Source: Thermanaeromonas sp. C210 (GTDB lineage: Bacteria > Bacillota > DSM-521 > Neomoorellales > Neomoorellaceae). From it: a stretch of DNA of 64,000 bases. Both the position numbers and the translations under genes were made by a program. The notes under the pieces are model-generated. The model searched no databases. It saw only the letters and a program-made list of their open reading frames with translations, and was not told the origin of the DNA. This document shows, in pieces, positions 1-64,000 of the stretch (its first letter is position 1; every line of letters begins with the position of its first letter). The stretch lies in NCBI RefSeq assembly GCF_013167955.1, contig NZ_BLWF01000001.1:620001-684000 (forward strand), in the 5' to 3' direction.

Positions 1-983
1 TTCTCATTACCGAAGCCGCTCGGGGCGAGGGGGGTTATCTGGTCAATAATCTGGGCGAAAGATTCATGCAGAAATACGCCGAAAAGATGATGGAACTGGC
101 TCCCAGGGACATTGTATCCCGTTCGGAGATGTTGGAGATCGAGGCGGGTCGCGGCTTCCAGGGACCCCAGGGGCTGGATTACGTGCACTTAGATTTAAGA
201 CATTTGGGACGGCACAAGATAAATGAAAGGTTGCCTCTAATAAGGGAAGTAGCCATAAAGTTTGCCGGCCTCGACCCCATAGAGCAGCCGATTCCCGTAC
301 GTCCCGTGGCCCATTATTCCATGGGTGGCATCCATGTTGACATAGAGGGCGCTGCCCCTGTACCCGGTATCTGGGCGGCCGGTGAAGTAGCCTGTGTGTC
401 CCTCCACGGTGCCAACCGGCTGGGGACTAACTCTACTGCCGAGTGCTTGGTGTGGGGAGCCATTACCGGCAAGAAGGCAGCCCTATATGCCATGGAGGAA
501 CGAAAGTTACCTGAGCTGCCGGTGGAGAAGGCTCGCGATGAGGAGAATCGCGTAATGGAGAAAATACTCAATCGTCAAGGGGACGAAAACCTTTACACCA
601 TAAGGCGCGAATTGCGGGAAGTTATGGATGCCAACGTAGGAGTGTTCCGGACCGGGGAGGGCTTGGCCAAGGCCTTAAAGCGGATAAAGGAACTGCAAGA
701 GCGCTTCCACAGGTGCGGGCTAAAGGATCGCAGCCGGATATATAACACAGATCTGGTGTCGTACCTAGAACTGGAGAATATGCTGGAGCTGGCCGAGGTG
801 ATAACCGCCGGGGCCCTGGCCCGGGAAGAATCGCGCGGCGGCCATGCCAGGCGAGACTTCCCCCAGAGGGATGATAAGAACTGGCTTAAGCATACCCTGG
901 CCTACTACACGCCTTCCGGGCCAAAACTGGAGTACATTCCGGTGAACATAACCATCTGGGAGCCTACGGAAAGAAAATATTAA
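1..983 (+). CDS. sdhA: Fumarate reductase/succinate dehydrogenase flavoprotein subunit (partial, C-terminal part)
   Basis: The reading frame is open from base 3 to the stop at 981-983, so the gene begins before the window; about 326 C-terminal residues are present. It encodes the FAD subunit that interconverts fumarate and succinate at the cytoplasmic face of the membrane. The visible part has the family's capping-domain segment, the FAD-binding stretch HYSMGGIHVD followed by GIWAAGEVA and LHGANRLGTNS, and the C-terminal helical domain with a NTDL segment near the end. Three genes for two membrane anchors and the iron-sulfur subunit follow directly, then fumarase and malic enzyme, so it belongs to a succinate/fumarate branch. 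Direction (reduction or oxidation) cannot be told from sequence. Confidence 0.95.
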   Translation, partial: LITEAARGEGGYLVNNLGERFMQKYAEKMMELAPRDIVSRSEMLEIEAGRGFQGPQGLDYVHLDLRHLGRHKINERLPLIREVAIKFAGLDPIEQPIPVRPVAHYSMGGIHVDIEGAAPVPGIWAAGEVACVSLHGANRLGTNSTAECLVWGAITGKKAALYAMEERKLPELPVEKARDEENRVMEKILNRQGDENLYTIRRELREVMDANVGVFRTGEGLAKALKRIKELQERFHRCGLKDRSRIYNTDLVSYLELENMLELAEVITAGALAREESRGGHARRDFPQRDDKNWLKHTLAYYTPSGPKLEYIPVNITIWEPTERKY

Positions 984-1013
984 GGGGGACACCCGTTACA
1001 GGAGGTGAGCACA

Positions 1014-1439
1014 GTGCGGCGGTATAATAACCGGCTGGGGATAAGAGGCTGGATTTATGCGGGGAACTATGGTTTAGAGCGTTACCTTTACTTCCTGCAC
1101 CGTATAAGCGGGTTGGGCTTAATCCTTTACCTTCTGCTGCATATTGGCGTAACCTCGGCCAGGATATACGGTGGTGCCGCCTGGGAACAGACCATGTCCC
1201 TCCTTTCGGGCCCGGCCTTCAAGCTGGGCGAGTATGTTCTCATGGCGGGAGCCATATTCCATGCCGCCAACGGATTGCGCCTTATCATTACGGAACTGGG
1301 GATGTGCATCGGGACGCCCGGGCGCCAGGAATACCCTTATGTCTCCTCGGTAAGGAAACAACGCCCCCTGATGATTTTAATAATGATTGTAATCGCCGTC
1401 CTGCTGCTCCTGAGCGGGGTGGACTTCTTTCTCGTGTAG
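1014..1439 (+). CDS. sdhC: Succinate dehydrogenase/fumarate reductase cytochrome b subunit (SdhC-like)
   Basis: A 141-residue membrane anchor with three hydrophobic segments (about residues 33-53, 70-92 and 115-140). Near the first segment is an HRISG motif, where SdhC proteins bind quinone, and two histidines in the helices (LLLHIG, IFHAANGLR) are candidate haem b ligands. The start was set at GTG 1014 because AGGAGGTG (1000-1007) overlaps the further upstream GTG at 1005 but is well spaced from 1014. It anchors the flavoprotein/iron-sulfur dimer and passes electrons to or from menaquinone. It lies 30 bases after the flavoprotein stop and 12 before the next anchor gene. Confidence 0.85.
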   Translation: MRRYNNRLGIRGWIYAGNYGLERYLYFLHRISGLGLILYLLLHIGVTSARIYGGAAWEQTMSLLSGPAFKLGEYVLMAGAIFHAANGLRLIITELGMCIGTPGRQEYPYVSSVRKQRPLMILIMIVIAVLLLLSGVDFFLV

Positions 1440-1451
1440 GAGGGGAGATCC

Positions 1452-1820
1452 TTGCGGGAGTCACGTTACTGGATACTTTCCCTAGTAGCTGCCGCGTGCC
1501 TGGTCGTTCTTTTGGGTACCCATCTCTTCCTCATGCATCTGGATACTTTGCTGGCTTACCTGGGGATGGCGAATCCTGACCCCCTAGACTATAGCGCGGT
1601 TATGGCCAGGGGGAGAAGTGGGGGCTGGGTGGGGGCCTACATCCTGCTCTTGGCCTTCAGCCTTTATCACGGGCTATATGGTCTTCGCTCTGTTCTCAGT
1701 GAAGTTGTGAGTCCGCCCGGGCAGCGAATGCTTACCTGGGCCGTAATCGCCGTTGGATTTATTGCTTTTACTTGGGGGACCTATGTGGTTATCAAGTCCA
1801 GCCTCATGGGGGGAGTATAA
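1452..1820 (+). CDS. sdhD: Succinate dehydrogenase/fumarate reductase second membrane anchor (SdhD-like)
   Basis: A 122-residue protein with three membrane segments (about residues 7-33, 56-78 and 92-115). It starts at TTG 1452, about 6 bases after GGAGGGGAG. Conserved histidines in THLFLMH and FSLYHGLYGLRS resemble haem/quinone-site residues of small SDH anchors. Sequence similarity alone would be weak; the call rests mainly on its place between the cytochrome b and iron-sulfur genes. Together the two anchors would give the six-helix membrane domain of a two-anchor complex II. Confidence 0.75.
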   Translation: MRESRYWILSLVAAACLVVLLGTHLFLMHLDTLLAYLGMANPDPLDYSAVMARGRSGGWVGAYILLLAFSLYHGLYGLRSVLSEVVSPPGQRMLTWAVIAVGFIAFTWGTYVVIKSSLMGGV

Positions 1821-2633
1821 TTGGCTGTCTTCAAAATACAGCGGTATGACCCTGAAAAAGACGGTAGGCCTTATTTCCAAACCTATGAAGTACCCGTAGA
1901 GCAGGGCATGAGCATTTTAGATTGCCTATTTTACATTAAAGAGCGATTGGACGCTACTTTAAGTTTCCGGGCCTCCTGCCGGATGGGTATATGCGGCTCC
2001 TGTGCCATGTACATTAACGGCCTGCCAAGGCTGGCGTGCGAAACCCAGGTCACATCTTTGGCGACAGACACCATAGAGGTGAGGCCGCTACCCAACTATG
2101 AAGTTATCAAAGATCTGGTAGTCGACCTCGCGCCCCTCTTCGAGAAGCACCAAAGGGTAAGGCCCTGGATTATTCCTTACGACCCCGTGGAGCTCGACCG
2201 GCCGACCAAGGAGTACCACCAATCGCCGGCAGAGCTCGAACGGTATCTACAGTTCGCGTACTGCCTCAAGTGCGGCCTGTGCCTGGCAGCGTGCCCTACG
2301 GTGGCTACAGACCAGGAATTCATAGGCCCCCAGGCGTTGGCTCAGGCCTTCCGGTATAATTCCGACACCCGGGACGGTGGTGATACCGAGCGTATGGCTG
2401 CTGTAGATACTCTCCACGGTCTATGGCGCTGCCACATGGCGGGTGCCTGCGCTGAAGTTTGCCCCAAGGGGGTAGACCCCGCCCTGGCCATCCAGCTTAT
2501 GAAGCGGGAAGCCGTTTTCGGCAAGAAGAAGGGACGGGCCAGGCTGGCGGATCCCCCTCATGCGGTGAAACTCCTGCCCGGCATACTCAAGGCGCCGGAG
2601 CCCACGGTGAAAAGGAGTGAAGGGGAAATATGA
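1821..2633 (+). CDS. sdhB: Succinate dehydrogenase/fumarate reductase iron-sulfur subunit
   Basis: This 270-residue subunit carries electrons between the flavin and the membrane quinone site. The N-terminal plant-type ferredoxin domain has CRMGICGSC and a later cysteine in LPRLAC (about residues 54-75) for the [2Fe-2S] centre. The C-terminal domain has CLKCGLCLAACP (about 152-163) and CHMAGACAEVCP (about 204-215) for the 4Fe-4S and 3Fe-4S centres. The start is TTG 1821, after GGGGGGAG. The stop overlaps the ATG of the fumarase alpha gene (ATGA), so the two are translationally coupled. The A-C-D-B gene order differs from the usual C-D-A-B of proteobacteria. Confidence 0.93.
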   Translation: MAVFKIQRYDPEKDGRPYFQTYEVPVEQGMSILDCLFYIKERLDATLSFRASCRMGICGSCAMYINGLPRLACETQVTSLATDTIEVRPLPNYEVIKDLVVDLAPLFEKHQRVRPWIIPYDPVELDRPTKEYHQSPAELERYLQFAYCLKCGLCLAACPTVATDQEFIGPQALAQAFRYNSDTRDGGDTERMAAVDTLHGLWRCHMAGACAEVCPKGVDPALAIQLMKREAVFGKKKGRARLADPPHAVKLLPGILKAPEPTVKRSEGEI

Positions 2634-3472
2634 GGAATATTCACGTCCAGGACATAATCAATGCCGTGGAGGGCCTTTGTATTGAAGCCTGCACCACCCT
2701 GCCTGCCGACTGGTGGAAGGCTACGGAGGAAGCCATCTCACGAGAAGAATCGCCCTTAGGCAAAGACATCTTGAGGCTGCTTCAGGAAAACGCCAGTTTG
2801 GCCGCCTCTACGGGAGAGGCCATCTGTCAGGATACGGGTATGGCGGTAGTTTTCGTAGAGCTGGGCCAGGATGTGCACATCGAGGGAGGAAGTCTTTACG
2901 AGGCAATAAATGAAGGGGTGCGCCGGGGATACACCAAGGGATACTTACGTAAGTCCGTGGTAAACGATCCCCTGATTCGCCGGAATACCGGTGACAACAC
3001 GCCAGCCATAATTCATGTAGAGCTCGTTCCCGGCTCCGGCCTGAGGATCACGGTAGCACCTAAAGGCGGGGGATCGGAGAACTGCTCGGCGTTGAAGATG
3101 CTGAGGCCCGCCGACGGCAGAGAAGGTGTTATCCGATATGTTTTAGAGGTAGTGGAGGCTGCAGGAGCCAACCCCTGCCCGCCGATAACCGTGGGCGTCG
3201 GTTTAGGCGGGAACTTTGAAATGGCAGCCCTTCTGGCCAAGAAAGCCCTCCTCCGGCCCCTGGGGAAGAGGCATCCCGAGGCGCACATAGCGGAATTAGA
3301 AAGGGAGATTCTAGAACGCATAAACCATACGGGTATAGGGCCCCAGGGACTTGGGGGCCGCATAACGGCCCTTGACGTGCACGTAGAGACTTATCCCACC
3401 CATATAACCAGTTTACCGGTGGCCGTAAACATCCAGTGCCATGCAACGCGTCATGCAGAAGCATTGCTGTAG
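2630..3472 (+). CDS. fumA: Class I fumarate hydratase, alpha subunit
   Basis: A 280-residue N-terminal-type subunit of oxygen-sensitive, [4Fe-4S]-dependent fumarase, which hydrates fumarate to malate. Cluster cysteines are visible in AICQDTGMAV, GGGSENCSAL and ANPCPPITVGVG, with the family's GNFEMAALLAKKALLRP segment after the third. It overlaps the iron-sulfur subunit gene by 4 bases and is followed by the beta subunit, the split arrangement common in anaerobes and archaea. A closely related enzyme, L(+)-tartrate dehydratase TtdA, is an alternative, but the SDH and malic-enzyme neighbours favour fumarase. Confidence 0.9.
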   Translation: MRNIHVQDIINAVEGLCIEACTTLPADWWKATEEAISREESPLGKDILRLLQENASLAASTGEAICQDTGMAVVFVELGQDVHIEGGSLYEAINEGVRRGYTKGYLRKSVVNDPLIRRNTGDNTPAIIHVELVPGSGLRITVAPKGGGSENCSALKMLRPADGREGVIRYVLEVVEAAGANPCPPITVGVGLGGNFEMAALLAKKALLRPLGKRHPEAHIAELEREILERINHTGIGPQGLGGRITALDVHVETYPTHITSLPVAVNIQCHATRHAEALL

Positions 3473-3486
3473 GGGAGGTGATAACT

Positions 3487-4035
3487 GTGATCCGGCTTAC
3501 CACACCCCTTAGTTTGGAGGTCATCCAGAAACTCGAGGCCGGCGAGCAGGTGACGCTAAGCGGGATTATTTTTACCGCGAGGGACGCAGCCCACAAAAAG
3601 TTGGTGGAAACTTACCGGGCAGGGGGAAAATTGCCGGTTGATTTGGAGGGGCAGATCATTTACTACGTAGGCCCATGCCCCCCCAAGCCGGGAAAAGTGA
3701 TCGGCTCTGCCGGTCCTACCACCAGCGGCCGCATGGACCCTTATACCCCCCTTTTGATACGGCAGCTGGGGCTTAAGGGAATGATCGGCAAGGGAAACAG
3801 GAGCCCCGAAGTGGTAGAGGCTATAAAGGAGAAGGGTGCCGTGTATTTTTTGGCCCTGGGTGGAGCGGGAGCCCTGTTGGCCCAAAGGATCAAAAAGGCC
3901 GAGATAGTGGCCTACGAGGAACTGGGCCCCGAGGCCATTTACCGCCTCGAGGTGGAGGACTTTCCCCTCATAGTAGGTATTGACAGCCGGGGCCAAAACG
4001 CCTACCTTATGGGCAAGGCCCGGTATTCCAAATAG
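3487..4035 (+). CDS. fumB: Class I fumarate hydratase, beta subunit
   Basis: This 182-residue protein matches the C-terminal domain of class I fumarases. It has the substrate-binding block GPTTSGRMDPYTPLL (about residues 80-94) and GKGNRSPEVVEAIKEKG. GTG 3487 was chosen as start because GGGAGGTG (3473-3480) lies 6 bases before it; starting further upstream would overlap the alpha gene without a ribosome site. It pairs with the alpha subunit 14 bases upstream to form the active enzyme. Confidence 0.9.
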   Translation: MIRLTTPLSLEVIQKLEAGEQVTLSGIIFTARDAAHKKLVETYRAGGKLPVDLEGQIIYYVGPCPPKPGKVIGSAGPTTSGRMDPYTPLLIRQLGLKGMIGKGNRSPEVVEAIKEKGAVYFLALGGAGALLAQRIKKAEIVAYEELGPEAIYRLEVEDFPLIVGIDSRGQNAYLMGKARYSK

Positions 4036-4055
4036 AGTAAGGGGGTAAACGAGAA

Positions 4056-5279
4056 ATGGACATCAGAGCCAGAGCCCTAGCCTTACACCGTGAGAATCAA
4101 GGGAAAATAGCCCTCATGAGCAAGGTGCGCGTGCAAAGTCGCGAAGATTTGAGCCTGGCTTATACTCCGGGTGTGGCCGAGCCATGCAAGGAAATACACC
4201 GCGACCCCGACCTCGTTTGGGAATACACTTCCCGCGGCAATCTGGTCGCCGTGGTAACCGACGGGTCGGCAGTGCTGGGCCTTGGTGATATCGGCCCGGA
4301 GGCCGCCCTGCCGGTGATGGAGGGCAAATGTGTACTGTTCAAGACCTTCGGAGGAGTGGATGCCATACCCGTCTGCCTGGCCACCAAGGATGTGGACCAG
4401 ATCGTCGCAACCGTAAAACTTCTGGCCCCCGGCCTGGGCGGGGTTAACCTGGAAGACATATCAGCACCCCGCTGCTTTGCCATAGAGGAGCGGCTGAAGA
4501 GAGAGACCGATATCCCCATCTTCCATGACGATCAACATGGAACTGCCATCGTGGTTGCCGCAGCCCTTATTAACGCCGCCAAGGTTGTGGGGAAAGATCT
4601 AAAGGAACTCAAAATAGTAGTCAACGGGGCGGGTGCAGCCGGTATTGCCACTACCAAGCTCCTACTGGGTCTAGGGGTTAAAGAGATTATACTTTGCGAC
4701 CGGAGGGGGGCCCTTTACGCCGGACGGCAGGAGGGAATGAACCCCTATAAGGAGGAAATAGCGCTCCAGACCAATCGCGAGAAGGCTAAGAGCCTGGCGG
4801 AAGCCCTAAAAGGCGCCGACGCTTTTGTAGGACTCTCCGCTGCCGGTACGGTAACCCGGGAAATGGTCCGAAGCATGGCCAGGGACGCCATTGTTTTAGC
4901 CATGGCCAATCCCGTACCCGAAATATACCCTGAGGAGGCCAAGGCCGCCGGAGCGAAGGTCGTGGGTACCGGCCGGTCTGACTTTCCCAACCAGATCAAT
5001 AACGTGCTGGCCTTCCCCGGAGTGTTACGGGGGGCACTGGACGTAAGGGCCCGGGACATAAACGAGGACATGAAAATAGCTGCAGCCTATGCCATTGCCG
5101 GGCTGGTGGATGAAAAGGAACTGCAACCCGACTACATCATAACCGATGTCTTCGACGCCCGGGTGGCCCCGGCGGTGGCCGCGGCCGTGGCCCGCGCAGC
5201 CCTGGCAAGTGGTGTGGCCCGGCTGCAGAAGGACCCCGCGGAGGTAGCAGAGCACACCAGAGAGCTGGTTCAGGTCTGA
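4056..5279 (+). CDS. NAD(P)-dependent malic enzyme
   Basis: This 407-residue protein is the short bacterial type of malic enzyme, interconverting malate with pyruvate plus CO2. The malic N-terminal domain shows SLAYTPGVAEPC and the catalytic and metal-site segment FGGVDAIPVCL...FHDDQHGTA (about residues 100-165). The C-terminal Rossmann domain has VNGAGAAGIA (about 189-198) and ends in the family's ANPVPEI...RSDFPNQINN stretch. It is the last gene of the SDH-fumarase operon and is followed by a strong terminator. With its neighbours it links pyruvate to fumarate and succinate. Confidence 0.95.
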   Translation: MDIRARALALHRENQGKIALMSKVRVQSREDLSLAYTPGVAEPCKEIHRDPDLVWEYTSRGNLVAVVTDGSAVLGLGDIGPEAALPVMEGKCVLFKTFGGVDAIPVCLATKDVDQIVATVKLLAPGLGGVNLEDISAPRCFAIEERLKRETDIPIFHDDQHGTAIVVAAALINAAKVVGKDLKELKIVVNGAGAAGIATTKLLLGLGVKEIILCDRRGALYAGRQEGMNPYKEEIALQTNREKAKSLAEALKGADAFVGLSAAGTVTREMVRSMARDAIVLAMANPVPEIYPEEAKAAGAKVVGTGRSDFPNQINNVLAFPGVLRGALDVRARDINEDMKIAAAYAIAGLVDEKELQPDYIITDVFDARVAPAVAAAVARAALASGVARLQKDPAEVAEHTRELVQV

Positions 5280-5331
5280 TTTAATTTTCACCGTAGATCT
5301 TAGTTAGGCCTACCCGGCCTGCCTTTCTTAG

Positions 5332-5366
5332 GCCCCTGGGCTACAGCCACCAGGGGCAATTTTTTT
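5332..5366 (+). terminator. Rho-independent terminator after malic enzyme
   Basis: GCCCCTGG (5332-5339) pairs perfectly with CCAGGGGC (5350-5357) around a 10-base loop, and a run of T follows. It closes the SDH-fumarase-malic enzyme operon. Confidence 0.9.
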
Positions 5367-5565
5367 CGCTGCCGGCCCTCGCAATAATTTGCCGGCCGAC
5401 CCCCGGGGTTCCTGCGCCCGCAGACCCTTGATTTTTTCCCAGCCTTATTCTTACCGGCGCTGGTCAGCTCCACGGTGCAACTGCCGGGCGGGTCGCATAC
5501 CCATCAGAGGAGGAGTGTCGGCCTTAACGGGCCGGACATTTGGAGCAACACGGGTTACTGCTTTA

Positions 5566-5574
5566 TGTTATAAT
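5566..5574 (+). promoter_or_regulatory. Probable extended -10 promoter of the PgpA gene
   Basis: TGTTATAAT is an extended -10 element 39 bases before the GTG start. No good -35 box stands 16-18 bases upstream. The rest of the 5367-5612 gap shows no gene. Confidence 0.5.
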
Positions 5575-5612
5575 ATAAATATTACGTACAGGGCGAAAGG
5601 AGGCTGGAGAAG

Positions 5613-6149
5613 GTGAGCTTACCTAAGGCTTTGGAGAGGCAACAATGTGCTTTTAACCTGAATTTAAAATATTTGACCATTGAATGGCTGCAGCGGAGGG
5701 GGGTTACCCTGGAGGATATAGCTTCCCTCGTTTACACTGTACAAAAAAAGTATATCCCCGGCCTGACACATGAATATTGCCTGGAAAGCGTAGAGCGGGT
5801 GCTGGAGAAGCGGGAAGTACAAAATGCCGTTTTTACGGGTGTTTCCCTGGACGAGATGGCGGAGAAAGGCCTTTTCGAGGAGCCGTTGTCCGGCATGCTG
5901 CGCCATGATGACGGCCTTTACGGTATCGACGAAGTGCTGGCCCTAAGCATTGTGAATATTTACGGCTCCATAGGCCTGACGAACTTCGGGTATCTCGATA
6001 AAGTCAAACCCGGTATAATAGGAAAAATAAATCAAAAGAAGGGTGAAAGGGTCAACACCTTTCTGGACGATCTGGTTGCCGCCATAGCGGCGGCAGCTGC
6101 GGCCCGGATAGCCCACCAGGCACGGGATAATTATCAAGAGCCAAAATGA
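5613..6149 (+). CDS. Phosphatidylglycerophosphatase A family protein (YutG type)
   Basis: This 178-residue protein has an N-terminal helical region followed by a PgpA domain. Its core block, LSIVNIYGSIGLTNFGYLDK (about residues 110-129), and TFLDDLVAAIAAA closely resemble what I recall of Bacillus subtilis YutG. PgpA enzymes remove the phosphate from phosphatidylglycerophosphate to make phosphatidylglycerol. Unlike E. coli PgpA it has no obvious membrane helices, as is usual for the Firmicute form. GTG 5613 was used; GGAGG lies 11 bases before it. It is a single gene between a terminator and a non-coding stretch. Confidence 0.8.
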   Translation: MSLPKALERQQCAFNLNLKYLTIEWLQRRGVTLEDIASLVYTVQKKYIPGLTHEYCLESVERVLEKREVQNAVFTGVSLDEMAEKGLFEEPLSGMLRHDDGLYGIDEVLALSIVNIYGSIGLTNFGYLDKVKPGIIGKINQKKGERVNTFLDDLVAAIAAAAAARIAHQARDNYQEPK

Positions 6150-6413
6150 TTAGTATGAAGTTTGCTACACAGCCTCTCTATCTTTTTCCTCAAGATAAAG
6201 GGCCCGCTCTCATCTTGGTGCTTGAACCCATCTACGGATTGGGACAAATGATTGGTGATTGGCCCCACTGCTGAACTTCTCTTGAAGTTATGAGGAGGAT
6301 TCGGCTGCCTGACTTAAGGAGGGGATACCGCTCTTAAAGACGGCAGCGATACCCACTCTACTCCTACTGGTCAGGCTTCTCAAAAGCGTAGTAGATGGAT
6401 CTTAAGTTGCGTG
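6150..6413. other. Gene-free stretch with one paired element
   Basis: No credible coding region. The only structure seen is an imperfect stem-loop at 6307-6376. GCCTGAC (6307-6313) is an exact reverse complement of GTCAGGC (6370-6376), and inside it AGGAG (6317-6321) pairs with CTCCT (6361-6365). It could be a leader RNA of the downstream disrupted regulator or a remnant of a mobile element; I do not recognise it. Confidence 0.4.
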
Positions 6414-6443
6414 TTTACAACGGGCAACATTGTACGTTATACT
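6414..6443 (+). promoter_or_regulatory. Sigma-A-type promoter of the XRE pseudogene
   Basis: TTTACA (6414-6419) and TATACT (6438-6443) are 18 bases apart and lie 50 bases before the probable TTG start of the regulator remnant. Confidence 0.5.
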
Positions 6444-6493
6444 AACCGGTGTTAACTTCACTTAAAATATACTTCACTAGAGGTGAAAGCATC

Positions 6494-6865
6494 TTGGATA
6501 TAGGTAACACTATTCGTATGCAGCGCCTGGCCAAAGGGCTTTCCATTCGTGAATTGGCCCGTTTAACAGGCCTGTCCCCTAGCGCCATTAGTCAAATTGA
6601 GACAGGCAAATCAATTCCGAACATCTTGACTATTAAGGCCATCACAGAAGCTCTAGGGATCTCGGTATATCTTTTTTGTTGGAGGATATTAACAGCAAGA
6701 TTAGCTTAGTAAGAGCCCAGGGTGGAGGAATTTCTCACCTAAGGGGGAAACTTTCAAATGGAGCGGCCCTAATTACCGTGCGCCCGGGAAAGGGATAAAA
6801 TTGTCGCCGTAGGACAGGTACCGGCCGAACTGGTGAAACCGGAGGCTGAACAACTTTTTCAATAA
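6494..6865 (+). pseudogene. XRE-family helix-turn-helix regulator broken by two frameshifts
   Basis: Reading from TTG 6494 (after GAGGTGAAAG), the first 50-odd residues form a clear Cro/C1-type helix-turn-helix (LSIRELARLTGLSPSAISQI). The original frame then runs into WRILTARLA and stops at 6709. Skipping two bases near 6666, where TA appears duplicated (GTATATCT), restores SFLLEDINSKISLVRAQGGG. A second break near 6795 (one extra G in AAGGGAT) must be bridged to reach KIVAVGQVPAELVKPEAEQL and a stop at 6865. The two shifts sum to three bases, so start and end share a frame. Known relatives often carry a C-terminal sensor or cupin domain; the remnant is about 122 residues. Sequencing error cannot be excluded. 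Confidence 0.75.
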
Positions 6866-6972
6866 ACAAGGAGGGATTATTTTCTCTTCGTCGAATTACT
6901 ACGTAAATGAGAGTTAAGGTTTTAAGCCTGTGTTGATATTATACTTAACAAAATAAAGTGGAGGGATGCATT

Positions 6973-8331
6973 GTGGCAGGTAGAATTCCCTTCGGGCCGA
7001 CCTACGAGGAGATGCTTTACCCGGAGAAGATCGACCCGGCTGTACGTCAGAGGGCGATAAAGGCTCTTAAGGAGGATGAGCTGGATCCCGTCAATCTTTT
7101 CAACATCACCTGGAAGGACGAGAACAATCAGGTACGGAAAATGGTGCTGCCGCCGGAGCTGACCGGGGTAGACGCCAACATCGTAGTCCTCCTGGGGCGC
7201 TACTTCCCCTCGGGATCCCACAAGGTGGGGCCGGCTTATGCCACCCTGATCGAAGGCTGCGTGGACGGGGTTATTCGCCCGGGAGAGCACACCATTCTGG
7301 GTCCGTCCACCGGAAATTTCGGCATCGGGGTAGCTTACATCTGCCGTCTCATGGGATACCGCGCCATTGTCATCATGCCGGACAGCATGAGCAATGAGCG
7401 TTATGAACGCATCCGCAAGTACGGCGGGGAGTTGGACTTGACTCCGGGCACGGAATCCGACGTTATCCTGACCTTGCAGCGCACCTACGAGCTGAAAAAG
7501 GATCCCAAGAACTTCCCATTAGCCCAGTTTGAGCTCCTGCCCAACTACCGTTTCCACCGGTATGTAACGGGTAACTCGGCCATTGAAGCCGTAAAGGGTA
7601 TAGGTAATGAACGTATTGCCTGCTTTGTTTCCGCACCGGGCTCGGCCGGCACCATCGGCGCAGGAGACGAGATTAAGAAAGTCTTCCCCGAATGCAAGGT
7701 GGCGGCCCTCGAACCCTACGAATGCGCTACCCTTGCCACCGGTGGCCGCGGCCAGCACCGCATTGAAGGCATCGGGGACAAGATGTGCACCTTGATTCAC
7801 AACGTCCTCAATACCGACTTTGTAGTTCTCATCCACGACGATGACTGCGTCAAGGGGCTTAAAATCATCCAAGACGGCACCGAGATCCTGGTCAAGATGG
7901 GTGTTAAAGAAGAGGTTGCTCTAATGCTGAGGGACCACTTCGGTATCTCGGGCATCTGCAACGTCCTGGGGGCCATAAAGATGGCCAAGTTCCTGCGGCT
8001 GGGGCCCGGCGACAACGTGGTGACCATCGCCACCGATGGTTTTGACCGTTATCGCTCCGTCCTGGATGACCTGGAGAAGCGCACCCTGGAGATCACCGAC
8101 TTTGTGATGGAACGCTGGTACCAGGATATTTTCCTGCGGGCCAATGAAGAATATATTTTCGATTTCCGGAAGCCCGAGGCCAAGGAAAGGCTCTTTGCCC
8201 AGAAGGAAAAGGATTGGCTCCCCTTCGGTTACAGCAAGGAATACCTGGATTCCATGAGGAGCCCCAGCTTCTGGGAAGACGAGTATGCGAAGATAAAGGA
8301 GTACGACGAGAAAATCCGGGCGATGCGTTAG
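6973..8331 (+). CDS. PLP-dependent fold-type II lyase/synthase of the purine locus
   Basis: A 452-residue enzyme of the cysteine synthase/tryptophan synthase beta superfamily. The Schiff-base lysine lies in FPSGSHKVGPAY (about residue 84). The substrate-binding loop is GPSTGNFGIG (about 112-121) and the phosphate-binding glycine loop is APGSAGTIGAG (about 223). GTG 6973 is preferred over GTG 6958 because GGAGGG (6960-6965) sits 7 bases before it. It leads an operon with the XdhD-like hydroxylase and dihydropyrimidinase. It may therefore take the place of E. coli YgeX (diaminopropionate ammonia-lyase) in releasing ammonia late in purine breakdown. That role is inference; the protein is longer than YgeX (about 400 residues) and its substrate is unknown. 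Confidence 0.75.
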   Translation: MAGRIPFGPTYEEMLYPEKIDPAVRQRAIKALKEDELDPVNLFNITWKDENNQVRKMVLPPELTGVDANIVVLLGRYFPSGSHKVGPAYATLIEGCVDGVIRPGEHTILGPSTGNFGIGVAYICRLMGYRAIVIMPDSMSNERYERIRKYGGELDLTPGTESDVILTLQRTYELKKDPKNFPLAQFELLPNYRFHRYVTGNSAIEAVKGIGNERIACFVSAPGSAGTIGAGDEIKKVFPECKVAALEPYECATLATGGRGQHRIEGIGDKMCTLIHNVLNTDFVVLIHDDDCVKGLKIIQDGTEILVKMGVKEEVALMLRDHFGISGICNVLGAIKMAKFLRLGPGDNVVTIATDGFDRYRSVLDDLEKRTLEITDFVMERWYQDIFLRANEEYIFDFRKPEAKERLFAQKEKDWLPFGYSKEYLDSMRSPSFWEDEYAKIKEYDEKIRAMR

Positions 8332-8370
8332 AAACCTGGGCGGGGCCGATTTAGAAGGAGGGGGACGAGG

Positions 8371-10932
8371 ATGCGCCTGGAGCTAAAAGTCAACGGCGAG
8401 GCGAAGGTGGTAGACGTACCGGCCGAGGCAACACTGCTGGATGTTTTGCGCGATCATTTGCGGCTGACCGGTGCGAAGAACGGGTGTGGAGAAGGGGTTT
8501 GCGGCGCCTGCACGGTAATTCTGGCCGGCCGGCCGGTGCGGGCCTGCCGCGTTACGGCGGCCAAGGCGGCCGGGCAAGAGGTGTTGACCATAGAAGGCTT
8601 GACTCCCCGGGAAAAGGAGATCTATGCCTGGGCTTTCACCGCCGCCGGGGCGGTCCAGTGCGGCTTCTGCACTCCCGGCATGGTCATGGAAGCCAAGGCG
8701 TTGCTGGATCGCAATGACAGCCCTTCAGAGGAAGAGATTAAGCAGGCCTTCAGGGCTCACCTTTGCCGGTGCACCGGCTACCAAAAGATCGTAGCGGCGG
8801 TGCAGTTGGCGGCCCGGGCCCTGAGGGGGGAGGTCACGCCCGGTCAGGGAGAGGCTGCCGGCATGCGGAAGCGCTTCTTCCGGCCTGATGCGCCGGTCAA
8901 GGCTTTAGGCCAGGCCACCTTTGTGGATGACCTCATGTTCCCCGGCATGCTCTACGGCGCCGTCCTCCGCCCGCCCTATGCCAGGGCCCGGGTGGTGTCC
9001 CTGGATACAACCGTCGCCCGGGAAATGCCGGGTGTGGTAGTGGTCCTCACAGCAGAGGACATACCGGGCCAGCGCTACCAGGGGCATATTTTCAAGGACT
9101 GGCCGGCCCTGGTGGCCGTGGGAGAAGAAGTACGCTATGTGGGGGACGCCATCGCCCTGGTGGCCGCCGAAGATAGGGAGACTGCCCGGAAGGCAGTGGA
9201 GCAAATTAAAGTGGAATACGAAGTGCTGACGCCGGTAACCTGTCCGGCTGAAGCGCTGGCGCCGGGCGCTCCGTCCCTCCACCCCAAAGGCAACATTTTA
9301 AGTGAAACCAGCATCCGCAAAGGGAATCCCGAGGAAGCCCTCCGGACATGCGCCCATGTGGTGTCCCAGACTTACCGGACACCCTTTACGGAACATGCCT
9401 TCTTGGAGCCCGAAAGTGCGGTGGCCGTACCGGAGAACGAGGGCATCACTATTTACACCAGCACCCAGGGCGTATACGACATCCAGGAACAGGTGGCTTC
9501 CCTCCTGGCACTGCCCCACGAGAAAGTGCGCGTCCTCAACCAATATGTGGGCGGCGCCTTTGGGGGCAAGGAGGATTTAAGCGTACAGCACCATGCAGCC
9601 CTGCTGGCCTGGGCGACCAAACGGCCGGTCAAGATCACCTTGACGCGCCGGGAAAGCATCCTGGTCCACCCCAAGCGACATGCTATGGAGATTAAGATTA
9701 CCACCGGCTGTGATGACCAAGGCCGGCTGGTGGCTATGACGGCGGAGATTACCGCCGACACGGGGGCCTATGCTTCCTTAGGGGCTCAAGTTCTCGAGCG
9801 GGCCTGCCACCACATTACCGGTCCCTACCGCATTCCCCATGTCAGGATTTACGGCCGGGCCGTTTACACGAACAACCCGCCGGCCGGGGCCTTCCGCGGT
9901 TTTGGTGTACCCCAGGCGGCTTTTGCCTGCGAAAGCCAGTTAAATCTCCTGGCCCGGCGGCTGGGTAAGTCTCCGTGGGAAATACGCTGGATCAATGCCC
10001 TGGAGCCGGGGGATACCCTCGCCACAGGCCAGATAGTCGGCCAAGACGTGGGTATAAAAGAAACTCTCCTGGCCGTCAAGGAAGTATTTGAAAGCAGCCC
10101 CTATGCCGGCATTGCCTGTGCGTTCAAAAATGTCGGCCTGGGGGTAGGAACCCGTGATACGGGGCGGGCCAACCTGGCAGTAGAAAAGGGGAAGGTGAGA
10201 ATCTATTCCGGCGCTGCCTGTCTAGGCCAGGGGCTGGAATCGGTGCTCATCCAGATCGTGGCCGAGGCCACCGGTTTGCCGGCGGAAAAGATGGAGGTGG
10301 TGCTGGCGGACACCGCCTGCACCCCGGATGCCGGGATAACTACCGCTTCCAGGCAGAGTCTTTTTACCGGCGAAGCCGTTCGCCGGGCGGCAGAGGAACT
10401 GGCCCAGGCCCTCAAGGATCATGCTCTGGAAGAGCTGGAAGGACGTACCTTTGTGGGTGAATTTTACGGGGCCACCGATCCTATCGCCTCCAACAAGGAA
10501 CATCCGGTCACTCATGTGGCCTACGGCTATGCTACCCAGGTAGTCCTGCTGGATGAGGAAGGACGGGTGGCCAAAGTCGTGGCTGCTTATGATGTGGGCC
10601 GGGCCATCAATCCCCTCAATGTGGAAGGTCAGATTGAGGGCGGCATAGTTATGGGCCTGGGCTATGCCCTGACGGAGGATTTCCCTGTCAAGGATGGCAT
10701 ACCCCAGTATCAGCAGTTGGGTCGTCTGGGTCTCTTCCGGTTCCCGCAGGTGCCGCTCATGGAAACCATTCTGGTGGAAAAGGGAGGTACCCAGTACGCC
10801 TTTGGTGCCAAGGGCATGGGGGAACTAGCTACCATTCCTACGGCACCCGCAGTGGCCTGCGCTTATTTCCGCCGCGACGGCCTTTTGCGGACCGCCCTGC
10901 CCCTGGAGGGCACGCCCTACAGCAAGAAGTGA
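8371..10932 (+). CDS. xdhD: XdhD-like molybdenum hydroxylase (2Fe-2S and Mo-cofactor domains fused)
   Basis: This 853-residue protein resembles the selenium-dependent xanthine dehydrogenase family and E. coli XdhD. Residues 1-155 carry both iron-sulfur centres: CGEGVCGAC (about 39-47), then CGFCTPG and CRCTGY (about 95-135). The rest is the molybdopterin domain, with GGAFGGKED (about 392), PAGAFRGFGVPQA (about 507) and a C-terminal GAKGMGEL whose Glu fits the catalytic base. Such enzymes hydroxylate purines (hypoxanthine, xanthine) or act in reverse on urate. It has no FAD domain; the FAD subunit gene at 41.7 kb is a possible partner. ATG 8371 follows GGAGGGGG. A labile selenium ligand cannot be seen in sequence. 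Confidence 0.88.
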   Translation: MRLELKVNGEAKVVDVPAEATLLDVLRDHLRLTGAKNGCGEGVCGACTVILAGRPVRACRVTAAKAAGQEVLTIEGLTPREKEIYAWAFTAAGAVQCGFCTPGMVMEAKALLDRNDSPSEEEIKQAFRAHLCRCTGYQKIVAAVQLAARALRGEVTPGQGEAAGMRKRFFRPDAPVKALGQATFVDDLMFPGMLYGAVLRPPYARARVVSLDTTVAREMPGVVVVLTAEDIPGQRYQGHIFKDWPALVAVGEEVRYVGDAIALVAAEDRETARKAVEQIKVEYEVLTPVTCPAEALAPGAPSLHPKGNILSETSIRKGNPEEALRTCAHVVSQTYRTPFTEHAFLEPESAVAVPENEGITIYTSTQGVYDIQEQVASLLALPHEKVRVLNQYVGGAFGGKEDLSVQHHAALLAWATKRPVKITLTRRESILVHPKRHAMEIKITTGCDDQGRLVAMTAEITADTGAYASLGAQVLERACHHITGPYRIPHVRIYGRAVYTNNPPAGAFRGFGVPQAAFACESQLNLLARRLGKSPWEIRWINALEPGDTLATGQIVGQDVGIKETLLAVKEVFESSPYAGIACAFKNVGLGVGTRDTGRANLAVEKGKVRIYSGAACLGQGLESVLIQIVAEATGLPAEKMEVVLADTACTPDAGITTASRQSLFTGEAVRRAAEELAQALKDHALEELEGRTFVGEFYGATDPIASNKEHPVTHVAYGYATQVVLLDEEGRVAKVVAAYDVGRAINPLNVEGQIEGGIVMGLGYALTEDFPVKDGIPQYQQLGRLGLFRFPQVPLMETILVEKGGTQYAFGAKGMGELATIPTAPAVACAYFRRDGLLRTALPLEGTPYSKK

Positions 10933-10941
10933 GAAAGGGAG

Positions 10942-12192
10942 ATGGCTTGGATGTCTAATGTAGTGGGGTTGCACTGTATTAACTGCGGCAAGACCTACTC
11001 GCCCCAGCCGGGTCTTTACACCTGTAGCCGTTGTGGGGAAAAAGAAGGGATTTTAGACGTAGATTACGATTACGACTATATTAAGAAGGCCCTCTCTCCC
11101 CAAGGCCTCCAGGGCAACCGGGAACACTCCATGTGGCGCTACCGGCCTTTCCTGCCGGTTAACCAGGAGGGCCCCCTCCCCCCTTTAAGGGTTGGTTGGA
11201 GTCCCTTATATTATGTGCCGCGGTTAGCCCAGGAAATAGGGCTAAAACACCTGTACGTTAAAGATGACGGCGTTAATCCGACCGCTTCCCTCAAGGATCG
11301 GGCTTCGGCCGTTGCCGTGGCTCGGGCCCTGGCCGAGGGAGCTGCCTCGGTGGCCTGCGCCTCTACCGGGAATGCCGCTTCCTCCCTGGCCGGGGCCGCG
11401 GCCTCGGTAGGGCTCAAAGCCTTTATTTTCGTTCCGGCCCGGGCTCCCCAGGGTAAAGTGGCCCAGCTTCTCATTTTCGGCGCCACCGTGGTGAGCGTGC
11501 AGGGGTCTTATGAAGATGCCTTCCGCTTATCCGACCAGGCCATTAAGCGGTGGGGCTGGTATAATCGCAACGCGGCTATTAATCCTTACCTGGTGGAAGG
11601 GAAGAAGACGGTCTGCCTGGAAGTGGCCGAGCAGCTGGGGTGGGAAGTGCCCGACTGGGTAGTGGTGTCGGTCGGTGACGGTTGTACCCTGGCCGGGGCC
11701 TGGAAGGCCTGGCTGGATCTCCACCGGGTAGGTTGGATTGAACGGCTTCCCCGTATGCTGGGGGTACAGGCCGAAGGCTGCTGCCCCATCACCAGGGCCT
11801 TCCGGGAGGGGGGCAAGGTACAACCGGCCGAGGAGAATACTATAGCCGACAGCATCGCCGTGGGAGTGCCCCGCAATCCGGAGAAGGCCCTGCGGGCCAT
11901 CCGGGAGTCCGGCGGTACCATGATCAATGTGAGCGACGAAGAAATCCTAAAAGCCATGCGCCTCTTAGGACGCAGTACGGGGGTTTTCGGCGAGCCTGCC
12001 GGCGTGGCCGGTCTGGCAGGCCTGGCCAGGGCAGTAGCCGAGGGAATCGTCCGGCCTGAAGAAAAGGTGGTCTGTCTGGTGACGGGCAATGGGCTAAAAG
12101 ATGTGGCGACGGCCATTAAGGCGGCCGGCGCTCCCTTAAGCCTGCCACCGGACATGGAACAGCTGGAAAGGGCTCTCCAAGGGTTAATCTAA
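10942..12192 (+). CDS. Threonine synthase-like PLP enzyme
   Basis: This 416-residue protein starts with a zinc-ribbon-like segment, CINCGKTY...CSRCGEKEG (about residues 11-36). A fold-type II PLP domain follows, with the lysine in NPTASLKDRASA (about 117) and the loop CASTGNAASSLAG. This matches archaeal and clostridial threonine synthase ThrC, which makes threonine from O-phosphohomoserine. No homoserine genes are nearby, and it sits between XdhD-like hydroxylase and dihydropyrimidinase. It may therefore serve the purine-catabolic operon, for example in beta- or gamma-elimination of an amino-acid product. The family call is firm; the substrate is not. Confidence 0.8.
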   Translation: MAWMSNVVGLHCINCGKTYSPQPGLYTCSRCGEKEGILDVDYDYDYIKKALSPQGLQGNREHSMWRYRPFLPVNQEGPLPPLRVGWSPLYYVPRLAQEIGLKHLYVKDDGVNPTASLKDRASAVAVARALAEGAASVACASTGNAASSLAGAAASVGLKAFIFVPARAPQGKVAQLLIFGATVVSVQGSYEDAFRLSDQAIKRWGWYNRNAAINPYLVEGKKTVCLEVAEQLGWEVPDWVVVSVGDGCTLAGAWKAWLDLHRVGWIERLPRMLGVQAEGCCPITRAFREGGKVQPAEENTIADSIAVGVPRNPEKALRAIRESGGTMINVSDEEILKAMRLLGRSTGVFGEPAGVAGLAGLARAVAEGIVRPEEKVVCLVTGNGLKDVATAIKAAGAPLSLPPDMEQLERALQGLI

Positions 12193-12212
12193 GAATACGG
12201 GAGGTGGCCTCC

Positions 12213-13574
12213 GTGACCCTGCTCATCAAGGGCGGCTGGCTGGTCCACGAAGACAGGGTGGAAAGAGGAGACCTGCTAATTGAAGGAGAACTAATTAGCG
12301 CCGTAGGCTTGGGGCTAAAAGTCAGCGGGGCCGAGGTGATGGACGCCACCGGTAAATATGTCCTGCCCGGCATTATTGATGCCCACGTTCATTACCAGAT
12401 GCCCATAGGCGACCTCCTTACTGCCGACGACTTTTACACCGGAACCAGAGCAGCCGCCTGCGGGGGCGTAACCACAGTCATTGACTATGCCGAGCCTTCC
12501 GGCCCGGAGGACTCCCTTAAAGAAGCCATTGACAGGCGCTTGGCAGAAGCAGAGGGTCAGGTAGCCGTCGACTTGGCCCTTCACCTTGTACTCTTCCCCG
12601 GACAGGAAGAAGATAAAGAATCCTTAAGGGAGGCTGTGGAGCGGGGGCTGGTAAGTTTTAAGGTCTTTACTACTTACAACCAGCGTATGTCTTATGAAAC
12701 CATCGGCCGTTGTCTGGCACAGGCCAGGGAGCTGGGGGCTCTGGTAACCATCCATGCCGAAGACCACGATATGGTTACCGCTGCCCGCCAGGAACTCATC
12801 GACGCAGGCCTCACCTCCCCCCGCTACCATGCCCGCAGCCGGCCGGCCCAGGCCGAGGCCGAGGCTGTGGGCCGCATCCTGGAAATGGTCCGTTCCTTGC
12901 GGGCCCGCGCCTATTTTGTGCATATATCGAGCGGGGAGGCCGCCGAGCTCATCGCTTCGGCCCAGGCTAAGGGCCTGGAAGTCTACGGTGAAACGTGTCC
13001 TCACTATTTATTGCTCACCGAGGAAGCTTATGCAACCGAGAGGGCAGCCCTTAACCTCATGTGTCCGCCTCTGCGGAAGAAGGACGATAATTTGCGGCTG
13101 TGGCAGGCCTTATGCCGGGGTGTCTTCCAAGTAGTAGCCACCGATCACTGCAGCTACACGCCGGAGCAAAAGGCGGCGGGGACGGCCTTCTTCGACACCC
13201 CGGCGGGGATCCCGGGTACGGAGACCCTGCTGCCCCTTATATACTCCTACGGCGTCCGGGAGGGATGGCTTACTCTGCCCCAGATGGTCCAGGTCCTGGC
13301 CGGCAACCCGGCCCGGCTTTTCGGCCTTTATCCCCGTAAGGGATGCCTTAAGCCGGGAAGTGATGCCGACGTGGTCATCTTTAATCCCCGGCAGGAGGTT
13401 ACCTTGGATGACGGAAACCTCCATTCGGCTGCCGGCTATACCCCCTTTGCCGGGTTTAGAGTGCGGGGCTATCCCGAAACGACCATCCTGCGGGGGCAGG
13501 TCGTCTATCATGAGGGCCGCTTCTTAGGTAGTAAGGGCCAGGGAAGGTTTATTCCCGGGAAAGCCAGGGCGTAA
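12213..13574 (+). CDS. hydA: Dihydropyrimidinase/hydantoinase
   Basis: A 453-residue cyclic-amide hydrolase of the amidohydrolase superfamily, opening hydantoin, dihydropyrimidine or related ureide rings. Metal ligands are visible: DAHVHYQ (about residues 53-59), the carboxylated lysine in VSFKVFTTYN (about 148), HAEDHD (about 182), HISSGEA (about 236) and the Asp in VATDHCSY (about 310). GTG 12213 was chosen because GGGAGGTGG (12199-12207) precedes it by 5 bases and overlaps GTG 12204. It is the last gene of the operon. In the anaerobic purine route of E. coli and gut bacteria the homologue HyuA/HydA acts after purine ring reduction. Confidence 0.9.
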   Translation: MTLLIKGGWLVHEDRVERGDLLIEGELISAVGLGLKVSGAEVMDATGKYVLPGIIDAHVHYQMPIGDLLTADDFYTGTRAAACGGVTTVIDYAEPSGPEDSLKEAIDRRLAEAEGQVAVDLALHLVLFPGQEEDKESLREAVERGLVSFKVFTTYNQRMSYETIGRCLAQARELGALVTIHAEDHDMVTAARQELIDAGLTSPRYHARSRPAQAEAEAVGRILEMVRSLRARAYFVHISSGEAAELIASAQAKGLEVYGETCPHYLLLTEEAYATERAALNLMCPPLRKKDDNLRLWQALCRGVFQVVATDHCSYTPEQKAAGTAFFDTPAGIPGTETLLPLIYSYGVREGWLTLPQMVQVLAGNPARLFGLYPRKGCLKPGSDADVVIFNPRQEVTLDDGNLHSAAGYTPFAGFRVRGYPETTILRGQVVYHEGRFLGSKGQGRFIPGKARA

Positions 13575-13608
13575 AAAGGGCTGGGCCCGCCAAATTGAGC
13601 CAGAGACA

Positions 13609-13645
13609 TTACCCCTACTTCGCCCGCCGGGCGGGGTAGGGGTAA
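13609..13645. terminator. Hairpin after dihydropyrimidinase (probable terminator)
   Basis: TTACCCCTAC (13609-13618) is the exact reverse complement of GTAGGGGTAA (13636-13645), with further GC pairing inside. Only ATTTG follows instead of a T run, so it is a weak intrinsic terminator or processing site. Confidence 0.6.
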
Positions 13646-13716
13646 ATTTGTGGTTGCAATACCTGGAGAGTAGATATACAATAACTCCTAGTTTCGGGGG
13701 AAAGAGGGACCCTCTG

Positions 13717-14703
13717 ATGAAAGCCTCCCTGGATAAGGCAACCCTTGACAACTCGAAGGAAAAGCGATTTCGGCAAATCGGTTACGCGGAAGTTATTTTG
13801 GCCTGTCTTCTCTTCGGGGGGAATACAATAGCCGGCAGGATCGTGGCTACCCAGGTACCGCCTTTTGCTTTATCGGCCGTGCGGGCCGCATTGGGTTTAC
13901 TGGTGATAACCCCCTTTCTCTGGCGCCTGGGGCCTGCCTTGAGGCCCCGGGGGAAGGACCTCTGGTGGCTGGCCCTCCAGGGTTTGGTGGGCATAGGCCT
14001 GCCTTACACAACTTTCGCCTGGGGTATTCGCTTTAGCCCGGCGATTAACGCGGCCATTATTTTTGCCACCTTCCCTGCCGTGACGCTGGTGCTTCTAGGC
14101 ATTTTCTGGCGTTACAAGCCGACCTTTATCCAGATAATAGGGGTGATAATTGCTTTTCTGGGTCTGTTAGTAGTTGCCAGCCGGGGATCCCTCGAACGAT
14201 TGTTTTCCGTATCCTTTACTGCTGCGGACGGGTTCTTGCTCCTGAATGTCTTCGTCGTATCCTTAAGCAATATTCTGGGCCAAGAACTCATGCACCGATA
14301 TCCGCCTATCGTAGTTTCAGCTTACACCCTCTTTTTCGGTATTCTCTGGCTCCTACCTTGGGGACTCTGGGAAGTAGCAGGGCAAGGGTGGCACCTTTCC
14401 TGGCAGGGGTGGATATTCCTGCTTTACATGGGCTGCAGTGTTTCGGGGCTGGCGGTACTCCTCAATTTTGAGGCGGTCCACCGCATCGGGAGCGGTGCGG
14501 TTGGTATTTTTAATAATCTTAATCCCCTTTTTGCCATAGCCCTGGCCGCTCTATTTCTAAAGGAGCCCTTATATCTTTATCACGGTATAGGAATTATCTT
14601 GGTCTTGGGAGGCGTAGGACTTTCCCTGAGTTCAAACCGGCAGGTAAGTCAATCGCCCAGCTTTCGGTCGGAAAACAGTCACGCCAGAGCTTTCTCGCGG
14701 TGA
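13717..14703 (+). CDS. EamA-family (DMT superfamily) transporter
   Basis: This 328-residue membrane protein has two EamA repeats of about five helices each. The first is introduced by EVILACLLFGGNTIAGRIV and the second lies around residues 175-310. ATG 13717 is preferred because AGAGGG lies 8 bases upstream and the longer frame from 13648 adds a non-family N terminus. DMT transporters export or import amino acids, nucleobase-related compounds or other small metabolites; the substrate cannot be read from sequence. It is followed 12 bases later by a phosphofructokinase gene. Confidence 0.85.
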   Translation: MKASLDKATLDNSKEKRFRQIGYAEVILACLLFGGNTIAGRIVATQVPPFALSAVRAALGLLVITPFLWRLGPALRPRGKDLWWLALQGLVGIGLPYTTFAWGIRFSPAINAAIIFATFPAVTLVLLGIFWRYKPTFIQIIGVIIAFLGLLVVASRGSLERLFSVSFTAADGFLLLNVFVVSLSNILGQELMHRYPPIVVSAYTLFFGILWLLPWGLWEVAGQGWHLSWQGWIFLLYMGCSVSGLAVLLNFEAVHRIGSGAVGIFNNLNPLFAIALAALFLKEPLYLYHGIGIILVLGGVGLSLSSNRQVSQSPSFRSENSHARAFSR

Positions 14704-14715
14704 GGAGGAGTTGTG

Positions 14716-15957
14716 ATGACCTTAAAAGGCGGCTGTATAGTAGCCCAGTCAGGTGGGCCTACACCGGTTATAAACAATAGCCTATACGGCGTAATAGAGG
14801 ACGCCTGGAACAGGAAAGAGATAACCGGGCTTTATGGCGCCCTTTACGGGGTAACGGGTATTTTGCAAGAGCAATTGATAGATCTGAGGAGAGAGGACCT
14901 CGCTACCTTGAAGGGCCTTCGCTACACCCCCGGAGCTGCCTTGGGCTCTTGCCGGCACAGGTTGAAGGCCGAAGAGTATCCTCGGCTGTTAGAGATATTC
15001 AAGAAGCTCAACATCCGCTATTTCTTTTATATCGGCGGCAATGATTCTATGGATACGGTCGATAAAGTAAGGCGGCTGGCCCGAGAAGAAGGGTATGAAA
15101 TGCGAGTGGTGGGGATACCCAAAACCATCGATAACGACCTCCCGGCTACCGATCACTGCCCAGGATACGGGAGCGCCGCCAAGTATATTGCCGGTGTGGT
15201 GCGCGAGACGGGTCTAGATCTTAAAGGGATGTTATCCACAAATAGGGTAACCATCCTGGAAGCCATGGGCAGGAATACAGGCTGGCTGGCGGCGGCAGCC
15301 GTGCTGGCAAAAACTTCGCCTGAAGATCCGCCTCACCTGGTCTACCTCCCGGAAAGGCCCTTTGAGACCGAAAAATTTCTCTCGGATGTAAGAGAGGTTT
15401 ACCGGGAGTTCGGCTTTGCGTATGTCGTAGTATCCGAGGGCCTTAAAGACCCTACAGGCAATTATATTGTGGCAGAGGAAACGCAAGACGCCTTTGGCCA
15501 CCGGCAATTGGGAAACGGATTGGCTGCATACTTAAAGAAGTTGGTGGAAAGCTACCTCCCCGTGAAGGCCCGATATATTGTCCCCAGCACCCTACAGCGG
15601 AGCTCCATGCTTTATGCGTCCGGCACGGATGTAGAGGAGGCTTACCTTGTGGGTAAAGAAGCGGTAAGGTTGGCCTGCCGGGGGCTTTCCGGTATCATGG
15701 TAACTTTAGAACGAGAAAAAGGCGAGGAGTATATCTGCCGCGTAGGGTACGTGGATGTGGCACAGGTTGCCAATAAAGAAAAAGGCGTGCCTCTAGAATG
15801 GATAGCTCCGGGGAACAACTTCCTGGCAAAGGAGTTTATAGAATATGCCCGGCCGCTGATACAGGGAGAAGTCAAGGTTCCCTTTGCCGGGGGTTTGCCA
15901 CATTATGTAAACCTAGAAAGATATGTACCGGCTGTGGAAAGGATAAGAGAAAAGTAG
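14716..15957 (+). CDS. Phosphofructokinase family protein, probably pyrophosphate-dependent
   Basis: A 413-residue PFK-fold enzyme. The donor-site motif reads YIGGNDSMDT (about residue 112) instead of the GGDGS of ATP enzymes. The catalytic loop is IPKTIDNDLPATDH (about 136). This combination and the length fit the larger clade of PPi-dependent 6-phosphofructokinases, which reversibly phosphorylate fructose 6-phosphate. ATG 14716 is used after GGAGGAG; GTG 14713 is possible. A second, different phosphofructokinase lies only 0.7 kb downstream, so the cell probably has both PPi- and ATP-linked forms. Confidence 0.85.
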   Translation: MTLKGGCIVAQSGGPTPVINNSLYGVIEDAWNRKEITGLYGALYGVTGILQEQLIDLRREDLATLKGLRYTPGAALGSCRHRLKAEEYPRLLEIFKKLNIRYFFYIGGNDSMDTVDKVRRLAREEGYEMRVVGIPKTIDNDLPATDHCPGYGSAAKYIAGVVRETGLDLKGMLSTNRVTILEAMGRNTGWLAAAAVLAKTSPEDPPHLVYLPERPFETEKFLSDVREVYREFGFAYVVVSEGLKDPTGNYIVAEETQDAFGHRQLGNGLAAYLKKLVESYLPVKARYIVPSTLQRSSMLYASGTDVEEAYLVGKEAVRLACRGLSGIMVTLEREKGEEYICRVGYVDVAQVANKEKGVPLEWIAPGNNFLAKEFIEYARPLIQGEVKVPFAGGLPHYVNLERYVPAVERIREK

Positions 15958-16327
15958 AGGTTACTCCTGAGAAGTACGGTTGCAAGAAGTCTCGTCGCCC
16001 TGCAACATACGAAATTCCCCCAGCCAAAACCGGTGCGGCTTTCAGGTTCCGGCCTGGAAGCTGCTTCTCTTTACTTTTCGCTGGGGCATTCCGGGATCTC
16101 TTCACCCCGATCCTTTAAGGGTCGCCTACGATTCCACGCCGTACCTTTACCTCCCATGGGACTTCAGGACTCAGCCGGAACGATATTGACCGGTCCGATA
16201 TAAGGCTTTCAGGAGTGGAGCAGGAGATGACAAGAAATAAATGGTGGAGGACCTGGCAGGTAAAAAAGTATAATCAGATGTAAAACCAGTGAGCAAACTG
16301 TAGATACGGAGGGGGATAAGCTAGGCT
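15958..16327. other. Gene-free stretch between phosphofructokinase and acylphosphatase
   Basis: No credible coding region, no T-run terminator and no clear promoter. One small inverted repeat, GTTGCA (15979-15984) with TGCAAC (16001-16006), flanked by GTA/TAC, is the only structure seen. Confidence 0.5.
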
Positions 16328-16630
16328 ATGTCTCTTTTGCGGGCCCGTTTTTCCGTCTGTGGCAGGGTCCAGGGAGTGGGGTACCGCTATTTTGCCTTCC
16401 ATCATGCCGTAGACCTGGGTCTGAGCGGTTGGGTGCGCAACTGCTACGACGGTACGGTAGAAGGGGTAGTTGAAGGCCCGGGGGAGAGAGTACAGCAGTT
16501 TTTGTCTTTGTGCCGACAGGGGCCCCGCTGGGCCAGGGTAGAAGGCGTGGAGGTACGATATGAGGAGCCTCGGGGGGAAAAGGGCTTTAAGATAGTGAGA
16601 GATAGTTGTTTTTCGGGTAGTGCCGATTAA
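16328..16630 (+). CDS. acyP: Acylphosphatase
   Basis: A 100-residue protein of the small alpha/beta acylphosphatase family, which hydrolyses carboxyl-phosphate bonds such as acetyl or carbamoyl phosphate. The signature VCGRVQGVGYRYFAF holds the catalytic Arg, and GWVRNCYDGTVEGVVEG holds the catalytic Asn. Length and motif order are standard. It sits alone between two phosphofructokinases. Carbamoyl phosphate made by a YgeW-type carbamoyltransferase (61.6 kb) would be one conceivable substrate, but that is speculation. Confidence 0.93.
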   Translation: MSLLRARFSVCGRVQGVGYRYFAFHHAVDLGLSGWVRNCYDGTVEGVVEGPGERVQQFLSLCRQGPRWARVEGVEVRYEEPRGEKGFKIVRDSCFSGSAD

Positions 16631-16677
16631 GGAAGGCAAGGCATTATAAGATTGGAAAGAGGAAAGGAGTGTTCTTC

Positions 16678-17760
16678 TTGGCCAGGCGGCTGGGTATCTT
16701 GACAGGCGGGGGAGATTGCCCGGGGTTGAATACTGTTATAAGGGCGGTGGCCAAAACAGCTTATGCCCATGGTTACGAACTGTTCGGCTTCCTTGACGGC
16801 TATACCGGCCTTGTGGAAGAGCGGTATGTACGGTTGGATCCCCCGGCCATATCGGGCTTGTTACACCGGGGCGGAACTATTTTGGGCACCAGTAACCGCA
16901 ACGATCCCTTCCACTTTCCCGTAAAGGTAGGTGATAAAGTAACCTACCAGGATAAGTCCGATCAGGCAATAGAGATTTTGGCAAAACTCGATATTGAGGT
17001 CCTGTTCGTTATTGGCGGTGACGGTACCCTGGCCGCCGCCCGCGATTTCAAGGCCAAAGGGGTTCGGATTGTCGGCATCCCCAAAACTATTGACAACGAC
17101 CTGGCCGCCACCGATCAGACCTTCGGCTTCGATACGGCGGTGCGTACCGCTACGGAAGCTCTGGACAAACTACATACCACGGCTGAATCCCACCACCGGG
17201 TCATGGTGCTGGAGCTCATGGGACGTTATGCCGGCTGGATTGCCCTCTATAGCGGCCTGGCCGGCGGAGCCGACATAATCCTCATTCCCGAGATCCCCTG
17301 GACCCTGGAAGGGGTGCTGAAAAAAATCTTGGCCCGTAAAGCTGAAGGGAAACCCTTCAGTATTGTGGTGGTGGCCGAAGGAGTTAGATCTCCGGCAGGA
17401 GAACTGGTGGTCCAACGCCGGGTAGAAGATAGTGTGGAAAAGGTGCGGCTGGGGGGCATTGGCCAGCTGGTGGGTCGGCTTATTGAGGAGAAGAGCGGTA
17501 TTGAAACACGGGTTACAGTTTTGGGCCACATTCAGAGGGGAGGCTCACCTTCTTCCTACGACCGGGTTCTCGCCACCCGTTTTGGCGTCGCCGCAGCGGA
17601 GCTGGCCATCCGGGGCCTTCACGGAGTTATGGTCTGCCTGCGGGGCAATGAAATCTCCCATGTCCCTCTGGAAGAAGTAGCCGGCAGACCGCGGACCGTT
17701 CCTCCGGACCATCCCCTGATACATACCGCCCGCGCCATAGGCATAAGCTTTGGCGATTAA
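16678..17760 (+). CDS. pfkA: 6-phosphofructokinase (ATP-type GGDGT motif)
   Basis: A 360-residue PFK. It starts with LGILTGGGDCPGLNTVIRAV, has the donor motif FVIGGDGTLAAA (about residues 104-115) and the catalytic loop IPKTIDNDLAATD (about 136). A Gly at the fourth motif position favours ATP; Asp there marks PPi enzymes. The Lys of PKTIDND, however, is also seen in PPi and mixed-donor forms, so the donor is likely but not certain. TTG 16678 is used because AAAGGAG (16662-16668) fits it better than GTG 16669, which directly touches the ribosome site. Confidence 0.88.
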   Translation: MARRLGILTGGGDCPGLNTVIRAVAKTAYAHGYELFGFLDGYTGLVEERYVRLDPPAISGLLHRGGTILGTSNRNDPFHFPVKVGDKVTYQDKSDQAIEILAKLDIEVLFVIGGDGTLAAARDFKAKGVRIVGIPKTIDNDLAATDQTFGFDTAVRTATEALDKLHTTAESHHRVMVLELMGRYAGWIALYSGLAGGADIILIPEIPWTLEGVLKKILARKAEGKPFSIVVVAEGVRSPAGELVVQRRVEDSVEKVRLGGIGQLVGRLIEEKSGIETRVTVLGHIQRGGSPSSYDRVLATRFGVAAAELAIRGLHGVMVCLRGNEISHVPLEEVAGRPRTVPPDHPLIHTARAIGISFGD

Positions 17761-17783
17761 GAACCTTCGAGGTGATGGAAAAC

Positions 17784-18716
17784 TTGGTCCGGCGTCCTTG
17801 GGTTGTATTCTTCTTACTGGCGGCGGTCGGCTTAGCGGCAGGACTATCGGGTTACGGCAAAGCGATGAGGTTGCCGCCCTTATTCATGGAACAACCCCGA
17901 GCCCAACAAGCCCTTCCCCAGGTTAAAGGTTATTACGTGCAGGCACCGGTGGCCGACGTCCGCGCCGAAGCCGGCGGCAGTGCGAAACTGGTTACCCAGG
18001 CCCTCCTGGGTGATGAGGTCAGGGTAATATCCCAAGGAGAGGGTGAGTGGCTGCGGGGCCGGGTACCGGATGGGTATATCGGATGGCTCAAAGCCAGGGA
18101 CGTGGTAGAAGATGTACCCCCTGGAGGAAGTGACCTGGGGGTTGTGGCGGTTCCCGCAGCTCACCTTTACCGGGAACCTTTCGGCGCAGCGCCCATCATT
18201 GGGGAAGCCGTGCTAGGTAGCGATCTGCCCGTAATAAGTCAAAAACCCGGTTGGGTAGAGGTCTGGCTCCCCGGCCGCAGGACAGCCTGGTTGCCGGAAA
18301 AGGATGTGGAAATCTGGCCGCAAGGCAAACCCCCGGGCCCGCGGAGCGGCTCAGACGTAGTTAGAGTGGCGGAAAAATTGCTGGGGGCACCTTACCTCTG
18401 GGGCGGCGTAAGTATTTATGGGGTCGACTGCTCGGGACTCACGTATATCTCTTACTTTTTAAACGGGATAAAGCTGCCCCGGGATGCAGACCAGCAGTTC
18501 CAGGTGGGACAAAAGGTAGAGAAGAAGGATTTGCGCCCCGGGGACCTGGTCTTTTTTAATACTCAAGGGTTTGGTGAACTACCCACCCATGTAGGCATAT
18601 ACCTCGGGGATGGCCGGTTTATCAATGCTCGCTCTCGCCAGGGAGTGGTCGTGAGCAGCTTGGAGGAGACCCTTTTTGCCCGCGGCTACCTGGGCGCCCG
18701 GCGGTATTTGCCTTAG
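17784..18716 (+). CDS. NlpC/P60 cell-wall peptidase with two SH3 domains
   Basis: This protein of about 310 residues begins with an N-terminal membrane segment or signal peptide (WVVFFLLAAVGLAAGLSG). Two bacterial SH3-like domains (about residues 50-110 and 115-180) and a C-terminal NlpC/P60 domain follow. Catalytic residues are visible: Cys in GVDCSGLTYIS and His in THVGIYLGDGRFI. It should cut peptidoglycan stem peptides, like the gamma-D-Glu-diamino-acid endopeptidases of Firmicutes. The start is uncertain: GTG 17772, ATG 17775 and TTG 17784 are in frame; GAGGTGAT suits TTG 17784 best. A bidirectional terminator follows. Confidence 0.88.
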   Translation: MVRRPWVVFFLLAAVGLAAGLSGYGKAMRLPPLFMEQPRAQQALPQVKGYYVQAPVADVRAEAGGSAKLVTQALLGDEVRVISQGEGEWLRGRVPDGYIGWLKARDVVEDVPPGGSDLGVVAVPAAHLYREPFGAAPIIGEAVLGSDLPVISQKPGWVEVWLPGRRTAWLPEKDVEIWPQGKPPGPRSGSDVVRVAEKLLGAPYLWGGVSIYGVDCSGLTYISYFLNGIKLPRDADQQFQVGQKVEKKDLRPGDLVFFNTQGFGELPTHVGIYLGDGRFINARSRQGVVVSSLEETLFARGYLGARRYLP

Positions 18717-18723
18717 AAAAGCA

Positions 18724-18763
18724 AAAAGCCTCTGGCCTTAACTCAGGTCAGAGGCTTTTGATC
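18724..18763. terminator. Bidirectional terminator between convergent genes
   Basis: AAAAGCCTCTGGCC (18724-18737) pairs with GGTCAGAGGCTTTT (18746-18759) over 14 pairs with one G-T, loop of 8. It has A and T runs on both sides, so it can serve the NlpC gene and the reverse-strand symporter gene. Confidence 0.92.
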
Positions 18764-18791
18764 CTTTAGTCCTCAGGTTAGTAATTAAGGT

Positions 18792-20195
18792 TTAATCTTC
18801 AAAAAGCGGGGTAGCTTCGCGGCCGCCCAGGCCCCGTTCAATCCAGGTAGTGATAGCAAAGGCAACTAAACCGGCCACGGAACCGGCCACGATGGCCAGT
18901 ATTCCGTAGGGCTCCTCAAGGATTTGCCAGTAGATGCCGACGGCGCTTCCCGCCAGGATAGAGATTAAGCCGGCTGTCTTGGACGCCCCTCGCCATACCA
19001 GGCCCAAGGCAAAGGCAGCGAAGGGGCCGGCAGCGCGCAGCATAAAGGCAAAAATATTGAGGGTAATGATATTGATCTGGAAGAGGGCTATCCCCATGGC
19101 CACAAGCCCGATAACAACGTTACCTATGCGGGTCATAATGATCTGGGCCCGATCGGAAACCTGGGGGTTAATATAGCGTTGGTAAATATCTTTAGTGAAA
19201 ATAGTAGAAGCGCACAGCATGTCGGAATCCGCGCTGGACATGGTGGAGGCTATAATGGCAGCGCATACTAAGCCAGCGACCCAGCTGGGAGCCAGATTGA
19301 ATACCACGGTGGCAAGGGCTTGATTACCGTTGATGTTGGGGAAAGTGGCAAAGGCTACGATACCGATAAGGGCAGGGATGAAAGCATACAAGGCCATGAA
19401 TAAGGCAGACAGCAGGGTGGCCTTGGTGCCCTCTCGCTCATCTTTAGCCGCATAAATGCGGGAGACCATTTCCGGCCCGGACATAAAGGTTATAAAGTAC
19501 TGCACAACGAGGCTCAATATAGTGGCAAACCCTATACCTGTTAAAGACATTTTAGCCGGCGGTACTTTGCTCACTATTGCTTGCCAGCCGCCAGCACCGC
19601 CTATAATAAACGGCAGTGCAATAAGCAGGCCGAAGAAAATTATTATCCACTGGAATAAGTCGGTAAAGGCGTCGGCCCAGAGACCGCCCATGACGGTGTA
19701 AATTATGGCCACCAGCCCGGCAATTATAATCCCTGTATCAAGGGGTATCCCGGTTAATGCTGCTACGATAGTACCCGAAGCAAGTATTTGCGAAGCGGTC
19801 AGGCAAAAAAGGGCTACAATATTCAATACGGCAGTAATCAGATGACTGGTGGGGCCGAAGCGCCGGCCCACTACCTCAGGAATAGTGTAGGCCAGCACCC
19901 TCCTTAGTCTAGGAGCAAAAAGGGCCATAGGTATAATACCGATGGCGGCGGCCAGCACATACCACCCGGCCGATAAGCCCCAGTTGCCGAAGGCCCGACT
20001 GGCCACACCCACGCTGCTGCCGCCACCAATGTTGTTAACCGAAAGGCTGGCGGCCACCATGATGGCCGGCAGTGCGCGGCTGGCCAGCATATAGTCTGTA
20101 CTATTTTTGATCAGAAACCTGTTAGTGTACCATCCAATACCCAACATGCCAATTAGATATAGTATGACGATGAGTAGTGCGGTACTGTTTAACAT
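18792..20195 (-). CDS. Sodium:solute symporter (SSS family)
   Basis: A 467-residue membrane protein with about 13 hydrophobic helices. SSS landmarks are present: an early ILYLIGMLGIGWYTNR helix, the SRALPAIMVAASLSVNNIGG segment, YTIPEVVGRRFG, and a central SSADSDMLCASTIFTKDIY motif typical of the family's sodium-coupled transporters. ATG 20195 is used (GGGGAGGG upstream); the longer frame to 20234 lacks a ribosome site. It is divergent from the GntR-controlled nucleobase operon, so it may import a related substrate, but SSS substrates (amino acids, sugars, pantothenate, urea) cannot be told apart here. Confidence 0.88.
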   Translation of the reverse strand: MLNSTALLIVILYLIGMLGIGWYTNRFLIKNSTDYMLASRALPAIMVAASLSVNNIGGGSSVGVASRAFGNWGLSAGWYVLAAAIGIIPMALFAPRLRRVLAYTIPEVVGRRFGPTSHLITAVLNIVALFCLTASQILASGTIVAALTGIPLDTGIIIAGLVAIIYTVMGGLWADAFTDLFQWIIIFFGLLIALPFIIGGAGGWQAIVSKVPPAKMSLTGIGFATILSLVVQYFITFMSGPEMVSRIYAAKDEREGTKATLLSALFMALYAFIPALIGIVAFATFPNINGNQALATVVFNLAPSWVAGLVCAAIIASTMSSADSDMLCASTIFTKDIYQRYINPQVSDRAQIIMTRIGNVVIGLVAMGIALFQINIITLNIFAFMLRAAGPFAAFALGLVWRGASKTAGLISILAGSAVGIYWQILEEPYGILAIVAGSVAGLVAFAITTWIERGLGGREATPLFED

Positions 20196-20360
20196 TTTGT
20201 CCCTCCCCAAAATACCCCGTATTTCGAGAAACACTTAGCATCTTGTTAGCTCACCATTTCTTACTTCCCTCCTTTCGGCTGAGGTTTCTCAAGTTTCCTA
20301 AACCTAAGGAGGCACGGTTGAATCCTACTGTTTATTCGTCAAAAATTGTAAAACTCCTTC

Positions 20361-20390
20361 TTGACACACTAGGGGACGCGACGTTACAAT
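20361..20390 (+). promoter_or_regulatory. Promoter of the GntR-led catabolic operon
   Basis: Consensus TTGACA (20361-20366) and TACAAT (20385-20390), spaced 18 bases, stand 63 bases before the TTG start of the GntR gene. The operator-like repeat follows immediately. Confidence 0.75.
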
Positions 20391-20393
20391 TGT

Positions 20394-20414
20394 GTTAGAC
20401 GTTAGACGTTTAAC
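20394..20414 (+). promoter_or_regulatory. Probable GntR operator
   Basis: GTTAGACGTTTAAC (20401-20414) is a near-perfect palindrome (GTTA-N-ACGT-N-TAAC). It is preceded directly by a second copy of its left half, GTTAGAC (20394-20400). It overlaps the transcription start region just after the -10 box, so binding would block transcription. The regulator gene lies 40 bases downstream, which suggests autoregulation. Confidence 0.6.
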
Positions 20415-20453
20415 AATATTGAGCCTGAGGGCAGAGAAGCTGGGGGTTTAGCT

Positions 20454-21170
20454 TTGGGTAGGTCGGTGTTCGCAACTACTAGAGAGGCCTTAATAGACTT
20501 TATACGTACTCATAATTTAGAAGATAACAAACTGCCGCCGGAGGAAGAGCTGGTGCATATTCTGGGTACCAGCCGGGGTACCATTAGAGAAGCCTTGAGG
20601 GCTCTGGCCAGGGAGGGTGTGGTCACCAAGAGGCACGGGAGAGGGACTTTTGCCCATCGCCGCACCCTCCGCGCTCGGATGCGCATAGACCAAATTCAGG
20701 ATTTTACTAACCTTATCGAAGACGGGGGCTATCGTCCCAGTATCGAGCTCCAGGGGGAGACTTTTGGGCAGAGGGTGGCGGATAAATCCATTCTGGAAAA
20801 ACTGGAGTGCGGCCCGGGAGAAGAGGCTCGGCAGTACGACTGCCTTTATCGGGCAGACGGTAGGCCGGCAATATATTGTAAAATATTTATCCCCGAAAAG
20901 AATTTCGTGACGCTGCCGCCCAACCGTCCGGAAGTAAGCAATGTTTTTGACTTTGTGGGAAAATACTGCGGCCGGGAAATCGTTCATACCCTCGTCTGGT
21001 TCGGCGCTGAAAAAGCTTCGCCTTTTGTGGCGCACAAACTGGAAATAGAGCCCGATACGGCCCTCCTCACTTGGGAGGAGCTGTACTGTGGCCTCCACGA
21101 CGACCTGGTAGGTTATTCCCAGATATATTTTCACCCTATGATGAATATTTGCATGCTACGTAAAACGTAA
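20454..21170 (+). CDS. GntR-family transcriptional regulator (HutC/FarR subfamily)
   Basis: A 238-residue repressor-type regulator. The N-terminal winged helix (about residues 5-70) has LPPEEELVHILGTSRGTIRE and REGVVTKRHGRGTFA. A UTRA ligand-binding domain of about 160 residues follows. It begins at TTG 20454. It heads the operon of importer, Mch homologue, amidohydrolase, AOR and alcohol dehydrogenase, so it probably senses the imported substrate or an early product. A palindromic site just after the operon promoter is its likely target. Confidence 0.88.
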   Translation: MGRSVFATTREALIDFIRTHNLEDNKLPPEEELVHILGTSRGTIREALRALAREGVVTKRHGRGTFAHRRTLRARMRIDQIQDFTNLIEDGGYRPSIELQGETFGQRVADKSILEKLECGPGEEARQYDCLYRADGRPAIYCKIFIPEKNFVTLPPNRPEVSNVFDFVGKYCGREIVHTLVWFGAEKASPFVAHKLEIEPDTALLTWEELYCGLHDDLVGYSQIYFHPMMNICMLRKT

Positions 21171-21190
21171 AGGCCGGGGAGGCGGTCGGC

Positions 21191-21913
21191 ATGGTTGTGC
21201 GTATTTTGGGGGTAAGCGGCAGCCCGCGGGCCAAAGGCGCCACACAATTGGCGGTCCGGACGGCCCTAGAAGCAGCGTCGGAACTTCCCGGGGTTACCAC
21301 GGAATTTTTGGACCTCCGCGGCAAAGATATTCATTATTGTATACATTGTGACAAATGCCTGCGTCAGGGAACCGCTCACTGCGTTGCCTTTAAAGATGAC
21401 ATGAACGAGCACGTATACGAGAGTATTTTGGCTGCCGACGGCCTCATCCTGGGTTCGCCGGTCTATCACATGGGAACGTCATCATTAACAAAACTCTTCA
21501 TGAATCGTTTTCGTCCGCTGGGTAGGTTGTTTGGCCAGGGACACTGGAGCACGAAGGTGGGTGGTGCTATTGCGGTGGGGGGTGTGCGTAACGGTGGCCA
21601 GGAAACAACCCTTGGAGAAATAAATAACTTCTTTCTGGCTAACGGTATGGTAGTGGTGAGCGGGGGTATTTTTGCTTACAACGGCGGTGCGGTTTGGTCC
21701 AACGACCAGAAAGAGAAAGGAGCTCTGTCTGACGAGGTTGGGCTGGCCACCGTTAGAGTGCTCGGTAGGCGGGTGGCTGCTATTGCCGGGGTTCTAAAAG
21801 CCGGCCGGGAGGCGTCGAGACTTCCGACCAGCGCCTTACTTGGTTGTGCCGATGATGATGAATTGCAGCAGAGGTTGCATACTTTCCGCCGCAGATCGGG
21901 GGAAGGAGAGTGA
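21191..21913 (+). CDS. NADPH-dependent FMN reductase/iron-sulfur flavoprotein-like protein
   Basis: A 240-residue flavodoxin-fold protein. The N terminus LGVSGSPRAKGATQLAV is the FMN phosphate loop, and GSPVYHMGTSSLTKLFMNR is the second flavin-contact block. Between them CIHCDKCLRQGTAHC (about residues 54-68) has the compact cysteine pattern of iron-sulfur flavoproteins. It may carry a [4Fe-4S] cluster and pass electrons to or from ferredoxin. It follows the GntR gene by 20 bases and precedes the ABC ATPase by 3 bases. It could reduce a ring substrate in this operon, but no reaction can be assigned. Confidence 0.75.
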   Translation: MVVRILGVSGSPRAKGATQLAVRTALEAASELPGVTTEFLDLRGKDIHYCIHCDKCLRQGTAHCVAFKDDMNEHVYESILAADGLILGSPVYHMGTSSLTKLFMNRFRPLGRLFGQGHWSTKVGGAIAVGGVRNGGQETTLGEINNFFLANGMVVVSGGIFAYNGGAVWSNDQKEKGALSDEVGLATVRVLGRRVAAIAGVLKAGREASRLPTSALLGCADDDELQQRLHTFRRRSGEGE

Positions 21914-21916
21914 GGG

Positions 21917-23440
21917 ATGGGGGACGGCTATTTGTTAGAAGTCCGAGGCATCGTGAAGAAGTTTCCGGGCGTGGTAGCCAACGATCATGTTTCCTTTGGT
22001 GTATATCCGGGAGAAATCCATGCTCTGTTGGGAGAAAATGGCGCCGGAAAGTCCACCCTGATGAAGATATTGTACGGGCTGTACCGACCGGATGCCGGCA
22101 GCATCGTGTACAAGGGGAAGGAGATAAGCATACCTTCACCTCAGGAGGCTATCCGCCTGGGTATCGGGATGATTCACCAGCACTTTATGCTGGTAGAAAG
22201 TTTTACGGTGCTGGAAAATATCGTCCTGGGTATGCCGCCTTTGACCAAAGGTTTCCTGAACCGGCAGATGCTTGCCCAACAAGTGCATGAGAAATTTAGA
22301 GATTATCTCAAAGGTATCAATTTAGGTGCAGAAGTGGAATCCTTGTCGGTGGGTACCCGGCAGAAGGTAGAAATCCTAAAGGCCCTTTACCGGGGTGCAG
22401 AATTGCTTATAATGGATGAGCCTACCTCCGTCTTGACTCCCCAGGAAACCGAGGATCTATTCGTTATGCTCCGGGAGCTCAAAAAACAAGGCTGCACTAT
22501 TATTTTCATCTCCCATAAACTTGACGAGGTTTTGCGGATTAGTGATCGCATAACCGTACTGCGGGACGGCAGGGTGGTGGGAACCGTAAACCGCCACGAG
22601 GTGACCGCTGAAGATCTTTCCCGCATGATGGTGGGTAGGGACGTATCCTTATGGCTACAGAAAAGGCCGTGTCGTCTCGGGAAGGTATGCCTCAGGTTAA
22701 GGGACGTATCTCTCCTTGATACCAAAGGCAAAGCGCTGTTGGACCGGGTTTACCTGGAGCTGCGCGAGGGAGAGATACTGGGAGTGGCTGGGGTGGACGG
22801 CAATGGTCAGACGGAACTGGCAGAGGTGATAGCGGGGATCCGCCCGGTGACCCGTGGCAGTATTGAGCTGCTCGGAAGAGAAGTTTCCGGCCTGTCTACC
22901 CGCCAACGGTTGGAGATGGGGTTGTCTTACGTCCCGGCCGACCGGCAACACCAGGGGTTGGTAATGGAGTTTACCGTTGCCGAAAATTTCGTCTTAGAAA
23001 CATATTATTCCCCGCCTTTCACGCGGAGATGGTCGCTGCAATGGAGGGAGATATTTGAGTTTGCTCGGCGATTAGTCCGTGAGTATGACGTGAGGACTCC
23101 AGGGCCGCAGACGCGCGTCAAACACATTTCCGGTGGCAATCAGCAGAAGATAGTCATGGGGCGCGAGCTATCACGCTCCCCACGAGTTATGGTCGTGGCC
23201 CGGCCGACCTGGGGTCTGGACGTAGGAGCCCGCGAATATATTCATCGCCGGCTTCTTGACCAAAGGGACAGGGGAGTAGCCATACTCCTTATCTCCACCG
23301 ACCTCGAAGAAGTCAGATCCCTTTCCGATCGGCTGGTGGTAATTTATGAAGGAAGAATTATGGGGGAGGTGGATCCTGGGACAACCAAGGTGGAAACCAT
23401 AGGTATGCTGATGGCAGGTGTTAAGCAAGAGGCATCCTGA
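21917..23440 (+). CDS. Nucleoside/nucleobase ABC importer, ATPase with two nucleotide-binding domains
   Basis: A 507-residue double ATPase of the carbohydrate/nucleoside uptake type (YufO/NupO/RbsA-like). The first domain is complete: Walker A LLGENGAGKST (about residues 36-46) and Walker B LLIMDEPTSVL (about 160). The second domain has GVDGNGQTEL in place of Walker A and VMVVARPTWGLDVGA in place of a normal Walker B, lacking the catalytic Glu. That asymmetry is usual in this family. The downstream lipoprotein and two permeases complete the importer. Confidence 0.9.
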   Translation: MGDGYLLEVRGIVKKFPGVVANDHVSFGVYPGEIHALLGENGAGKSTLMKILYGLYRPDAGSIVYKGKEISIPSPQEAIRLGIGMIHQHFMLVESFTVLENIVLGMPPLTKGFLNRQMLAQQVHEKFRDYLKGINLGAEVESLSVGTRQKVEILKALYRGAELLIMDEPTSVLTPQETEDLFVMLRELKKQGCTIIFISHKLDEVLRISDRITVLRDGRVVGTVNRHEVTAEDLSRMMVGRDVSLWLQKRPCRLGKVCLRLRDVSLLDTKGKALLDRVYLELREGEILGVAGVDGNGQTELAEVIAGIRPVTRGSIELLGREVSGLSTRQRLEMGLSYVPADRQHQGLVMEFTVAENFVLETYYSPPFTRRWSLQWREIFEFARRLVREYDVRTPGPQTRVKHISGGNQQKIVMGRELSRSPRVMVVARPTWGLDVGAREYIHRRLLDQRDRGVAILLISTDLEEVRSLSDRLVVIYEGRIMGEVDPGTTKVETIGMLMAGVKQEAS

Positions 23441-23495
23441 GTAAGTTTTGCAGGCATGGTCCTACTTCTGAAGGCGAAAGAGGGGGGAATCCGAA

Positions 23496-24515
23496 GTGAG
23501 GAAGACAGGCAAAGGTTGGATGGGCCTACTGGTAGCGTTGTTGTTGGTCCTGTCGATGGCCGCCTGTGGTAAGCAGGGAGGCCCTGCTGGAGAAGAAAAG
23601 GCTAGCGATGGCGGGCAGAACAGGGTTGTCAAGGTAGCGGTAGCCTTTCCAGGGTCCATTAAAGACCTGGGTTGGAACCAAGACCTGTATGAAGCCCTGA
23701 TGCGGGCTGGGGCCAAGTACGGCCTGGAGGTCAGCTTCCAGAAATCTGTAGCTCAGTCGGAGCTGAAGGATGTGTTGCGGAACTATGCGGCCGATGGATA
23801 TGACCTCGTAATTGCTGCTGACCTCTATTTCACCGACACTACGGTGGAAGTGGCCCAGGAATTCCCCCAGACCATGTTCGCCATAGTACACGGGACTAAA
23901 GCGGGTGGCAACGTCGCCGCAGTGACTACCTCCAACTGGGAAAGTACCTACCTGGCGGGGGCCCTGGCGGGTTTGATAACGAAAACTAATAAGATCGGCA
24001 TCCTCACCGCCACCGACAGCCCTGTGGCCTTGAAAATGGTAAAGGGGTTCAAAAACGGGGCCCGGGAAACTAATCCTAATGTTGAAGTCCTGCACTCTTT
24101 TGTAGGGAACTGGAACGATGTAGTCAAAGGGAAGGAACTGGTACGCTCAATGGTTAAGCAGGGGGCGGACGTTATCTACACCCAGAGCGGCCAGGTAAAC
24201 GTAGGGGCAGTAGAAGCGGCTAAAGAAGCCGGGGTTTATGCCATAGGTTCCATGGTGGATATGTGGGAAATCGCTCCCGATACCGTAGTGGCCAGTGCGA
24301 TAGCTCCTCCGGGAGCCCTTCTGGAGAAACTTATCGATATGTATATGGAAGGCACCCTGCAAGGTAAGAGATACGTCTTCGGGATAAAGGATGGGGTAGA
24401 AGATTTGTCACCTTACCATAATTTCGAAGACAAATTATCGCAGGAAGTTAAAGACAAAGTCGCAGTCGTAAGGCAAAAGCTTATCGAGGGTAAAGTTCCC
24501 GAACCGAGCCTTTGA
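23496..24515 (+). CDS. BMP-family substrate-binding lipoprotein (nucleoside/purine type)
   Basis: A 339-residue secreted lipoprotein. The signal peptide ends in the lipobox LSMAAC, so Cys at about residue 23 would be lipidated. The mature part matches the basic membrane protein (Med/PnrA/TmpC) family, seen in VAVAFPGSIKDLGWNQDLYE, GLITKTNKIGILTA and the C-terminal GVEDLSPYHNFE. Members bind purine nucleosides, nucleobases or autoinducer-like molecules outside the membrane. GTG 23496 follows AGAGGGGGG. It is encoded with ATPase and permeases, the full set of one importer. Confidence 0.9.
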   Translation: MRKTGKGWMGLLVALLLVLSMAACGKQGGPAGEEKASDGGQNRVVKVAVAFPGSIKDLGWNQDLYEALMRAGAKYGLEVSFQKSVAQSELKDVLRNYAADGYDLVIAADLYFTDTTVEVAQEFPQTMFAIVHGTKAGGNVAAVTTSNWESTYLAGALAGLITKTNKIGILTATDSPVALKMVKGFKNGARETNPNVEVLHSFVGNWNDVVKGKELVRSMVKQGADVIYTQSGQVNVGAVEAAKEAGVYAIGSMVDMWEIAPDTVVASAIAPPGALLEKLIDMYMEGTLQGKRYVFGIKDGVEDLSPYHNFEDKLSQEVKDKVAVVRQKLIEGKVPEPSL

Positions 24516-24587
24516 GGAAGCGGATATCATTGAGGAAGGGCGGGGCCAGCCCTTCCTCCCAAACTACCTTTATTGGTGGGGGAAGAT

Positions 24588-25628
24588 ATGGGACGTCGCC
24601 TGCTTTCAGGTTTAGTACCGATGATTGCCATATTAATCGCACTCCTTTTAGGAGCCGTTGTAATCGGCCTGGCAGGAGTGAATCCGTTGCTGGCTTACGT
24701 CCAAATGTTTGGGGGAATATTTGGAAGCCCCTACAGTGTTGGTGAAACTCTGAACAGGTTTATTCCCATGGTGTTTGCCGCGCTAGGATTTAGTATTGCC
24801 TATCAGGCCGGCTTTTTCAACGCAGGGGGAGAAGGGCAGATATATATAGGTGCGCTGGCAGCCGGCCTGGTAGGAATATATGTCCCGTTCTTACCGTGGC
24901 CGCTCCACATCCTGCTGGTGCTGGTGGCCGGTTGCCTGGCCGGAGCTCTCTGGTCATGGGTCGCCGGTTGGCTCCGGGTGAGGTTCGGAGCCAATGAATT
25001 GATCAACACCATGATGTTAAATTATATAGCCATCTTGCTGGTGGACGTTCTTTTGGTCACCTGGCTGAAAAACCCCGCTGACATCATCGATCAGTCTCCC
25101 CCTGTTGCCGCTACTGCCAGACTGCCTATTCTACTTCCCGGAACGAGGCTGCACTGGGGTTTTATTTTAGCCCTACTCGCCCCCCTGGCAACTTACTACT
25201 TCCTTTGGCGAACGCCCCTGGGTTTTGCCCTGCGTATGGTGGGCACCAATCCCCGTGCCGCAGTCTATGCCGGGATTCCAGTCGGCGGTGTAACCCTACT
25301 GGCTGCGTTAATTTCGGGGAGCCTGGCCGGCTTGGGCGGTGCATTAGAATTAGTAGGGAACCAGCACCGTCTGGTACGCGGCTTTTCTCCCGGCTACGGG
25401 TTTGACGCCATCGGCGCTTCGGTCATGGCCAGGAACAATCCTTTAGCTATCGTCTTTACTTCATTTCTGTTTGCGGCCCTAAGGGTGGGGGCCGGCGCCC
25501 TGCAGAGGAAAGTCGGGGTTCCTTTGCCCCTCGTACAAGTGCTGGACGGCCTGATAATAGTTTTGGTCATCGGCAGCTACTATTTTAGCGACCGCCTCAG
25601 CCAGGCAGCCACGAGGGGGGGATCTTAA
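24588..25628 (+). CDS. Nucleoside/nucleobase ABC importer permease 1
   Basis: A 346-residue permease of the BPD_transp_2 family (YufP/NupP-like) with about 9-10 hydrophobic helices. Family markers include NAGGEGQIYIGALAAG (about residue 81), GANELINTMMLNYIA, NPRAAVYAGI and GYGFDAIGASVMARNNPLAI near the C terminus. ATG 24588 is preferred to TTG 24573 because GGGGGAAG stands before it. Its partner permease begins 2 bases after its stop. Confidence 0.9.
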   Translation: MGRRLLSGLVPMIAILIALLLGAVVIGLAGVNPLLAYVQMFGGIFGSPYSVGETLNRFIPMVFAALGFSIAYQAGFFNAGGEGQIYIGALAAGLVGIYVPFLPWPLHILLVLVAGCLAGALWSWVAGWLRVRFGANELINTMMLNYIAILLVDVLLVTWLKNPADIIDQSPPVAATARLPILLPGTRLHWGFILALLAPLATYYFLWRTPLGFALRMVGTNPRAAVYAGIPVGGVTLLAALISGSLAGLGGALELVGNQHRLVRGFSPGYGFDAIGASVMARNNPLAIVFTSFLFAALRVGAGALQRKVGVPLPLVQVLDGLIIVLVIGSYYFSDRLSQAATRGGS

Positions 25629-25630
25629 GT

Positions 25631-26560
25631 ATGGAAGGCAGTTTGGGCATAGCTTTAGTTTCTTGGGCCGTAATGTCCATAAGGATGATGACACCATTGC
25701 TTTACACCGCCTTAGGCGGCGTTTTTGCCGAGAAGGTAGGCATCTTCAACTTTGGCCTAGAAGGTATGATGCTGGCCGGCGCCTTTTTCGGGTACCTCGG
25801 AACCCTCGTGGGAGGTAGCGTATGGGTAGGTGTGATCTTTGCTCTCTGCATCGGCGCCCTTACCGGCCTGGTTATGGGGTACTTTGCAGTAGGCTTGAGG
25901 GCCAGCCAAATGGTCTTTGGCATAGGAGTGAATATCTTTTACTTAGGTCTAACCAACTACCTGTACCGCATATTAAGTGCCGGTGAAGGATCTCTTGAGG
26001 TAGCCTTGTTTCCGACCATTAAAATTCCCCTTCTGGCCGATATCCCAGTCCTGGGCCCGATCCTCTTTGAGCATAACCTGCTGGTGTACTTGGCGTTACT
26101 TTTGGTGGTCCTCTCGTGGTGGTTTTTCTATCACACTGCGACGGGCCTCTCCTTTCGGTCCGCAGGAGAAAATCCGGCCGCGGCGGATACCGCAGGCATT
26201 AATGTGGTCCGTGTTCGTTACGCAGCTGCGGTTGTGAGCGGTATGCTAGCCGCCATGGGCGGGGGATTTCTAACCCTAACTCAGGTTAGCCGCTTTTTGG
26301 AAGATATAAGCCACGGGCGCGGTTGGATAGCGCTGGCGGCGGTTATCTTTGGGAAATGGAATCCCTGGGGAGTTATGGGGGCCTGCTTCCTTTTCGGAGC
26401 CGCTACTGCCTTGCAAATGCAGATGCAGGTTCTGGGGGTCAAGGTGCCTTACCAGGTTGTGGAGATGATCCCCTATCTGCTCACCATGCTCGCCCTCGCC
26501 GGCATGATCGGCCGGGTCAGGCGACCGGCATCCCTGGGCAAGGCCTATGTGAAGGAATGA
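25631..26560 (+). CDS. Nucleoside/nucleobase ABC importer permease 2
   Basis: A 309-residue BPD_transp_2 permease (YufQ/NupQ-like). It has EKVGIFNFGLEGMMLAGAFFGYLG near the N terminus (about residues 34-57), then GENPAAADTAGINV and GRGWIALAAVIFGKWNP, all standard for the second permease of BMP importers. It follows permease 1 by 2 bases and is followed after 1 base by the NodB-like hydrolase gene, so transport and catabolism are one transcription unit. Confidence 0.9.
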   Translation: MEGSLGIALVSWAVMSIRMMTPLLYTALGGVFAEKVGIFNFGLEGMMLAGAFFGYLGTLVGGSVWVGVIFALCIGALTGLVMGYFAVGLRASQMVFGIGVNIFYLGLTNYLYRILSAGEGSLEVALFPTIKIPLLADIPVLGPILFEHNLLVYLALLLVVLSWWFFYHTATGLSFRSAGENPAAADTAGINVVRVRYAAAVVSGMLAAMGGGFLTLTQVSRFLEDISHGRGWIALAAVIFGKWNPWGVMGACFLFGAATALQMQMQVLGVKVPYQVVEMIPYLLTMLALAGMIGRVRRPASLGKAYVKE

Positions 26561-26561
26561 G

Positions 26562-27152
26562 GTGAAAAGAACTTTGGAAAGACGGATTGCCCTGACCTTT
26601 GACGGCGCTCCCAACCCTCCAGGGACTTACAATATTCTGGCGACCCTGGAGGCTCACAGGATAAGGGCCACTTTTTTCATGGAGGGGCACAGGGTCCTAA
26701 AGGAAAAGGAGTGTGCTATGGCAGTAAAAAATGCCGGCCACGAAATAGGTAACCACTCCTTTTCCCACCGCAACTTCGATGAGTTGAGTTTAACAGAATG
26801 CCAAGAAGAAATACTTCGAGCCGACGCGGTGCTAAGGGGAGAGCTGGGGGTGGTTACGCGGCTGCTGAGGCCACCTGGCGGGAGGCTGACCGACGGGGTG
26901 CGGGACCTTGCTTTAGGGATGGGCTACGATATAGTGCTTTGGACCTTCAGCATAAGAGATTGGGAAGGTCCTGATTCTGCCAGTCTGGCCGCAAGGGTGC
27001 TGGAGCAGGTACGCGACAACTGTGTGGTGGTCTTTCATGATCGCGTTCCCTGGGTTCCGGAGGCCCTCGAGATAGTAATACCTGCCCTGAAAAGGAAAGG
27101 CTTTGAGTTTAAAACTGTTTCTGAACTGGGTCGGCGGGGAATTATCAAGTAA
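26562..27152 (+). CDS. NodB-fold (polysaccharide deacetylase-like) hydrolase with altered metal motif
   Basis: A 196-residue protein with the NodB homology fold. Motif 2 is intact: HEIGNHSFSHRNF with the two metal-binding His (HSFSH, about residues 67-71). RPPGG (motif 3) and VVFHD (motif 5) are also present. Motif 1 reads TFDGAP instead of TFDDGP, so the second Asp, normally a metal ligand, is replaced by Gly. There is no signal peptide, so it acts inside the cell. In this operon a C-N hydrolase role on a small substrate is more likely than sugar deacetylation; PuuE-type allantoinases are a known NodB example. Substrate unknown. GTG 26562 or TTG 26574 may be the start. Confidence 0.75.
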   Translation: MKRTLERRIALTFDGAPNPPGTYNILATLEAHRIRATFFMEGHRVLKEKECAMAVKNAGHEIGNHSFSHRNFDELSLTECQEEILRADAVLRGELGVVTRLLRPPGGRLTDGVRDLALGMGYDIVLWTFSIRDWEGPDSASLAARVLEQVRDNCVVVFHDRVPWVPEALEIVIPALKRKGFEFKTVSELGRRGIIK

Positions 27153-27245
27153 GCCAGGAGGCGGGTCAGAGACAACGGCGCAACACAATATCCATAGGCG
27201 TACAAACAAATATTACATATAAACAAAAAAGGAGGAATAGCTTCT

Positions 27246-28208
27246 ATGTTCAGCGTCAACCAAGAAGCCGTCAGGATCGTCCGGGAAAAGATTATCCCTA
27301 GAGCCGAGGAACTGAACTGCAAGGTTATACGCCTTGCCAATGGGGCTATGGTTATCGATATGGGAGTAGAAGTACCGGGCGGCTGGCTGGCGGGTCAATT
27401 GTTCGTCGAAGCCACCATCGGAGGACTGGGACAGGCATGCTTCGGCCGATTCTCCCTGGGTGCAATCGACCTGCCCTCCATAGACGTGTATATTGATCAT
27501 CCTCAGGAGGCCTGTCTTTCCTCCCAGTTTTCCGGATGGAAACTGCCGGGGAAAGACATTCCCGGCTACATCATTCCCATAGGGTCGGGGCCTGCACGTG
27601 CCATTGCGCGTAACGATATTTTTGCCCAAGCCTGGTCGTATAAGGACATCCACCATGCGGCAGTTTTTGCTGCCCAGACTACCGAACTGCCTGATGCGTC
27701 TCTGGCTGAATCCATTGCTGAAGCGTGTCAGATTCCGGTAGAGAACGTCTACATCTTGGCCGCCCGCACCGGCAGTCTGGTGGGGAGCATACAGGTATGT
27801 TCCCGGACCGTAGAGGCCAGCATGTGGCGCATGGTACGTAAAGGGTTCGACATAAGCAAAGTTATTAGTGGCATGGGATCCTGCCCGATTCCACCCCCCA
27901 TACGGGACGAGCTCAAGGCTATGGACCGTACTAATACCTCTTTACTTTATGGAGGTATGGTTAGATATGTGGTCGACTGTACGGACGAAGAGATCGAGCA
28001 GGTTATAGACCAGCTGCCTTTGAGTGCTTCCCGTTTATTTGGGACGCCTTTCTTGGAACTTTTTGAGGCTGCTGACCGGGACTTCTACAAGGTAGACAAA
28101 GACATCCACACTATTGCCTTCTATGAAATCATGAATGTTTCCTCGGGACGCACCTTCCGGGCTGGACAGCTGCGCGAAGACATGCTTAAGCAGTCGCTTT
28201 TTGACTGA
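27246..28208 (+). CDS. mch: Methenyltetrahydromethanopterin cyclohydrolase (Mch) family protein
   Basis: A 320-residue protein that aligns throughout with Mch. The start is MFSVNQEAVRIVREKI, followed by VIDMGVEVPGGWLAGQLFVEATIGGLG. The segment SIQVCSRTVEASMWRM (about residues 181-196) keeps the Arg and Glu, three apart, that I recall as catalytic in the Archaeoglobus enzyme. MGSCPIPPP follows. Mch hydrolyses methenyl- to formyl-tetrahydromethanopterin in methanogens and methylotrophs. Nothing else here suggests a methanopterin C1 pathway. The gene sits between a nucleobase importer with NodB hydrolase and a cytosine-deaminase-like gene, so the protein may open an imidazole- or amidine-like ring of a different substrate. 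ATG 27246 follows AAGGAGG. Confidence 0.85.
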   Translation: MFSVNQEAVRIVREKIIPRAEELNCKVIRLANGAMVIDMGVEVPGGWLAGQLFVEATIGGLGQACFGRFSLGAIDLPSIDVYIDHPQEACLSSQFSGWKLPGKDIPGYIIPIGSGPARAIARNDIFAQAWSYKDIHHAAVFAAQTTELPDASLAESIAEACQIPVENVYILAARTGSLVGSIQVCSRTVEASMWRMVRKGFDISKVISGMGSCPIPPPIRDELKAMDRTNTSLLYGGMVRYVVDCTDEEIEQVIDQLPLSASRLFGTPFLELFEAADRDFYKVDKDIHTIAFYEIMNVSSGRTFRAGQLREDMLKQSLFD

Positions 28209-28270
28209 GTCGGAATTCGGAAGGGCGAGGCACGAGGCGGCACTATGTTTGCCGGAGAGGGAGTACGGCT

Positions 28271-29497
28271 ATGGTAGACTTATTGCTTAAGAACGCCCAT
28301 CTGTGTGGCGAAGACGTCGGTAAAGATGTAGCCATCCAGGGGGAACGCATCGTAGCCGTCGGTCCCAATCTACCGACAGAGGCCCGGCAGGTAATAAACG
28401 TGGGAGGGAGAACCATACTTCCGGCCTTTGTAGACTGCCATATTCACCTCGACAAAGCCTGGACTATGGACAAGATAACTAACGAGAGCGGCACCTTGGA
28501 AGAAGCTATTGACAACTTTATGCATTACTTCGAACAGGCCGACGAGGAGGATATCTATCAGCGGGCTATGATGGCGGCCGAAAGGGCTGTGGCTTATGGT
28601 ACAGGGGCGCTGCGTACCCATACAACTGTGGATTCACGCCAGGGCCTTAAGGCCCTCCGACCCCTCTTGGCGTTGAGGGAGCGCCTGCGGGGAAAGCTTG
28701 AGATCCAGGTAGTGATTTTTCCTAGCTTCCGAGGAGGAGATGCCCTGCATGTGAAGAAATTAATTATCCAGGCTCTAGCGGCAGGGGCCGACGTGCTCGG
28801 AGGGTGTCCTAACCTACACCCGGATGGGCGCACTTTTATTGATGAGATGTTTACGTTGGCCAGGGAGTATAGCGTACCCATTGATTTTCACGTGGATGAA
28901 AGTGATGAACCTAATGCCGATGTGCTGGAGTACCTGGCCGAAAAGACTTTGGTCGAAGGTATGCAAGGGAGAGTTACGGCAAGCCACTGCTGTTCTCTTG
29001 CCGCCGTACCCCAGGCGGTGGCCGACCGCATTATAGGTAAAGTAAGGGATGCCGGTCTTAACGTGGTCACCCTCCCGTCCTGTAATATGTTCCTGATGGG
29101 GCGTCGGGACCCCCAGCCCATCCGGCGGGGCGTCACCATGGTTAATGAACTTTTGCAGGCAGGTGTAAATGTGGCCTATGCCTCCGATAACGTTCGGGAC
29201 CCTTTCCGGCCCTTCGGCAATGGGGATATGCTGGAGGAAGCTCTGTTTACGGCCCAGGTAATTCAGAAAGGGTACCGGAAGGGCATCCTAGAAGTGCTGG
29301 AGATGGGCACTTATCGGGCGGCGAAAGTGATGGGCCTCCAGGAATATGGCCTAGCGCCGGGGAACTATGCAGACATTGTAGTATTGGAAGCCCCTGATGC
29401 CGTCGAGGCAGTGCTTTCCCAGGCAAGAAGAACCCTCGTAATTCACCGCGGTCGCATAGTCGCGCGGGAAGGTAAGATGGTGGAGACGTGCCCATAA
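28271..29497 (+). CDS. Cytosine deaminase-like amidohydrolase
   Basis: A 408-residue metal hydrolase close to E. coli CodA. Metal and substrate residues: CHIHLDKAW (about 55-63), HVDESDEP (about 210), TASHCCSLA (about 238) and the catalytic-site Asp in ASDNVRDPFRPFGNGDMLE (about 304). Known members deaminate cytosine, isocytosine, isoguanine or creatinine. The Lys after HLD, where CodA has Thr, and the other pocket changes make the exact ring substrate open. It lies 62 bases after the Mch homologue and upstream of AOR. Confidence 0.85.
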   Translation: MVDLLLKNAHLCGEDVGKDVAIQGERIVAVGPNLPTEARQVINVGGRTILPAFVDCHIHLDKAWTMDKITNESGTLEEAIDNFMHYFEQADEEDIYQRAMMAAERAVAYGTGALRTHTTVDSRQGLKALRPLLALRERLRGKLEIQVVIFPSFRGGDALHVKKLIIQALAAGADVLGGCPNLHPDGRTFIDEMFTLAREYSVPIDFHVDESDEPNADVLEYLAEKTLVEGMQGRVTASHCCSLAAVPQAVADRIIGKVRDAGLNVVTLPSCNMFLMGRRDPQPIRRGVTMVNELLQAGVNVAYASDNVRDPFRPFGNGDMLEEALFTAQVIQKGYRKGILEVLEMGTYRAAKVMGLQEYGLAPGNYADIVVLEAPDAVEAVLSQARRTLVIHRGRIVAREGKMVETCP

Positions 29498-29579
29498 CTT
29501 GAGGCATGCGGGAGAGAGGCCTTGACCGCCGGGGTTCTTGGGAGTAGGCAGGGATGAAAGGAAAGGTGGAAGGTGGTTT

Positions 29580-31286
29580 ATGGACGTCAAGATTCTGCGG
29601 ATCGATCTCGGCGGAAAGACCTACGGCGAGGAAAGGTTGGAGGTTGAAGGGCCTGCAGGGGGGCGTTATCTGACGTCCTGGATAGTCCGGGAAGAAGTAC
29701 CGCCCCGTTGTGGGTCGCTGTCGGCAGAGAACAAACTGGTACTGGCCTGCGGCCCCCTGGCGGGGCGGGGGATATCGAGTGCCGGGAGGCTGTCCGTAGG
29801 CTGCAAAAGCCCTCTGACCGGAGGCATCAAGGAGGCCAATGCGGGTGGTACCGCGGCGGATGCCCTGGCCCGCCTAGGCTTGAGCGCCATCGTCTTGGAA
29901 GGCCAATCGCCGGAGTGGGTAATCTTAATCATTGATGGAAAAGAAGTGAGCTTCCTTCCCGCTGCACCCTACCTGGACAAGGGTAACTACGAAGTCGCGC
30001 GGCGGCTTCGCGAGGAATTCGGCCAGGAATACGCTTTCATTACCCTGGGCCCGGCCGGCGAAAGGAAACTATGGGCTTCGGGGGTGGCCGTTAGTGACAT
30101 ATACGGCCGTCCGAGCCGCATAGCCGCCCGCGGCGGCGTCGGGGCGGTGATGGGAAGCAAGCGGGTAAAGGCCATCCTCCTTGCGGCACCGCAGGGTGAA
30201 ACCATACGGCCCGCCGACCCTGCTAGGGCTATGACGGCGAAGAAGGAATTCCACCGCATTATAGCCACCAGCGAGAGGGCCAAAGTTCTGGCCGAATACG
30301 GCACGGCGGAAACCATGGGTTTGGTGCAGGCCCTGGGGGCCCTACCTACCCGAAATTTCCGGGAGGGCAGGTTTGAACAGGCGGACAAGATAGACGGACG
30401 TGCCCTGTACAACCTTATCAAGGAGCGGGGAGGCGCCGGGAGGCACACGGAGCGCTGCATGGCCTCCTGCCTGATCCGCTGTTCCAATGCCGTGCCGGGC
30501 CCCGACGGCAGGGAGGTGGTAGCCCCCCTGGAGTATGAAACCCTGGGGCTTATGGGATCCAACTTGGGAGTGGGTGACCTGGATGCCATAGCCAGGTGGA
30601 ATTATTACTGCAACGACCTGGGAGTGGACACCATAGAGGTAGGAGCGGCTTTAGGGGTAATGGCCGAAGCCGGATTGGCCCGGTTCGGGGATGTGGCCGG
30701 CCTGGAGAAGATTATTTTAGAAATCTACCGGGGTACGCTGGTAGGCAGGCTGGCCGGTATGGGCGCTGCCTTTTGCGGGCTGGCGCTGGGTATAGAGCGT
30801 GTGCCGGCGGTAAAGAACCAGGCCATTTCGGCCTACGACCCCAGGGGAGTAAAGGGTACCGGCATAACCTATGCCACCTCGCCCATGGGAGCCGACCACA
30901 CGGCGGGTCTCACCGTATTTGCGCCGGTGGACCATCATGCTAGCACCGGGCAAAAGGAACTCTCCTACCGGATGCAGCTCAGCCGTGCAGCTTACGATGC
31001 CTTAGGGCTTTGTGCCTTCTTGCTCTCGGCCACCGGGCCCTATCCCGAGAAAGTAAGTGCCCTGCTGAACGCGTACTACGGGACCGAGCTGGGGCCGGAC
31101 TATCTCTCCCAGCTGGGGGCCCGGGTTATTGCCCTGGAAGTGGCCTTCAACCGGGAGGCCGGGCTGCCCGAAGCTGAGGAAATGCCGGCGTTTATGCGCG
31201 AAGAAAAACTGGGGCCTTATGATCTTATATGGGACATACCATCAGAAGAACTTCAGGATTTTTGGCGGGACTTGCCCGCCCTTTGA
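29580..31286 (+). CDS. aor: Tungsten-containing aldehyde:ferredoxin oxidoreductase
   Basis: A 568-residue AOR-family enzyme, a little shorter than the usual 600-620. The N-terminal domain shows RIDLGGKTYGEE, the cofactor-binding GRLSVGCKSPLTGGIKEANAGG and RIAARGGVGAVMGSKRVKAI. The [4Fe-4S] cysteines appear as CMASCLIRC (about residues 297-305) with a distal Cys in LGLCAF (about 480). It reversibly oxidises an aldehyde to the acid with ferredoxin. ATG 29580 follows GGAAGGTGG. The alcohol dehydrogenase gene begins 13 bases later, so an aldehyde is probably an intermediate of this operon. Confidence 0.9.
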   Translation: MDVKILRIDLGGKTYGEERLEVEGPAGGRYLTSWIVREEVPPRCGSLSAENKLVLACGPLAGRGISSAGRLSVGCKSPLTGGIKEANAGGTAADALARLGLSAIVLEGQSPEWVILIIDGKEVSFLPAAPYLDKGNYEVARRLREEFGQEYAFITLGPAGERKLWASGVAVSDIYGRPSRIAARGGVGAVMGSKRVKAILLAAPQGETIRPADPARAMTAKKEFHRIIATSERAKVLAEYGTAETMGLVQALGALPTRNFREGRFEQADKIDGRALYNLIKERGGAGRHTERCMASCLIRCSNAVPGPDGREVVAPLEYETLGLMGSNLGVGDLDAIARWNYYCNDLGVDTIEVGAALGVMAEAGLARFGDVAGLEKIILEIYRGTLVGRLAGMGAAFCGLALGIERVPAVKNQAISAYDPRGVKGTGITYATSPMGADHTAGLTVFAPVDHHASTGQKELSYRMQLSRAAYDALGLCAFLLSATGPYPEKVSALLNAYYGTELGPDYLSQLGARVIALEVAFNREAGLPEAEEMPAFMREEKLGPYDLIWDIPSEELQDFWRDLPAL

Positions 31287-31299
31287 GGGGGTAAGTAAT

Positions 31300-32445
31300 G
31301 TGGTGCATAGCTTTTATCTGCCCACCAGGCTTTATTTTGGTACCGGTGCCCGGCAGAAGCTGGCGGGGTTCGTGGGAGCCCAAGACAGGGTAATAGTAAT
31401 TACTGATGAGGGTTTAGTTAAGAGCGGTACGGCGGGGAAAATAGAGGAGGTCCTGGCCGGTACGGGTGCCCGCTGGGAGATCTTTAGCGAGATCCAGCCC
31501 AACCCGCGGGCTGCTACCGTAGAAAACGCCCTGGAGGCGGCGCGCCGGTTTGAGGCCACCGCGGTGATCGCCTTGGGCGGGGGCAGTCCCATGGATGTGG
31601 CCAAGGTGGTCAGCGTCCTCCTTACTAACGGCGGGCGGCTGGAGGAATACCAGTGGGAAGGGAAGCCCTTCGCCGTACCCGGAGTGCCCCTGTATGCAGT
31701 TCCCACCACTGCAGGTACGGGCAGCGAAGTTACCCAGGTAGCGGTAATAATCGATCGTAATACAAAAAAGGGTATCAACAGTGAGCGGCTCCTGCCGACG
31801 GCGGCATTTATAGATCCTGAACTCATGATTACGCTGCCCCCCTTTGTTACGGCCATCACCGGCATGGATGCCCTGACCCATGCCGTGGAAGCCCTGGCGG
31901 CCCGGGGAAGCAATCCGGTGACTGACGCGTGGGCTGTAGAAGCCATAAGGCTCCTCGGGCAAAGCCTGCGCCGGGCTTTTGCGGTGGGCGACGATTTAAA
32001 AGCCCGGGAAAGCGTGGCCCTGGCCAGTACCCTGGCAGGTGCGGCTATGGACCAGGCCGGCCTAGGTATCGTTCATGCCCTGGCCGGCCCCTTGTGCAGC
32101 TACTACGACATACCCCACGGCCTGGCCAATGCGGTGCTACTCCCGTGGGGAATGGAGTATAACTTGGTGGCCGTCCCGGAAAAGTACGCCTGCGTAGCTT
32201 CCCTGTTGGGCAGGAAGGCGGGGGGAGATGTGCGGACAGAGGCTAAGGAGGCCGTGGGAGCGGTGCGGCAGCTCCTTCAGGACCTGGAGCTGCCCGGTGA
32301 CCTGGCGGCTTATCTGCAACAAGAGGAGGATATACCCCGGTTTGCCCGGGAGGCCGCGGCCATGTTCATCGCCCGTGCCAATCCCCGGCCCGTCACGCCG
32401 GCCGCCTGCGAGGCCATTCTGCGCAAGGTCTTCCTGAAGGGTTAG
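31300..32445 (+). CDS. Iron-containing alcohol dehydrogenase
   Basis: A 381-residue type III NAD(P)-dependent alcohol dehydrogenase. The dinucleotide site is ALGGGSPMDVAKVVS (about residues 91-105), followed by PTTAGTGSEVTQVAV. Metal ligands appear in GMDALTHAVEA (about 192) and GIVHALAGPLCSYYDIPHGLANA (about 255-277). GTG 31300 is chosen because GAGGGGG lies 8 bases before it; the longer frame runs far into AOR. It would interconvert an alcohol with the aldehyde used by AOR. It is the last gene of the GntR operon, facing the convergent TauE-like gene. Confidence 0.9.
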   Translation: MVHSFYLPTRLYFGTGARQKLAGFVGAQDRVIVITDEGLVKSGTAGKIEEVLAGTGARWEIFSEIQPNPRAATVENALEAARRFEATAVIALGGGSPMDVAKVVSVLLTNGGRLEEYQWEGKPFAVPGVPLYAVPTTAGTGSEVTQVAVIIDRNTKKGINSERLLPTAAFIDPELMITLPPFVTAITGMDALTHAVEALAARGSNPVTDAWAVEAIRLLGQSLRRAFAVGDDLKARESVALASTLAGAAMDQAGLGIVHALAGPLCSYYDIPHGLANAVLLPWGMEYNLVAVPEKYACVASLLGRKAGGDVRTEAKEAVGAVRQLLQDLELPGDLAAYLQQEEDIPRFAREAAAMFIARANPRPVTPAACEAILRKVFLKG

Positions 32446-32529
32446 CCCCGCCCGCCTTAGCCGAGGCTTAAACCACCCCCCGGGTGCGTAAAGGCTAGCA
32501 CATGATCGCCGGCGAGGAGCACGGCGGCC

Positions 32530-33267
32530 TTAAGGCAGTGAAGTAAAAACCGCATAAATTGCCGTACCCAGCACCAGCAAGGGTACACCGCGCTGGAACT
32601 GGGCCTGGGGTATTAAAGGAAACAGGCGGTAGCCCAAATATCCGCCTAACACGGCGAAGGGGATTAAGGTAAGGGCAGTTAGGGCGACATGAGCATTAAT
32701 GCCCCCCAGAGAGATCAAAAGCAGGAGGCTGGCAGGATATACTAGGGTGAAATAGGCAGCGCTAGTGGCGCGGAAACGTTCTTTGGGTAAATGCTGATTG
32801 CTTAGGAACAGGATAATGGGCGGTCCCGGCATGCCGATACTTCCGGTCAGGAAACCGGAAATGCTACCGATAATTCTCTCCCATAACGTACCGGTAGCAT
32901 TTTTAATTGTTACACCCCTTAAAAGCATTAAGCTACACAGGGCAGTAACGATGCCTGTCATCAATTTTAATTCCTGTACATTAAAATGGAGAAAAATATA
33001 AACTCCCAAAGGTATGCCTACCAGGCTGCCGAAAAAAAGATTTAATACCGCGGGACGTATCACTGCTTGGCGGACGCGTATAGTCAAAACGAGAAGGGAG
33101 AAAAAAGAAATAATGATATTAATTCCTACTGCAGTGTGGGGATCGTAAACCAGGAATAAAAGGGGAACGGATATAAGGGCAAATCCGAAACCGGTTATTC
33201 CTTGGAGGGCGGCGGCCAGGCATACTATAATGGCCGCTCCAAACCATGAAACAAGGTTCCCGGGCAT
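32530..33267 (-). CDS. TauE/SafE-family sulfite/sulfonate-type permease
   Basis: A 245-residue membrane protein with about 7-8 helices. It has the TauE landmarks LQGITGFGFALISVPLLFLV near the N terminus and GSISGFLTGSIGMPGPPIILF (about residues 130-150) in the second half. Family members export sulfite or sulfoacetate, or move other small anions; the substrate here is unknown. ATG 33267 follows GGGAGG. It stands alone on the reverse strand. Confidence 0.85.
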   Translation of the reverse strand: MPGNLVSWFGAAIIVCLAAALQGITGFGFALISVPLLFLVYDPHTAVGINIIISFFSLLVLTIRVRQAVIRPAVLNLFFGSLVGIPLGVYIFLHFNVQELKLMTGIVTALCSLMLLRGVTIKNATGTLWERIIGSISGFLTGSIGMPGPPIILFLSNQHLPKERFRATSAAYFTLVYPASLLLLISLGGINAHVALTALTLIPFAVLGGYLGYRLFPLIPQAQFQRGVPLLVLGTAIYAVFTSLP

Positions 33268-33564
33268 AACGGTCCTCCCTTGGCCATCTTCTTAAGGGGG
33301 TTGGCCCGAAGACCGGGGAAAAGAAAGAAGGCGGTTGCCCTAACCTCCTCTGGGACGAACCCTAATGGATGATCCCCGCATGAAGGAGGTTACCCCCGCC
33401 AAGGACAGTATATCACAACTCAGAAGAAAACCCAAATATCCTCGACCCCCTTCTTCTCCTACCTTTATGCATCATCCCTCATAGGCGGTTCCCGGCAACT
33501 GCATTTAGCCTACGCCGTTTTCCAAGGCGGTGTGACCCCGTGCTGCCGCCGGAGCCCCCGGTCC
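33268..33564. other. Gene-free stretch between divergent genes
   Basis: No credible coding region. Upstream regions of the reverse-strand TauE-like gene and the forward DUF1786 gene meet here; nothing else was seen before the promoter at 33565. Confidence 0.5.
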
Positions 33565-33594
33565 TTGTGGGCCCGCACCGGGCTCTGTTATAAT
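33565..33594 (+). promoter_or_regulatory. Promoter of the DUF1786/EndoQ-UvrD operon
   Basis: TTGTGG (33565-33570) and a perfect TATAAT (33589-33594) with an 18-base spacer, 93 bases before the GTG start. Confidence 0.6.
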
Positions 33595-33686
33595 ACTCGA
33601 CAGAGGATAAGTTTACCTGCTAGCGGTAGACGAACTTTTCCCCGGCCGTTAAGTATCCGGCCCCGGCGGAAGTAGGAGGGAAAGGG

Positions 33687-34781
33687 GTGTACCAGGAGAT
33701 TAAGGGCGAAGCGGCCCTGGGAGAGCGGCCTGTTCTAGCCCTGGACATCGGCGGCGGTACCCAGGACATTTTACTCTATACTCCTGGGATTCCGGTGGAG
33801 GGGTGCGTGCAGTTGGTGCTTCCATCCCCCACCGTGGTGGCAGCCCGGCGCGTCCGGGCGGCCACGGCCAGTACAAAGGCCGTGTGGCTGAAGGGCACTA
33901 TAATGGGAGGCGGGGCGGTGGTAAAGGCCCTGCAGGAGCACCTGCAGGAGGGGCTGCCTGTTTATGCCGAGCCCCAGGCGGCGCGCACGGTGCGAGACAA
34001 CCTGGAAGAAGTGCGGCAGATGGGCATCCGGGTAGGGGAGGAGCCGGAAGGAGAGGCTGTGGTAGTGGAAACGCGGGACCTGGATCTACCCCTCCTGGCT
34101 CGCGCCCTGGCTCCCTACGGAGTGGAACTGCCGCCTCTTATACTGGTGGCGGCCCAGGACCACGGAGAGGCACCTGCCGGAGTAAGCAACCGCGCCTTCC
34201 GGTTCCAGCACTGGAGGAACTTCGTTGCCGCCGGGGGCCAGATTAAGGAACTGTTGTACCACCAGGCGCCGGCTTACTTCACTCGCCTCCTGGCCATCCA
34301 GAGTTCCGCCCCGGCCGGGTATGAAATCCTGGTGACGGACACGGCCGCAGCTGCCATCTGGGGCGCCCTGGCTGACGCGCGGGTGAAACAATGGGCCGCG
34401 GAAGGAGTCACGGTACTCAATCTGGGCAACCAGCACACGGTGGGCGTCCTCCTGGAGGGAGAAAGGGTGTGGGGCCTTTTTGAGCACCATACCGCCCTCG
34501 TGGATCCTTCCAAGCTGGCGGCAATGGTTGACCTGCTGCAGCAGGGGAGGCTCACCAACGAGCAGGTGTACGGTGACGGAGGCCACGGTGGCGTCATCGA
34601 CCCCGGCTACCGCCCCCGGGCGGCATACCGGCGGGTGGCGGTCATCGGTCCCCAGCGAGGGCTGGCGAGGGAGTTAGGCTACTACGAAGCCGTACCCTAC
34701 GGCAACATGATGTTGGCTGGCTGCTTCGGCCTCTGTCTGGCCCTCCAAGGGAAGGAGAGGGACGGTGCAATTTGTAGCTGA
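33687..34781 (+). CDS. DUF1786 family protein (actin/Hsp70-like ATPase fold)
   Basis: A 364-residue protein. Its N-terminal LALDIGGGTQDILLY (about residues 17-31) is the phosphate-1 loop of ASKHA ATPases, and VTVLNLGNQHTVGVLLEG (about 236-253) fits the second phosphate loop. The whole matches the DUF1786 group, sometimes labelled pyruvate formate-lyase-activating-like without evidence. No function is established. Its 3' end overlaps the EndoQ-UvrD gene by 17 bases, so the two are probably translated together. Confidence 0.7.
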   Translation: MYQEIKGEAALGERPVLALDIGGGTQDILLYTPGIPVEGCVQLVLPSPTVVAARRVRAATASTKAVWLKGTIMGGGAVVKALQEHLQEGLPVYAEPQAARTVRDNLEEVRQMGIRVGEEPEGEAVVVETRDLDLPLLARALAPYGVELPPLILVAAQDHGEAPAGVSNRAFRFQHWRNFVAAGGQIKELLYHQAPAYFTRLLAIQSSAPAGYEILVTDTAAAAIWGALADARVKQWAAEGVTVLNLGNQHTVGVLLEGERVWGLFEHHTALVDPSKLAAMVDLLQQGRLTNEQVYGDGGHGGVIDPGYRPRAAYRRVAVIGPQRGLARELGYYEAVPYGNMMLAGCFGLCLALQGKERDGAICS

Positions 34782-37700
34782 TTTTCATATCCACTCCCAT
34801 TATTCCCGCGCTACCAGTAAGGAGGCCAAGCCGGAAGAACTATACCGCTGGGCGGTCTATAAAGGTGTGACCGTGGTGGGGACGGGCGATTTTACCCATC
34901 CGGCCTGGCGCGAGGAACTAAAGAGCAAGCTGGAGCCCGCCGAGGAGGGTCTTTACCGGCTTAAGGAGGAGTTATGCCGGCAGCTAAGGGAAGCCGAAGG
35001 CCCGGGAGGTCCCCTGGCGGTTCTGTCCCCGCACTCCCCGGTGCGGTTTATGGTTTCCGGCGAGATCAGTACCATCTATAAAAAGGGCGGACGGGTGCGT
35101 AAAATCCACCATCTCATTCTTTTGCCCAGCCTGCAAGCGGCCGAGGAACTCAGCCACCGGCTGGAGGCTATAGGTAACCTCGCCTCCGACGGACGCCCCA
35201 TCCTGGGCCTGGACGGACGGCGGCTGCTGGAGATTACCCTGGAGGTTTGTCCCCGGGCCCTTTTGATACCTGCCCATATCTGGACTCCCCATTTTTCCCT
35301 CTTAGGGGCCAATTCGGGGTTCGACCATATAGAGGAATGTTTTGAGGACCTCACGGGCCATATTTGTGCGGTGGAAACCGGCCTTTCTTCGGACCCGCCC
35401 ATGAACTGGCGTTTGTCCATGCTGGACCGTTTCGCCCTGGTTTCCCATTCGGACGCCCATTCCCCCCGCCATTTGGCCCGGGAAGCCGACATCTTCGATA
35501 CCGAGCTTTCTTACGAGGCTATCTACCGGGCTCTCGCGGAACCCGGACACCCCGGTCTGGTGGGCACCCTGGAGTTTTTCCCGGAAGAAGGTAAGTATCA
35601 TTACGACGGGCACCGGGCCTGTAATGTCCGCTGGAGGCCCTCCCAGACCCGGGAGGCCGGAGGGGTGTGCCCCGTATGCGTCCGGAAGGTCACGGTAGGG
35701 GTTTTGCACCGGGTGGAAGAGCTGGCCGATAGGGAAGAGGGGGTTAGGCCTTCGGGGGTGAAGCATTACGAGAGCCTTGTTCCCCTGCCGGAGGCAATCG
35801 CCTCCGCTCTGGGAGTAGGCGTGGCCTCTAAACAAGTCTGGCAGCGTTATTTCTCCCTCCTCCGCCGGCTGGGCCCGGAACTGGTCGTTTTGCGGAAAGC
35901 TCCCCTGGAAGAGATAGAAAAGATCGGTGGGAGCCTGGTAGCCGAAGCCGTACGGCGGATAAGGGCAGGCGAAGTGGAGGTTTTACCCGGCTTTGACGGG
36001 GAGTACGGCAAGATAATTTTACTTACGCCGGAAGAAAGAGGGGCGTTTCCCGGCCAGGCTGCCCTCTTTGAGGACTCCTGCCAGGGGGCGGGTCCGGGAA
36101 CCGGCGGTCGTAAGAAGACCGGCCGGGGTACGATGGGTGCCCCGACCAGCCGGGCGGAAGCCGAGGAGAGACTGGCCCTGGCCTCGCGGGAACATCCTGC
36201 GGACGTGCCCTTCCCGGAGACCCTTCCGGGGTCGGCGACCGGAGGGCGAGACCTTTTGGCCTGCCTTAACCGGGAACAGCAGGCGGCAGTCACCGCCGAA
36301 GAAGGGCCGGTTATCGTAATTGCCGGCCCGGGTACGGGCAAGACCAAAACCCTGGTACACCGCATCGCTTATCTCCTGGGTCAACGGGGTGTGGCCCCGG
36401 GACAGATCACTGCCGTCACCTTTACCAATAAGGCGGCTTCCGAGATCCGCCAGCGCGTAACGGAGCTTATGGGCGATATCCCGGGAATTGAGGCTTTAAC
36501 GGTGGGGACCTTCCACAGTATTTGTATGGAAATACTTCGGAATTACCGGATAAATAATCGTAGCGGGGCCCCAGCCCTTGATCGCGAGGTAACCTTGCTG
36601 GATGAAGTGGACACTCGCACCGTTCTGGAGGAAATCCTGAAAGAGGTCCCGCGTCCCGGGCGCCGGGATGTACTGAAGATCCAGCGGATGATTTCCTTTC
36701 TCAAAAGCCGGGGCCTTAGTCCTTTATCCCATGGAGTTCCGGAAGAACTACGCGTAATTTATAAGGCCTACCAGGACAGAATGGCAGATTATGGTGTCCT
36801 GGATTACGATGATGTTCTCCTGGAGACCCTTAAGCTGACGAAAAGTTGCACCGACGTTTATGGGCAACGTTTTACCCACCTGCTGGTAGATGAATTTCAG
36901 GATGTTAATGCCGTCCAGTACGAGTTGGTCAGGCTCTGGGCCGGGAAGGGGAGGAATCTTTTTGTCATAGGCGACCCGGACCAGGCTATTTACGGCTTCA
37001 GGGGGGCAGACCACCGGTTTTTCTGGAAGCTCAAGGAGGATTTCCCCCAAGCCCAGACCATACGGCTTTCCTTGAATTACCGCTCTACTCCCGTCATCCT
37101 CCGGGCTGCTTCGGCGGTGGTGGGGCACAACACGGGAGGTCCGGTGGCCGTAAGGCAGGGCGGCCCGAAGATCCGGCACCTGGAGGTACCCGGTGAGATT
37201 TCCGAAGGAATAGCTATTGTAAGGGAAATTGGCCGGCTGGTGGGCGGTACCACCATGTTGCAGGCCCATGGCCAGTATGCGGGGCCTCCCGGGGAAGATG
37301 GCCTGGAAGCCCCGGGAAACCTGGGCTTTGGAGATATAGCAGTGCTCTTCCGCACGAGCCTGCAAGGTGAGGTCCTGGAGGAGTGCTTTTTAAAGGAAGG
37401 GATACCTTACCGGGTGGTGGGTCGGGAAAGCTTTCTGGAAGACCGCACCGTGCGGAAGGTACTGTCCTTCTTCTGGTGCGTGGTCAATCCCGAAGACGAT
37501 TTTCACCTCTATCGCCTGTTGAGCACCGAACCCTGGAAGGTGAGTCAGGGGGAGCTAAGGGGAATCCGGGAGGCCGGAGCCCGGACGGGGAAGCCGGCCT
37601 GGAAAATCATAGAGGAGAATCTGACGGGGCCCAATCCCAAACTGCTAGCCCTTAAAAAGAATATAGAGGTCTACCGCTCCTTGGCGGCTATAGAACCTCC

Positions 37701-38226
37701 AGCAGCTTTGATGTCCCGGTGGATAGAGGAATATGAAGTTGAAGCAAAGGAGCCCCTTAAGCGGCTGCTGCGGGTGGCTTCCGGGTTCCGCGATCTTTTT
37801 TCCTTTCTGCGGGCGATTGGAGCCGTCCGGGAAGCCGATTTAGAACGCCGGGGGGAAAACGCCTCATCGTCGGAGGCGGTTACCCTGATGACCCTCCATG
37901 CCGCCAAGGGGTTGGAGTTCCCTGTAGTATTTATTGCCGGGGTAGAAGATGGGCTCATCCCACTCCGGGGCAGAGAAGATCTCCCGAAAGAAGCCCTGGA
38001 GGAGGAACGTCGTCTCTTTTATGTAGGGCTGACCCGGGCGCGGGAGGTGCTTGTCCTGGTATCCGCCTTGAGAAGGACCCTTTTCGGGTCTAAAACTTTT
38101 ACCGAACCTTCTCCCTTCTTGCTGGATATACCGCCCGATTGCCTGGAGAGAAAGAAGTGGGCGGAACGAGTGCCTACTAGAAGCCGGACCCGGGGAGGCG
38201 CCTGTCAGCAACTAACCCTGTTTTGA
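34765..38226 (+). CDS. Fusion of EndoQ-like PHP endonuclease and UvrD/PcrA helicase
   Basis: A 1153-residue protein with two parts. Residues 1 to about 430 match the endonuclease Q/TIGR00375 group. They have a PHP metal site (FHIHSHYSRATSK, GTGDFTHP, LIPAHIWTPHFS, SHSDAHSP), a zinc-like region (HRACNV, CPVCVRK, about 290-312) and a helix-hairpin-helix-like stretch (EKIGGSLVAEAVRRIRAGEV). Residues about 500-1150 are a superfamily 1 helicase: Walker A GPGTGKTKT (about 521), LLVDEFQDVNAVQ, GDPDQAIYGFRG, LNYRSTPVI, TLHAAKGLEFPVVF and RRLFYVGLTRAR. EndoQ nicks DNA 5' of deaminated bases such as uracil, hypoxanthine and xanthine; the fused helicase could then displace the strand. GTG 34765 follows GGAGAGGG. 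Confidence 0.85.
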   Translation: MQFVADFHIHSHYSRATSKEAKPEELYRWAVYKGVTVVGTGDFTHPAWREELKSKLEPAEEGLYRLKEELCRQLREAEGPGGPLAVLSPHSPVRFMVSGEISTIYKKGGRVRKIHHLILLPSLQAAEELSHRLEAIGNLASDGRPILGLDGRRLLEITLEVCPRALLIPAHIWTPHFSLLGANSGFDHIEECFEDLTGHICAVETGLSSDPPMNWRLSMLDRFALVSHSDAHSPRHLAREADIFDTELSYEAIYRALAEPGHPGLVGTLEFFPEEGKYHYDGHRACNVRWRPSQTREAGGVCPVCVRKVTVGVLHRVEELADREEGVRPSGVKHYESLVPLPEAIASALGVGVASKQVWQRYFSLLRRLGPELVVLRKAPLEEIEKIGGSLVAEAVRRIRAGEVEVLPGFDGEYGKIILLTPEERGAFPGQAALFEDSCQGAGPGTGGRKKTGRGTMGAPTSRAEAEERLALASREHPADVPFPETLPGSATGGRDLLACLNREQQAAVTAEEGPVIVIAGPGTGKTKTLVHRIAYLLGQRGVAPGQITAVTFTNKAASEIRQRVTELMGDIPGIEALTVGTFHSICMEILRNYRINNRSGAPALDREVTLLDEVDTRTVLEEILKEVPRPGRRDVLKIQRMISFLKSRGLSPLSHGVPEELRVIYKAYQDRMADYGVLDYDDVLLETLKLTKSCTDVYGQRFTHLLVDEFQDVNAVQYELVRLWAGKGRNLFVIGDPDQAIYGFRGADHRFFWKLKEDFPQAQTIRLSLNYRSTPVILRAASAVVGHNTGGPVAVRQGGPKIRHLEVPGEISEGIAIVREIGRLVGGTTMLQAHGQYAGPPGEDGLEAPGNLGFGDIAVLFRTSLQGEVLEECFLKEGIPYRVVGRESFLEDRTVRKVLSFFWCVVNPEDDFHLYRLLSTEPWKVSQGELRGIREAGARTGKPAWKIIEENLTGPNPKLLALKKNIEVYRSLAAIEPPAALMSRWIEEYEVEAKEPLKRLLRVASGFRDLFSFLRAIGAVREADLERRGENASSSEAVTLMTLHAAKGLEFPVVFIAGVEDGLIPLRGREDLPKEALEEERRLFYVGLTRAREVLVLVSALRRTLFGSKTFTEPSPFLLDIPPDCLERKKWAERVPTRSRTRGGACQQLTLF

Positions 38227-38344
38227 TGAACTTCCCCGTAAGCCGGCACTTCTCCAGTTCTTGCTGGGAGGCCTGCTTACCCCGGGAGCGAGGGGCTAAA
38301 CCCGGCCACAAGGCAAGGAGGTTCGGGCTCCAAACGGGGATAAC

Positions 38345-39247
38345 TCAGCCATAGTAGAGGAGGAAAAAGCAGGAGACTACCCACAGCAGGATGGTGGCGG
38401 CCAGCGGTTTATCCTGCAGTATTAGGGTTTCGGGTTCGCCCCCGCCCTGGTGGGAGTACAGGAGATAGAGGTAGCGGCATATGCCGAAGAGGACCAGGGG
38501 TATGGTGAGCATCAGGGAATGATTTTCGGTGCCCAGGGAAGTATAAAGGGCGTATACCACCACCGTAGAAGAGGTGACGGTGGCAATTAACTGGTCCAGA
38601 AGGGGGAGAGTATAATACGCCAGGATACCCCTGTGTTCGCTGGCGCTCTCCAGGGAGGCCAGCTCGTGGCGCCTCTTGCCGAAGGCCAGGAAAAGGGCCA
38701 GGAGGGTGATGGATACCAGGAGCCAGGCCGAAACCCGGGTCTGGATAGAGGCAGCTCCGGCCAGTACCCGCAGTACGAAGCCGAAGGCTACTACAAATAC
38801 ATCGACGATAACTACGTTCTTGAAGTAGAAGGAGTAAACTATGACCAGGGCGGCATAGGCAAGGCTTATCACTCCCACCTGCCATCCCAGCCAGAAGGCC
38901 CAGGTTAAACTAACTACGAGGAGAAAGGCGGCCGCCGTTCCCGCCTGCCAGGGCGAGATAAGGCCTGCCGCCAGGGGCCGGAGACATTTGCGGGGGTGCA
39001 GGCGATCCCTTTCCCGGTCTGCTATGTCGTTGAGGAGGTACACCGCCCCGGAGAGGGAGCAGAAAATGGCAAAGGCCTGGAGGGTGCGCAGCAGCAGGGG
39101 GACTTCCAGCAGCTGCCGGGAAAACAACAGGGCGGCGAAGATGAAGGTGTTTTTGGTCCACTGTTTGGGCCGGAGGCTGAGGAATAGGTAGTACCATAAT
39201 CTTCGCTGGGATGCCGTGACTAGGCTGCCGGTTTCCACAGAACTCAT
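38345..39247 (-). CDS. UbiA-family prenyltransferase, decaprenyl-phosphate phosphoribosyltransferase-like
   Basis: A 300-residue membrane enzyme with about 8-9 helices. The first catalytic motif is NDIADRERDRLHPRK (about residues 74-88), and FYFKNVVIVDVFVVAFGFVLR is the segment typical of the DPPR synthase branch. These enzymes join phosphoribose from PRPP to a polyprenyl phosphate, a first step in making lipid-linked arabinose or ribose. Alternatives within UbiA (chlorophyll, menaquinone or haem O prenyltransferases) fit less well. ATG 39247 follows an AGGAGG-type site. The 118-base gap after the helicase gene holds nothing recognisable. Confidence 0.8.
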   Translation of the reverse strand: MSSVETGSLVTASQRRLWYYLFLSLRPKQWTKNTFIFAALLFSRQLLEVPLLLRTLQAFAIFCSLSGAVYLLNDIADRERDRLHPRKCLRPLAAGLISPWQAGTAAAFLLVVSLTWAFWLGWQVGVISLAYAALVIVYSFYFKNVVIVDVFVVAFGFVLRVLAGAASIQTRVSAWLLVSITLLALFLAFGKRRHELASLESASEHRGILAYYTLPLLDQLIATVTSSTVVVYALYTSLGTENHSLMLTIPLVLFGICRYLYLLYSHQGGGEPETLILQDKPLAATILLWVVSCFFLLYYG

Positions 39248-39401
39248 AGTTTTTAACCTCCTACCAGAAGGCTTTCCATTTTAGCGTAAACTCATTCCCA
39301 GGCAGCTATTACAGGAGGCCTGGAGAAGCATGGCGAATTTAAATGAGATTTAATAGAACCGGCAGGATTTAAGAAAAATGTAGCGAATTTATTAAAAGAC
39401 T

Positions 39402-39471
39402 ACTTCGTATAACCCTGGTAATGGGTCCGGGGGTCTCTACCAGGTGACCGTAAATCACCCGACTACGAAGT
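39402..39471 (+). ncRNA. Purine riboswitch aptamer (guanine type) 1
   Basis: The fold matches the purine riboswitch. P1 is ACTTCGTA (39402-39409) with TACGAAGT (39464-39471), followed by TAAC. P2 is CCTGG with CCGGG, then J2/3 reads TCTCTACC. P3 is CAGGTGA with TCACCCG around the classic loop CCGTAAA. The specificity base before the P1 3' strand is C (39463), which marks guanine-type ligands (guanine, hypoxanthine, perhaps xanthine) rather than adenine (U). The J2/3 base usually U48 is C, a position known to tolerate change. It lies 82 bases before the 2Fe-2S subunit gene. Confidence 0.92.
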
Positions 39472-39506
39472 TGGGTTCCTCATGGTTTTACGGCATCTGG
39501 TTTTTT
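39440..39506 (+). terminator. Riboswitch-controlled terminator 1
   Basis: Bases 39440-39454, which form the 5' strand and loop of aptamer helix P3, can instead pair with TTTACGGCATCTGG (39487-39500). That gives 14 pairs with one bulged A, followed by six T. Aptamer and terminator exclude each other, so ligand binding should allow read-through (ON switch). Confidence 0.8.
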
Positions 39507-39553
39507 AATAATCTGGCGGGCTCGGTTTAAATCCTGACAAAGGGGGGCGGGAA

Positions 39554-40030
39554 ATGCGGCGGTTTAACCTGAAGGTTAATGGTCGAGAGATACAGGTACA
39601 GGCCCCGCCGGGCATTACTCTCCTGGAATTGCTGCGGGAATATCTATCCTTGACCGGGACCAAGGAGGGATGCGGTAAGGGCGAATGCGGTGCCTGTACC
39701 GTCCTCGTGGACGGGATGGCGGTGAATGCCTGCCTGTTTCCGGCTGCCAAGGCGGAAGGCAGGGAGGTGACCACCATCGAGGGCCTGGCCCGGGGAGAGG
39801 AACTACACCCCCTGCAGGAGGCCTTTATCTCGGAGGGGGCAGTGCAGTGTGGCTTTTGCACTCCAGGCATGATTATGAGCGCTAAGGCCCTGCTGGATCG
39901 GGAGCCCCATCCCTCCCGGGAGCAGATTAAGGAAGCCCTTTCGGGTAATCTCTGCCGCTGCACGGGGTATGTGAAAATCGTCCAGGCCGTGGAGAAGGCG
40001 GCCGAAGCCCTGGCACAGGAAAAATGCTAG
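39554..40030 (+). CDS. 2Fe-2S subunit of a molybdenum hydroxylase (XdhC/CoxS type)
   Basis: A 158-residue iron-sulfur subunit with both clusters: CGKGECGACTVLVDG (about residues 42-56) in the ferredoxin-like domain, then CGFCTPGMI (about 100) and CRCTGYVKI (about 135) in the helical domain. It transfers electrons between the molybdenum site and FAD. It is the first gene after purine riboswitch 1. No separate molybdenum subunit gene is in this locus. It resembles the N-terminal domain of the XdhD-like protein at 8.4 kb, so it may serve another molybdenum subunit outside the window. Confidence 0.9.
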   Translation: MRRFNLKVNGREIQVQAPPGITLLELLREYLSLTGTKEGCGKGECGACTVLVDGMAVNACLFPAAKAEGREVTTIEGLARGEELHPLQEAFISEGAVQCGFCTPGMIMSAKALLDREPHPSREQIKEALSGNLCRCTGYVKIVQAVEKAAEALAQEKC

Positions 40031-40054
40031 GAAATAAGTCAAGGAGGTAGGCTA

Positions 40055-41380
40055 ATGCTTATAGTAGGTAACGGTCCTGTCCTGACCCTGGATCCCTCTA
40101 ATCCCTATTATCCGGAAGGTGCGGTGGCCGTCGAAGGCGACCGGATAGTGGCCCTCGGTCCTACTTCCCAGCTGAGGCAACAATACCCGGAAGCGGAATT
40201 TCTGGATGCCGGGGGCAAATTCATCATGCCCGGTATGACCAATACCCACATGCACCTTTACAGCACCTTTGCCCGGGGCATGGCTTTAAAGGATGCCCCT
40301 CCCACCAATTTCCTGGAAATCCTTGAGCGGTTGTGGTGGCGGCTGGATAAAGCCCTCACCCTGGAAGACGTTTATTACAGTGCCCTGCTGCCCTTGATCG
40401 ACTGTATCAAAAGCGGGACTACCACCATTTTGGACCACCATGCCAGCCCGCGGGCCGTAAGGGGGAGCCTGGAGGCTATTGCCCGGGCGGCGCGAGAGGC
40501 GGGTGTTCGTACCTCCCTGGCCTACGAAGTTTCCGACCGGGACGGGGCAGACATCGCCCGCCAGGGGATCGAGGAGAACGTGGAAGCCATTAAGAAATAC
40601 CGGCTCGGAGGAGGTCTGCTTTCCGCCACCTTCGGCCTCCACGCTTCTTTCACCTTGTCCGACGAGACTCTGGCCGCCTGCCGGGAAGCCGCCCGGGAAC
40701 TCAACTGCGGCTTCCATATCCACGTAGCGGAGGGCATCCAGGACGTAGAAGATTCCATGGCGCGCTCGGGCAAGCGGGTGGTGGAGCGCCTCGCCCACCA
40801 CGGCATTCTGGGTCCCAAGACCATCGCGGCCCACTGTGTCCATGTAACCGAAAGGGAAATCGCCATCCTCAAAGAAACCGGCACCTTCGTGGTCCACAAT
40901 CCGGAATCCAACATGGGCAACGCCGTGGGCTGCGCTCCGGTGGGAGAGATGCTGGCCGCGGGGGTCACGGTAGGACTGGGAACCGACGGCTACACTTGCG
41001 ACATGTTTGAATCCCTTAAGGTGGCCAACGTCCTGCGCAAGTTTACCAGCGGGGACCCCGGCGCCGGGTGGACGGAAATACCGGCCATGGCCTTCACTAA
41101 CAACAGCCGGATACTGGAGGCCTTCTTCCCCCGTCCTCTGGGACGCCTGGTTCCCGGGGCATACGCGGATATTATTCTAGTGGACTATGTACCGCCTACG
41201 CCCTTTACCGCAGATAACTGGTACGGCCATTTGCTCTTCGGCTTCCATGGAGGGCTCGTGGATACTACCATTATCGGTGGTAAGGTCCTCATGCGCGGGC
41301 GGAAGCTTCTCCACCTGGATGAGGAGGCCATCGCGGCCCGAGCCAGGGAACTTGCGGCCAAACTGTGGGAACGCTTCTAA
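40055..41380 (+). CDS. ssnA: Aminohydrolase SsnA-like
   Basis: A 441-residue amidohydrolase with TNTHMHLYSTFARGM (about residues 66-80) for the first metal ligands, FHIHVAEG (about 227), AAHCVHVTE (about 261) and GLGTDGYTCDMF (about 308). The family includes guanine deaminase and chlorohydrolase-like enzymes, and the close match to E. coli SsnA is typical of selenium/molybdenum purine loci. It probably deaminates a purine or an opened-ring product. The gene order 2Fe-2S subunit, ssnA, FAD subunit recalls E. coli ygfK-ssnA-ygfM-xdhD. AAGGAGG lies 8 bases upstream. Confidence 0.88.
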   Translation: MLIVGNGPVLTLDPSNPYYPEGAVAVEGDRIVALGPTSQLRQQYPEAEFLDAGGKFIMPGMTNTHMHLYSTFARGMALKDAPPTNFLEILERLWWRLDKALTLEDVYYSALLPLIDCIKSGTTTILDHHASPRAVRGSLEAIARAAREAGVRTSLAYEVSDRDGADIARQGIEENVEAIKKYRLGGGLLSATFGLHASFTLSDETLAACREAARELNCGFHIHVAEGIQDVEDSMARSGKRVVERLAHHGILGPKTIAAHCVHVTEREIAILKETGTFVVHNPESNMGNAVGCAPVGEMLAAGVTVGLGTDGYTCDMFESLKVANVLRKFTSGDPGAGWTEIPAMAFTNNSRILEAFFPRPLGRLVPGAYADIILVDYVPPTPFTADNWYGHLLFGFHGGLVDTTIIGGKVLMRGRKLLHLDEEAIAARARELAAKLWERF

Positions 41381-41711
41381 TGAATGGTATTCTCCTAAAT
41401 AATGTACGGCCCGGGTTCTGCGAAAGGGCTGAGCTATCCCCACTTTTTTGCGGGAGAGGCCTGCCTTGGCTTGAAAGCGAGCTAAAGCGGAGCGGCTGCC
41501 AAACTTTACGAAGTCGAAAGCGGAGGCGGACCCGAGGCCATGGACGGCCGAGGCCGGCAACTGAGACAGGAGGTCGAATTTGCCGGGAAGTCCGCCTTAA
41601 GCTCTGAGGCTGAGTGATAGTTTGGCCCGCGAGGGTTTCTGGAGCGAGCGAAAGCCAAGCAGACCTAGGCTCGAAAGTGGGATACGCTAGGCGAAAGGGG
41701 GGGATGACGGG
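41381..41711 (+). ncRNA. Putative structured RNA element between ssnA and the FAD-subunit gene
   Basis: This 330-base gap has no credible gene but strongly nested complementarity. P1 pairs 41457-41472 with 41652-41666 (14 pairs, one bulge, one mismatch). P2 is CAAACT (41500-41505) with AGTTTG (41619-41624). P3 is GGCGGAC (41525-41531) with GTCCGCC (41590-41596). P4 is CCGGCAA (41554-41560) with TTGCCGG (41580-41586). GAAA-containing loops are frequent. The P1 3' arm, AAGCCAAGCAGACC, recurs at the window's end. I do not recognise the family. A leader/riboswitch for the molybdenum-hydroxylase gene or a mobile-element RNA are both possible; the forward strand is assumed from the neighbouring genes. 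Confidence 0.5.
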
Positions 41712-42575
41712 ATGGTAACGGACTATCTTTTTCCGGCCTCACCCGGCGAATGTTTGGAGATGCTGGCCGCCCACGAAGATGCCCGGATTATCGCGGGCGG
41801 CACAGACCTCATGGTGGACGTGAAAGATAAGCGGCTGCATCCCCGGGTGCTGGTGGATATCACCCGGATCCCGGGAGTGGACCTGATTGCCGAAGAAGGG
41901 GATAACATCATTCTGGGCGGCGGGGTAACCCACGCCCGGGCGGCAAGTTCAGAGCTGGTGAGGGAGAAGCTTGCCGCCCTGGCCGAAGCAGCTGCTTCTG
42001 TAGGCTCACCCCAAATTCGCAATGTAGGTACCCTGGCCGGGAACGTGGTCAACGCCCAGCCGGCGGCCGATGGGGCAGTGGCCCTGGTGGCCTTGGGAGC
42101 CGAGGCGGAGATAATCGGCCCCGGGGGGACGAGACGTGTACCGGTAGAGGAGTTGTATGAGGGGGTGGGCCGTTCCCGAGTAGACAGCGCCAGAGAGTTG
42201 TTGTGGCGTTTCCTGGTGCCCAAATGGGGCGAGGGAGATGCCTCGGCCTTTGTCCGGCTCTCTCCCCGGCGGGCCCTGTCCCTGCCCATGCTCAATGTCG
42301 CCGTGCGGATACAGGTAAAGGATGGACGGTGGCAGAGGGCCCGGGTCTGCCTGGCGCCGGTGGCCCCCCGGCCCTTCCTGTGCCGGGAAGCGGCAGAGGC
42401 CCTGGTGGGCGAAGAAGTGAGCCGGGACAGGATGCTGGAGGCGGCGCGAATCGCCGCCGACCTTGCCCAGCCCAGGGACAGCCGGCTTAGGGGTTCCCGG
42501 GAGTATCGTAAAAAAATGGTCCGGGTCCTGGTCTTACGTGCCCTGGAAGAAGCTGTGGCCAGGTTGCATAAGTGA
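41712..42575 (+). CDS. ygfM: FAD-binding subunit of a molybdenum hydroxylase (YgfM/XdhB type)
   Basis: This 287-residue protein has the FAD domain block ARIIAGGTDLMVDVKDKR (about residues 24-41) and VGSPQIRNVGTLAGNVVNAQP (about 97-117). A CO dehydrogenase FAD C-terminal domain follows from about residue 170. It carries electrons from the iron-sulfur centres to NAD or another acceptor. E. coli YgfM is encoded between ssnA and xdhD; here xdhD lies 30 kb upstream. ATG 41712 follows a G-rich site 8 bases upstream. The terminator behind it is shared with the convergent aminotransferase. Confidence 0.88.
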   Translation: MVTDYLFPASPGECLEMLAAHEDARIIAGGTDLMVDVKDKRLHPRVLVDITRIPGVDLIAEEGDNIILGGGVTHARAASSELVREKLAALAEAAASVGSPQIRNVGTLAGNVVNAQPAADGAVALVALGAEAEIIGPGGTRRVPVEELYEGVGRSRVDSARELLWRFLVPKWGEGDASAFVRLSPRRALSLPMLNVAVRIQVKDGRWQRARVCLAPVAPRPFLCREAAEALVGEEVSRDRMLEAARIAADLAQPRDSRLRGSREYRKKMVRVLVLRALEEAVARLHK

Positions 42576-42598
42576 AGGAGCCCAGGTGGGAAAAGATA

Positions 42599-42637
42599 AA
42601 GAAGGCCCTTCTTCCCCAAGGGGAGGAGGGCCTTCTT
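42599..42637. terminator. Bidirectional terminator between FAD subunit and aminotransferase genes
   Basis: A long hairpin: AAGAAGGCCC (42599-42608) pairs with GGGCCTTCTT (42628-42637). An inner stem, 42610-42617 with 42620-42627, has one T bulge between the two. It lies between convergent genes. Confidence 0.85.
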
Positions 42638-42644
42638 AACGTTC

Positions 42645-43820
42645 TTATCTTAATTTCTTTAAGCCGTCTTCTATGCGGTTGAGGGCCTTCTGGATGTTTT
42701 CCACGGAGTTGGCGTAAGAGAGGCGCAGGTACCCCTCCCCGTACTCACCAAAGGCGGTGCCACCCAGGGCGGCCACACCGCATTCTTCTAGGAGAAAATC
42801 GGCGATTTCCTTGCTGGGGCGGCCGAAGGACTTGACGTTGGGGAACACGTAGAAGGAGCCGACCGGCTTCTTACAGCTCACGCCGGGTATGGCGTTTAGA
42901 CCGTCAACGATTATATCCCGCCGGCGCTTGAATTCGGCCACCATGGCCTCCACGGCATCCTGCGGCCCGGTGAGGGCTTCGATGCCGGCCATCTGAGTAA
43001 AGGCAGCCGTGCAGGAGTTGGAGTTTACCATGAGCTGGGCGATGCGGGCGGCCAGCTCTTTATGCATAAGGCCGTATCCCAGGCGCCAGCCCGTCATGGC
43101 GTAGGTCTTGGAGAAACCGTCGAGGATGATAGTCCAATCCTTCATTCCCGGTAAGGAGGCGATGGATACCGGCTGCGCCCCGTCGTACACGATACGATCG
43201 TAAATTTCATCGGACAAGACGATGATGTTCTTGCCCCGGACGAGATCGGCTATGCGCTCCACATCCCGGCGGGTGAGGACTCCGCCGGTGGGGTTGGCCG
43301 GCGAATTTATGATCAACATCTTGGTCCGGGGCGTGATGAGGGTAGCCAGCTCGTCAACATCCAGGCGAAAATCGTTTTCTTCCCGGAGGGGAATGGGTAC
43401 GGGTCTAGCCCCTACGAAGCGGATTACGGACTCATAAATGGGAAAGCCAGGATTAGGATAGATGACCTCTTCTCCCGGATTGACGAGGGCCAGGATGCTG
43501 AAGAACATGATGGGTTTGCCGCCCGGTACTACCACCACTTCCTCGGCAGAATAGGGGACGCCCTTCTGGCGGGTGGCGTAGTCGGCAATGGCCTGGCGGA
43601 TTTCTATAAGACCCGGAGCCGGCGTGTAATGGGTGTAGCCGGAATTAAGGGCCTTAATGGCCGCATCAATAATATTCCGCGGGGTATCGAAGTCGGGCTC
43701 CCCTATTTCCAGGTGGATGACCTCTTTGCCTTGGGCTTCCAGGGCCTTGGCCTTGGCCAAGACTTCAAAGGCGGTTTCGGTGCCCAGATCGAACATGCGG
43801 CGGGCTAAAAGACTTTCCAT
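42645..43820 (-). CDS. Class I/II pyridoxal-phosphate aminotransferase (aspartate aminotransferase-like)
   Basis: A 391-residue fold-type I aminotransferase. HLEIGEPDFDTP (about residues 36-47) and NSPANPTGGVLTR (about 166-178) contact the substrate. SDEIYDRIVYDG (about 202) holds the PLP-ring Asp/Tyr region, and LDGFSKTYAMTGWRLGY (about 231-247) holds the Schiff-base Lys. It could use aspartate, alanine or another amino acid. The gene lies 51 bases downstream of the 2-hydroxyacid dehydrogenase on the same strand, so the two may handle one 2-oxo-acid/amino-acid pair such as glyoxylate/glycine or hydroxypyruvate/serine. ATG 43820 is used rather than TTG 43823. Confidence 0.88.
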   Translation of the reverse strand: MESLLARRMFDLGTETAFEVLAKAKALEAQGKEVIHLEIGEPDFDTPRNIIDAAIKALNSGYTHYTPAPGLIEIRQAIADYATRQKGVPYSAEEVVVVPGGKPIMFFSILALVNPGEEVIYPNPGFPIYESVIRFVGARPVPIPLREENDFRLDVDELATLITPRTKMLIINSPANPTGGVLTRRDVERIADLVRGKNIIVLSDEIYDRIVYDGAQPVSIASLPGMKDWTIILDGFSKTYAMTGWRLGYGLMHKELAARIAQLMVNSNSCTAAFTQMAGIEALTGPQDAVEAMVAEFKRRRDIIVDGLNAIPGVSCKKPVGSFYVFPNVKSFGRPSKEIADFLLEECGVAALGGTAFGEYGEGYLRLSYANSVENIQKALNRIEDGLKKLR

Positions 43821-43871
43821 CAAGGTGAATTCCCCCTTGTATATGAGTTTTGGCAGTGGGCAAAGGTGAAA

Positions 43872-44855
43872 CTACCGGCCCTGCTTGTAGGCTTCAGGAT
43901 TTACACACTGGGGCGGCAGTTGACCCTCCAGGGCGGCTAAAAGGTTCCTGGCAGCCATGGTAGCCATGGCGGTCCGGGTTTCCCAGGTGGCGCTGGCGAT
44001 ATGGGGGCAAACGACCACGTTGTCTAATTCGGCCAGACCCGGAACCATTTCGGGCTCCCTCTCAAAGACATCGAGGCCGGCACCCCATATTTCCCCTTCA
44101 CGGAGGGCCTTAACCAGAGCGGCTTCATCTACCACCGGCCCCCGGGAGGTATTGATGAGGATGGCCGACTTTTTCATAAGCTTTAGCTCCCTCTCACCTA
44201 TCAGGTGACGGGTGGAGGGTGTAAGGGGAACGTGGATGGAAACGAAGTCGGATTCCCGGAGGAGGGTATCCTTATCCACAAAACGGCCCCCGGTTTCGGC
44301 TTCGAACTGGGCATTCGGCCGGACGTCGGTATACAGGACCTTGAGATCAAAGCCCTTAGCCCGGCGGGCAAAGGCCGTGCCGATGCGGCCGCCCCCGATG
44401 ACGCCCAAGATCTTACCGTGTATTTCCTGGCCGAGCATGAGCATTGGCCCCCAGGCCCGGTATTTCCCGGCCCGCATGAACTTGTCGGCTTCTACCACCC
44501 GCCTGGCCACGGCGAAGAGGAGGGCCCAGGCGAATTCGGCGGTGGCTTCGGTCAGGACCCCCGGCGTGTTGGTGACCAGAATTCCCCGGGCGGTGGCGGC
44601 CGGGATGTCAATGTTGTCGTAGCCTACGGCCATGTTGGCGAAAACCTTTACTCCTGGGGCCGCATCCATTACTTCAGCATCGATTTTGTCTGTAAGCAGG
44701 CAGAAAACCCCGTCGCGCCCTTTGATTTTTTCGATAAGTTCTCCTTTAGACAGGACGCGGTCCTCCGGATTAACTTCTACCTCGCAGCGTTCGGCCAGCA
44801 GATCGATGGCCGGCTGAGGTACGGGGCGGGTCACATAGACCTTCCACTGGCTCAT
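43872..44855 (-). CDS. D-2-hydroxyacid dehydrogenase (glyoxylate/hydroxypyruvate reductase type)
   Basis: A 327-residue NAD(P)-dependent reductase. The Rossmann motif is LGVIGGGRIGTAFA (about residues 149-162). The catalytic Arg is in NTSRGPVVDEAALV (about 233), Glu in DVFEREPEMV (about 262) and His in CPHIASAT (about 281). The pattern fits glyoxylate/hydroxypyruvate reductase or glycerate dehydrogenase. Purine breakdown yields glyoxylate or glycine-type products in some anaerobes, so a link with the surrounding purine genes is plausible but unproven. ATG 44855 follows AGGAGGAAGGAG. Confidence 0.88.
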   Translation of the reverse strand: MSQWKVYVTRPVPQPAIDLLAERCEVEVNPEDRVLSKGELIEKIKGRDGVFCLLTDKIDAEVMDAAPGVKVFANMAVGYDNIDIPAATARGILVTNTPGVLTEATAEFAWALLFAVARRVVEADKFMRAGKYRAWGPMLMLGQEIHGKILGVIGGGRIGTAFARRAKGFDLKVLYTDVRPNAQFEAETGGRFVDKDTLLRESDFVSIHVPLTPSTRHLIGERELKLMKKSAILINTSRGPVVDEAALVKALREGEIWGAGLDVFEREPEMVPGLAELDNVVVCPHIASATWETRTAMATMAARNLLAALEGQLPPQCVNPEAYKQGR

Positions 44856-45081
44856 TGTCTCCTTCCTCCTTTTAACGCGGTTTGCCGAGCCGGCTTTGTT
44901 ATTAAGGTGGTATTCAATGTCTATTCGACATTACTATGCAATCTCCTTTAACATAAGCTGCAAGAATACAGTATTATTAATTATAGTATTAATTAATTCT
45001 TTCTAACCCTGGACAGCAGGATTTTGAAGTTCTGTGGCGAATTATACATTTACATAAACAGCATAACAGTGGTAACGGCAG

Positions 45082-45148
45082 CTTCGTATAACCCCGGCAA
45101 TGGGGCCGGGGGTCTCTACCAGGTGACCGGAATCACCTGACTACGAAG
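45082..45148 (+). ncRNA. Purine riboswitch aptamer (guanine type) 2
   Basis: P1 is CTTCGTA (45082-45088) with TACGAAG (45142-45148). P2 is CCCGG with CCGGG around CAATGGGG, and J2/3 again reads TCTCTACC. P3 is CAGGTGA with TCACCTG. The specificity base is C (45141), as in guanine-type switches. L3 is CCGGAA, one base shorter than the usual CCGTAAA, so the loop-loop contact may differ. It stands 229 bases before the lipoprotein start used here and would control the second purine importer. The AT-rich stretch at 44930-45060 probably holds its promoter. Confidence 0.92.
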
Positions 45149-45192
45149 TTAATTCTTCGTATGTGAGGTGGTTCAGGCAGTCTGGTTTTTTT
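45119..45192 (+). terminator. Riboswitch-controlled terminator 2
   Basis: One very long hairpin can form from 45119 to 45185, using P3 and the P1 3' strand of aptamer 2. Pairings are CCAGGT with GTCTGG, CC with GG, GAATCACCT with AGGTGGTTC, and TACGAAG with CTTCGTA around TTAATT. Seven T follow. It excludes the aptamer fold, so ligand should favour read-through (ON switch). Confidence 0.8.
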
Positions 45193-45376
45193 ATGGCCTG
45201 AGTGCGTTGCACAAAACGGAAGTAGATAATGCCCATGAGGGATACCTTTGTCGGGGGGTGAGGGAAAGAAGGATTGTTATTTTCGGAAGTTAGTGGGGTT
45301 GGACGTCGAGGGGAAACCTAACAATAAACGGCGGGAGGTGAAAGCCGGGCCCGTAAGGCGGTTCCGGCGCAAGAGG

Positions 45377-46495
45377 ATGAGGAAAGCCGCGCGTATTTTG
45401 ATGGCGGGTGTGGTCCTGCTACTCGCACTGGGGCTGCTGGCCGGTTGCGGCGGCGGCGAGAGTACGCCATCTCAGGGCCAGCAGCAAGAACAAGAGGAGA
45501 AGATGAAGGTAGGGTTCATATACGTGGGTCCCGCAGGGGATGCGGGCTGGAGCTGGACCCACGATCAGGGCAGGTTATACCTGGAAGACAAAGTGCCTTG
45601 GGTGGAAACCTCCTATATTGAAAACGTTCCCGAGGGACCCGATGCGGAGCGGGTGTTGACCCAGCTGGCCGAAGAGGGGAACAAAGTAATTTTTGCGACC
45701 AGCTTCGGCTACATGGATTACGTGATTAAAGTGGCCGAGAAATATCCCGACGTGGTCTTCATGCACTGCTCGGGTTACAAGACGGCAGCCAATGCAGGTA
45801 CCTACTTCGGCGCCATGGAAGAGCCCCGCTATCTCTCGGGCATGGTGGCCGGGAAGATGACCAAGACCAATGTTTTAGGTTATGTAGCGGCCCACCCGAT
45901 TCCGGAGGTCATCCGCGGTATCAACGCCTTCACCCTGGGAGCCCGTTCGGTCAACCCGGATGTGAAGGTGAAGGTAGTGTGGACCAATACGTGGTACGAT
46001 CCCGCCGCCGAGAAGCAAGCTGCGCTGAGCTTGCTGGATGCCGGCGCCGATGTGATTGCCCAGCACCAGGATACCCCCGGTCCCCAGCAGGCCGCCCAGG
46101 AGAGGGGCAAATACGCCATCGGGTATAACTGCGACATGCGCCAGTTTGCTCCTGATGCTTCCCTGACTGCTCCCATCTGGAACTGGGGTCCCTACTATGT
46201 TCAGACCGTGGAAGCCGTGAAGAACGGTACCTGGAAGCCCGAGCAATACTACGGAACCATGAAGGACGGCATTGTGGACCTGGCCCCCTTCAACGATGTT
46301 GTACCTCAGGAAGTCCGCGACCTGGTAGAAAAGAAGAAGCAGGAGATTATAGAGGGCAAGTTCTACGTTTTCCAAGGTCCTATTAAGGATCAAAGCGGCA
46401 AGATCCGGGTGCCGGAGGGCGGCAAAATGAGCCACGAGGAAGTCCTGGGCGTCGACTGGTTTGTGGAAGGCGTGGAGGGAGATATTCCCAAATAA
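45377..46495 (+). CDS. BMP-family substrate-binding lipoprotein, purine importer 2
   Basis: A lipoprotein of about 372 residues with a basic n-region, a hydrophobic stretch and the lipobox LLAGC. The mature part is BMP family, seen in KVGFIYVGPAGDAGWSWTHDQG, VAGKMTKTNVLGYVA and MKDGIVDLAPFND. It ends with an extra C-terminal tail (about 40 residues after the usual KKQEIIEGKF stop region) that the first importer's lipoprotein lacks. The start is uncertain: ATG 45377 gives the cleanest signal peptide, while GTG 45338 beside GGGAGG is possible. It is the first gene behind riboswitch 2, so a guanine-type purine or nucleoside is the likely cargo. Confidence 0.88.
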   Translation: MRKAARILMAGVVLLLALGLLAGCGGGESTPSQGQQQEQEEKMKVGFIYVGPAGDAGWSWTHDQGRLYLEDKVPWVETSYIENVPEGPDAERVLTQLAEEGNKVIFATSFGYMDYVIKVAEKYPDVVFMHCSGYKTAANAGTYFGAMEEPRYLSGMVAGKMTKTNVLGYVAAHPIPEVIRGINAFTLGARSVNPDVKVKVVWTNTWYDPAAEKQAALSLLDAGADVIAQHQDTPGPQQAAQERGKYAIGYNCDMRQFAPDASLTAPIWNWGPYYVQTVEAVKNGTWKPEQYYGTMKDGIVDLAPFNDVVPQEVRDLVEKKKQEIIEGKFYVFQGPIKDQSGKIRVPEGGKMSHEEVLGVDWFVEGVEGDIPK

Positions 46496-46680
46496 TAAGC
46501 AGAAAGGACTATCGTAGGAGAGGCCGTGGGATAAATCCTACGGCCTTTCAAGTACAATTTGATTTAAGTATCATATGATAAAATATCCAAAATTTAATTG
46601 TAGATTACCGGAAAAACGGGAGGAATCCATGTACCCATAGCGAATTCTAGCTCTGAGAGTCTGGAACGGGAGGCTTCGGC

Positions 46681-48198
46681 ATGGCAGCACCTCTTGTGGA
46701 GATGCGGGGCATCCGGAAAGTTTTTCCCGGCGTGGTGGCCAACGACGATGTGAACTTAACCGTACGCGCCGGGGAAATCCACGCCCTTTTAGGGGAAAAC
46801 GGTGCCGGGAAGAGCACCTTAATGAGTATTCTGACCGGCCTCTACCGCCCGGATGCAGGAGAGATCTACATTGACGGGCGCAAGGTCAATTTCCGCTCGC
46901 CCCGTGACGCCATTGAGGCCGGAATCGGCATGGTGCACCAACATTTCCGGCTGGTATCTCCCTTCACCGTAACGGAGAACGTAGCCCTGGGCTTAAAAGG
47001 GGGGCTTAAGCTTAATCTAAACAGGCTGGCCGAGGAGATAGCGGAGGTATCCCGGAACTACGGCCTGCAGGTAGACCCCCAAGCCCGGATTTGGCAGCTT
47101 TCCGTGGGCGAACAGCAGCGGGTGGAGATTATTAAACTCTTGTACCGCCGCGCCCGGGTACTAATACTGGACGAACCGACGGCGGTCCTGACACCCCAAG
47201 AAGCAAGGGATCTTTACGGTACCCTTAAAAAAATGGCTGCCGAGGGCTGTGCTGTAATCTTCATCACCCATAAATTGCAGGAAGTCATGGAGGCGGCCGA
47301 TACCATTACCATCCTGCGGGGCGGCCGGACGGTGGCCACGGTCAGAAAAGAGGATACTACCGAAAAAGAACTGGCCCGGATGATGGTGGGCCGCGATGTG
47401 AGCTGGCAGAGAGAAAGGCCAGAATCCTCCAAAGGGGAAATCGTTTTAGAAATCAAAGGGTTAAAAGCCCTCAACGATAAAGGCCTCCTGGCCTTGAAGG
47501 GTGTAGACTTATCCGTTGCGGCGGGTGAGATCTTAGGCATTGCCGGCGTGGCCGGCAACGGCCAGCGTGAATTGGTGGAAGTGATTGCCGGGCTGAGGCC
47601 CTGCCTGGAGGGCGCCGTTACCGTGGCCGGCAAGAACCTGGGACAGTGTGATCCCTGCCGCGTGATTCAAAGCGGCGTGGGCTTTGTTCCGGAGGACCGC
47701 CTGGGCATGGGCCTGGTCCCTAATTTGGGAGCCGTCGACAATCTCCTCCTGAAGGAATACCGCCACTCGCGGTGGGGTAGGGTGTTGCTCAACCGGAAAG
47801 CCGCCCGCCAGTGGGCGTCCCAGCTGGTGGAGCGTTTCGAAGTGAAAATGGCCGGGCTGGACGCCCCCGTCAAGTTGATGTCCGGCGGCAATTTGCAGCG
47901 CCTCCTGCTGGCGCGGGAGATCTCCGGCCGGCCGCGCTTGCTGCTGGCAGTCTATCCCAGCCGGGGTCTGGATATCGGGGCGACCGAAACGGTCCAGCGC
48001 CTCCTGCTGGAGCAGCGGGCGGCAGGTACGGCCATTCTATTGATTTCCGAGGACCTGGAAGAACTATTCCGCCTGGCCGACCGCATTGCCGTCATGTACG
48101 AGGGTGAGATTATGGGCGTAGTGCCCACTGCAGAGGCGAATATCGAGGATATAGGCTTGATGATGGCCGGAGCTAAAAGAATGGAGGTGAGTGCATGA
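46681..48198 (+). CDS. Purine/nucleoside ABC importer 2, ATPase with two nucleotide-binding domains
   Basis: A 505-residue double ATPase of the same family as that at 21.9 kb. The first domain has Walker A LLGENGAGKST (about residue 36) and Walker B LILDEPTAVLTPQE (about 161). The second lacks both Walker A Lys and Walker B Asp/Glu (GVAGNGQREL, LLLAVYPSRGLDIGA), as is normal for this family. The TGA stop overlaps the next permease ATG by 4 bases. The 185-base gap from the lipoprotein gene shows no gene. Confidence 0.9.
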   Translation: MAAPLVEMRGIRKVFPGVVANDDVNLTVRAGEIHALLGENGAGKSTLMSILTGLYRPDAGEIYIDGRKVNFRSPRDAIEAGIGMVHQHFRLVSPFTVTENVALGLKGGLKLNLNRLAEEIAEVSRNYGLQVDPQARIWQLSVGEQQRVEIIKLLYRRARVLILDEPTAVLTPQEARDLYGTLKKMAAEGCAVIFITHKLQEVMEAADTITILRGGRTVATVRKEDTTEKELARMMVGRDVSWQRERPESSKGEIVLEIKGLKALNDKGLLALKGVDLSVAAGEILGIAGVAGNGQRELVEVIAGLRPCLEGAVTVAGKNLGQCDPCRVIQSGVGFVPEDRLGMGLVPNLGAVDNLLLKEYRHSRWGRVLLNRKAARQWASQLVERFEVKMAGLDAPVKLMSGGNLQRLLLAREISGRPRLLLAVYPSRGLDIGATETVQRLLLEQRAAGTAILLISEDLEELFRLADRIAVMYEGEIMGVVPTAEANIEDIGLMMAGAKRMEVSA

Positions 48199-49265
48199 CC
48201 TGGATTACGTGGGAAAAGCGATTGCAACCGTCTCCGTGGATGGCCGTGGTAATTCCCATCCTTTCCGTCATCTTAGCCCTGGGACTGGGGGCAATTTTCC
48301 TGGCTGCGACGGGTTTTGATCCTTGGAAAGTTTACCAGAGCATGCTGAAGGGTGTGACAGGCTCCAGGTACGGTATTTCGGAAACCGTGGTAAAGGCTAT
48401 ACCCTTGATGCTGACCGGCCTCGGGGTCTCGGTCGCCTTCCGCATGCTCCTGTGGAACATCGGCGCCGAGGGGCAGTTCTATATGGGCGCTTTTGGCGCC
48501 ACTTGGGTGGCCCTTACCTTTCCCCACTTGCCGCCACATATTATGTTACCGGCTATGTTTATCGTCGGTTGCTTATTAGGAGGCCTCTGGGCCGTGGTGG
48601 CGGCCATACCCCGGGCCAAGTGGGGGGTGAACGAGGTCATTACTACCCTAATGCTGAACTACGTAGCCATCCTCTGGGTGGACTACCTGGTTTACGGCCC
48701 CTGGAAGGATCCCCAAGGGTTCAATTTCCCCCTTACCGCTCCTTTTGCCCAAGCGGCCACCCTGGCTACCATACCGGGGACGCGGGTGCACCTTGGGTTG
48801 GTCTTCGCTTTGATAGCGGGGGTACTGTTGACCATCATCCTGTGGCGCACGCGGTGGGGATATGAAATACGGGTCATCGGCGAAAGTGTGAAGGCGGCCC
48901 GCTACGCGGGGATGAATATACAGAGGAACATTATCCTGGTAATGTTCTTGAGCGGAGCCCTGGCGGGCTTGGCCGGCATGAGCGAAGTATCCGGCGTTAC
49001 CCACCGCCTCCAGCATGCCATCTCTCCGGGTTACGGTTACACGGCCATTATTATTGCCTGGCTGGCCAAACTTCACCCGGCTACCGTGATCCTGGTTTCC
49101 TTCCTGTTTGCGGGACTCATTGTAGGAGGTTACAGTGTACAAACTATGGGAGTGCCGGCGGCGACGGTGTCCATGCTGCAGGGCGCCATCCTATTCTTTG
49201 TGCTGGGCGGCGAGATTCTGACCCGCTATCGCCTGCACTTTCGCGGCAAGGAGGTAGCAGAATAA
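48195..49265 (+). CDS. Purine/nucleoside ABC importer 2, permease 1
   Basis: A 356-residue BPD_transp_2 permease with about 10 helices. It has WNIGAEGQFYMGAFGATWVAL (about residues 86-106), WGVNEVITTLMLNYVAILWVDY, AARYAGMNIQRN and SPGYGYTAIIIAWLAKLHP. It pairs with the next gene's product to form the transmembrane pore of the importer. It starts inside the ATPase stop codon and ends 3 bases before permease 2. Confidence 0.9.
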   Translation: MTWITWEKRLQPSPWMAVVIPILSVILALGLGAIFLAATGFDPWKVYQSMLKGVTGSRYGISETVVKAIPLMLTGLGVSVAFRMLLWNIGAEGQFYMGAFGATWVALTFPHLPPHIMLPAMFIVGCLLGGLWAVVAAIPRAKWGVNEVITTLMLNYVAILWVDYLVYGPWKDPQGFNFPLTAPFAQAATLATIPGTRVHLGLVFALIAGVLLTIILWRTRWGYEIRVIGESVKAARYAGMNIQRNIILVMFLSGALAGLAGMSEVSGVTHRLQHAISPGYGYTAIIIAWLAKLHPATVILVSFLFAGLIVGGYSVQTMGVPAATVSMLQGAILFFVLGGEILTRYRLHFRGKEVAE

Positions 49266-49268
49266 ACT

Positions 49269-50204
49269 ATGGAAAATTCTGTATGGGTGGCTGCTTTAGC
49301 GGCGGCCATTATCGCCGGGACCCCTATACTCTACGCCGCTGTGGGTGAAATTTTAGCCGAGCGGGCGGGGGTCTTAAATCTGGGGGTCGAAGGAATGATG
49401 CTGGTGGGGGCGGTAACCGGCTTCATGGTGGCCGTCCATACCGCCAACCCCTGGCTGGGCTTTGTAACCGCCATGCTGGCTTCTGGAGCGTCGGCTGCCA
49501 TCTTCGCTTTTTTGACCGTTACCCTGCGTTCTAACCAGGTAGTGACCGGGTTGGCCCTGACTCTCTTCGGTACCGGGTTGAGCGGCTTCTTGGGCAAGCC
49601 CTATGTGGGAGTTGCCCTGCCGGTCAGCTTCAAGGCAGTGCCCATACCCGGTCTCTCCGAGATACCCATTTTGGGCCCGGTCCTTTTTCGCCACGATCCT
49701 CTGGTCTATATCACCTATGTTCTGATTCCCCTAATCTGGTATTACCTGTACCGAACCCGGCCCGGGCTGAACGTGAGGGCGGTAGGGGAGAATCCGGGGG
49801 CGGCAGATGCCCTGGGGGTTAACGTTTTCGCCTTGCGTTACCTCCACGTCATCCTGGGCGGCATGCTGGCCGGCGCCGGCGGCGCCTATCTTTCCCTGGC
49901 TTATGCGCCGAGCTGGCTGGAGAACATGACCGCCGGCAGGGGATGGATAGCCGTGGCCCTGGTTATATTTGCCGTCTGGGACCCCTTGCGGGCCCTCTTA
50001 GGTGCTTATCTCTTCGGGGGAGTAGACTCCCTGGCTTACACCCTGCAGGCGGCAACTACCATCTCCATCCCATCCTTTTTCTTAAAAATGCTGCCCTATA
50101 TTCTTACCATCATTGTGTTGGTCATCGCCACCCGCCAGACCCTCGTGAAGCATATCGGGGCACCCGGAGCCCTGGCCATTCCTTACGACCGCGAAGAACG
50201 ATAG
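49269..50204 (+). CDS. Purine/nucleoside ABC importer 2, permease 2
   Basis: A 311-residue BPD_transp_2 permease with ERAGVLNLGVEGMMLVGAVTGFM (about residues 32-54), GENPGAADALGVNV and GRGWIAVALVIFAVWDP. It corresponds position by position to the second permease of the 25.6 kb importer. It ends the riboswitch-controlled importer genes. Confidence 0.9.
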   Translation: MENSVWVAALAAAIIAGTPILYAAVGEILAERAGVLNLGVEGMMLVGAVTGFMVAVHTANPWLGFVTAMLASGASAAIFAFLTVTLRSNQVVTGLALTLFGTGLSGFLGKPYVGVALPVSFKAVPIPGLSEIPILGPVLFRHDPLVYITYVLIPLIWYYLYRTRPGLNVRAVGENPGAADALGVNVFALRYLHVILGGMLAGAGGAYLSLAYAPSWLENMTAGRGWIAVALVIFAVWDPLRALLGAYLFGGVDSLAYTLQAATTISIPSFFLKMLPYILTIIVLVIATRQTLVKHIGAPGALAIPYDREER

Positions 50205-50226
50205 CCTTTGGGGTGTTCACGGGGCC

Positions 50227-50270
50227 GCCTGCGGCATAGAATATTAGCGTAGAAATTATAGGCCGCAGGC
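50227..50270. repeat. Inverted repeat after the second importer
   Basis: GCCTGCGGC (50227-50235) and GCCGCAGGC (50262-50270) are exact reverse complements with a 26-base loop. No T run follows, so it may reduce but not fully stop transcription into the small gene. Confidence 0.5.
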
Positions 50271-50283
50271 CGGAGGGCGAGTG

Positions 50284-50562
50284 ATGAAAGAGCCGCGGGT
50301 AAGGGTGTGGATCGACGCGAGGAAAGAGGGGTACCGGCCGGGAAGGCTGGAGGAACTGGTGTATACCATTCCCCATATCAGGGATCCCAGGGTTTGGGAG
50401 AAGGTGTACCAAACCCTGGGGGCCCTGGTGAAGGAAATAGAGGTACTGGTGCCGGATACAGGAAGGGTAAAGATAGTGTATGATCCGGCCCGCATATCGC
50501 CTTCTTTTATCGATTATCTCCTGCAGCAGAAGGGTATAGCCTTTTCCCGGCCGGGCCCGTGA
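50284..50562 (+). CDS. Small protein of unknown function, possibly HMA-like ferredoxin fold
   Basis: A 92-residue protein. I do not recognise the family with certainty. The C-terminal half, VPDTGRVKIVYDPARISPSFIDYLLQQKGI, has the beta-alpha pattern of heavy-metal-associated domains (a V-x-Y-D-P turn before a helix). The protein has no CxxC and no cysteine at all. Codon use and the ribosome site (GGAGGGCGAG before ATG 50284) suggest it is real. It follows the importer genes and precedes a terminator, so it may be part of that transcript. Confidence 0.6.
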   Translation: MKEPRVRVWIDARKEGYRPGRLEELVYTIPHIRDPRVWEKVYQTLGALVKEIEVLVPDTGRVKIVYDPARISPSFIDYLLQQKGIAFSRPGP

Positions 50563-50600
50563 GGGGGTTGGCTCCCGGGGGCGGGCTGTCCCCCATAGGC

Positions 50601-50624
50601 ATCCCAGCGAAAGCTGGGATTTTT
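50601..50624 (+). terminator. Terminator of the second importer operon
   Basis: ATCCCAGC (50601-50608), loop GAAA, GCTGGGAT (50613-50620), then a T run ending at 50624. Strong intrinsic terminator. Confidence 0.9.
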
Positions 50625-50811
50625 CGTTGGTGCCCCGGCGCCTTCCGTGCCTGCTTCCTTGGCCGCCGAGGAGTATAATTTATTAACAAGGATTACAAAA
50701 ATATTTTAATAAGTAGCAGGAAAATTTAGGCTGGCGTTGAATACTTTGAGCATGAACCGGTGGAAAGCCTCCTTCAGAGCACCAGAACACGGGAAAGGAG
50801 GGGGTTGTAAA

Positions 50812-51192
50812 ATGGACAAGACGGTTATTAACACCGACCGGGCACCGGCCGCCATAGGGCCGTATTCACAGGCCATAAAAGTGGGAAACCTTATTTTTAC
50901 TTCGGGACAAATTCCCCTTGACCCGGCTACCGGGCAGATAGTGCCCGGGGGAGTGGCGGAGCAGGCGGAAAGGGTGTTAGAAAATCTTAAGGCCGTTTTG
51001 GCCGCAGCAGGGGCTGGCCTGGAGCAGGTAGTAAAGACGACGGTGTACATTAAGGATATGGAGGATTTCGGCGTCGTCAACGAGGTTTACGGCCGTTATT
51101 TCACTAAAGAACCGCCGGCCCGCTCCTGCGTAGAAGTGGCCCGGCTGCCTAAGGATGTCTTGGTGGAGATAGAGGCCATAGCGGTGGTTTAG
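50812..51192 (+). CDS. ridA: RidA family reactive intermediate deaminase
   Basis: A 126-residue protein of the YjgF/YER057c/UK114 family. RidA hydrolyses 2-aminoacrylate-type enamines and imines that leak from PLP-dependent lyases. Family residues are present: [20 protein letters not shown] near the N terminus, and near the C terminus [23 protein letters not shown], with the substrate-binding Arg and the catalytic Glu. ATG 50812 follows GGAGGGGG; the longer frame from 50737 is not supported. With two PLP lyase-type enzymes in the purine operon at 7-12 kb, such a clean-up activity would make sense. Confidence 0.93.
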
Positions 51193-51363
51193 GAAAATAG
51201 CTAGAACGGCCTTCCGCTCGCCCTACCTTAAACAGGGAGTTGCCCCTCATACCCGAGGCGCCGGCCCTCCGACGGTTCCGTTAATGTGGCGGGGGGCCGC
51301 GCCGGGGCTCTTGAACTGGTATCTTTCAATCGAGCAGGCCCACATCTTGTTCAACGGTGACCT

Positions 51364-52296
51364 TCAGGTGCGTTCCAAGTATTTTTTCTCTATCGAGGCA
51401 ACGAGGGAATAACTGGTGTCCACCATGTTACCTACATACAACCCGCCTACTTGGGTTAGTAACTGATATGCTTCCGCCACGGTAAACCCGTAATCCTCGG
51501 CTAACCATTTTACCAGTTCTGCGTAGGCGATACGGGCGGCGTCTTCCATGGGACGGGCGCTGCCCACGGTCATAATTTTTTCGGGAGATTCGATCCTTGG
51601 CCATTCGCTATTTTTACCCTTTATAACTTCAAAGGTCAGGGTGGCCTTTCCGGTGATTTCCAGGGCCACGCCGCACAATTCTCCCTGCCCCTGGGCCGCA
51701 TGGCAATCTCCCACGTAAAATAGGGCTCCGGGATTCGATACCGGCAGGTAAAGGGTATTGCCGGGCCTTACGTCCGGTACATCCATATTGCCGCCGAAGT
51801 ATCCCGGAGTTAAAGCGGAAATAGCTTCGAGCTCAGGGGCCGTGGCGATGGTTCCCAAGAAAGGCTGGGCCGGGACTTTTACTCTAATTTCATCATTATA
51901 GAGAAACCGGCCATCATCTACCAAATGCCAAATCCACACCCTTTCTTCCAGGGGTTCCTGTAATGTTCTGGTTAGATTGGTCGAAGTCAGCCCGCCAAAG
52001 TATTTGATAAAGCAACTGACGGCGTAGTCCCTGGTAAATTCTATGCTGTGGATCTTGACGGCGAGAGTATCGCCCGGCTCGGCGCCTTCTATGTAAATCG
52101 GCCCGGTCTGGGGGTTTAAGAATTTTGCTGTGGCCAGCGCCTTGGCCGGCAAATCGTCTTTGGTTTTAATACGGCTTTCGAAGGCGTCATCAGTATAAAC
52201 TATCACCTTATCCCCGGGTTTCACGGAGGCCGTAGGCTCTAGATAGGGGCTAAAAACATAGTTGTACCCTTTGGGCCTGACTTCTATTGTGGCCAT
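51364..52296 (-). CDS. Acetamidase/formamidase family amidase
   Basis: A 310-residue protein of the FmdA_AmdA family, which releases ammonia from formamide or acetamide. It has NPQTGPIYIEGAEPGDTLAVKI (about residues 59-80), GGNMDVPDVRPGNTLYLPVS (about 182) and DCHAAQGQGELCGVALEI (about 210-227, with the metal-site His). ATG 52296 follows GGGAGG; the upstream extension is not family-like. Formyl or formimino fragments arise in anaerobic purine degradation, so formamide or a similar amide is a reasonable substrate here. The regulator gene is divergent from it, 97 bases away. Confidence 0.88.
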   Translation of the reverse strand: MATIEVRPKGYNYVFSPYLEPTASVKPGDKVIVYTDDAFESRIKTKDDLPAKALATAKFLNPQTGPIYIEGAEPGDTLAVKIHSIEFTRDYAVSCFIKYFGGLTSTNLTRTLQEPLEERVWIWHLVDDGRFLYNDEIRVKVPAQPFLGTIATAPELEAISALTPGYFGGNMDVPDVRPGNTLYLPVSNPGALFYVGDCHAAQGQGELCGVALEITGKATLTFEVIKGKNSEWPRIESPEKIMTVGSARPMEDAARIAYAELVKWLAEDYGFTVAEAYQLLTQVGGLYVGNMVDTSYSLVASIEKKYLERT

Positions 52297-52392
52297 TGGA
52301 TGATACCTCCCTTTTCGAAAGGTGCAGGGTGGTAGACACAAGATCGATCTTCATGGCTCCTAATTCAAATTATTGTATAATTAAAGAGTACT

Positions 52393-53094
52393 ATGGCTAA
52401 CCAAGGTGGTCAAGATGAGGAAGATAAAATCCATCCTTTGTTGCAGGCCATAATTCCCCTTGCCCGAGGTATAGCGGCTACCTTTGGCCGGTACTGTGAA
52501 GTTGTTCTCCACGATCTCAAGAATCCTTCTAGCTCTCTTGTATTTAAGGCGGGTTCCGTTACCAACCGGGATATCGGAGCGCCGGTTACCAACCTGGTGC
52601 TGGAGGCCCTCCGGCAGCACGGGGACGGCGCCCGGGATTTAATCGGGTACCCAAGCCGTACGAAGGATGGGAAGATCCTCAAGTCTTCCACCATTTTTAT
52701 CCGGGACCATAATGAAAGGATCATCGGATGCATGTGCATCAACTTTGACCTTACCCAGTTCCGGCTGGCCGGGAACATTTTACAGGAGTTCTGCCGGATG
52801 GAGGACCTGGCGGAAGCGGGCTTCGGCCGGACCCAGGAACAGTTCGCCCGTGATATAAACGAAGTAGTGGACTCTGTGGTAGAAAGCGTGTTGCAGGAAA
52901 TGGGCAAGCCGGTTGCGGTAATGACCAAGGAGGACAAGGTAAAGGTGGTGGGCATCCTGGACGACAGGGGCATCTTCCTGGTCAAAGGTGCGGTGGATGT
53001 TGTGGCCCAGGTCCTAGCCGTATCCAAGTATACGATTTATAATTACCTGGAGGAAGTAAGGGCCCTAAAAGGGATGAAGCGAGGGGTATTGTAA
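52393..53094 (+). CDS. YheO/DauR-type transcriptional regulator (PAS-like domain and HTH)
   Basis: A 233-residue regulator. The N-terminal YheO domain (about residues 12-125) has FGRYCEVVLHDLKNPSSSLV and SSTIFIRDHNERIIGCMCINFD. The C-terminal helix-turn-helix (about 175-225) has KVVGILDDRGIFLVKGAVDVVAQ and VSKYTIYNYLEEVR. Such proteins control catabolic genes, for example D-arginine use in Pseudomonas. It is divergent from formamidase and probably regulates it. A TATAAT at about 52371-52376 lies close to the start. Confidence 0.85.
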   Translation: MANQGGQDEEDKIHPLLQAIIPLARGIAATFGRYCEVVLHDLKNPSSSLVFKAGSVTNRDIGAPVTNLVLEALRQHGDGARDLIGYPSRTKDGKILKSSTIFIRDHNERIIGCMCINFDLTQFRLAGNILQEFCRMEDLAEAGFGRTQEQFARDINEVVDSVVESVLQEMGKPVAVMTKEDKVKVVGILDDRGIFLVKGAVDVVAQVLAVSKYTIYNYLEEVRALKGMKRGVL

Positions 53095-53207
53095 CTGTCA
53101 AAGAACAGGGGATACTGCCGTGCCCGGCCGGGTGGCCGGCAAATTCCGCGGCAGACGGTTCGGGAAGCGAGGATCCATAACCTGCGGTTAAAGGGGTTGA
53201 AGTTTTC

Positions 53208-54446
53208 TTGCGGATACTACACACTTCCGACTGGCACTTGGGCCGCACCCTGGAGGGGAGATCCCGCCTTGAGGAGCAGAGGGAATTCGTAGATGATTTG
53301 TGTGACTTGGTGGCGGCCGAGGGTATACACCTTATCGTTATAGCGGGAGATATTTTCGATGTCTATAACCCGCCGGCGGAAGCGGAAAACCTGTTTTTTG
53401 AAGCCCTGGAGCGCCTTTCCAGCGGGGGGAAAAGGGCGGTGGTGGCCATTGCCGGAAACCATGATAGCCCGGAGCGCCTGCGGGCTGCCAACCCCCTGGC
53501 GTTAACCCACGGCATTTCCCTTATCGGTTATCCTTTAGAGGAGCTTCCTACGGGACGGGGAAAGGGCGGAGCCGCAAGGGTGGCCTCCGGGCCCGGCTGG
53601 CTGGAGCTGGAGATTCCCGGGTGTGAAGAGCATGCGGTGGTGGGCTGCCTGGCATATCCATCAGAGGCGCGCCTAAACGAGGTGTTGAGCCGGGTACTGG
53701 AGGATAACCTGTTGCAGCAAGCCTATACGGAACGCATAAGGGCCATCCTCCAAGGCCTGGCGACCCGGTTCCGGCCCGACACGGTCAACCTGGTGGTAAG
53801 CCACCTTTACATGGCTGGCGGGAAGGAGGCCGAGTCCGAGCGTCCCATCCAGTTGGGGGGAGCCCTGGCGGTGGAAGCCCGGGCCTTGCCCTCTAATGCC
53901 CACTACGTGGCTCTAGGTCACCTTCACCGGCCTCAGGGAGTAGAAGGGGCGCCCGTACCCTGCCGTTATGCCGGGTCGCCCCTGGCCTACAGCTTTTCCG
54001 AAACAGACCAGCCCAAGGAAGTGGTCATCGTCGAAGCCCGGCCGGGCTCGAGGGCCTCTATTACCCGCGTTCCCCTGCGTTGCGGCCGGCCCTTAAAAAC
54101 CTGGCGGGCTTGCAGCCTGGAAGAGTTTTGGACGTGGTGCGGGGACCGGGAGAACCTGCGCTGCTGGGTCGATTTAGAAATAAGGGCGACCGAGCCTTTG
54201 ACGCCCCAGGAGGTGGCCGAGATCCGCCGAAGGCACCCGGGAGTAGTCAACATCCGTGTTCTCCTCCCGGAAGGGTTAGGGGGTATGCCCAGTTCCGGCC
54301 GGGCCGCCTTGCCTATAAGGGAACAGTTTCGCTTGTTTGCCGCCCGGCAGCTGGGATATGAGCCTCCCGGGGAGCTGGTGGACCTCTTCTTAGAACTCCT
54401 GGACATGGAGGGGGGTTCCGTACCGGAAGGGAGGATGGATTTGTGA
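53208..54446 (+). CDS. sbcD: Nuclease SbcCD subunit D
   Basis: A 412-residue Mre11-type calcineurin-like nuclease. The metal-site motifs are in order: SDWHLGR (about residues 6-12), IAGDIFDVY (about 45), AGNHDSPERLR (about 82), VVSHLYMAGG (about 197) and ALGHLHRPQG (about 235). With SbcC it processes DNA ends and hairpins. TTG 53208 was used as start. Its end overlaps the SbcC start by 4 bases (GTGA), showing translational coupling. Confidence 0.95.
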   Translation: MRILHTSDWHLGRTLEGRSRLEEQREFVDDLCDLVAAEGIHLIVIAGDIFDVYNPPAEAENLFFEALERLSSGGKRAVVAIAGNHDSPERLRAANPLALTHGISLIGYPLEELPTGRGKGGAARVASGPGWLELEIPGCEEHAVVGCLAYPSEARLNEVLSRVLEDNLLQQAYTERIRAILQGLATRFRPDTVNLVVSHLYMAGGKEAESERPIQLGGALAVEARALPSNAHYVALGHLHRPQGVEGAPVPCRYAGSPLAYSFSETDQPKEVVIVEARPGSRASITRVPLRCGRPLKTWRACSLEEFWTWCGDRENLRCWVDLEIRATEPLTPQEVAEIRRRHPGVVNIRVLLPEGLGGMPSSGRAALPIREQFRLFAARQLGYEPPGELVDLFLELLDMEGGSVPEGRMDL

Positions 54447-57400
54447 AGCCCCTTAAACTGGTATTTTCCGGATTGCATAGCTACCGCCAGGAGCAGGAAA
54501 TCGATTTCCGGGAACTGGCGGGTTACGGGCTCTTCGGGATTTTCGGGCCCACCGGGGCGGGCAAGTCTACTATTTTAGACGCCATTACCTTAGCTCTCTT
54601 CGGCAATGTGGAGCGCGCCGAAAGGGGGCGCCGCGGGATCCTTAACCAGCAGGAAAACCAGCTCCGGGTAGCCTTTACCTTCGAGTTAGGGGAACAGGTA
54701 TATCGGGTGGAGCGCCAGTACGTCCGGGAACGCACCGATCCCTTTGCCGTGCGGGCGCGGAACGCGCGCCTGGTGCAGTTAAATCCCGATGGGACGGTCC
54801 GCGAGGTGTTGGCTTCTTCCCCCAGCGAGGTGGACGAACATATCGTTAAGATCCTCGGCCTGCGGAAAGAAGACTTCACCCGGGCGGTGGTTCTGCCCCA
54901 GGGAAAGTTCGATGAGTTCCTAAAATTGACGGGCGGAGAACGGGCCAGGATGCTGGAATACATCTTTTGCCTGGAACGCTACGGCGACGAGCTGGCGGAG
55001 AAGGCTAAAAGAGTCCTTGAGGACTGCGAACAACGGTTGAGCCAGATTGCGGCCGAAGAGGCGGCCATGGGGGATGCCTCAGTCGAAGCCCTGGCCAGGG
55101 CCAGAAGGGAGGTTGATGAACAGGAGGCAAAGGTGCAGGCAATGGAAAAGGAGGTGGAGGCCTGGCGGGCGCAGTGGCAGCAGATGGAGGAAGATCGCAG
55201 GCTCTACGAGAGGCTAGAGGAGGTGCGGGCCAGGCGGGCCGCCCTGGAGGAGCAGCTGCCGGCCGTAGAGGAACACCGCCGGGCCCTGGAGCTGGCGGCC
55301 AGGGCGGAGCCCCTCCGGCAGGACCTTGAGCGGGAGGAGAGGTTGGCGGAGGATCTGAAGAGTCTCCGGGAAACCCTGGTCCGGGCCAAGGCCTTGGAGC
55401 AGCAAGCCGAAGGGGCTTGGGCTACATGCCGCAGGCAGTTGGAAGAGGTGGAAAAGCGCCGGGAGAGGGAATGGCCCCGGTGGCAGGAAAGATTCGCGTT
55501 GGTTAAAGGCGCGGTGGAGCGGGAGGCGGAAAGGAGAATACTGTTAGAAGAGCTGCAAAAACAAGAGGTAAAGCTCAGGGAACTCAGCCGCCAGATCCGG
55601 CAGCTGAACCTGGAACTGGAAAAGAAACGGAGTTCCTTGAAGGCCCTGCAGGAGAGGCAAAAGGAGGTTGGGGCCTGCCTCCAGTCGCTGTCCGTAGATC
55701 CGGAGGAAAAGGAACGGTTGGCAGAGGCGGCCAAAGTTCTTACCCTGTTGGAGGATAGGGAGCGCCAGGCCTTAGGATGGGAGCAGAAGTATAGGGAGCA
55801 ACAGCGGCGCTGGGAGGAGAAACAGCATATTTTGCTCCGTTTTCTCCAGCAGAGGTTGCCGGGCGTGGCCCTTGGTCCGGAAACGGACGTAGCGGGCGTC
55901 ATAGAGGGTGCCGTCAGGGAAGTTGAGGAGAGGGCCAGCTCTTTGCGCCGCAGCTTAGAACAGGCCTGGCGGGTCCAGAAGGCGGCCTCCCTGGCCGCCG
56001 GCCTCCGAGCCGGCGAGCCTTGTCCCGTCTGCGGCTCCCGGGAGCACCCGTGCCCTGCCAAGGGAGAAGACCTGTCCCGGTCTTTGGAGGACTTGGCCCG
56101 GGAGCAGGAGGCGGCAGAAAAGGAACTGTGGGAGGCACGGAGGTGGCGTGACGAAGCCTTTAGGATTAAAAGTGAATGGGAGGCCCTGGGGCGGACCTTG
56201 GTGGAAGGTATAGCCCCGGAGAGGGAAAGGGTGCGGCAGGAGGTAGGGGAGCTTACGGCCCTCTTCCGGCAGGCTTCTGGAGGATTAGGGCGGGACGGGG
56301 TAAGGACGCGCCTGGAAGAAATAAGGGGGGCAGAGCAGAAGCTGTCGGCCTTGGGCGGAGAAATGAAGAAAATGGCGGAAGAGGCGGAGGAGCTGGAGGC
56401 CCGGATACGAGAGCTCGAAGGCCGGCTGCAAGGGCTGACCCTCAAAGAAAGCACCCTGAAAGGGGAAATCGCTACCAAACGGGCCCAAGAAGGGGAGCTG
56501 CGGAAGAAAATTGAGGCAGCCGCGGGCAATGAAGATCCCGCATCCCTCCTCAGGGCCATCGAGGAGCAAATGGGACAAATGGAGGCCGAGGTTACCCGCC
56601 TCCGCCGGCTGGAGAAGAAAGCCCAGGAGGAGCTCCACGAGGCCCAGAGAAAGGTGGCCGGCCTGGAAAGCAGGCTCAAAGCTTTGGAGGAGGAGGAAAA
56701 GGAGCTCAAGGGGAGTGTTGAGGGAAGGCTCGCCGCGGCCGGGTTCGCCGGCCGGGAAGAGGCCCGCACGGCCCTCATGGGAGAAGAGAGGCGCCGGGCC
56801 CTGTCGGCCGCGGTAGAGGATTTTCAGCGCCGGTTTTATGCGGCCGGAGAAGAGATAAAATACCTGGAGGGAGAGCTGGCCGGCCGCGAGTTTAACCCGG
56901 CCGAGTGGGAGAGAGCGAAAAGGCGACTGGAGGAAGGGGAAAGGGAATTGACCGCCGCTAGGAGCCGCTTCGCCGTTGGCCAGAACGAATTAGAGCGCCT
57001 GGAGAGGAACCACCGGCGGTGGCTTGAGTTGGAGAAAGAGAAGCAGCAGGTCGCGCACCGGCGGGAGCTGGCCGATCTTCTACGGCGCCTCCTCAGCGGG
57101 CGCAAACTAGTAGAGTTTCTGGCCGAGGAGCAGTTGCGGGACATGGTCCTGGAAGCATCGCGGCGCCTGGGAAGTCTCACCGGCCAGCGTTACGCCCTGG
57201 AGCTGGATGAGAGGGGCGACTTTATCCTCCGGGACGATTTCAATGGCGGCCAGCGCCGTCCGGTGTCCACCCTTTCCGGAGGAGAGACCTTTTTAACTTC
57301 CCTTTGCCTGGCCCTGGCCCTCTCCTCCCAGCTACAATTAAAGGGCCGATATCCCTTGGGGTTTTTCTTCTTGGACGAGGGTTTCGGCACTCTGGACGCC

Positions 57401-57571
57401 GCAAAGCTGGAGGTCGTAATGCAGGCCCTGGAAAGGCTGCGGCGGGGAGCATGCCTGGTGGGAGTCATAAGCCACGTCCGGGAGCTACAGGAGCGGATGC
57501 CGGTATACCTGGAAGTAGTTCCGGCCGGACCGGAAGGCAAGGGGAGCCGGGTTAGACTGGTCCACAACTGA
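54443..57571 (+). CDS. sbcC: Nuclease SbcCD subunit C (SMC-like ATPase)
   Basis: A 1042-residue Rad50-type ATPase. The N-terminal half-site has Walker A GPTGAGKSTILDA (about residues 34-46). Long coiled coils (about 180-510 and 570-900) flank a zinc hook CPVCGSREHPC (about 527). The C-terminal half has LSGGETFLTSLCLALALSSQ (about 942) and Walker B FFFLDEGFGTLD (about 973). It forms the ATP-driven clamp for SbcD. The many long reverse-strand frames within it are shadows caused by its biased coiled-coil codons. Confidence 0.96.
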   Translation: MKPLKLVFSGLHSYRQEQEIDFRELAGYGLFGIFGPTGAGKSTILDAITLALFGNVERAERGRRGILNQQENQLRVAFTFELGEQVYRVERQYVRERTDPFAVRARNARLVQLNPDGTVREVLASSPSEVDEHIVKILGLRKEDFTRAVVLPQGKFDEFLKLTGGERARMLEYIFCLERYGDELAEKAKRVLEDCEQRLSQIAAEEAAMGDASVEALARARREVDEQEAKVQAMEKEVEAWRAQWQQMEEDRRLYERLEEVRARRAALEEQLPAVEEHRRALELAARAEPLRQDLEREERLAEDLKSLRETLVRAKALEQQAEGAWATCRRQLEEVEKRREREWPRWQERFALVKGAVEREAERRILLEELQKQEVKLRELSRQIRQLNLELEKKRSSLKALQERQKEVGACLQSLSVDPEEKERLAEAAKVLTLLEDRERQALGWEQKYREQQRRWEEKQHILLRFLQQRLPGVALGPETDVAGVIEGAVREVEERASSLRRSLEQAWRVQKAASLAAGLRAGEPCPVCGSREHPCPAKGEDLSRSLEDLAREQEAAEKELWEARRWRDEAFRIKSEWEALGRTLVEGIAPERERVRQEVGELTALFRQASGGLGRDGVRTRLEEIRGAEQKLSALGGEMKKMAEEAEELEARIRELEGRLQGLTLKESTLKGEIATKRAQEGELRKKIEAAAGNEDPASLLRAIEEQMGQMEAEVTRLRRLEKKAQEELHEAQRKVAGLESRLKALEEEEKELKGSVEGRLAAAGFAGREEARTALMGEERRRALSAAVEDFQRRFYAAGEEIKYLEGELAGREFNPAEWERAKRRLEEGERELTAARSRFAVGQNELERLERNHRRWLELEKEKQQVAHRRELADLLRRLLSGRKLVEFLAEEQLRDMVLEASRRLGSLTGQRYALELDERGDFILRDDFNGGQRRPVSTLSGGETFLTSLCLALALSSQLQLKGRYPLGFFFLDEGFGTLDAAKLEVVMQALERLRRGACLVGVISHVRELQERMPVYLEVVPAGPEGKGSRVRLVHN

Positions 57572-57658
57572 AGTCCGGGTGTATTTACGTATAAAAGGCA
57601 TGGTTGTGGGTTAAAAATATTAATGCACACTCACTTCTTCAAGACCTCCTTGAGCCAC

Positions 57659-57690
57659 CGGGGCCTCAAAGCCTCAGCTTTGAGGCCCCG
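57659..57690. terminator. Strong hairpin after sbcC
   Basis: A perfect 14-pair stem, 57659-57672 with 57677-57690, and loop CTCA. No T run follows, so it may be a terminator-like or regulatory hairpin. Nothing else was recognised in the 286-base gap. Confidence 0.55.
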
Positions 57691-57857
57691 CCGCCTCTTG
57701 GTCTCACGAAAAGCTCTCCTGTCCTTAGGCGGGTCTACCTTCTATTTGTCTTCCCTTCATGGTACAATTCTAGCGGGATTACCGTCAAGCGGGTCTTGTA
57801 AAGACCCGGGGAGTAAGCTATCTCTCGAGTGGCCCTCTATTCGGGGGAAGGGATAAT

Positions 57858-58454
57858 ATGGCGACGAAAATTGACATCGTCGGCTTGGGCGACAGCCTCA
57901 CTTACGGTTACCCTTACGGTCCGGAGGCTTCATGGCTACACCTGGTGGCCCAGAGAACGGGGCTGGTGGTGGAAAACCGCGGCGTCAACGGGGAAACGAC
58001 AGGGGAAATGCTGGCGCGGTTCCACGAAGACGTCCTACGGCTGGAGCCGCGGGCGGTCATCATTATGGGAGGGACCAACGATGCCTGGGCCGGGGTAGAG
58101 GTCTCCCGGGTTCGGGAAAATGTCCGGGTCATGGTGGAGAAGGCGCGGGAAGGGGGCATCGCGCCGGTCATTGCCTTGCCCCCTCCCCTCTGCCGGGCAG
58201 ATGCCGGTGTGCCCCTTTTATTCCTCACCGAAATGGCCTCCCTCCTGGAGAGCTATCGCGAGGCCTACCGGGAATTGACGGCTAAGGAAGGCCTGATGCT
58301 GCTGGATTTTTATACACCCCTCGTGGACCCGGCGACCGGGTGGGGACGGGGGGAATATTTTGTGGATGACGCCCACCCTAACCGGCGCGGCTACCAGGTC
58401 ATGGCCGAGGCCGTCCTAGGAAAACTGCTGAATCTCCTGCAGGGCCTCTTCTAA
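57858..58454 (+). CDS. SGNH/GDSL-family hydrolase
   Basis: A 198-residue esterase-type protein (TesA/lysophospholipase L1-like). The nucleophile block is GLGDSLTYGYPYG (about residues 11-23). Block III is MGGTNDAWAG (about 74-83), and the catalytic Asp/His pair is in VDDAHPNRRGYQ (about 174-185). No signal peptide is seen, so it acts inside the cell. Its 3' end overlaps the end of the reverse-strand TlpA-like gene by 39 bases. Natural substrate unknown. Confidence 0.85.
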   Translation: MATKIDIVGLGDSLTYGYPYGPEASWLHLVAQRTGLVVENRGVNGETTGEMLARFHEDVLRLEPRAVIIMGGTNDAWAGVEVSRVRENVRVMVEKAREGGIAPVIALPPPLCRADAGVPLLFLTEMASLLESYREAYRELTAKEGLMLLDFYTPLVDPATGWGRGEYFVDDAHPNRRGYQVMAEAVLGKLLNLLQGLF

Positions 58455-58997
58455 AGTCTCCAGGGTTACCGGTCCGGGGTAATAATACCGAAGGATACCC
58501 TGGGCATCCAGGAAGAAGCTGGTCGGAAGGGAGCGCACCAGGTACATGCGGGCCACGTCGCCCTCGGTATCCAGCAGAATCGGAAAAGTATAACCGGTGG
58601 ATGCCAGGAAGTTCCGGACATCGTCCAGGGTTTCCTCGGCGGCAGTTACGTTGATGATGGCCATGTGCACCTCTTCGCCGTGCCGGGAGAAAAATTGTTG
58701 AAAGTCGGGCATTTCCTGCAGGCAGAAGGGGCACCAGGTGGTCCAGAAGTTGATAAACACAGGCTTGCCCCTGAGCTCGGAAAGGGTGACCGTCCCGCCG
58801 TCTAAGGTCGGCAGGGTGAAGTCTGGGGCTGGCCTTTCTATCTGGATCGGGAGGGACCTCGTTGCCTCGTCGCGGCTGACCTCCTCCTGGCCTTGGGAAG
58901 CGGGTGCCTTCTCGGCCTGAGCGGAGCGCCAGTTGGAAATACCTCCGGCTATTAGGGCAACGGCTAAAAATACTCCTATAAACAGGCTGCGGTTCAT
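58416..58997 (-). CDS. TlpA/ResA-like thiol-disulfide oxidoreductase
   Basis: A 193-residue membrane-anchored thioredoxin-fold protein. The N-terminal helix (about residues 5-22) anchors it outside the cell. After a linker the redoxin domain begins at about 60, with FWTTWCPFCLQEM (CxxC at about 86-89) and the cis-Pro region SLPTSFFLD. ATG 58997 follows AAGGAGG; the frame extends further but without support. It follows ccdA closely, so the pair delivers reducing power across the membrane for cytochrome c maturation or extracellular disulfide reduction. Confidence 0.9.
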   Translation of the reverse strand: MNRSLFIGVFLAVALIAGGISNWRSAQAEKAPASQGQEEVSRDEATRSLPIQIERPAPDFTLPTLDGGTVTLSELRGKPVFINFWTTWCPFCLQEMPDFQQFFSRHGEEVHMAIINVTAAEETLDDVRNFLASTGYTFPILLDTEGDVARMYLVRSLPTSFFLDAQGILRYYYPGPVTLETLEEALQEIQQFS

Positions 58998-59013
58998 CCT
59001 GTTTCCTCCTTCG

Positions 59014-59730
59014 TTAAAAGGATAGCGGCCCGAGCCCGGAGAGGCGAGCAAAGATTCCGGTCGCTACCAGGATACCTGCTATTACCATGATCCACCCGCT
59101 TACGGTGGTGACCAGGGGAAGCCATCTAGTGTGGCGCTTCAGCTTGCCCATTACCCATTCTAATCCGACGGCTGCGGCCATAAAGGGGAGGGTCATCCCC
59201 AAGGAGTACGATGCCAGCAGGACGGCACCGGTACCTATGCTGGCGGTGTTGGCGGCGAGGATCAGGATGGAACCCAGGACGGGGCCCACACACGGGGTCC
59301 ACCCTGCCGAAAAGGCCAGCCCCATGAGGAAGGAGCCGGCAATTCCCGCCCGTCCGGGCTTAAACTGAACCCGCCTTTCCTGTTGAAGAAGTCCTACCTT
59401 TAGCACTCCGGCCATATGCAATCCCCAAAGGATGATAATAAGGCCACCGACCCGCTGCACCCAGTCGAGGTGCTTTAAGAGCAGGGCGCCTATGGCGCTG
59501 GCCGAAAGCCCCATGGTCACGAAGATGGCGCTGAAGCCGGCTACAAAGGCCAGGGCGTTTACCAGCAGGGTCAACCTGACTTTTCCCGGTACACCGTGGG
59601 CAAGCTGGGCGGCGGAAGTCCCGGCCAGGTAGGTAAGGTAGCTGGGTACCAGGGGAATAACGCACGGGGAGAGAAAGGAAATTACGCCGGCGGTCAGGGC
59701 TACCAGCAGGGAAACCTCCGATGGAGCCAA
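59014..59730 (-). CDS. ccdA: CcdA-type cytochrome c biogenesis/thiol transport membrane protein
   Basis: A 238-residue membrane protein with six helices. Conserved CcdA elements are SFLSPCVIPLVPSYLTYLAG (about residues 18-37) and FSAGWTPCVGPVLGSIL (about 139-155), each holding one of the two redox cysteines. It moves electrons from cytoplasmic thioredoxin to the extracytoplasmic TlpA-like partner encoded 16 bases downstream. The start is TTG 59730 after GGGGGGAG. A consensus promoter lies upstream on the same strand. Confidence 0.92.
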   Translation of the reverse strand: MAPSEVSLLVALTAGVISFLSPCVIPLVPSYLTYLAGTSAAQLAHGVPGKVRLTLLVNALAFVAGFSAIFVTMGLSASAIGALLLKHLDWVQRVGGLIIILWGLHMAGVLKVGLLQQERRVQFKPGRAGIAGSFLMGLAFSAGWTPCVGPVLGSILILAANTASIGTGAVLLASYSLGMTLPFMAAAVGLEWVMGKLKRHTRWLPLVTTVSGWIMVIAGILVATGIFARLSGLGPLSF

Positions 59731-59768
59731 TTCGCTCCCCCCTATTCCAGGCGTATTACTTACTTAGT

Positions 59769-59797
59769 ATTATAAGGAGAGGGTGGGAGGTTGTCAA
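59769..59797 (-). promoter_or_regulatory. Consensus promoter of ccdA-tlpA
   Basis: On the reverse strand, TTGACA (59797-59792) and TATAAT (59774-59769) are separated by exactly 17 bases, 39 bases upstream of the TTG start. The rest of the 59731-60077 gap shows no gene. Confidence 0.85.
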
Positions 59798-60077
59798 GGA
59801 TCCATGCTCCAGGCTATCCCGCCTCTTTCTTAGGCTTTTCCCGCCGCCGCTTCCCCCGACGAGCCTGGAACCGGCCCTCAGTTCCGTAACCCTGTTGCCA
59901 GGATCGTCTCACCCTCACCCATTTCCTCCTTATGGATCCCCGGGTTTAAATTGAGCTTTAGGGATGGTACCAAGTATGAGATATATTTTTATGAAGATAG
60001 CAGGAATCGGCGAAGACATGGAGAATAATATTAACGACAAATAAAGGACATGACGTTTTACCCGGGGAGTCGGCATC

Positions 60078-61430
60078 GTGTTGCAGGGAAAGCCTATCAA
60101 GGCCGCTGTCATCGGACCCGCCAATCTGGTGGAAAGGGTAGCCTCTTCGGCTCGGGAGATGGACGACCGTATAGTAGTAGAATTTTACTCCTACGAAGAG
60201 GAAGAACAGATTTTAGATCTTTACCGGCAGGCCAGCGCGAAGAATGAGGTCGTCCTGTTTACGGGACCCCTGGCCTACTTCCGCGTGCAGGGGGCCTTCC
60301 CTAATTGGGTAGTGCCCTCTACCTACGTCCCCTATAGCCCGGACTGGTTGTACCCCCCTTTGTTACGCCTCTTAAGCCGTGGCTACGATATCAGAAAGGC
60401 GAGTGTAGACGGTTTTGGTAGGGATGCTATTAACGAAGTTTATGCCGAGATCGGATTTGACAGCAGGGGTGTGCTGAGCTGGACGGAAACCTCCGACGAG
60501 GAGGAGCTTTACCGCCTGCACCGGCAGGCCTATGAGAGCGGGCAGGCGTGCTGTATTGTAACCTGCATACGGAATATCTACGGTAAGCTGCTCCGCCATA
60601 ACATCCCCGTGGAGTGGGCCGTGCCTACCAATTCGGCCCTGCGAGAGCTTTTAAAAAAGGGCATACTTCTGGGGGAAGCGGCCAGGGAGGCCGAAAGGCA
60701 GGTGGCGGTGGGCATCCTGGAATTCGACGATCCCCGCCAGGAAGAGGAGCTCGGGATCCCTTACGAATACCGCCGCGAAAGGCTGATCCTGGCAGTGCAC
60801 CAAATATTGCTCGGCCAATTTGAACGCCTGGGCGCTTTCGTAACTCCTACCAGGCCGGGCAGTTTCCTCTTCATCGCCACCAGGGGATCCCTTAAGGACT
60901 TCACCCATTCCTTCCGCTCCTTTGACCTCCTGGACATACTTAAAAGAAAGACGGGGGTAGCGGCCAGCGTCGGCATAGGCTTTGGCTCCACTCCCTGGGA
61001 TGCCGGCCGCATGGCCTATAAGGCCCTGCAAATGGCCCGGCGGGGGGGAGGCAACTGCTGCTATCTTCTGTCCGAGGGCGGTGAGCTATGGGGCCCCCTG
61101 GGCAGCAGCCAGGCTTTAAAAATTGATATCCGGGTGACGGCCAACCAAGCCCTTTTCCGCCTGGCGGAAAAAGCAGGTTGTTCGCCGCCTACCTTGAGCA
61201 GGGTAATTGCCGCTCTTTGCTCCCTGGATAAGAGCTTCTTTACTTCCGAGGATTTGGCCCGGCTTACCGGGGTAAGCACCCGTTCGGCTCAAAGGATGCT
61301 CAAAAGGCTCCTCGAAGCCGGTGTCGTTAAAAGGGCGGGAGTGGAAAAAATAATATCACCGGGGAGGAACCGGTCTTTATACACCTTTTCCCGGGAAGAG
61401 AAGGAGGTGAGGGAGGTTCTAGAAGGGTAA
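60078..61430 (+). CDS. Regulator with degenerate GGDEF/GTP-cyclohydrolase-III-like domain and C-terminal HTH
   Basis: A 450-residue cytoplasmic protein. The N-terminal part (about residues 5-120) looks like a receiver- or ligand-binding fold (IKAAVIGPANLVERVASSA). The middle (about 230-345) has GVAASVGIGFGSTPWDAGRMAYKA, the pattern of GGDEF and archaeal GTP cyclohydrolase III domains, but no GGDEF motif. The C terminus (about 370-445) is a winged helix with FFTSEDLARLTGVSTRSAQRMLKRL. It lies 139 bases upstream of ygeW and probably regulates ygeW-ygeY, perhaps by sensing a nucleotide or purine. Start GTG 60078 follows GGGGAG. Confidence 0.65.
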   Translation: MLQGKPIKAAVIGPANLVERVASSAREMDDRIVVEFYSYEEEEQILDLYRQASAKNEVVLFTGPLAYFRVQGAFPNWVVPSTYVPYSPDWLYPPLLRLLSRGYDIRKASVDGFGRDAINEVYAEIGFDSRGVLSWTETSDEEELYRLHRQAYESGQACCIVTCIRNIYGKLLRHNIPVEWAVPTNSALRELLKKGILLGEAAREAERQVAVGILEFDDPRQEEELGIPYEYRRERLILAVHQILLGQFERLGAFVTPTRPGSFLFIATRGSLKDFTHSFRSFDLLDILKRKTGVAASVGIGFGSTPWDAGRMAYKALQMARRGGGNCCYLLSEGGELWGPLGSSQALKIDIRVTANQALFRLAEKAGCSPPTLSRVIAALCSLDKSFFTSEDLARLTGVSTRSAQRMLKRLLEAGVVKRAGVEKIISPGRNRSLYTFSREEKEVREVLEG

Positions 61431-61569
61431 GGTTCCCCGCTACATGATTTTTCGCCTGTCGCACCCCCAAATCTTCGGGCTTCCGCAGGACGGAGGGGCG
61501 GCGCCCTTTCGCCCAAGAAAATCCCCGGAAGCACCAAAGAAGCACCAAAACCCTTAAGGAGGTATAAGT

Positions 61570-62562
61570 ATGCATTCCCTTTTGCGCGGCAAGCATTTCA
61601 TCACCACCCAGGAGTGGACCGTAGAGGAGCTGGAAATGGTCTTCTCCCTGGCCGAGCGGTTGAAGCAGGAGTTCGCCACCGGCCAACTCCATGACCACAT
61701 TTTACGGGCCAAGACCCTCTTCATGATCTTCTTCGATAACTCTACCCGTACCCGCAACTCCTTTGAAGCCGGCATGACCCAGCTGGGCGGCCACGCTCAC
61801 GATTTAAGCCCGGATAAGTTGCAGATTTCCCACGGGGAGAACGCTAAAGATACGGCCATGGTCCTCTCCCGGTTCGGCCACGGCATTGCCATCCGCCACT
61901 GCAGTTACGGAGAAGGGAACAAGTATATCCGGGAAGTGGCCAAGTACTCCAGCGTGCCGGTAATCAATATGCAGTGCGATATGTACCATCCGTGCCAGAT
62001 CCTGGCCGACTATTTGACCATCAGGGAACGCTTCGGCCGCAACACCCGGGGCCTAAAGCTGGTAGTCTCCTGGACCTCGGCTCCCAAGTATGTGCGCCCC
62101 TTGTCCGTGCCCCAGAGCTTGATACTTATGATGCCGCGTTTCGGGCTGGATGTTACCCTGGCCCATCCGCCGGAGTTCGAGCTCATGCCCGAGATTGTGG
62201 CCCAGGCTAAGAAGAATGCCGAAGAGGCCGGCGTTAAATTTGAAATCGTGGACGACATGGAATATGCCTTTAAGGATGCGGACATCGTCATCCCCAAGAG
62301 CTGGGGTCCCCTGGTCCATACCCAGGATAAAGAAGAAGGGGTTAAGCTCATCAAGAAATATCCCAAGTGGATCTGCGATTCCCGCATGATGAGTCTGGCC
62401 AAGAAACACGCCATTTATATGCATCCGCTGCCGGCGGACCGCGGCTTTGAGGTCACCGATGAGGTTATCGACGGGCCGCAATCGGTGGTTTACGACGAGG
62501 CGGAGAACAGGCTGCACGTGCAGAAAGCCCTCATGGCTCTGGTGATGGGCGGCCGGCCTTAA
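61570..62562 (+). CDS. ygeW: Knotted carbamoyltransferase YgeW family
   Basis: A 330-residue aspartate/ornithine carbamoyltransferase-fold protein. The carbamoyl-phosphate motif is FFDNSTRTRNSFEAGM (about residues 55-70), followed by HGENAKDTAMVLSRFG, DMYHPCQILADYLTI (about 137-151) and MHPLPADRGFEVTDEVIDG near the C terminus. E. coli YgeW is longer (about 396 residues) but shares these blocks. In anaerobic purine catabolism it is thought to use ureido intermediates, giving carbamoyl phosphate. Its neighbour YgeY supports this. A clean AAGGAGG stands before ATG 61570. Confidence 0.88.
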   Translation: MHSLLRGKHFITTQEWTVEELEMVFSLAERLKQEFATGQLHDHILRAKTLFMIFFDNSTRTRNSFEAGMTQLGGHAHDLSPDKLQISHGENAKDTAMVLSRFGHGIAIRHCSYGEGNKYIREVAKYSSVPVINMQCDMYHPCQILADYLTIRERFGRNTRGLKLVVSWTSAPKYVRPLSVPQSLILMMPRFGLDVTLAHPPEFELMPEIVAQAKKNAEEAGVKFEIVDDMEYAFKDADIVIPKSWGPLVHTQDKEEGVKLIKKYPKWICDSRMMSLAKKHAIYMHPLPADRGFEVTDEVIDGPQSVVYDEAENRLHVQKALMALVMGGRP

Positions 62563-62607
62563 ACAGCCGGCCCCAGCCCCACACCTTTTTAAGGGAGGTA
62601 ACGGCCA

Positions 62608-63813
62608 ATGAAGGTGGACGATACGATTATTAACAAGATAAAAGAAGAAGTAGCGCGTTACCGAGAAGACATCATCCAGTTTCTAAAGGACATCGTAGCC
62701 ATCCCGTCCCCCAACGGGGCCATCGGCGACGTGGTGCAGCGCATTGCGGAGGAAATGAAAAAGTTGGGGTATGACGAAGTTTTCTTCGACCACATGGGCA
62801 ACGTGGTAGGGCGAATAGGGAACGGGGAAAAGAAGCTCCTGTACGATTCCCATGTGGATACCGTGGATGTGGCGGATCCCACCCAGTGGGAATGGGATCC
62901 TTACAAGGGTAAGATAGAGAACGGTATCTTGTACGGACTGGGGGCCTGTGACGAGAAGGGTTCTACCCCCGGTATGGTCTACGGGCTGAAAATCGCCCGC
63001 GATCTGGGACTCTTGGACGGTTACACCGTTTATTATTTCGGCAACCTGGAAGAGGTTTGCGACGGCATTGCGCCCCACTCTCTGGTGGAGACCGACAAGA
63101 TCCGTCCCGACTTCGTACTCATCGGAGAGCCCACTAACATGAAAATTTACCGCGGTCACCGGGGTCGGGTGGAGATGAAGGTGGTCACCAAGGGCCGCAC
63201 TTGCCATGCCAGCGCCCCGGAGCGGGGGGAAAACGCAGTTTACAAGATGGCCCCCATCATCGAGGGCATCAGCAAAATGGGGGCGGAATTCATAGATGAC
63301 CCCTTCTTGGGCAAGGGAAGTATAGCCGTAACCGATATACATTGCAAGACACCTTCCATCAACGCCCTGCCAGACGAGTGCACCATATATATCGACCGCC
63401 GCTTGACCTTCGGCGAAACCCTGGAAATGGCGGTGGAGCAGGTGCGCCGGGTGGCCGAGCCCCACGGGGGCCAGGTAGAAGTGCTGATCTACGACGAGCC
63501 CAGTTATAATGGCTTTGTGTTCAAAGTCGATAAGTACTTCCCGGCGTGGGCCCTTCCGGAAGACCACCTTTTGGTGCAGGCCGGGGTGGAGACCTGTGAG
63601 AAGGTTTTCGGCGCCAAACCCCAAATCGGCAAATGGGTATTCTCTACCAACGGCATATACTGGATGGGCAAGGCCAACATTCCGGCCATAGGCTTTGGCC
63701 CCGGCAATGAAGTCTATGCCCATACCGTGAAGGATCAGGTGCCCCTGGAGGATGTGGTGAGGGCTACGGAGTTTTATGCCCTGTTCCCCGCCGTTCTCCG
63801 CAGCCGCCTGTAA
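62608..63813 (+). CDS. ygeY: YgeY family M20-type metallohydrolase
   Basis: A 401-residue peptidase/deacylase of the M20 family, in the subgroup often called selenium metabolism hydrolase YgeY. Metal ligands are in LYDSHVDTVDV (about residues 73-83), GACDEKGSTPGM (about 112-123) and NLEEVCDG (about 147-154). The dimerisation domain (about 180-300) begins with RGHRGRVEMKV, and GFGPGNEVYAHTVKDQV near the C terminus has the last ligand His. It probably cuts a carbamoyl- or acyl-amino intermediate in the purine pathway next to YgeW. AGGGAGG precedes ATG 62608. Confidence 0.9.
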   Translation: MKVDDTIINKIKEEVARYREDIIQFLKDIVAIPSPNGAIGDVVQRIAEEMKKLGYDEVFFDHMGNVVGRIGNGEKKLLYDSHVDTVDVADPTQWEWDPYKGKIENGILYGLGACDEKGSTPGMVYGLKIARDLGLLDGYTVYYFGNLEEVCDGIAPHSLVETDKIRPDFVLIGEPTNMKIYRGHRGRVEMKVVTKGRTCHASAPERGENAVYKMAPIIEGISKMGAEFIDDPFLGKGSIAVTDIHCKTPSINALPDECTIYIDRRLTFGETLEMAVEQVRRVAEPHGGQVEVLIYDEPSYNGFVFKVDKYFPAWALPEDHLLVQAGVETCEKVFGAKPQIGKWVFSTNGIYWMGKANIPAIGFGPGNEVYAHTVKDQVPLEDVVRATEFYALFPAVLRSRL

Positions 63814-64000
63814 AAGGGTAAAAAGAAGGTAACCAGTCGGCGCGTTAGGAACGGAAACTTCGGGTTTGCTATAAGTTGGTACTAGGGCCTGCTTGAGCTG
63901 GAAGGCGTACCCAAACCGACCCAGGTGGAGGCCGGGCTTATGGTGCAGACGGATGGGTAGCGCGCGGAAGCCAAGCAGGCCCCATCGGTCTTTAGGCTGG
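63814..64000 (+). ncRNA. Second putative structured RNA element (runs to the window edge)
   Basis: After ygeY no gene is visible. GGGCCTGCTTG (63885-63895) is an exact 11-base reverse complement of CAAGCAGGCCC (63972-63982). Inside it TACCCA (63908-63913) pairs with TGGGTA (63954-63959). The 3' arm with its flank, GAAGCCAAGCAGGCC, is nearly the same as the P1 3' arm of the element at 41.4-41.7 kb. Part of the loop (63906-63928) resembles by eye a short 23S rRNA stretch, but the similarity stops there. Family unknown; strand assumed; it may continue beyond the window. Confidence 0.4.

Follow-up and report, generated by a model that had tools for sequence, protein, structure and literature searches.

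We find that the gene at 27246-28208 (+) of the window, the whole 64,000-nucleotide stretch of Thermanaeromonas sp. C210 DNA that was analysed, encodes a genuine member of the Mch family, yet a non-canonical Mch. The protein belongs to a separate clade, here called type B, in which repurposing of Mch is well supported. The first-pass annotation had proposed that a bacterium with no methanopterin pathway holds a repurposed cyclohydrolase. This proposal is strongly supported by the missing pathway, the separate clade, the catabolic setting of the genes, and the fixed Glu-to-Gln change. On balance, we lean toward a type-B subfamily that left H4MPT C1 metabolism and serves an operon for the uptake and catabolism of a pterin-like compound. 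A deaminated 2-oxo, lumazine-type pteridine would be hydrolysed by the enzyme.

The window protein is a non-canonical member of the Mch family

The open reading frame is full length (320 aa), with a strong ribosome site (AAGGAGG) about 10 nt 5' of its ATG, and is the single Mch gene of the assembly. The PF02289 profile matched the entire protein (353 bits, 1.4e-105), and the TIGR03120 score of 294 lies above the equivalog cut-off of 228.8. Archaeal Mch proteins are the nearest solved structures, and the AlphaFold model (pLDDT 87.7) has the Mch fold, with a TM score of 0.90 against both 1qlm and 4gvq. R187 and E190 of the Arg-x-x-Glu segment align with A. fulgidus R183 and E186, which we take to be the catalytic residues of Mch, and the GSCPIPPP region is also present, in agreement with what had been noticed from the sequence initially. 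The full-length profile match above a curated cut-off, the fold, and the catalytic pair together place the protein in the family. The operon and the codons discussed below are as follows.

20361-20390 (+), sigma-70-like promoter, TTGACA-18-TACAAT, ahead of the operon (consensus match only, 11/12)
20454-21170 (+), GntR/UTRA regulator (Pfam; same cluster at several other type-B loci)
21191-21913 (+), FMN_red-family flavoprotein with an FCxHCxxC-like motif (Pfam; relatives at 10/25 type-B and 0/11 canonical loci)
21917-23440 (+), BMP-type importer ATPase (similarity cluster c1)
23496-24515 (+), BMP/PnrA-like substrate-binding lipoprotein (PF02608)
24573-25628 (+), importer permease 1 (cluster c3)
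25631-26560 (+), importer permease 2 (cluster c3)
26562-27152 (+), NodB-fold deacetylase/deformylase-like hydrolase (PF01522; adjoins type-B Mch in L004, L005, and L006; also in L049)
27246-28208 (+), type-B Mch paralogue, 320 aa, predicted deaminated-pteridine hydrolase (PF02289/TIGR03120; clade B in the maximum-likelihood tree, 100/99; fold TM 0.90)
27675-27677 (+), codon Q144 (A. fulgidus E140), diagnostic Glu-to-Gln position (alignment; only fixed difference)
27804-27815 (+), codons R187 to E190, Arg-x-x-Glu kept (A. fulgidus R183, E186; alignment)
27825-27830 (+), codons W194-R195, His-Lys in most canonical Mch (alignment)
28271-29497 (+), cytosine-deaminase/AtzC-like amidohydrolase, candidate pterin or lumazine deaminase (PF07969/PF01979)
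29538-31286 (+), aldehyde:ferredoxin oxidoreductase (PF01314/PF02730; recurs near type-B Mch)
31300-32445 (+), iron-dependent alcohol dehydrogenase, true start near 31300 (PF00465/PF25137; recurs near type-B Mch)

The amidohydrolase at 28271-29497 matched NF005748 below its cut-off, and its closest PDB entries are AtzC and cytosine deaminases. Farther along the window, 34765-38226 (+) encodes a UvrD/Rep-type helicase of 1153 aa whose N-terminal part matches TIGR00375.

The host genome lacks the H4MPT pathway genes searched for

The window assembly is 99.39% complete, and genome-wide searches detected no Fae, RFAP synthase, FTR, or Mtd N-domain (MtdA/B), which bears out the earlier impression, formed from the window, of a missing methanopterin and C1 pathway. 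The direct searches covered these four families. Because the same FTR, RFAP synthase, and Mtd searches succeeded in the H4MPT-bearing relatives G212, G285, and G081, each of which has a canonical cluster, their absence here is informative; archaeal controls were also positive for RFAP synthase, Fae, and FTR. With these families searched and absent, a canonical H4MPT pathway elsewhere in the genome was ruled out. FolD was found in 21 of 21 genomes tested, including that of the window, so the Mch homologue is not needed for folate C1 interconversion, and type-B Mch as a FolD replacement was likewise rejected.

Some relatives combine these features differently. The near-complete genomes G124 and G155 contain a clade-A Mch with Glu140 (L044 and L057, respectively) without FTR and RFAP synthase, and the Mch gene at L057 faces a BMP importer on the opposite side. 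G076, which is without RFAP synthase, has a near-canonical FTR and FhcA/B-like genes beside a BMP protein, a COG0402 amidohydrolase, and a DAO oxidoreductase (L076:4246-12804).

Type-B Mch proteins form a separate clade with one fixed Glu-to-Gln difference

In a maximum-likelihood tree of 61 full-length proteins, 21 fell into clade A, which takes in the archaeal structures and proteobacterial mch genes adjoining fae and RFAP synthase genes, and 40 fell into clade B, with the split supported by values of 100 (bootstrap) and 99 (SH-aLRT). The window protein sits in clade B, and a constraint joining its subclade with clade A was rejected (AU p=0.007). The phylogeny suggested in the first-pass annotation thus sets this clade apart from canonical Mch, and we found neither tight grouping with canonical Mch nor a methanopterin or archaeal-type C1 gene set in the genome.

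Scanning for alignment columns at least 95% fixed inside both groups revealed a single fixed difference. The position of A. fulgidus E140 is Glu in all 21 canonical proteins and Gln in all 40 type-B proteins, including the window protein (Q144), which therefore lacks the invariant Glu of the canonical H4MPT cyclohydrolase (EC 3.5.4.27). Since the change is one ancestral event, its presence in 40 of 40 proteins indicates constraint rather than 40 independent substitutions. R183 is invariant, and E186 is retained in 38 of the 40 type-B proteins and is Asp in the other two. The MWRM segment reported initially as unusual does differ from canonical bacterial Mch, where the column pair is mostly His-Lys, and W194-R195 is found in the window's subclade. 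From the residue pattern, E140 would be the pterin anchor of Mch, and a substrate in which oxygen replaces the 2-amino group would need a swap at the residue gripping the pyrimidine edge.

Short Mch paralogues of 232-271 aa adjoin full-length type-B Mch genes at L041, L047, L060, L061, L062, and L007. They are without the catalytic Arg/Glu pair and, judging from their sequences, are probably a non-catalytic partner subunit. L007 belongs to a bacterium in culture, Pseudoflavonifractor gallinarum DSM 107456.

Type-B genes lie among importers and catabolic genes

Mch homologues were found in 25 of 398 genomes of the window's phylum, and type B occurs in the window's bacterium and about fifteen related genomes (15 type-B genomes in the phylum sample), with up to five Mch matches per type-B genome. 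Further type-B relatives come from records of Chloroflexota, Spirochaetota, Actinomycetota, and Oscillospiraceae; these records include metagenome-assembled genomes (MAGs), and the MAG assemblies in the comparison set are incomplete.

We read about 20 kb around most Mch loci and counted neighbours at 11 type-A and 25 type-B loci. The type-A neighbours are FhcA/B, FTR, RimK, and CitG-like genes, and Fhc, FTR, RimK, or CitG genes accompany Mch at 9 of 11 type-A versus 0 of 25 type-B loci. Conversely, in counts that ignore kinship, importers were present at 16 of 25 type-B versus 1 of 11 type-A loci and COG0402 amidohydrolases at 12 of 25 versus 1 of 11. Type-B genes are accompanied by a varying mix of BMP or ECF importers, COG0402 amidohydrolases, FMN_red flavoprotein, NodB-like hydrolase, aldehyde:ferredoxin oxidoreductase, iron-dependent alcohol dehydrogenase, SDR, and E1/E2 2-oxoacid-dehydrogenase genes. 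Because these sets differ widely among loci and subclades, type-B enzymes may act on several substrates. The window gene combines the three features by which we propose to recognise type B: placement in clade B, Gln at position 140, and an importer/catabolic neighbourhood.

FolB and other pterin-family proteins accompany type-B Mch in relatives

Several type-B clusters of relatives contain a paralogue of dihydroneopterin aldolase (FolB). A Glu of FolB (Glu73 in E. coli, Glu74 in S. aureus) bonds the N3-H and 2-amino groups of the pterin and matters more for binding than any other residue (PMC4176595). In the paralogues of type-B genomes, this anchor is changed to Gln; the catalytic Lys is kept, and the Tyr and Glu22 are kept in most. 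One such Gln-form FolB is encoded at L061:10995-11360. Ordinary FolB with Glu is encoded elsewhere in the same genomes (G112, G212, G351, G047, and G213). A phylum-wide search, in which the best-scoring loci of 30 genomes were read, found Gln in 9 genomes, all type-B, and Glu in 21, none of them type-B (Fisher 7e-8, with kinship ignored and best-scoring loci only); of the phylum sample's 15 type-B genomes, 9 thus showed the Gln form at the loci inspected. A FolB of G379 is 70% identical to the Gln form, yet it keeps the Glu, and that genome has no Mch match. The window genome contains only the Glu-type FolB, so that the FolB argument concerns the relatives and not the window operon.

FolB and type-B Mch have unrelated folds and are co-occurring partners without homology; what they share is an identical Glu-to-Gln change at the residue that holds, or in Mch would hold, the 2-amino group of the pterin, and the two changed proteins are encoded in the same genomes, often within one cluster. 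Two-domain FolB-like proteins of about 240 aa were also observed in type-B genomes (L105, L106, L102, L107, L103, and L104), with Gln at the first-domain anchor; their domain count is uricase-like and their sequence is FolB-like.

Other neighbours belong to pterin-related families. A Pterin_bind/methyltransferase-like gene lies directly 5' of Mch at two type-B loci (L051 and L053), and in these neighbours a MeTr Asn, the role of which we assume, is changed to Asp. A luciferase-family gene is found at Chloroflexota and Actinomycetota type-B loci, and for the one tested the best PDB match was methylene-H4MPT reductase (Mer). G047 and G133 have very divergent FTR paralogues amid COG0402, kinase, aldolase, and alcohol dehydrogenase genes.

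Very divergent FTR paralogues at L079 (7377-8252, -) and L080 (6507-7433, +) score 131-135 bits versus 322-485 bits for canonical FTR with the same model, and the catabolic clusters around them include COG0402, FGGY kinase, aldolase, and alcohol dehydrogenase genes. A scan for acid-to-amide changes found one position occupied by Glu in every canonical FTR compared and by Asn in both of these proteins; with two sequences only, we place no weight on it.

A proposed role in pterin uptake and breakdown

We propose that the BMP ABC importer would import a pteridine, from which the cytosine-deaminase-like amidohydrolase would strip the 2-amino group to convert a pterin into a lumazine type, while the flavoprotein may oxidise or reduce the pyrazine ring. 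Q144 of the Mch-like enzyme, at the position where true Mch has Glu, would then hold the 2,4-dioxo pyrimidine edge, and R187/E190 would add water at an N5-bonded carbon. The group attacked might be the N5=C6 imine of a dihydrolumazine, which would open, or an N5-linked amidine, which would be hydrolysed. The NodB-like hydrolase, aldehyde:ferredoxin oxidoreductase, and alcohol dehydrogenase may process the resulting acyl and aldehyde fragments. We assign the import and hydrolase roles by protein family, and a deaminated substrate is suggested by the two Glu-to-Gln changes in Mch and FolB together with the deaminase-family neighbours. The importer ligand, the deamination step, the exact substrate, the ring-opening reaction, and the step order are all putative, and the bond cleaved is a guess drawn by analogy with canonical Mch geometry.

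BMP importers and COG0402 or cytosine-deaminase enzymes also serve purines and pyrimidines, for which they are classical. Type-B Mch might accordingly open the imidazole of a 2-oxo purine of the xanthine type at C8, after which the NodB-like enzyme would deformylate the product. C8, the amidine carbon flanked by N7 and N9, closely resembles the methenyl carbon in its chemistry, a Gln would also fit a 2-oxo purine, and xanthine-dehydrogenase-like genes are present near some relatives (L058 and L114) and elsewhere in the window. Those window genes, however, are controlled differently. Purine riboswitches (RF00167) at 39385-39485 and 45064-45163 (+), of 81 and 76 bits, precede xanthine-dehydrogenase-like and SsnA genes and a second BMP-type importer (45248-50204), respectively. 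These riboswitch-led genes are a purine regulon separate from the Mch operon: they resemble it in having a BMP importer and an amidohydrolase but differ in lacking an Mch homologue and in lying behind riboswitches. No purine riboswitch was found in the window other than these two, and thus none before 20454; at the type-B Mch operons searched we found no riboswitch, with purine riboswitches only at other operons. As a GntR/UTRA gene and a promoter-like site belong to the Mch operon itself, the window speaks mildly against a purine substrate, and the FolB, Pterin_bind, Mer-like, and FTR-like neighbours in relatives, together with the parallel Glu-to-Gln changes, favour a pteridine. We therefore regard the purine reading as the main rival but as unlikely. 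The initial suggestion of an imidazoline- or amidine-like ring or a purine-degradation product fits the neighbours less well than does a deaminated pteridine, although its purine form is still a live rival.

It is improbable, in our estimate, that the enzyme is a true methenyl-to-formyl cyclohydrolase acting on a deaminated or scavenged C1-carrying pterin, with the C1 unit of imported fragments freed as formate. Retention of the catalytic Arg/Glu, the Mer-like genes adjoining type-B Mch in Chloroflexota, the candidate NodB-like deformylase, and the near-canonical FTR of G076, which lies beside importer and COG0402 genes and once with FhcA/B-like genes, would all suit such a reaction. Most type-B loci, however, have 2-oxoacid-dehydrogenase or SDR genes in place of C1 genes, and we found no FTR, Fhc, or Mer-like gene in the window operon and no FTR in its genome. 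If the enzyme were an ordinary Mch, with H4MPT acquired externally or pathway genes missed, or served as a reserve methenyl-H4F cyclohydrolase, the TIGR03120 score and the conserved fold and catalytic pair would be explained. We consider this very improbable given the lack of pathway genes in a nearly complete genome, the ubiquity of FolD among the genomes tested, the separate clade and neighbourhood, and the multiple matches per genome. Another 2,4-dioxo ring system could be considered, such as a flavin or ribityl-lumazine taken up in the manner of riboflavin: some bacteria import riboflavin through BMP-type systems, one ECF S component has a weak match to the riboflavin-transporter family, and flavins have the 2,4-dioxo edge as well. 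Flavins would need neither a deaminase nor a FolB-type aldolase, and no flavin riboswitch was found at the loci searched, leaving this the least probable of the readings weighed here.

Relation to known systems and significance

Compared with canonical Mch (PF02289/TIGR03120; 1qlm, 4gvq, and 4fio), the window protein shares homology over its whole length, the fold, and the Arg183/Glu186 pair, but it differs in its clade, in Gln for E140, in a genome without the H4MPT pathway, and in an importer/catabolic operon; type-B relatives differ further in having multiple paralogues per genome. We found no report of a type-B Mch subfamily in a non-exhaustive search of the open-access literature, and we know of no enzymes assigned to the steps after pterin deamination. 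Bacterial degradation of folates and pterins by carboxypeptidase G and pterin deaminase has been published (PMC9513972). The deaminases described there (Arad3529 and Variovorax F1 PDA) provide a parallel, as a cyclic-amidine amidohydrolase deaminates the pterin ring early in catabolism, whereas the portion of that report drawn on here leaves the later steps open and mentions no Mch-like enzyme (PMC9513972).

More broadly, and tentatively, these genes may represent an unrecognised anaerobic degradation of pterins and folates via lumazine-type intermediates, built from a recruited H4MPT/folate toolkit (Mch, FolB, and MeTr-, Mer-, and FTR-like proteins), in which Mch and FolB would have been independently retuned by the same Glu-to-Gln switch reading 2-oxo versus 2-amino and type-B Mch would be the ring-opening hydrolase. 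Because type-B genes exceed the equivalog cut-off for Mch, they would receive a C1-pathway annotation, and metabolic inference from genomes may thereby credit organisms with methanopterin pathways that they lack. Should the proposed substrate prove right, type-B genes would show how anaerobes degrade pterins and folates and would provide a clean case of two pterin-binding proteins of unrelated fold switching specificity in parallel, from Glu to Gln.
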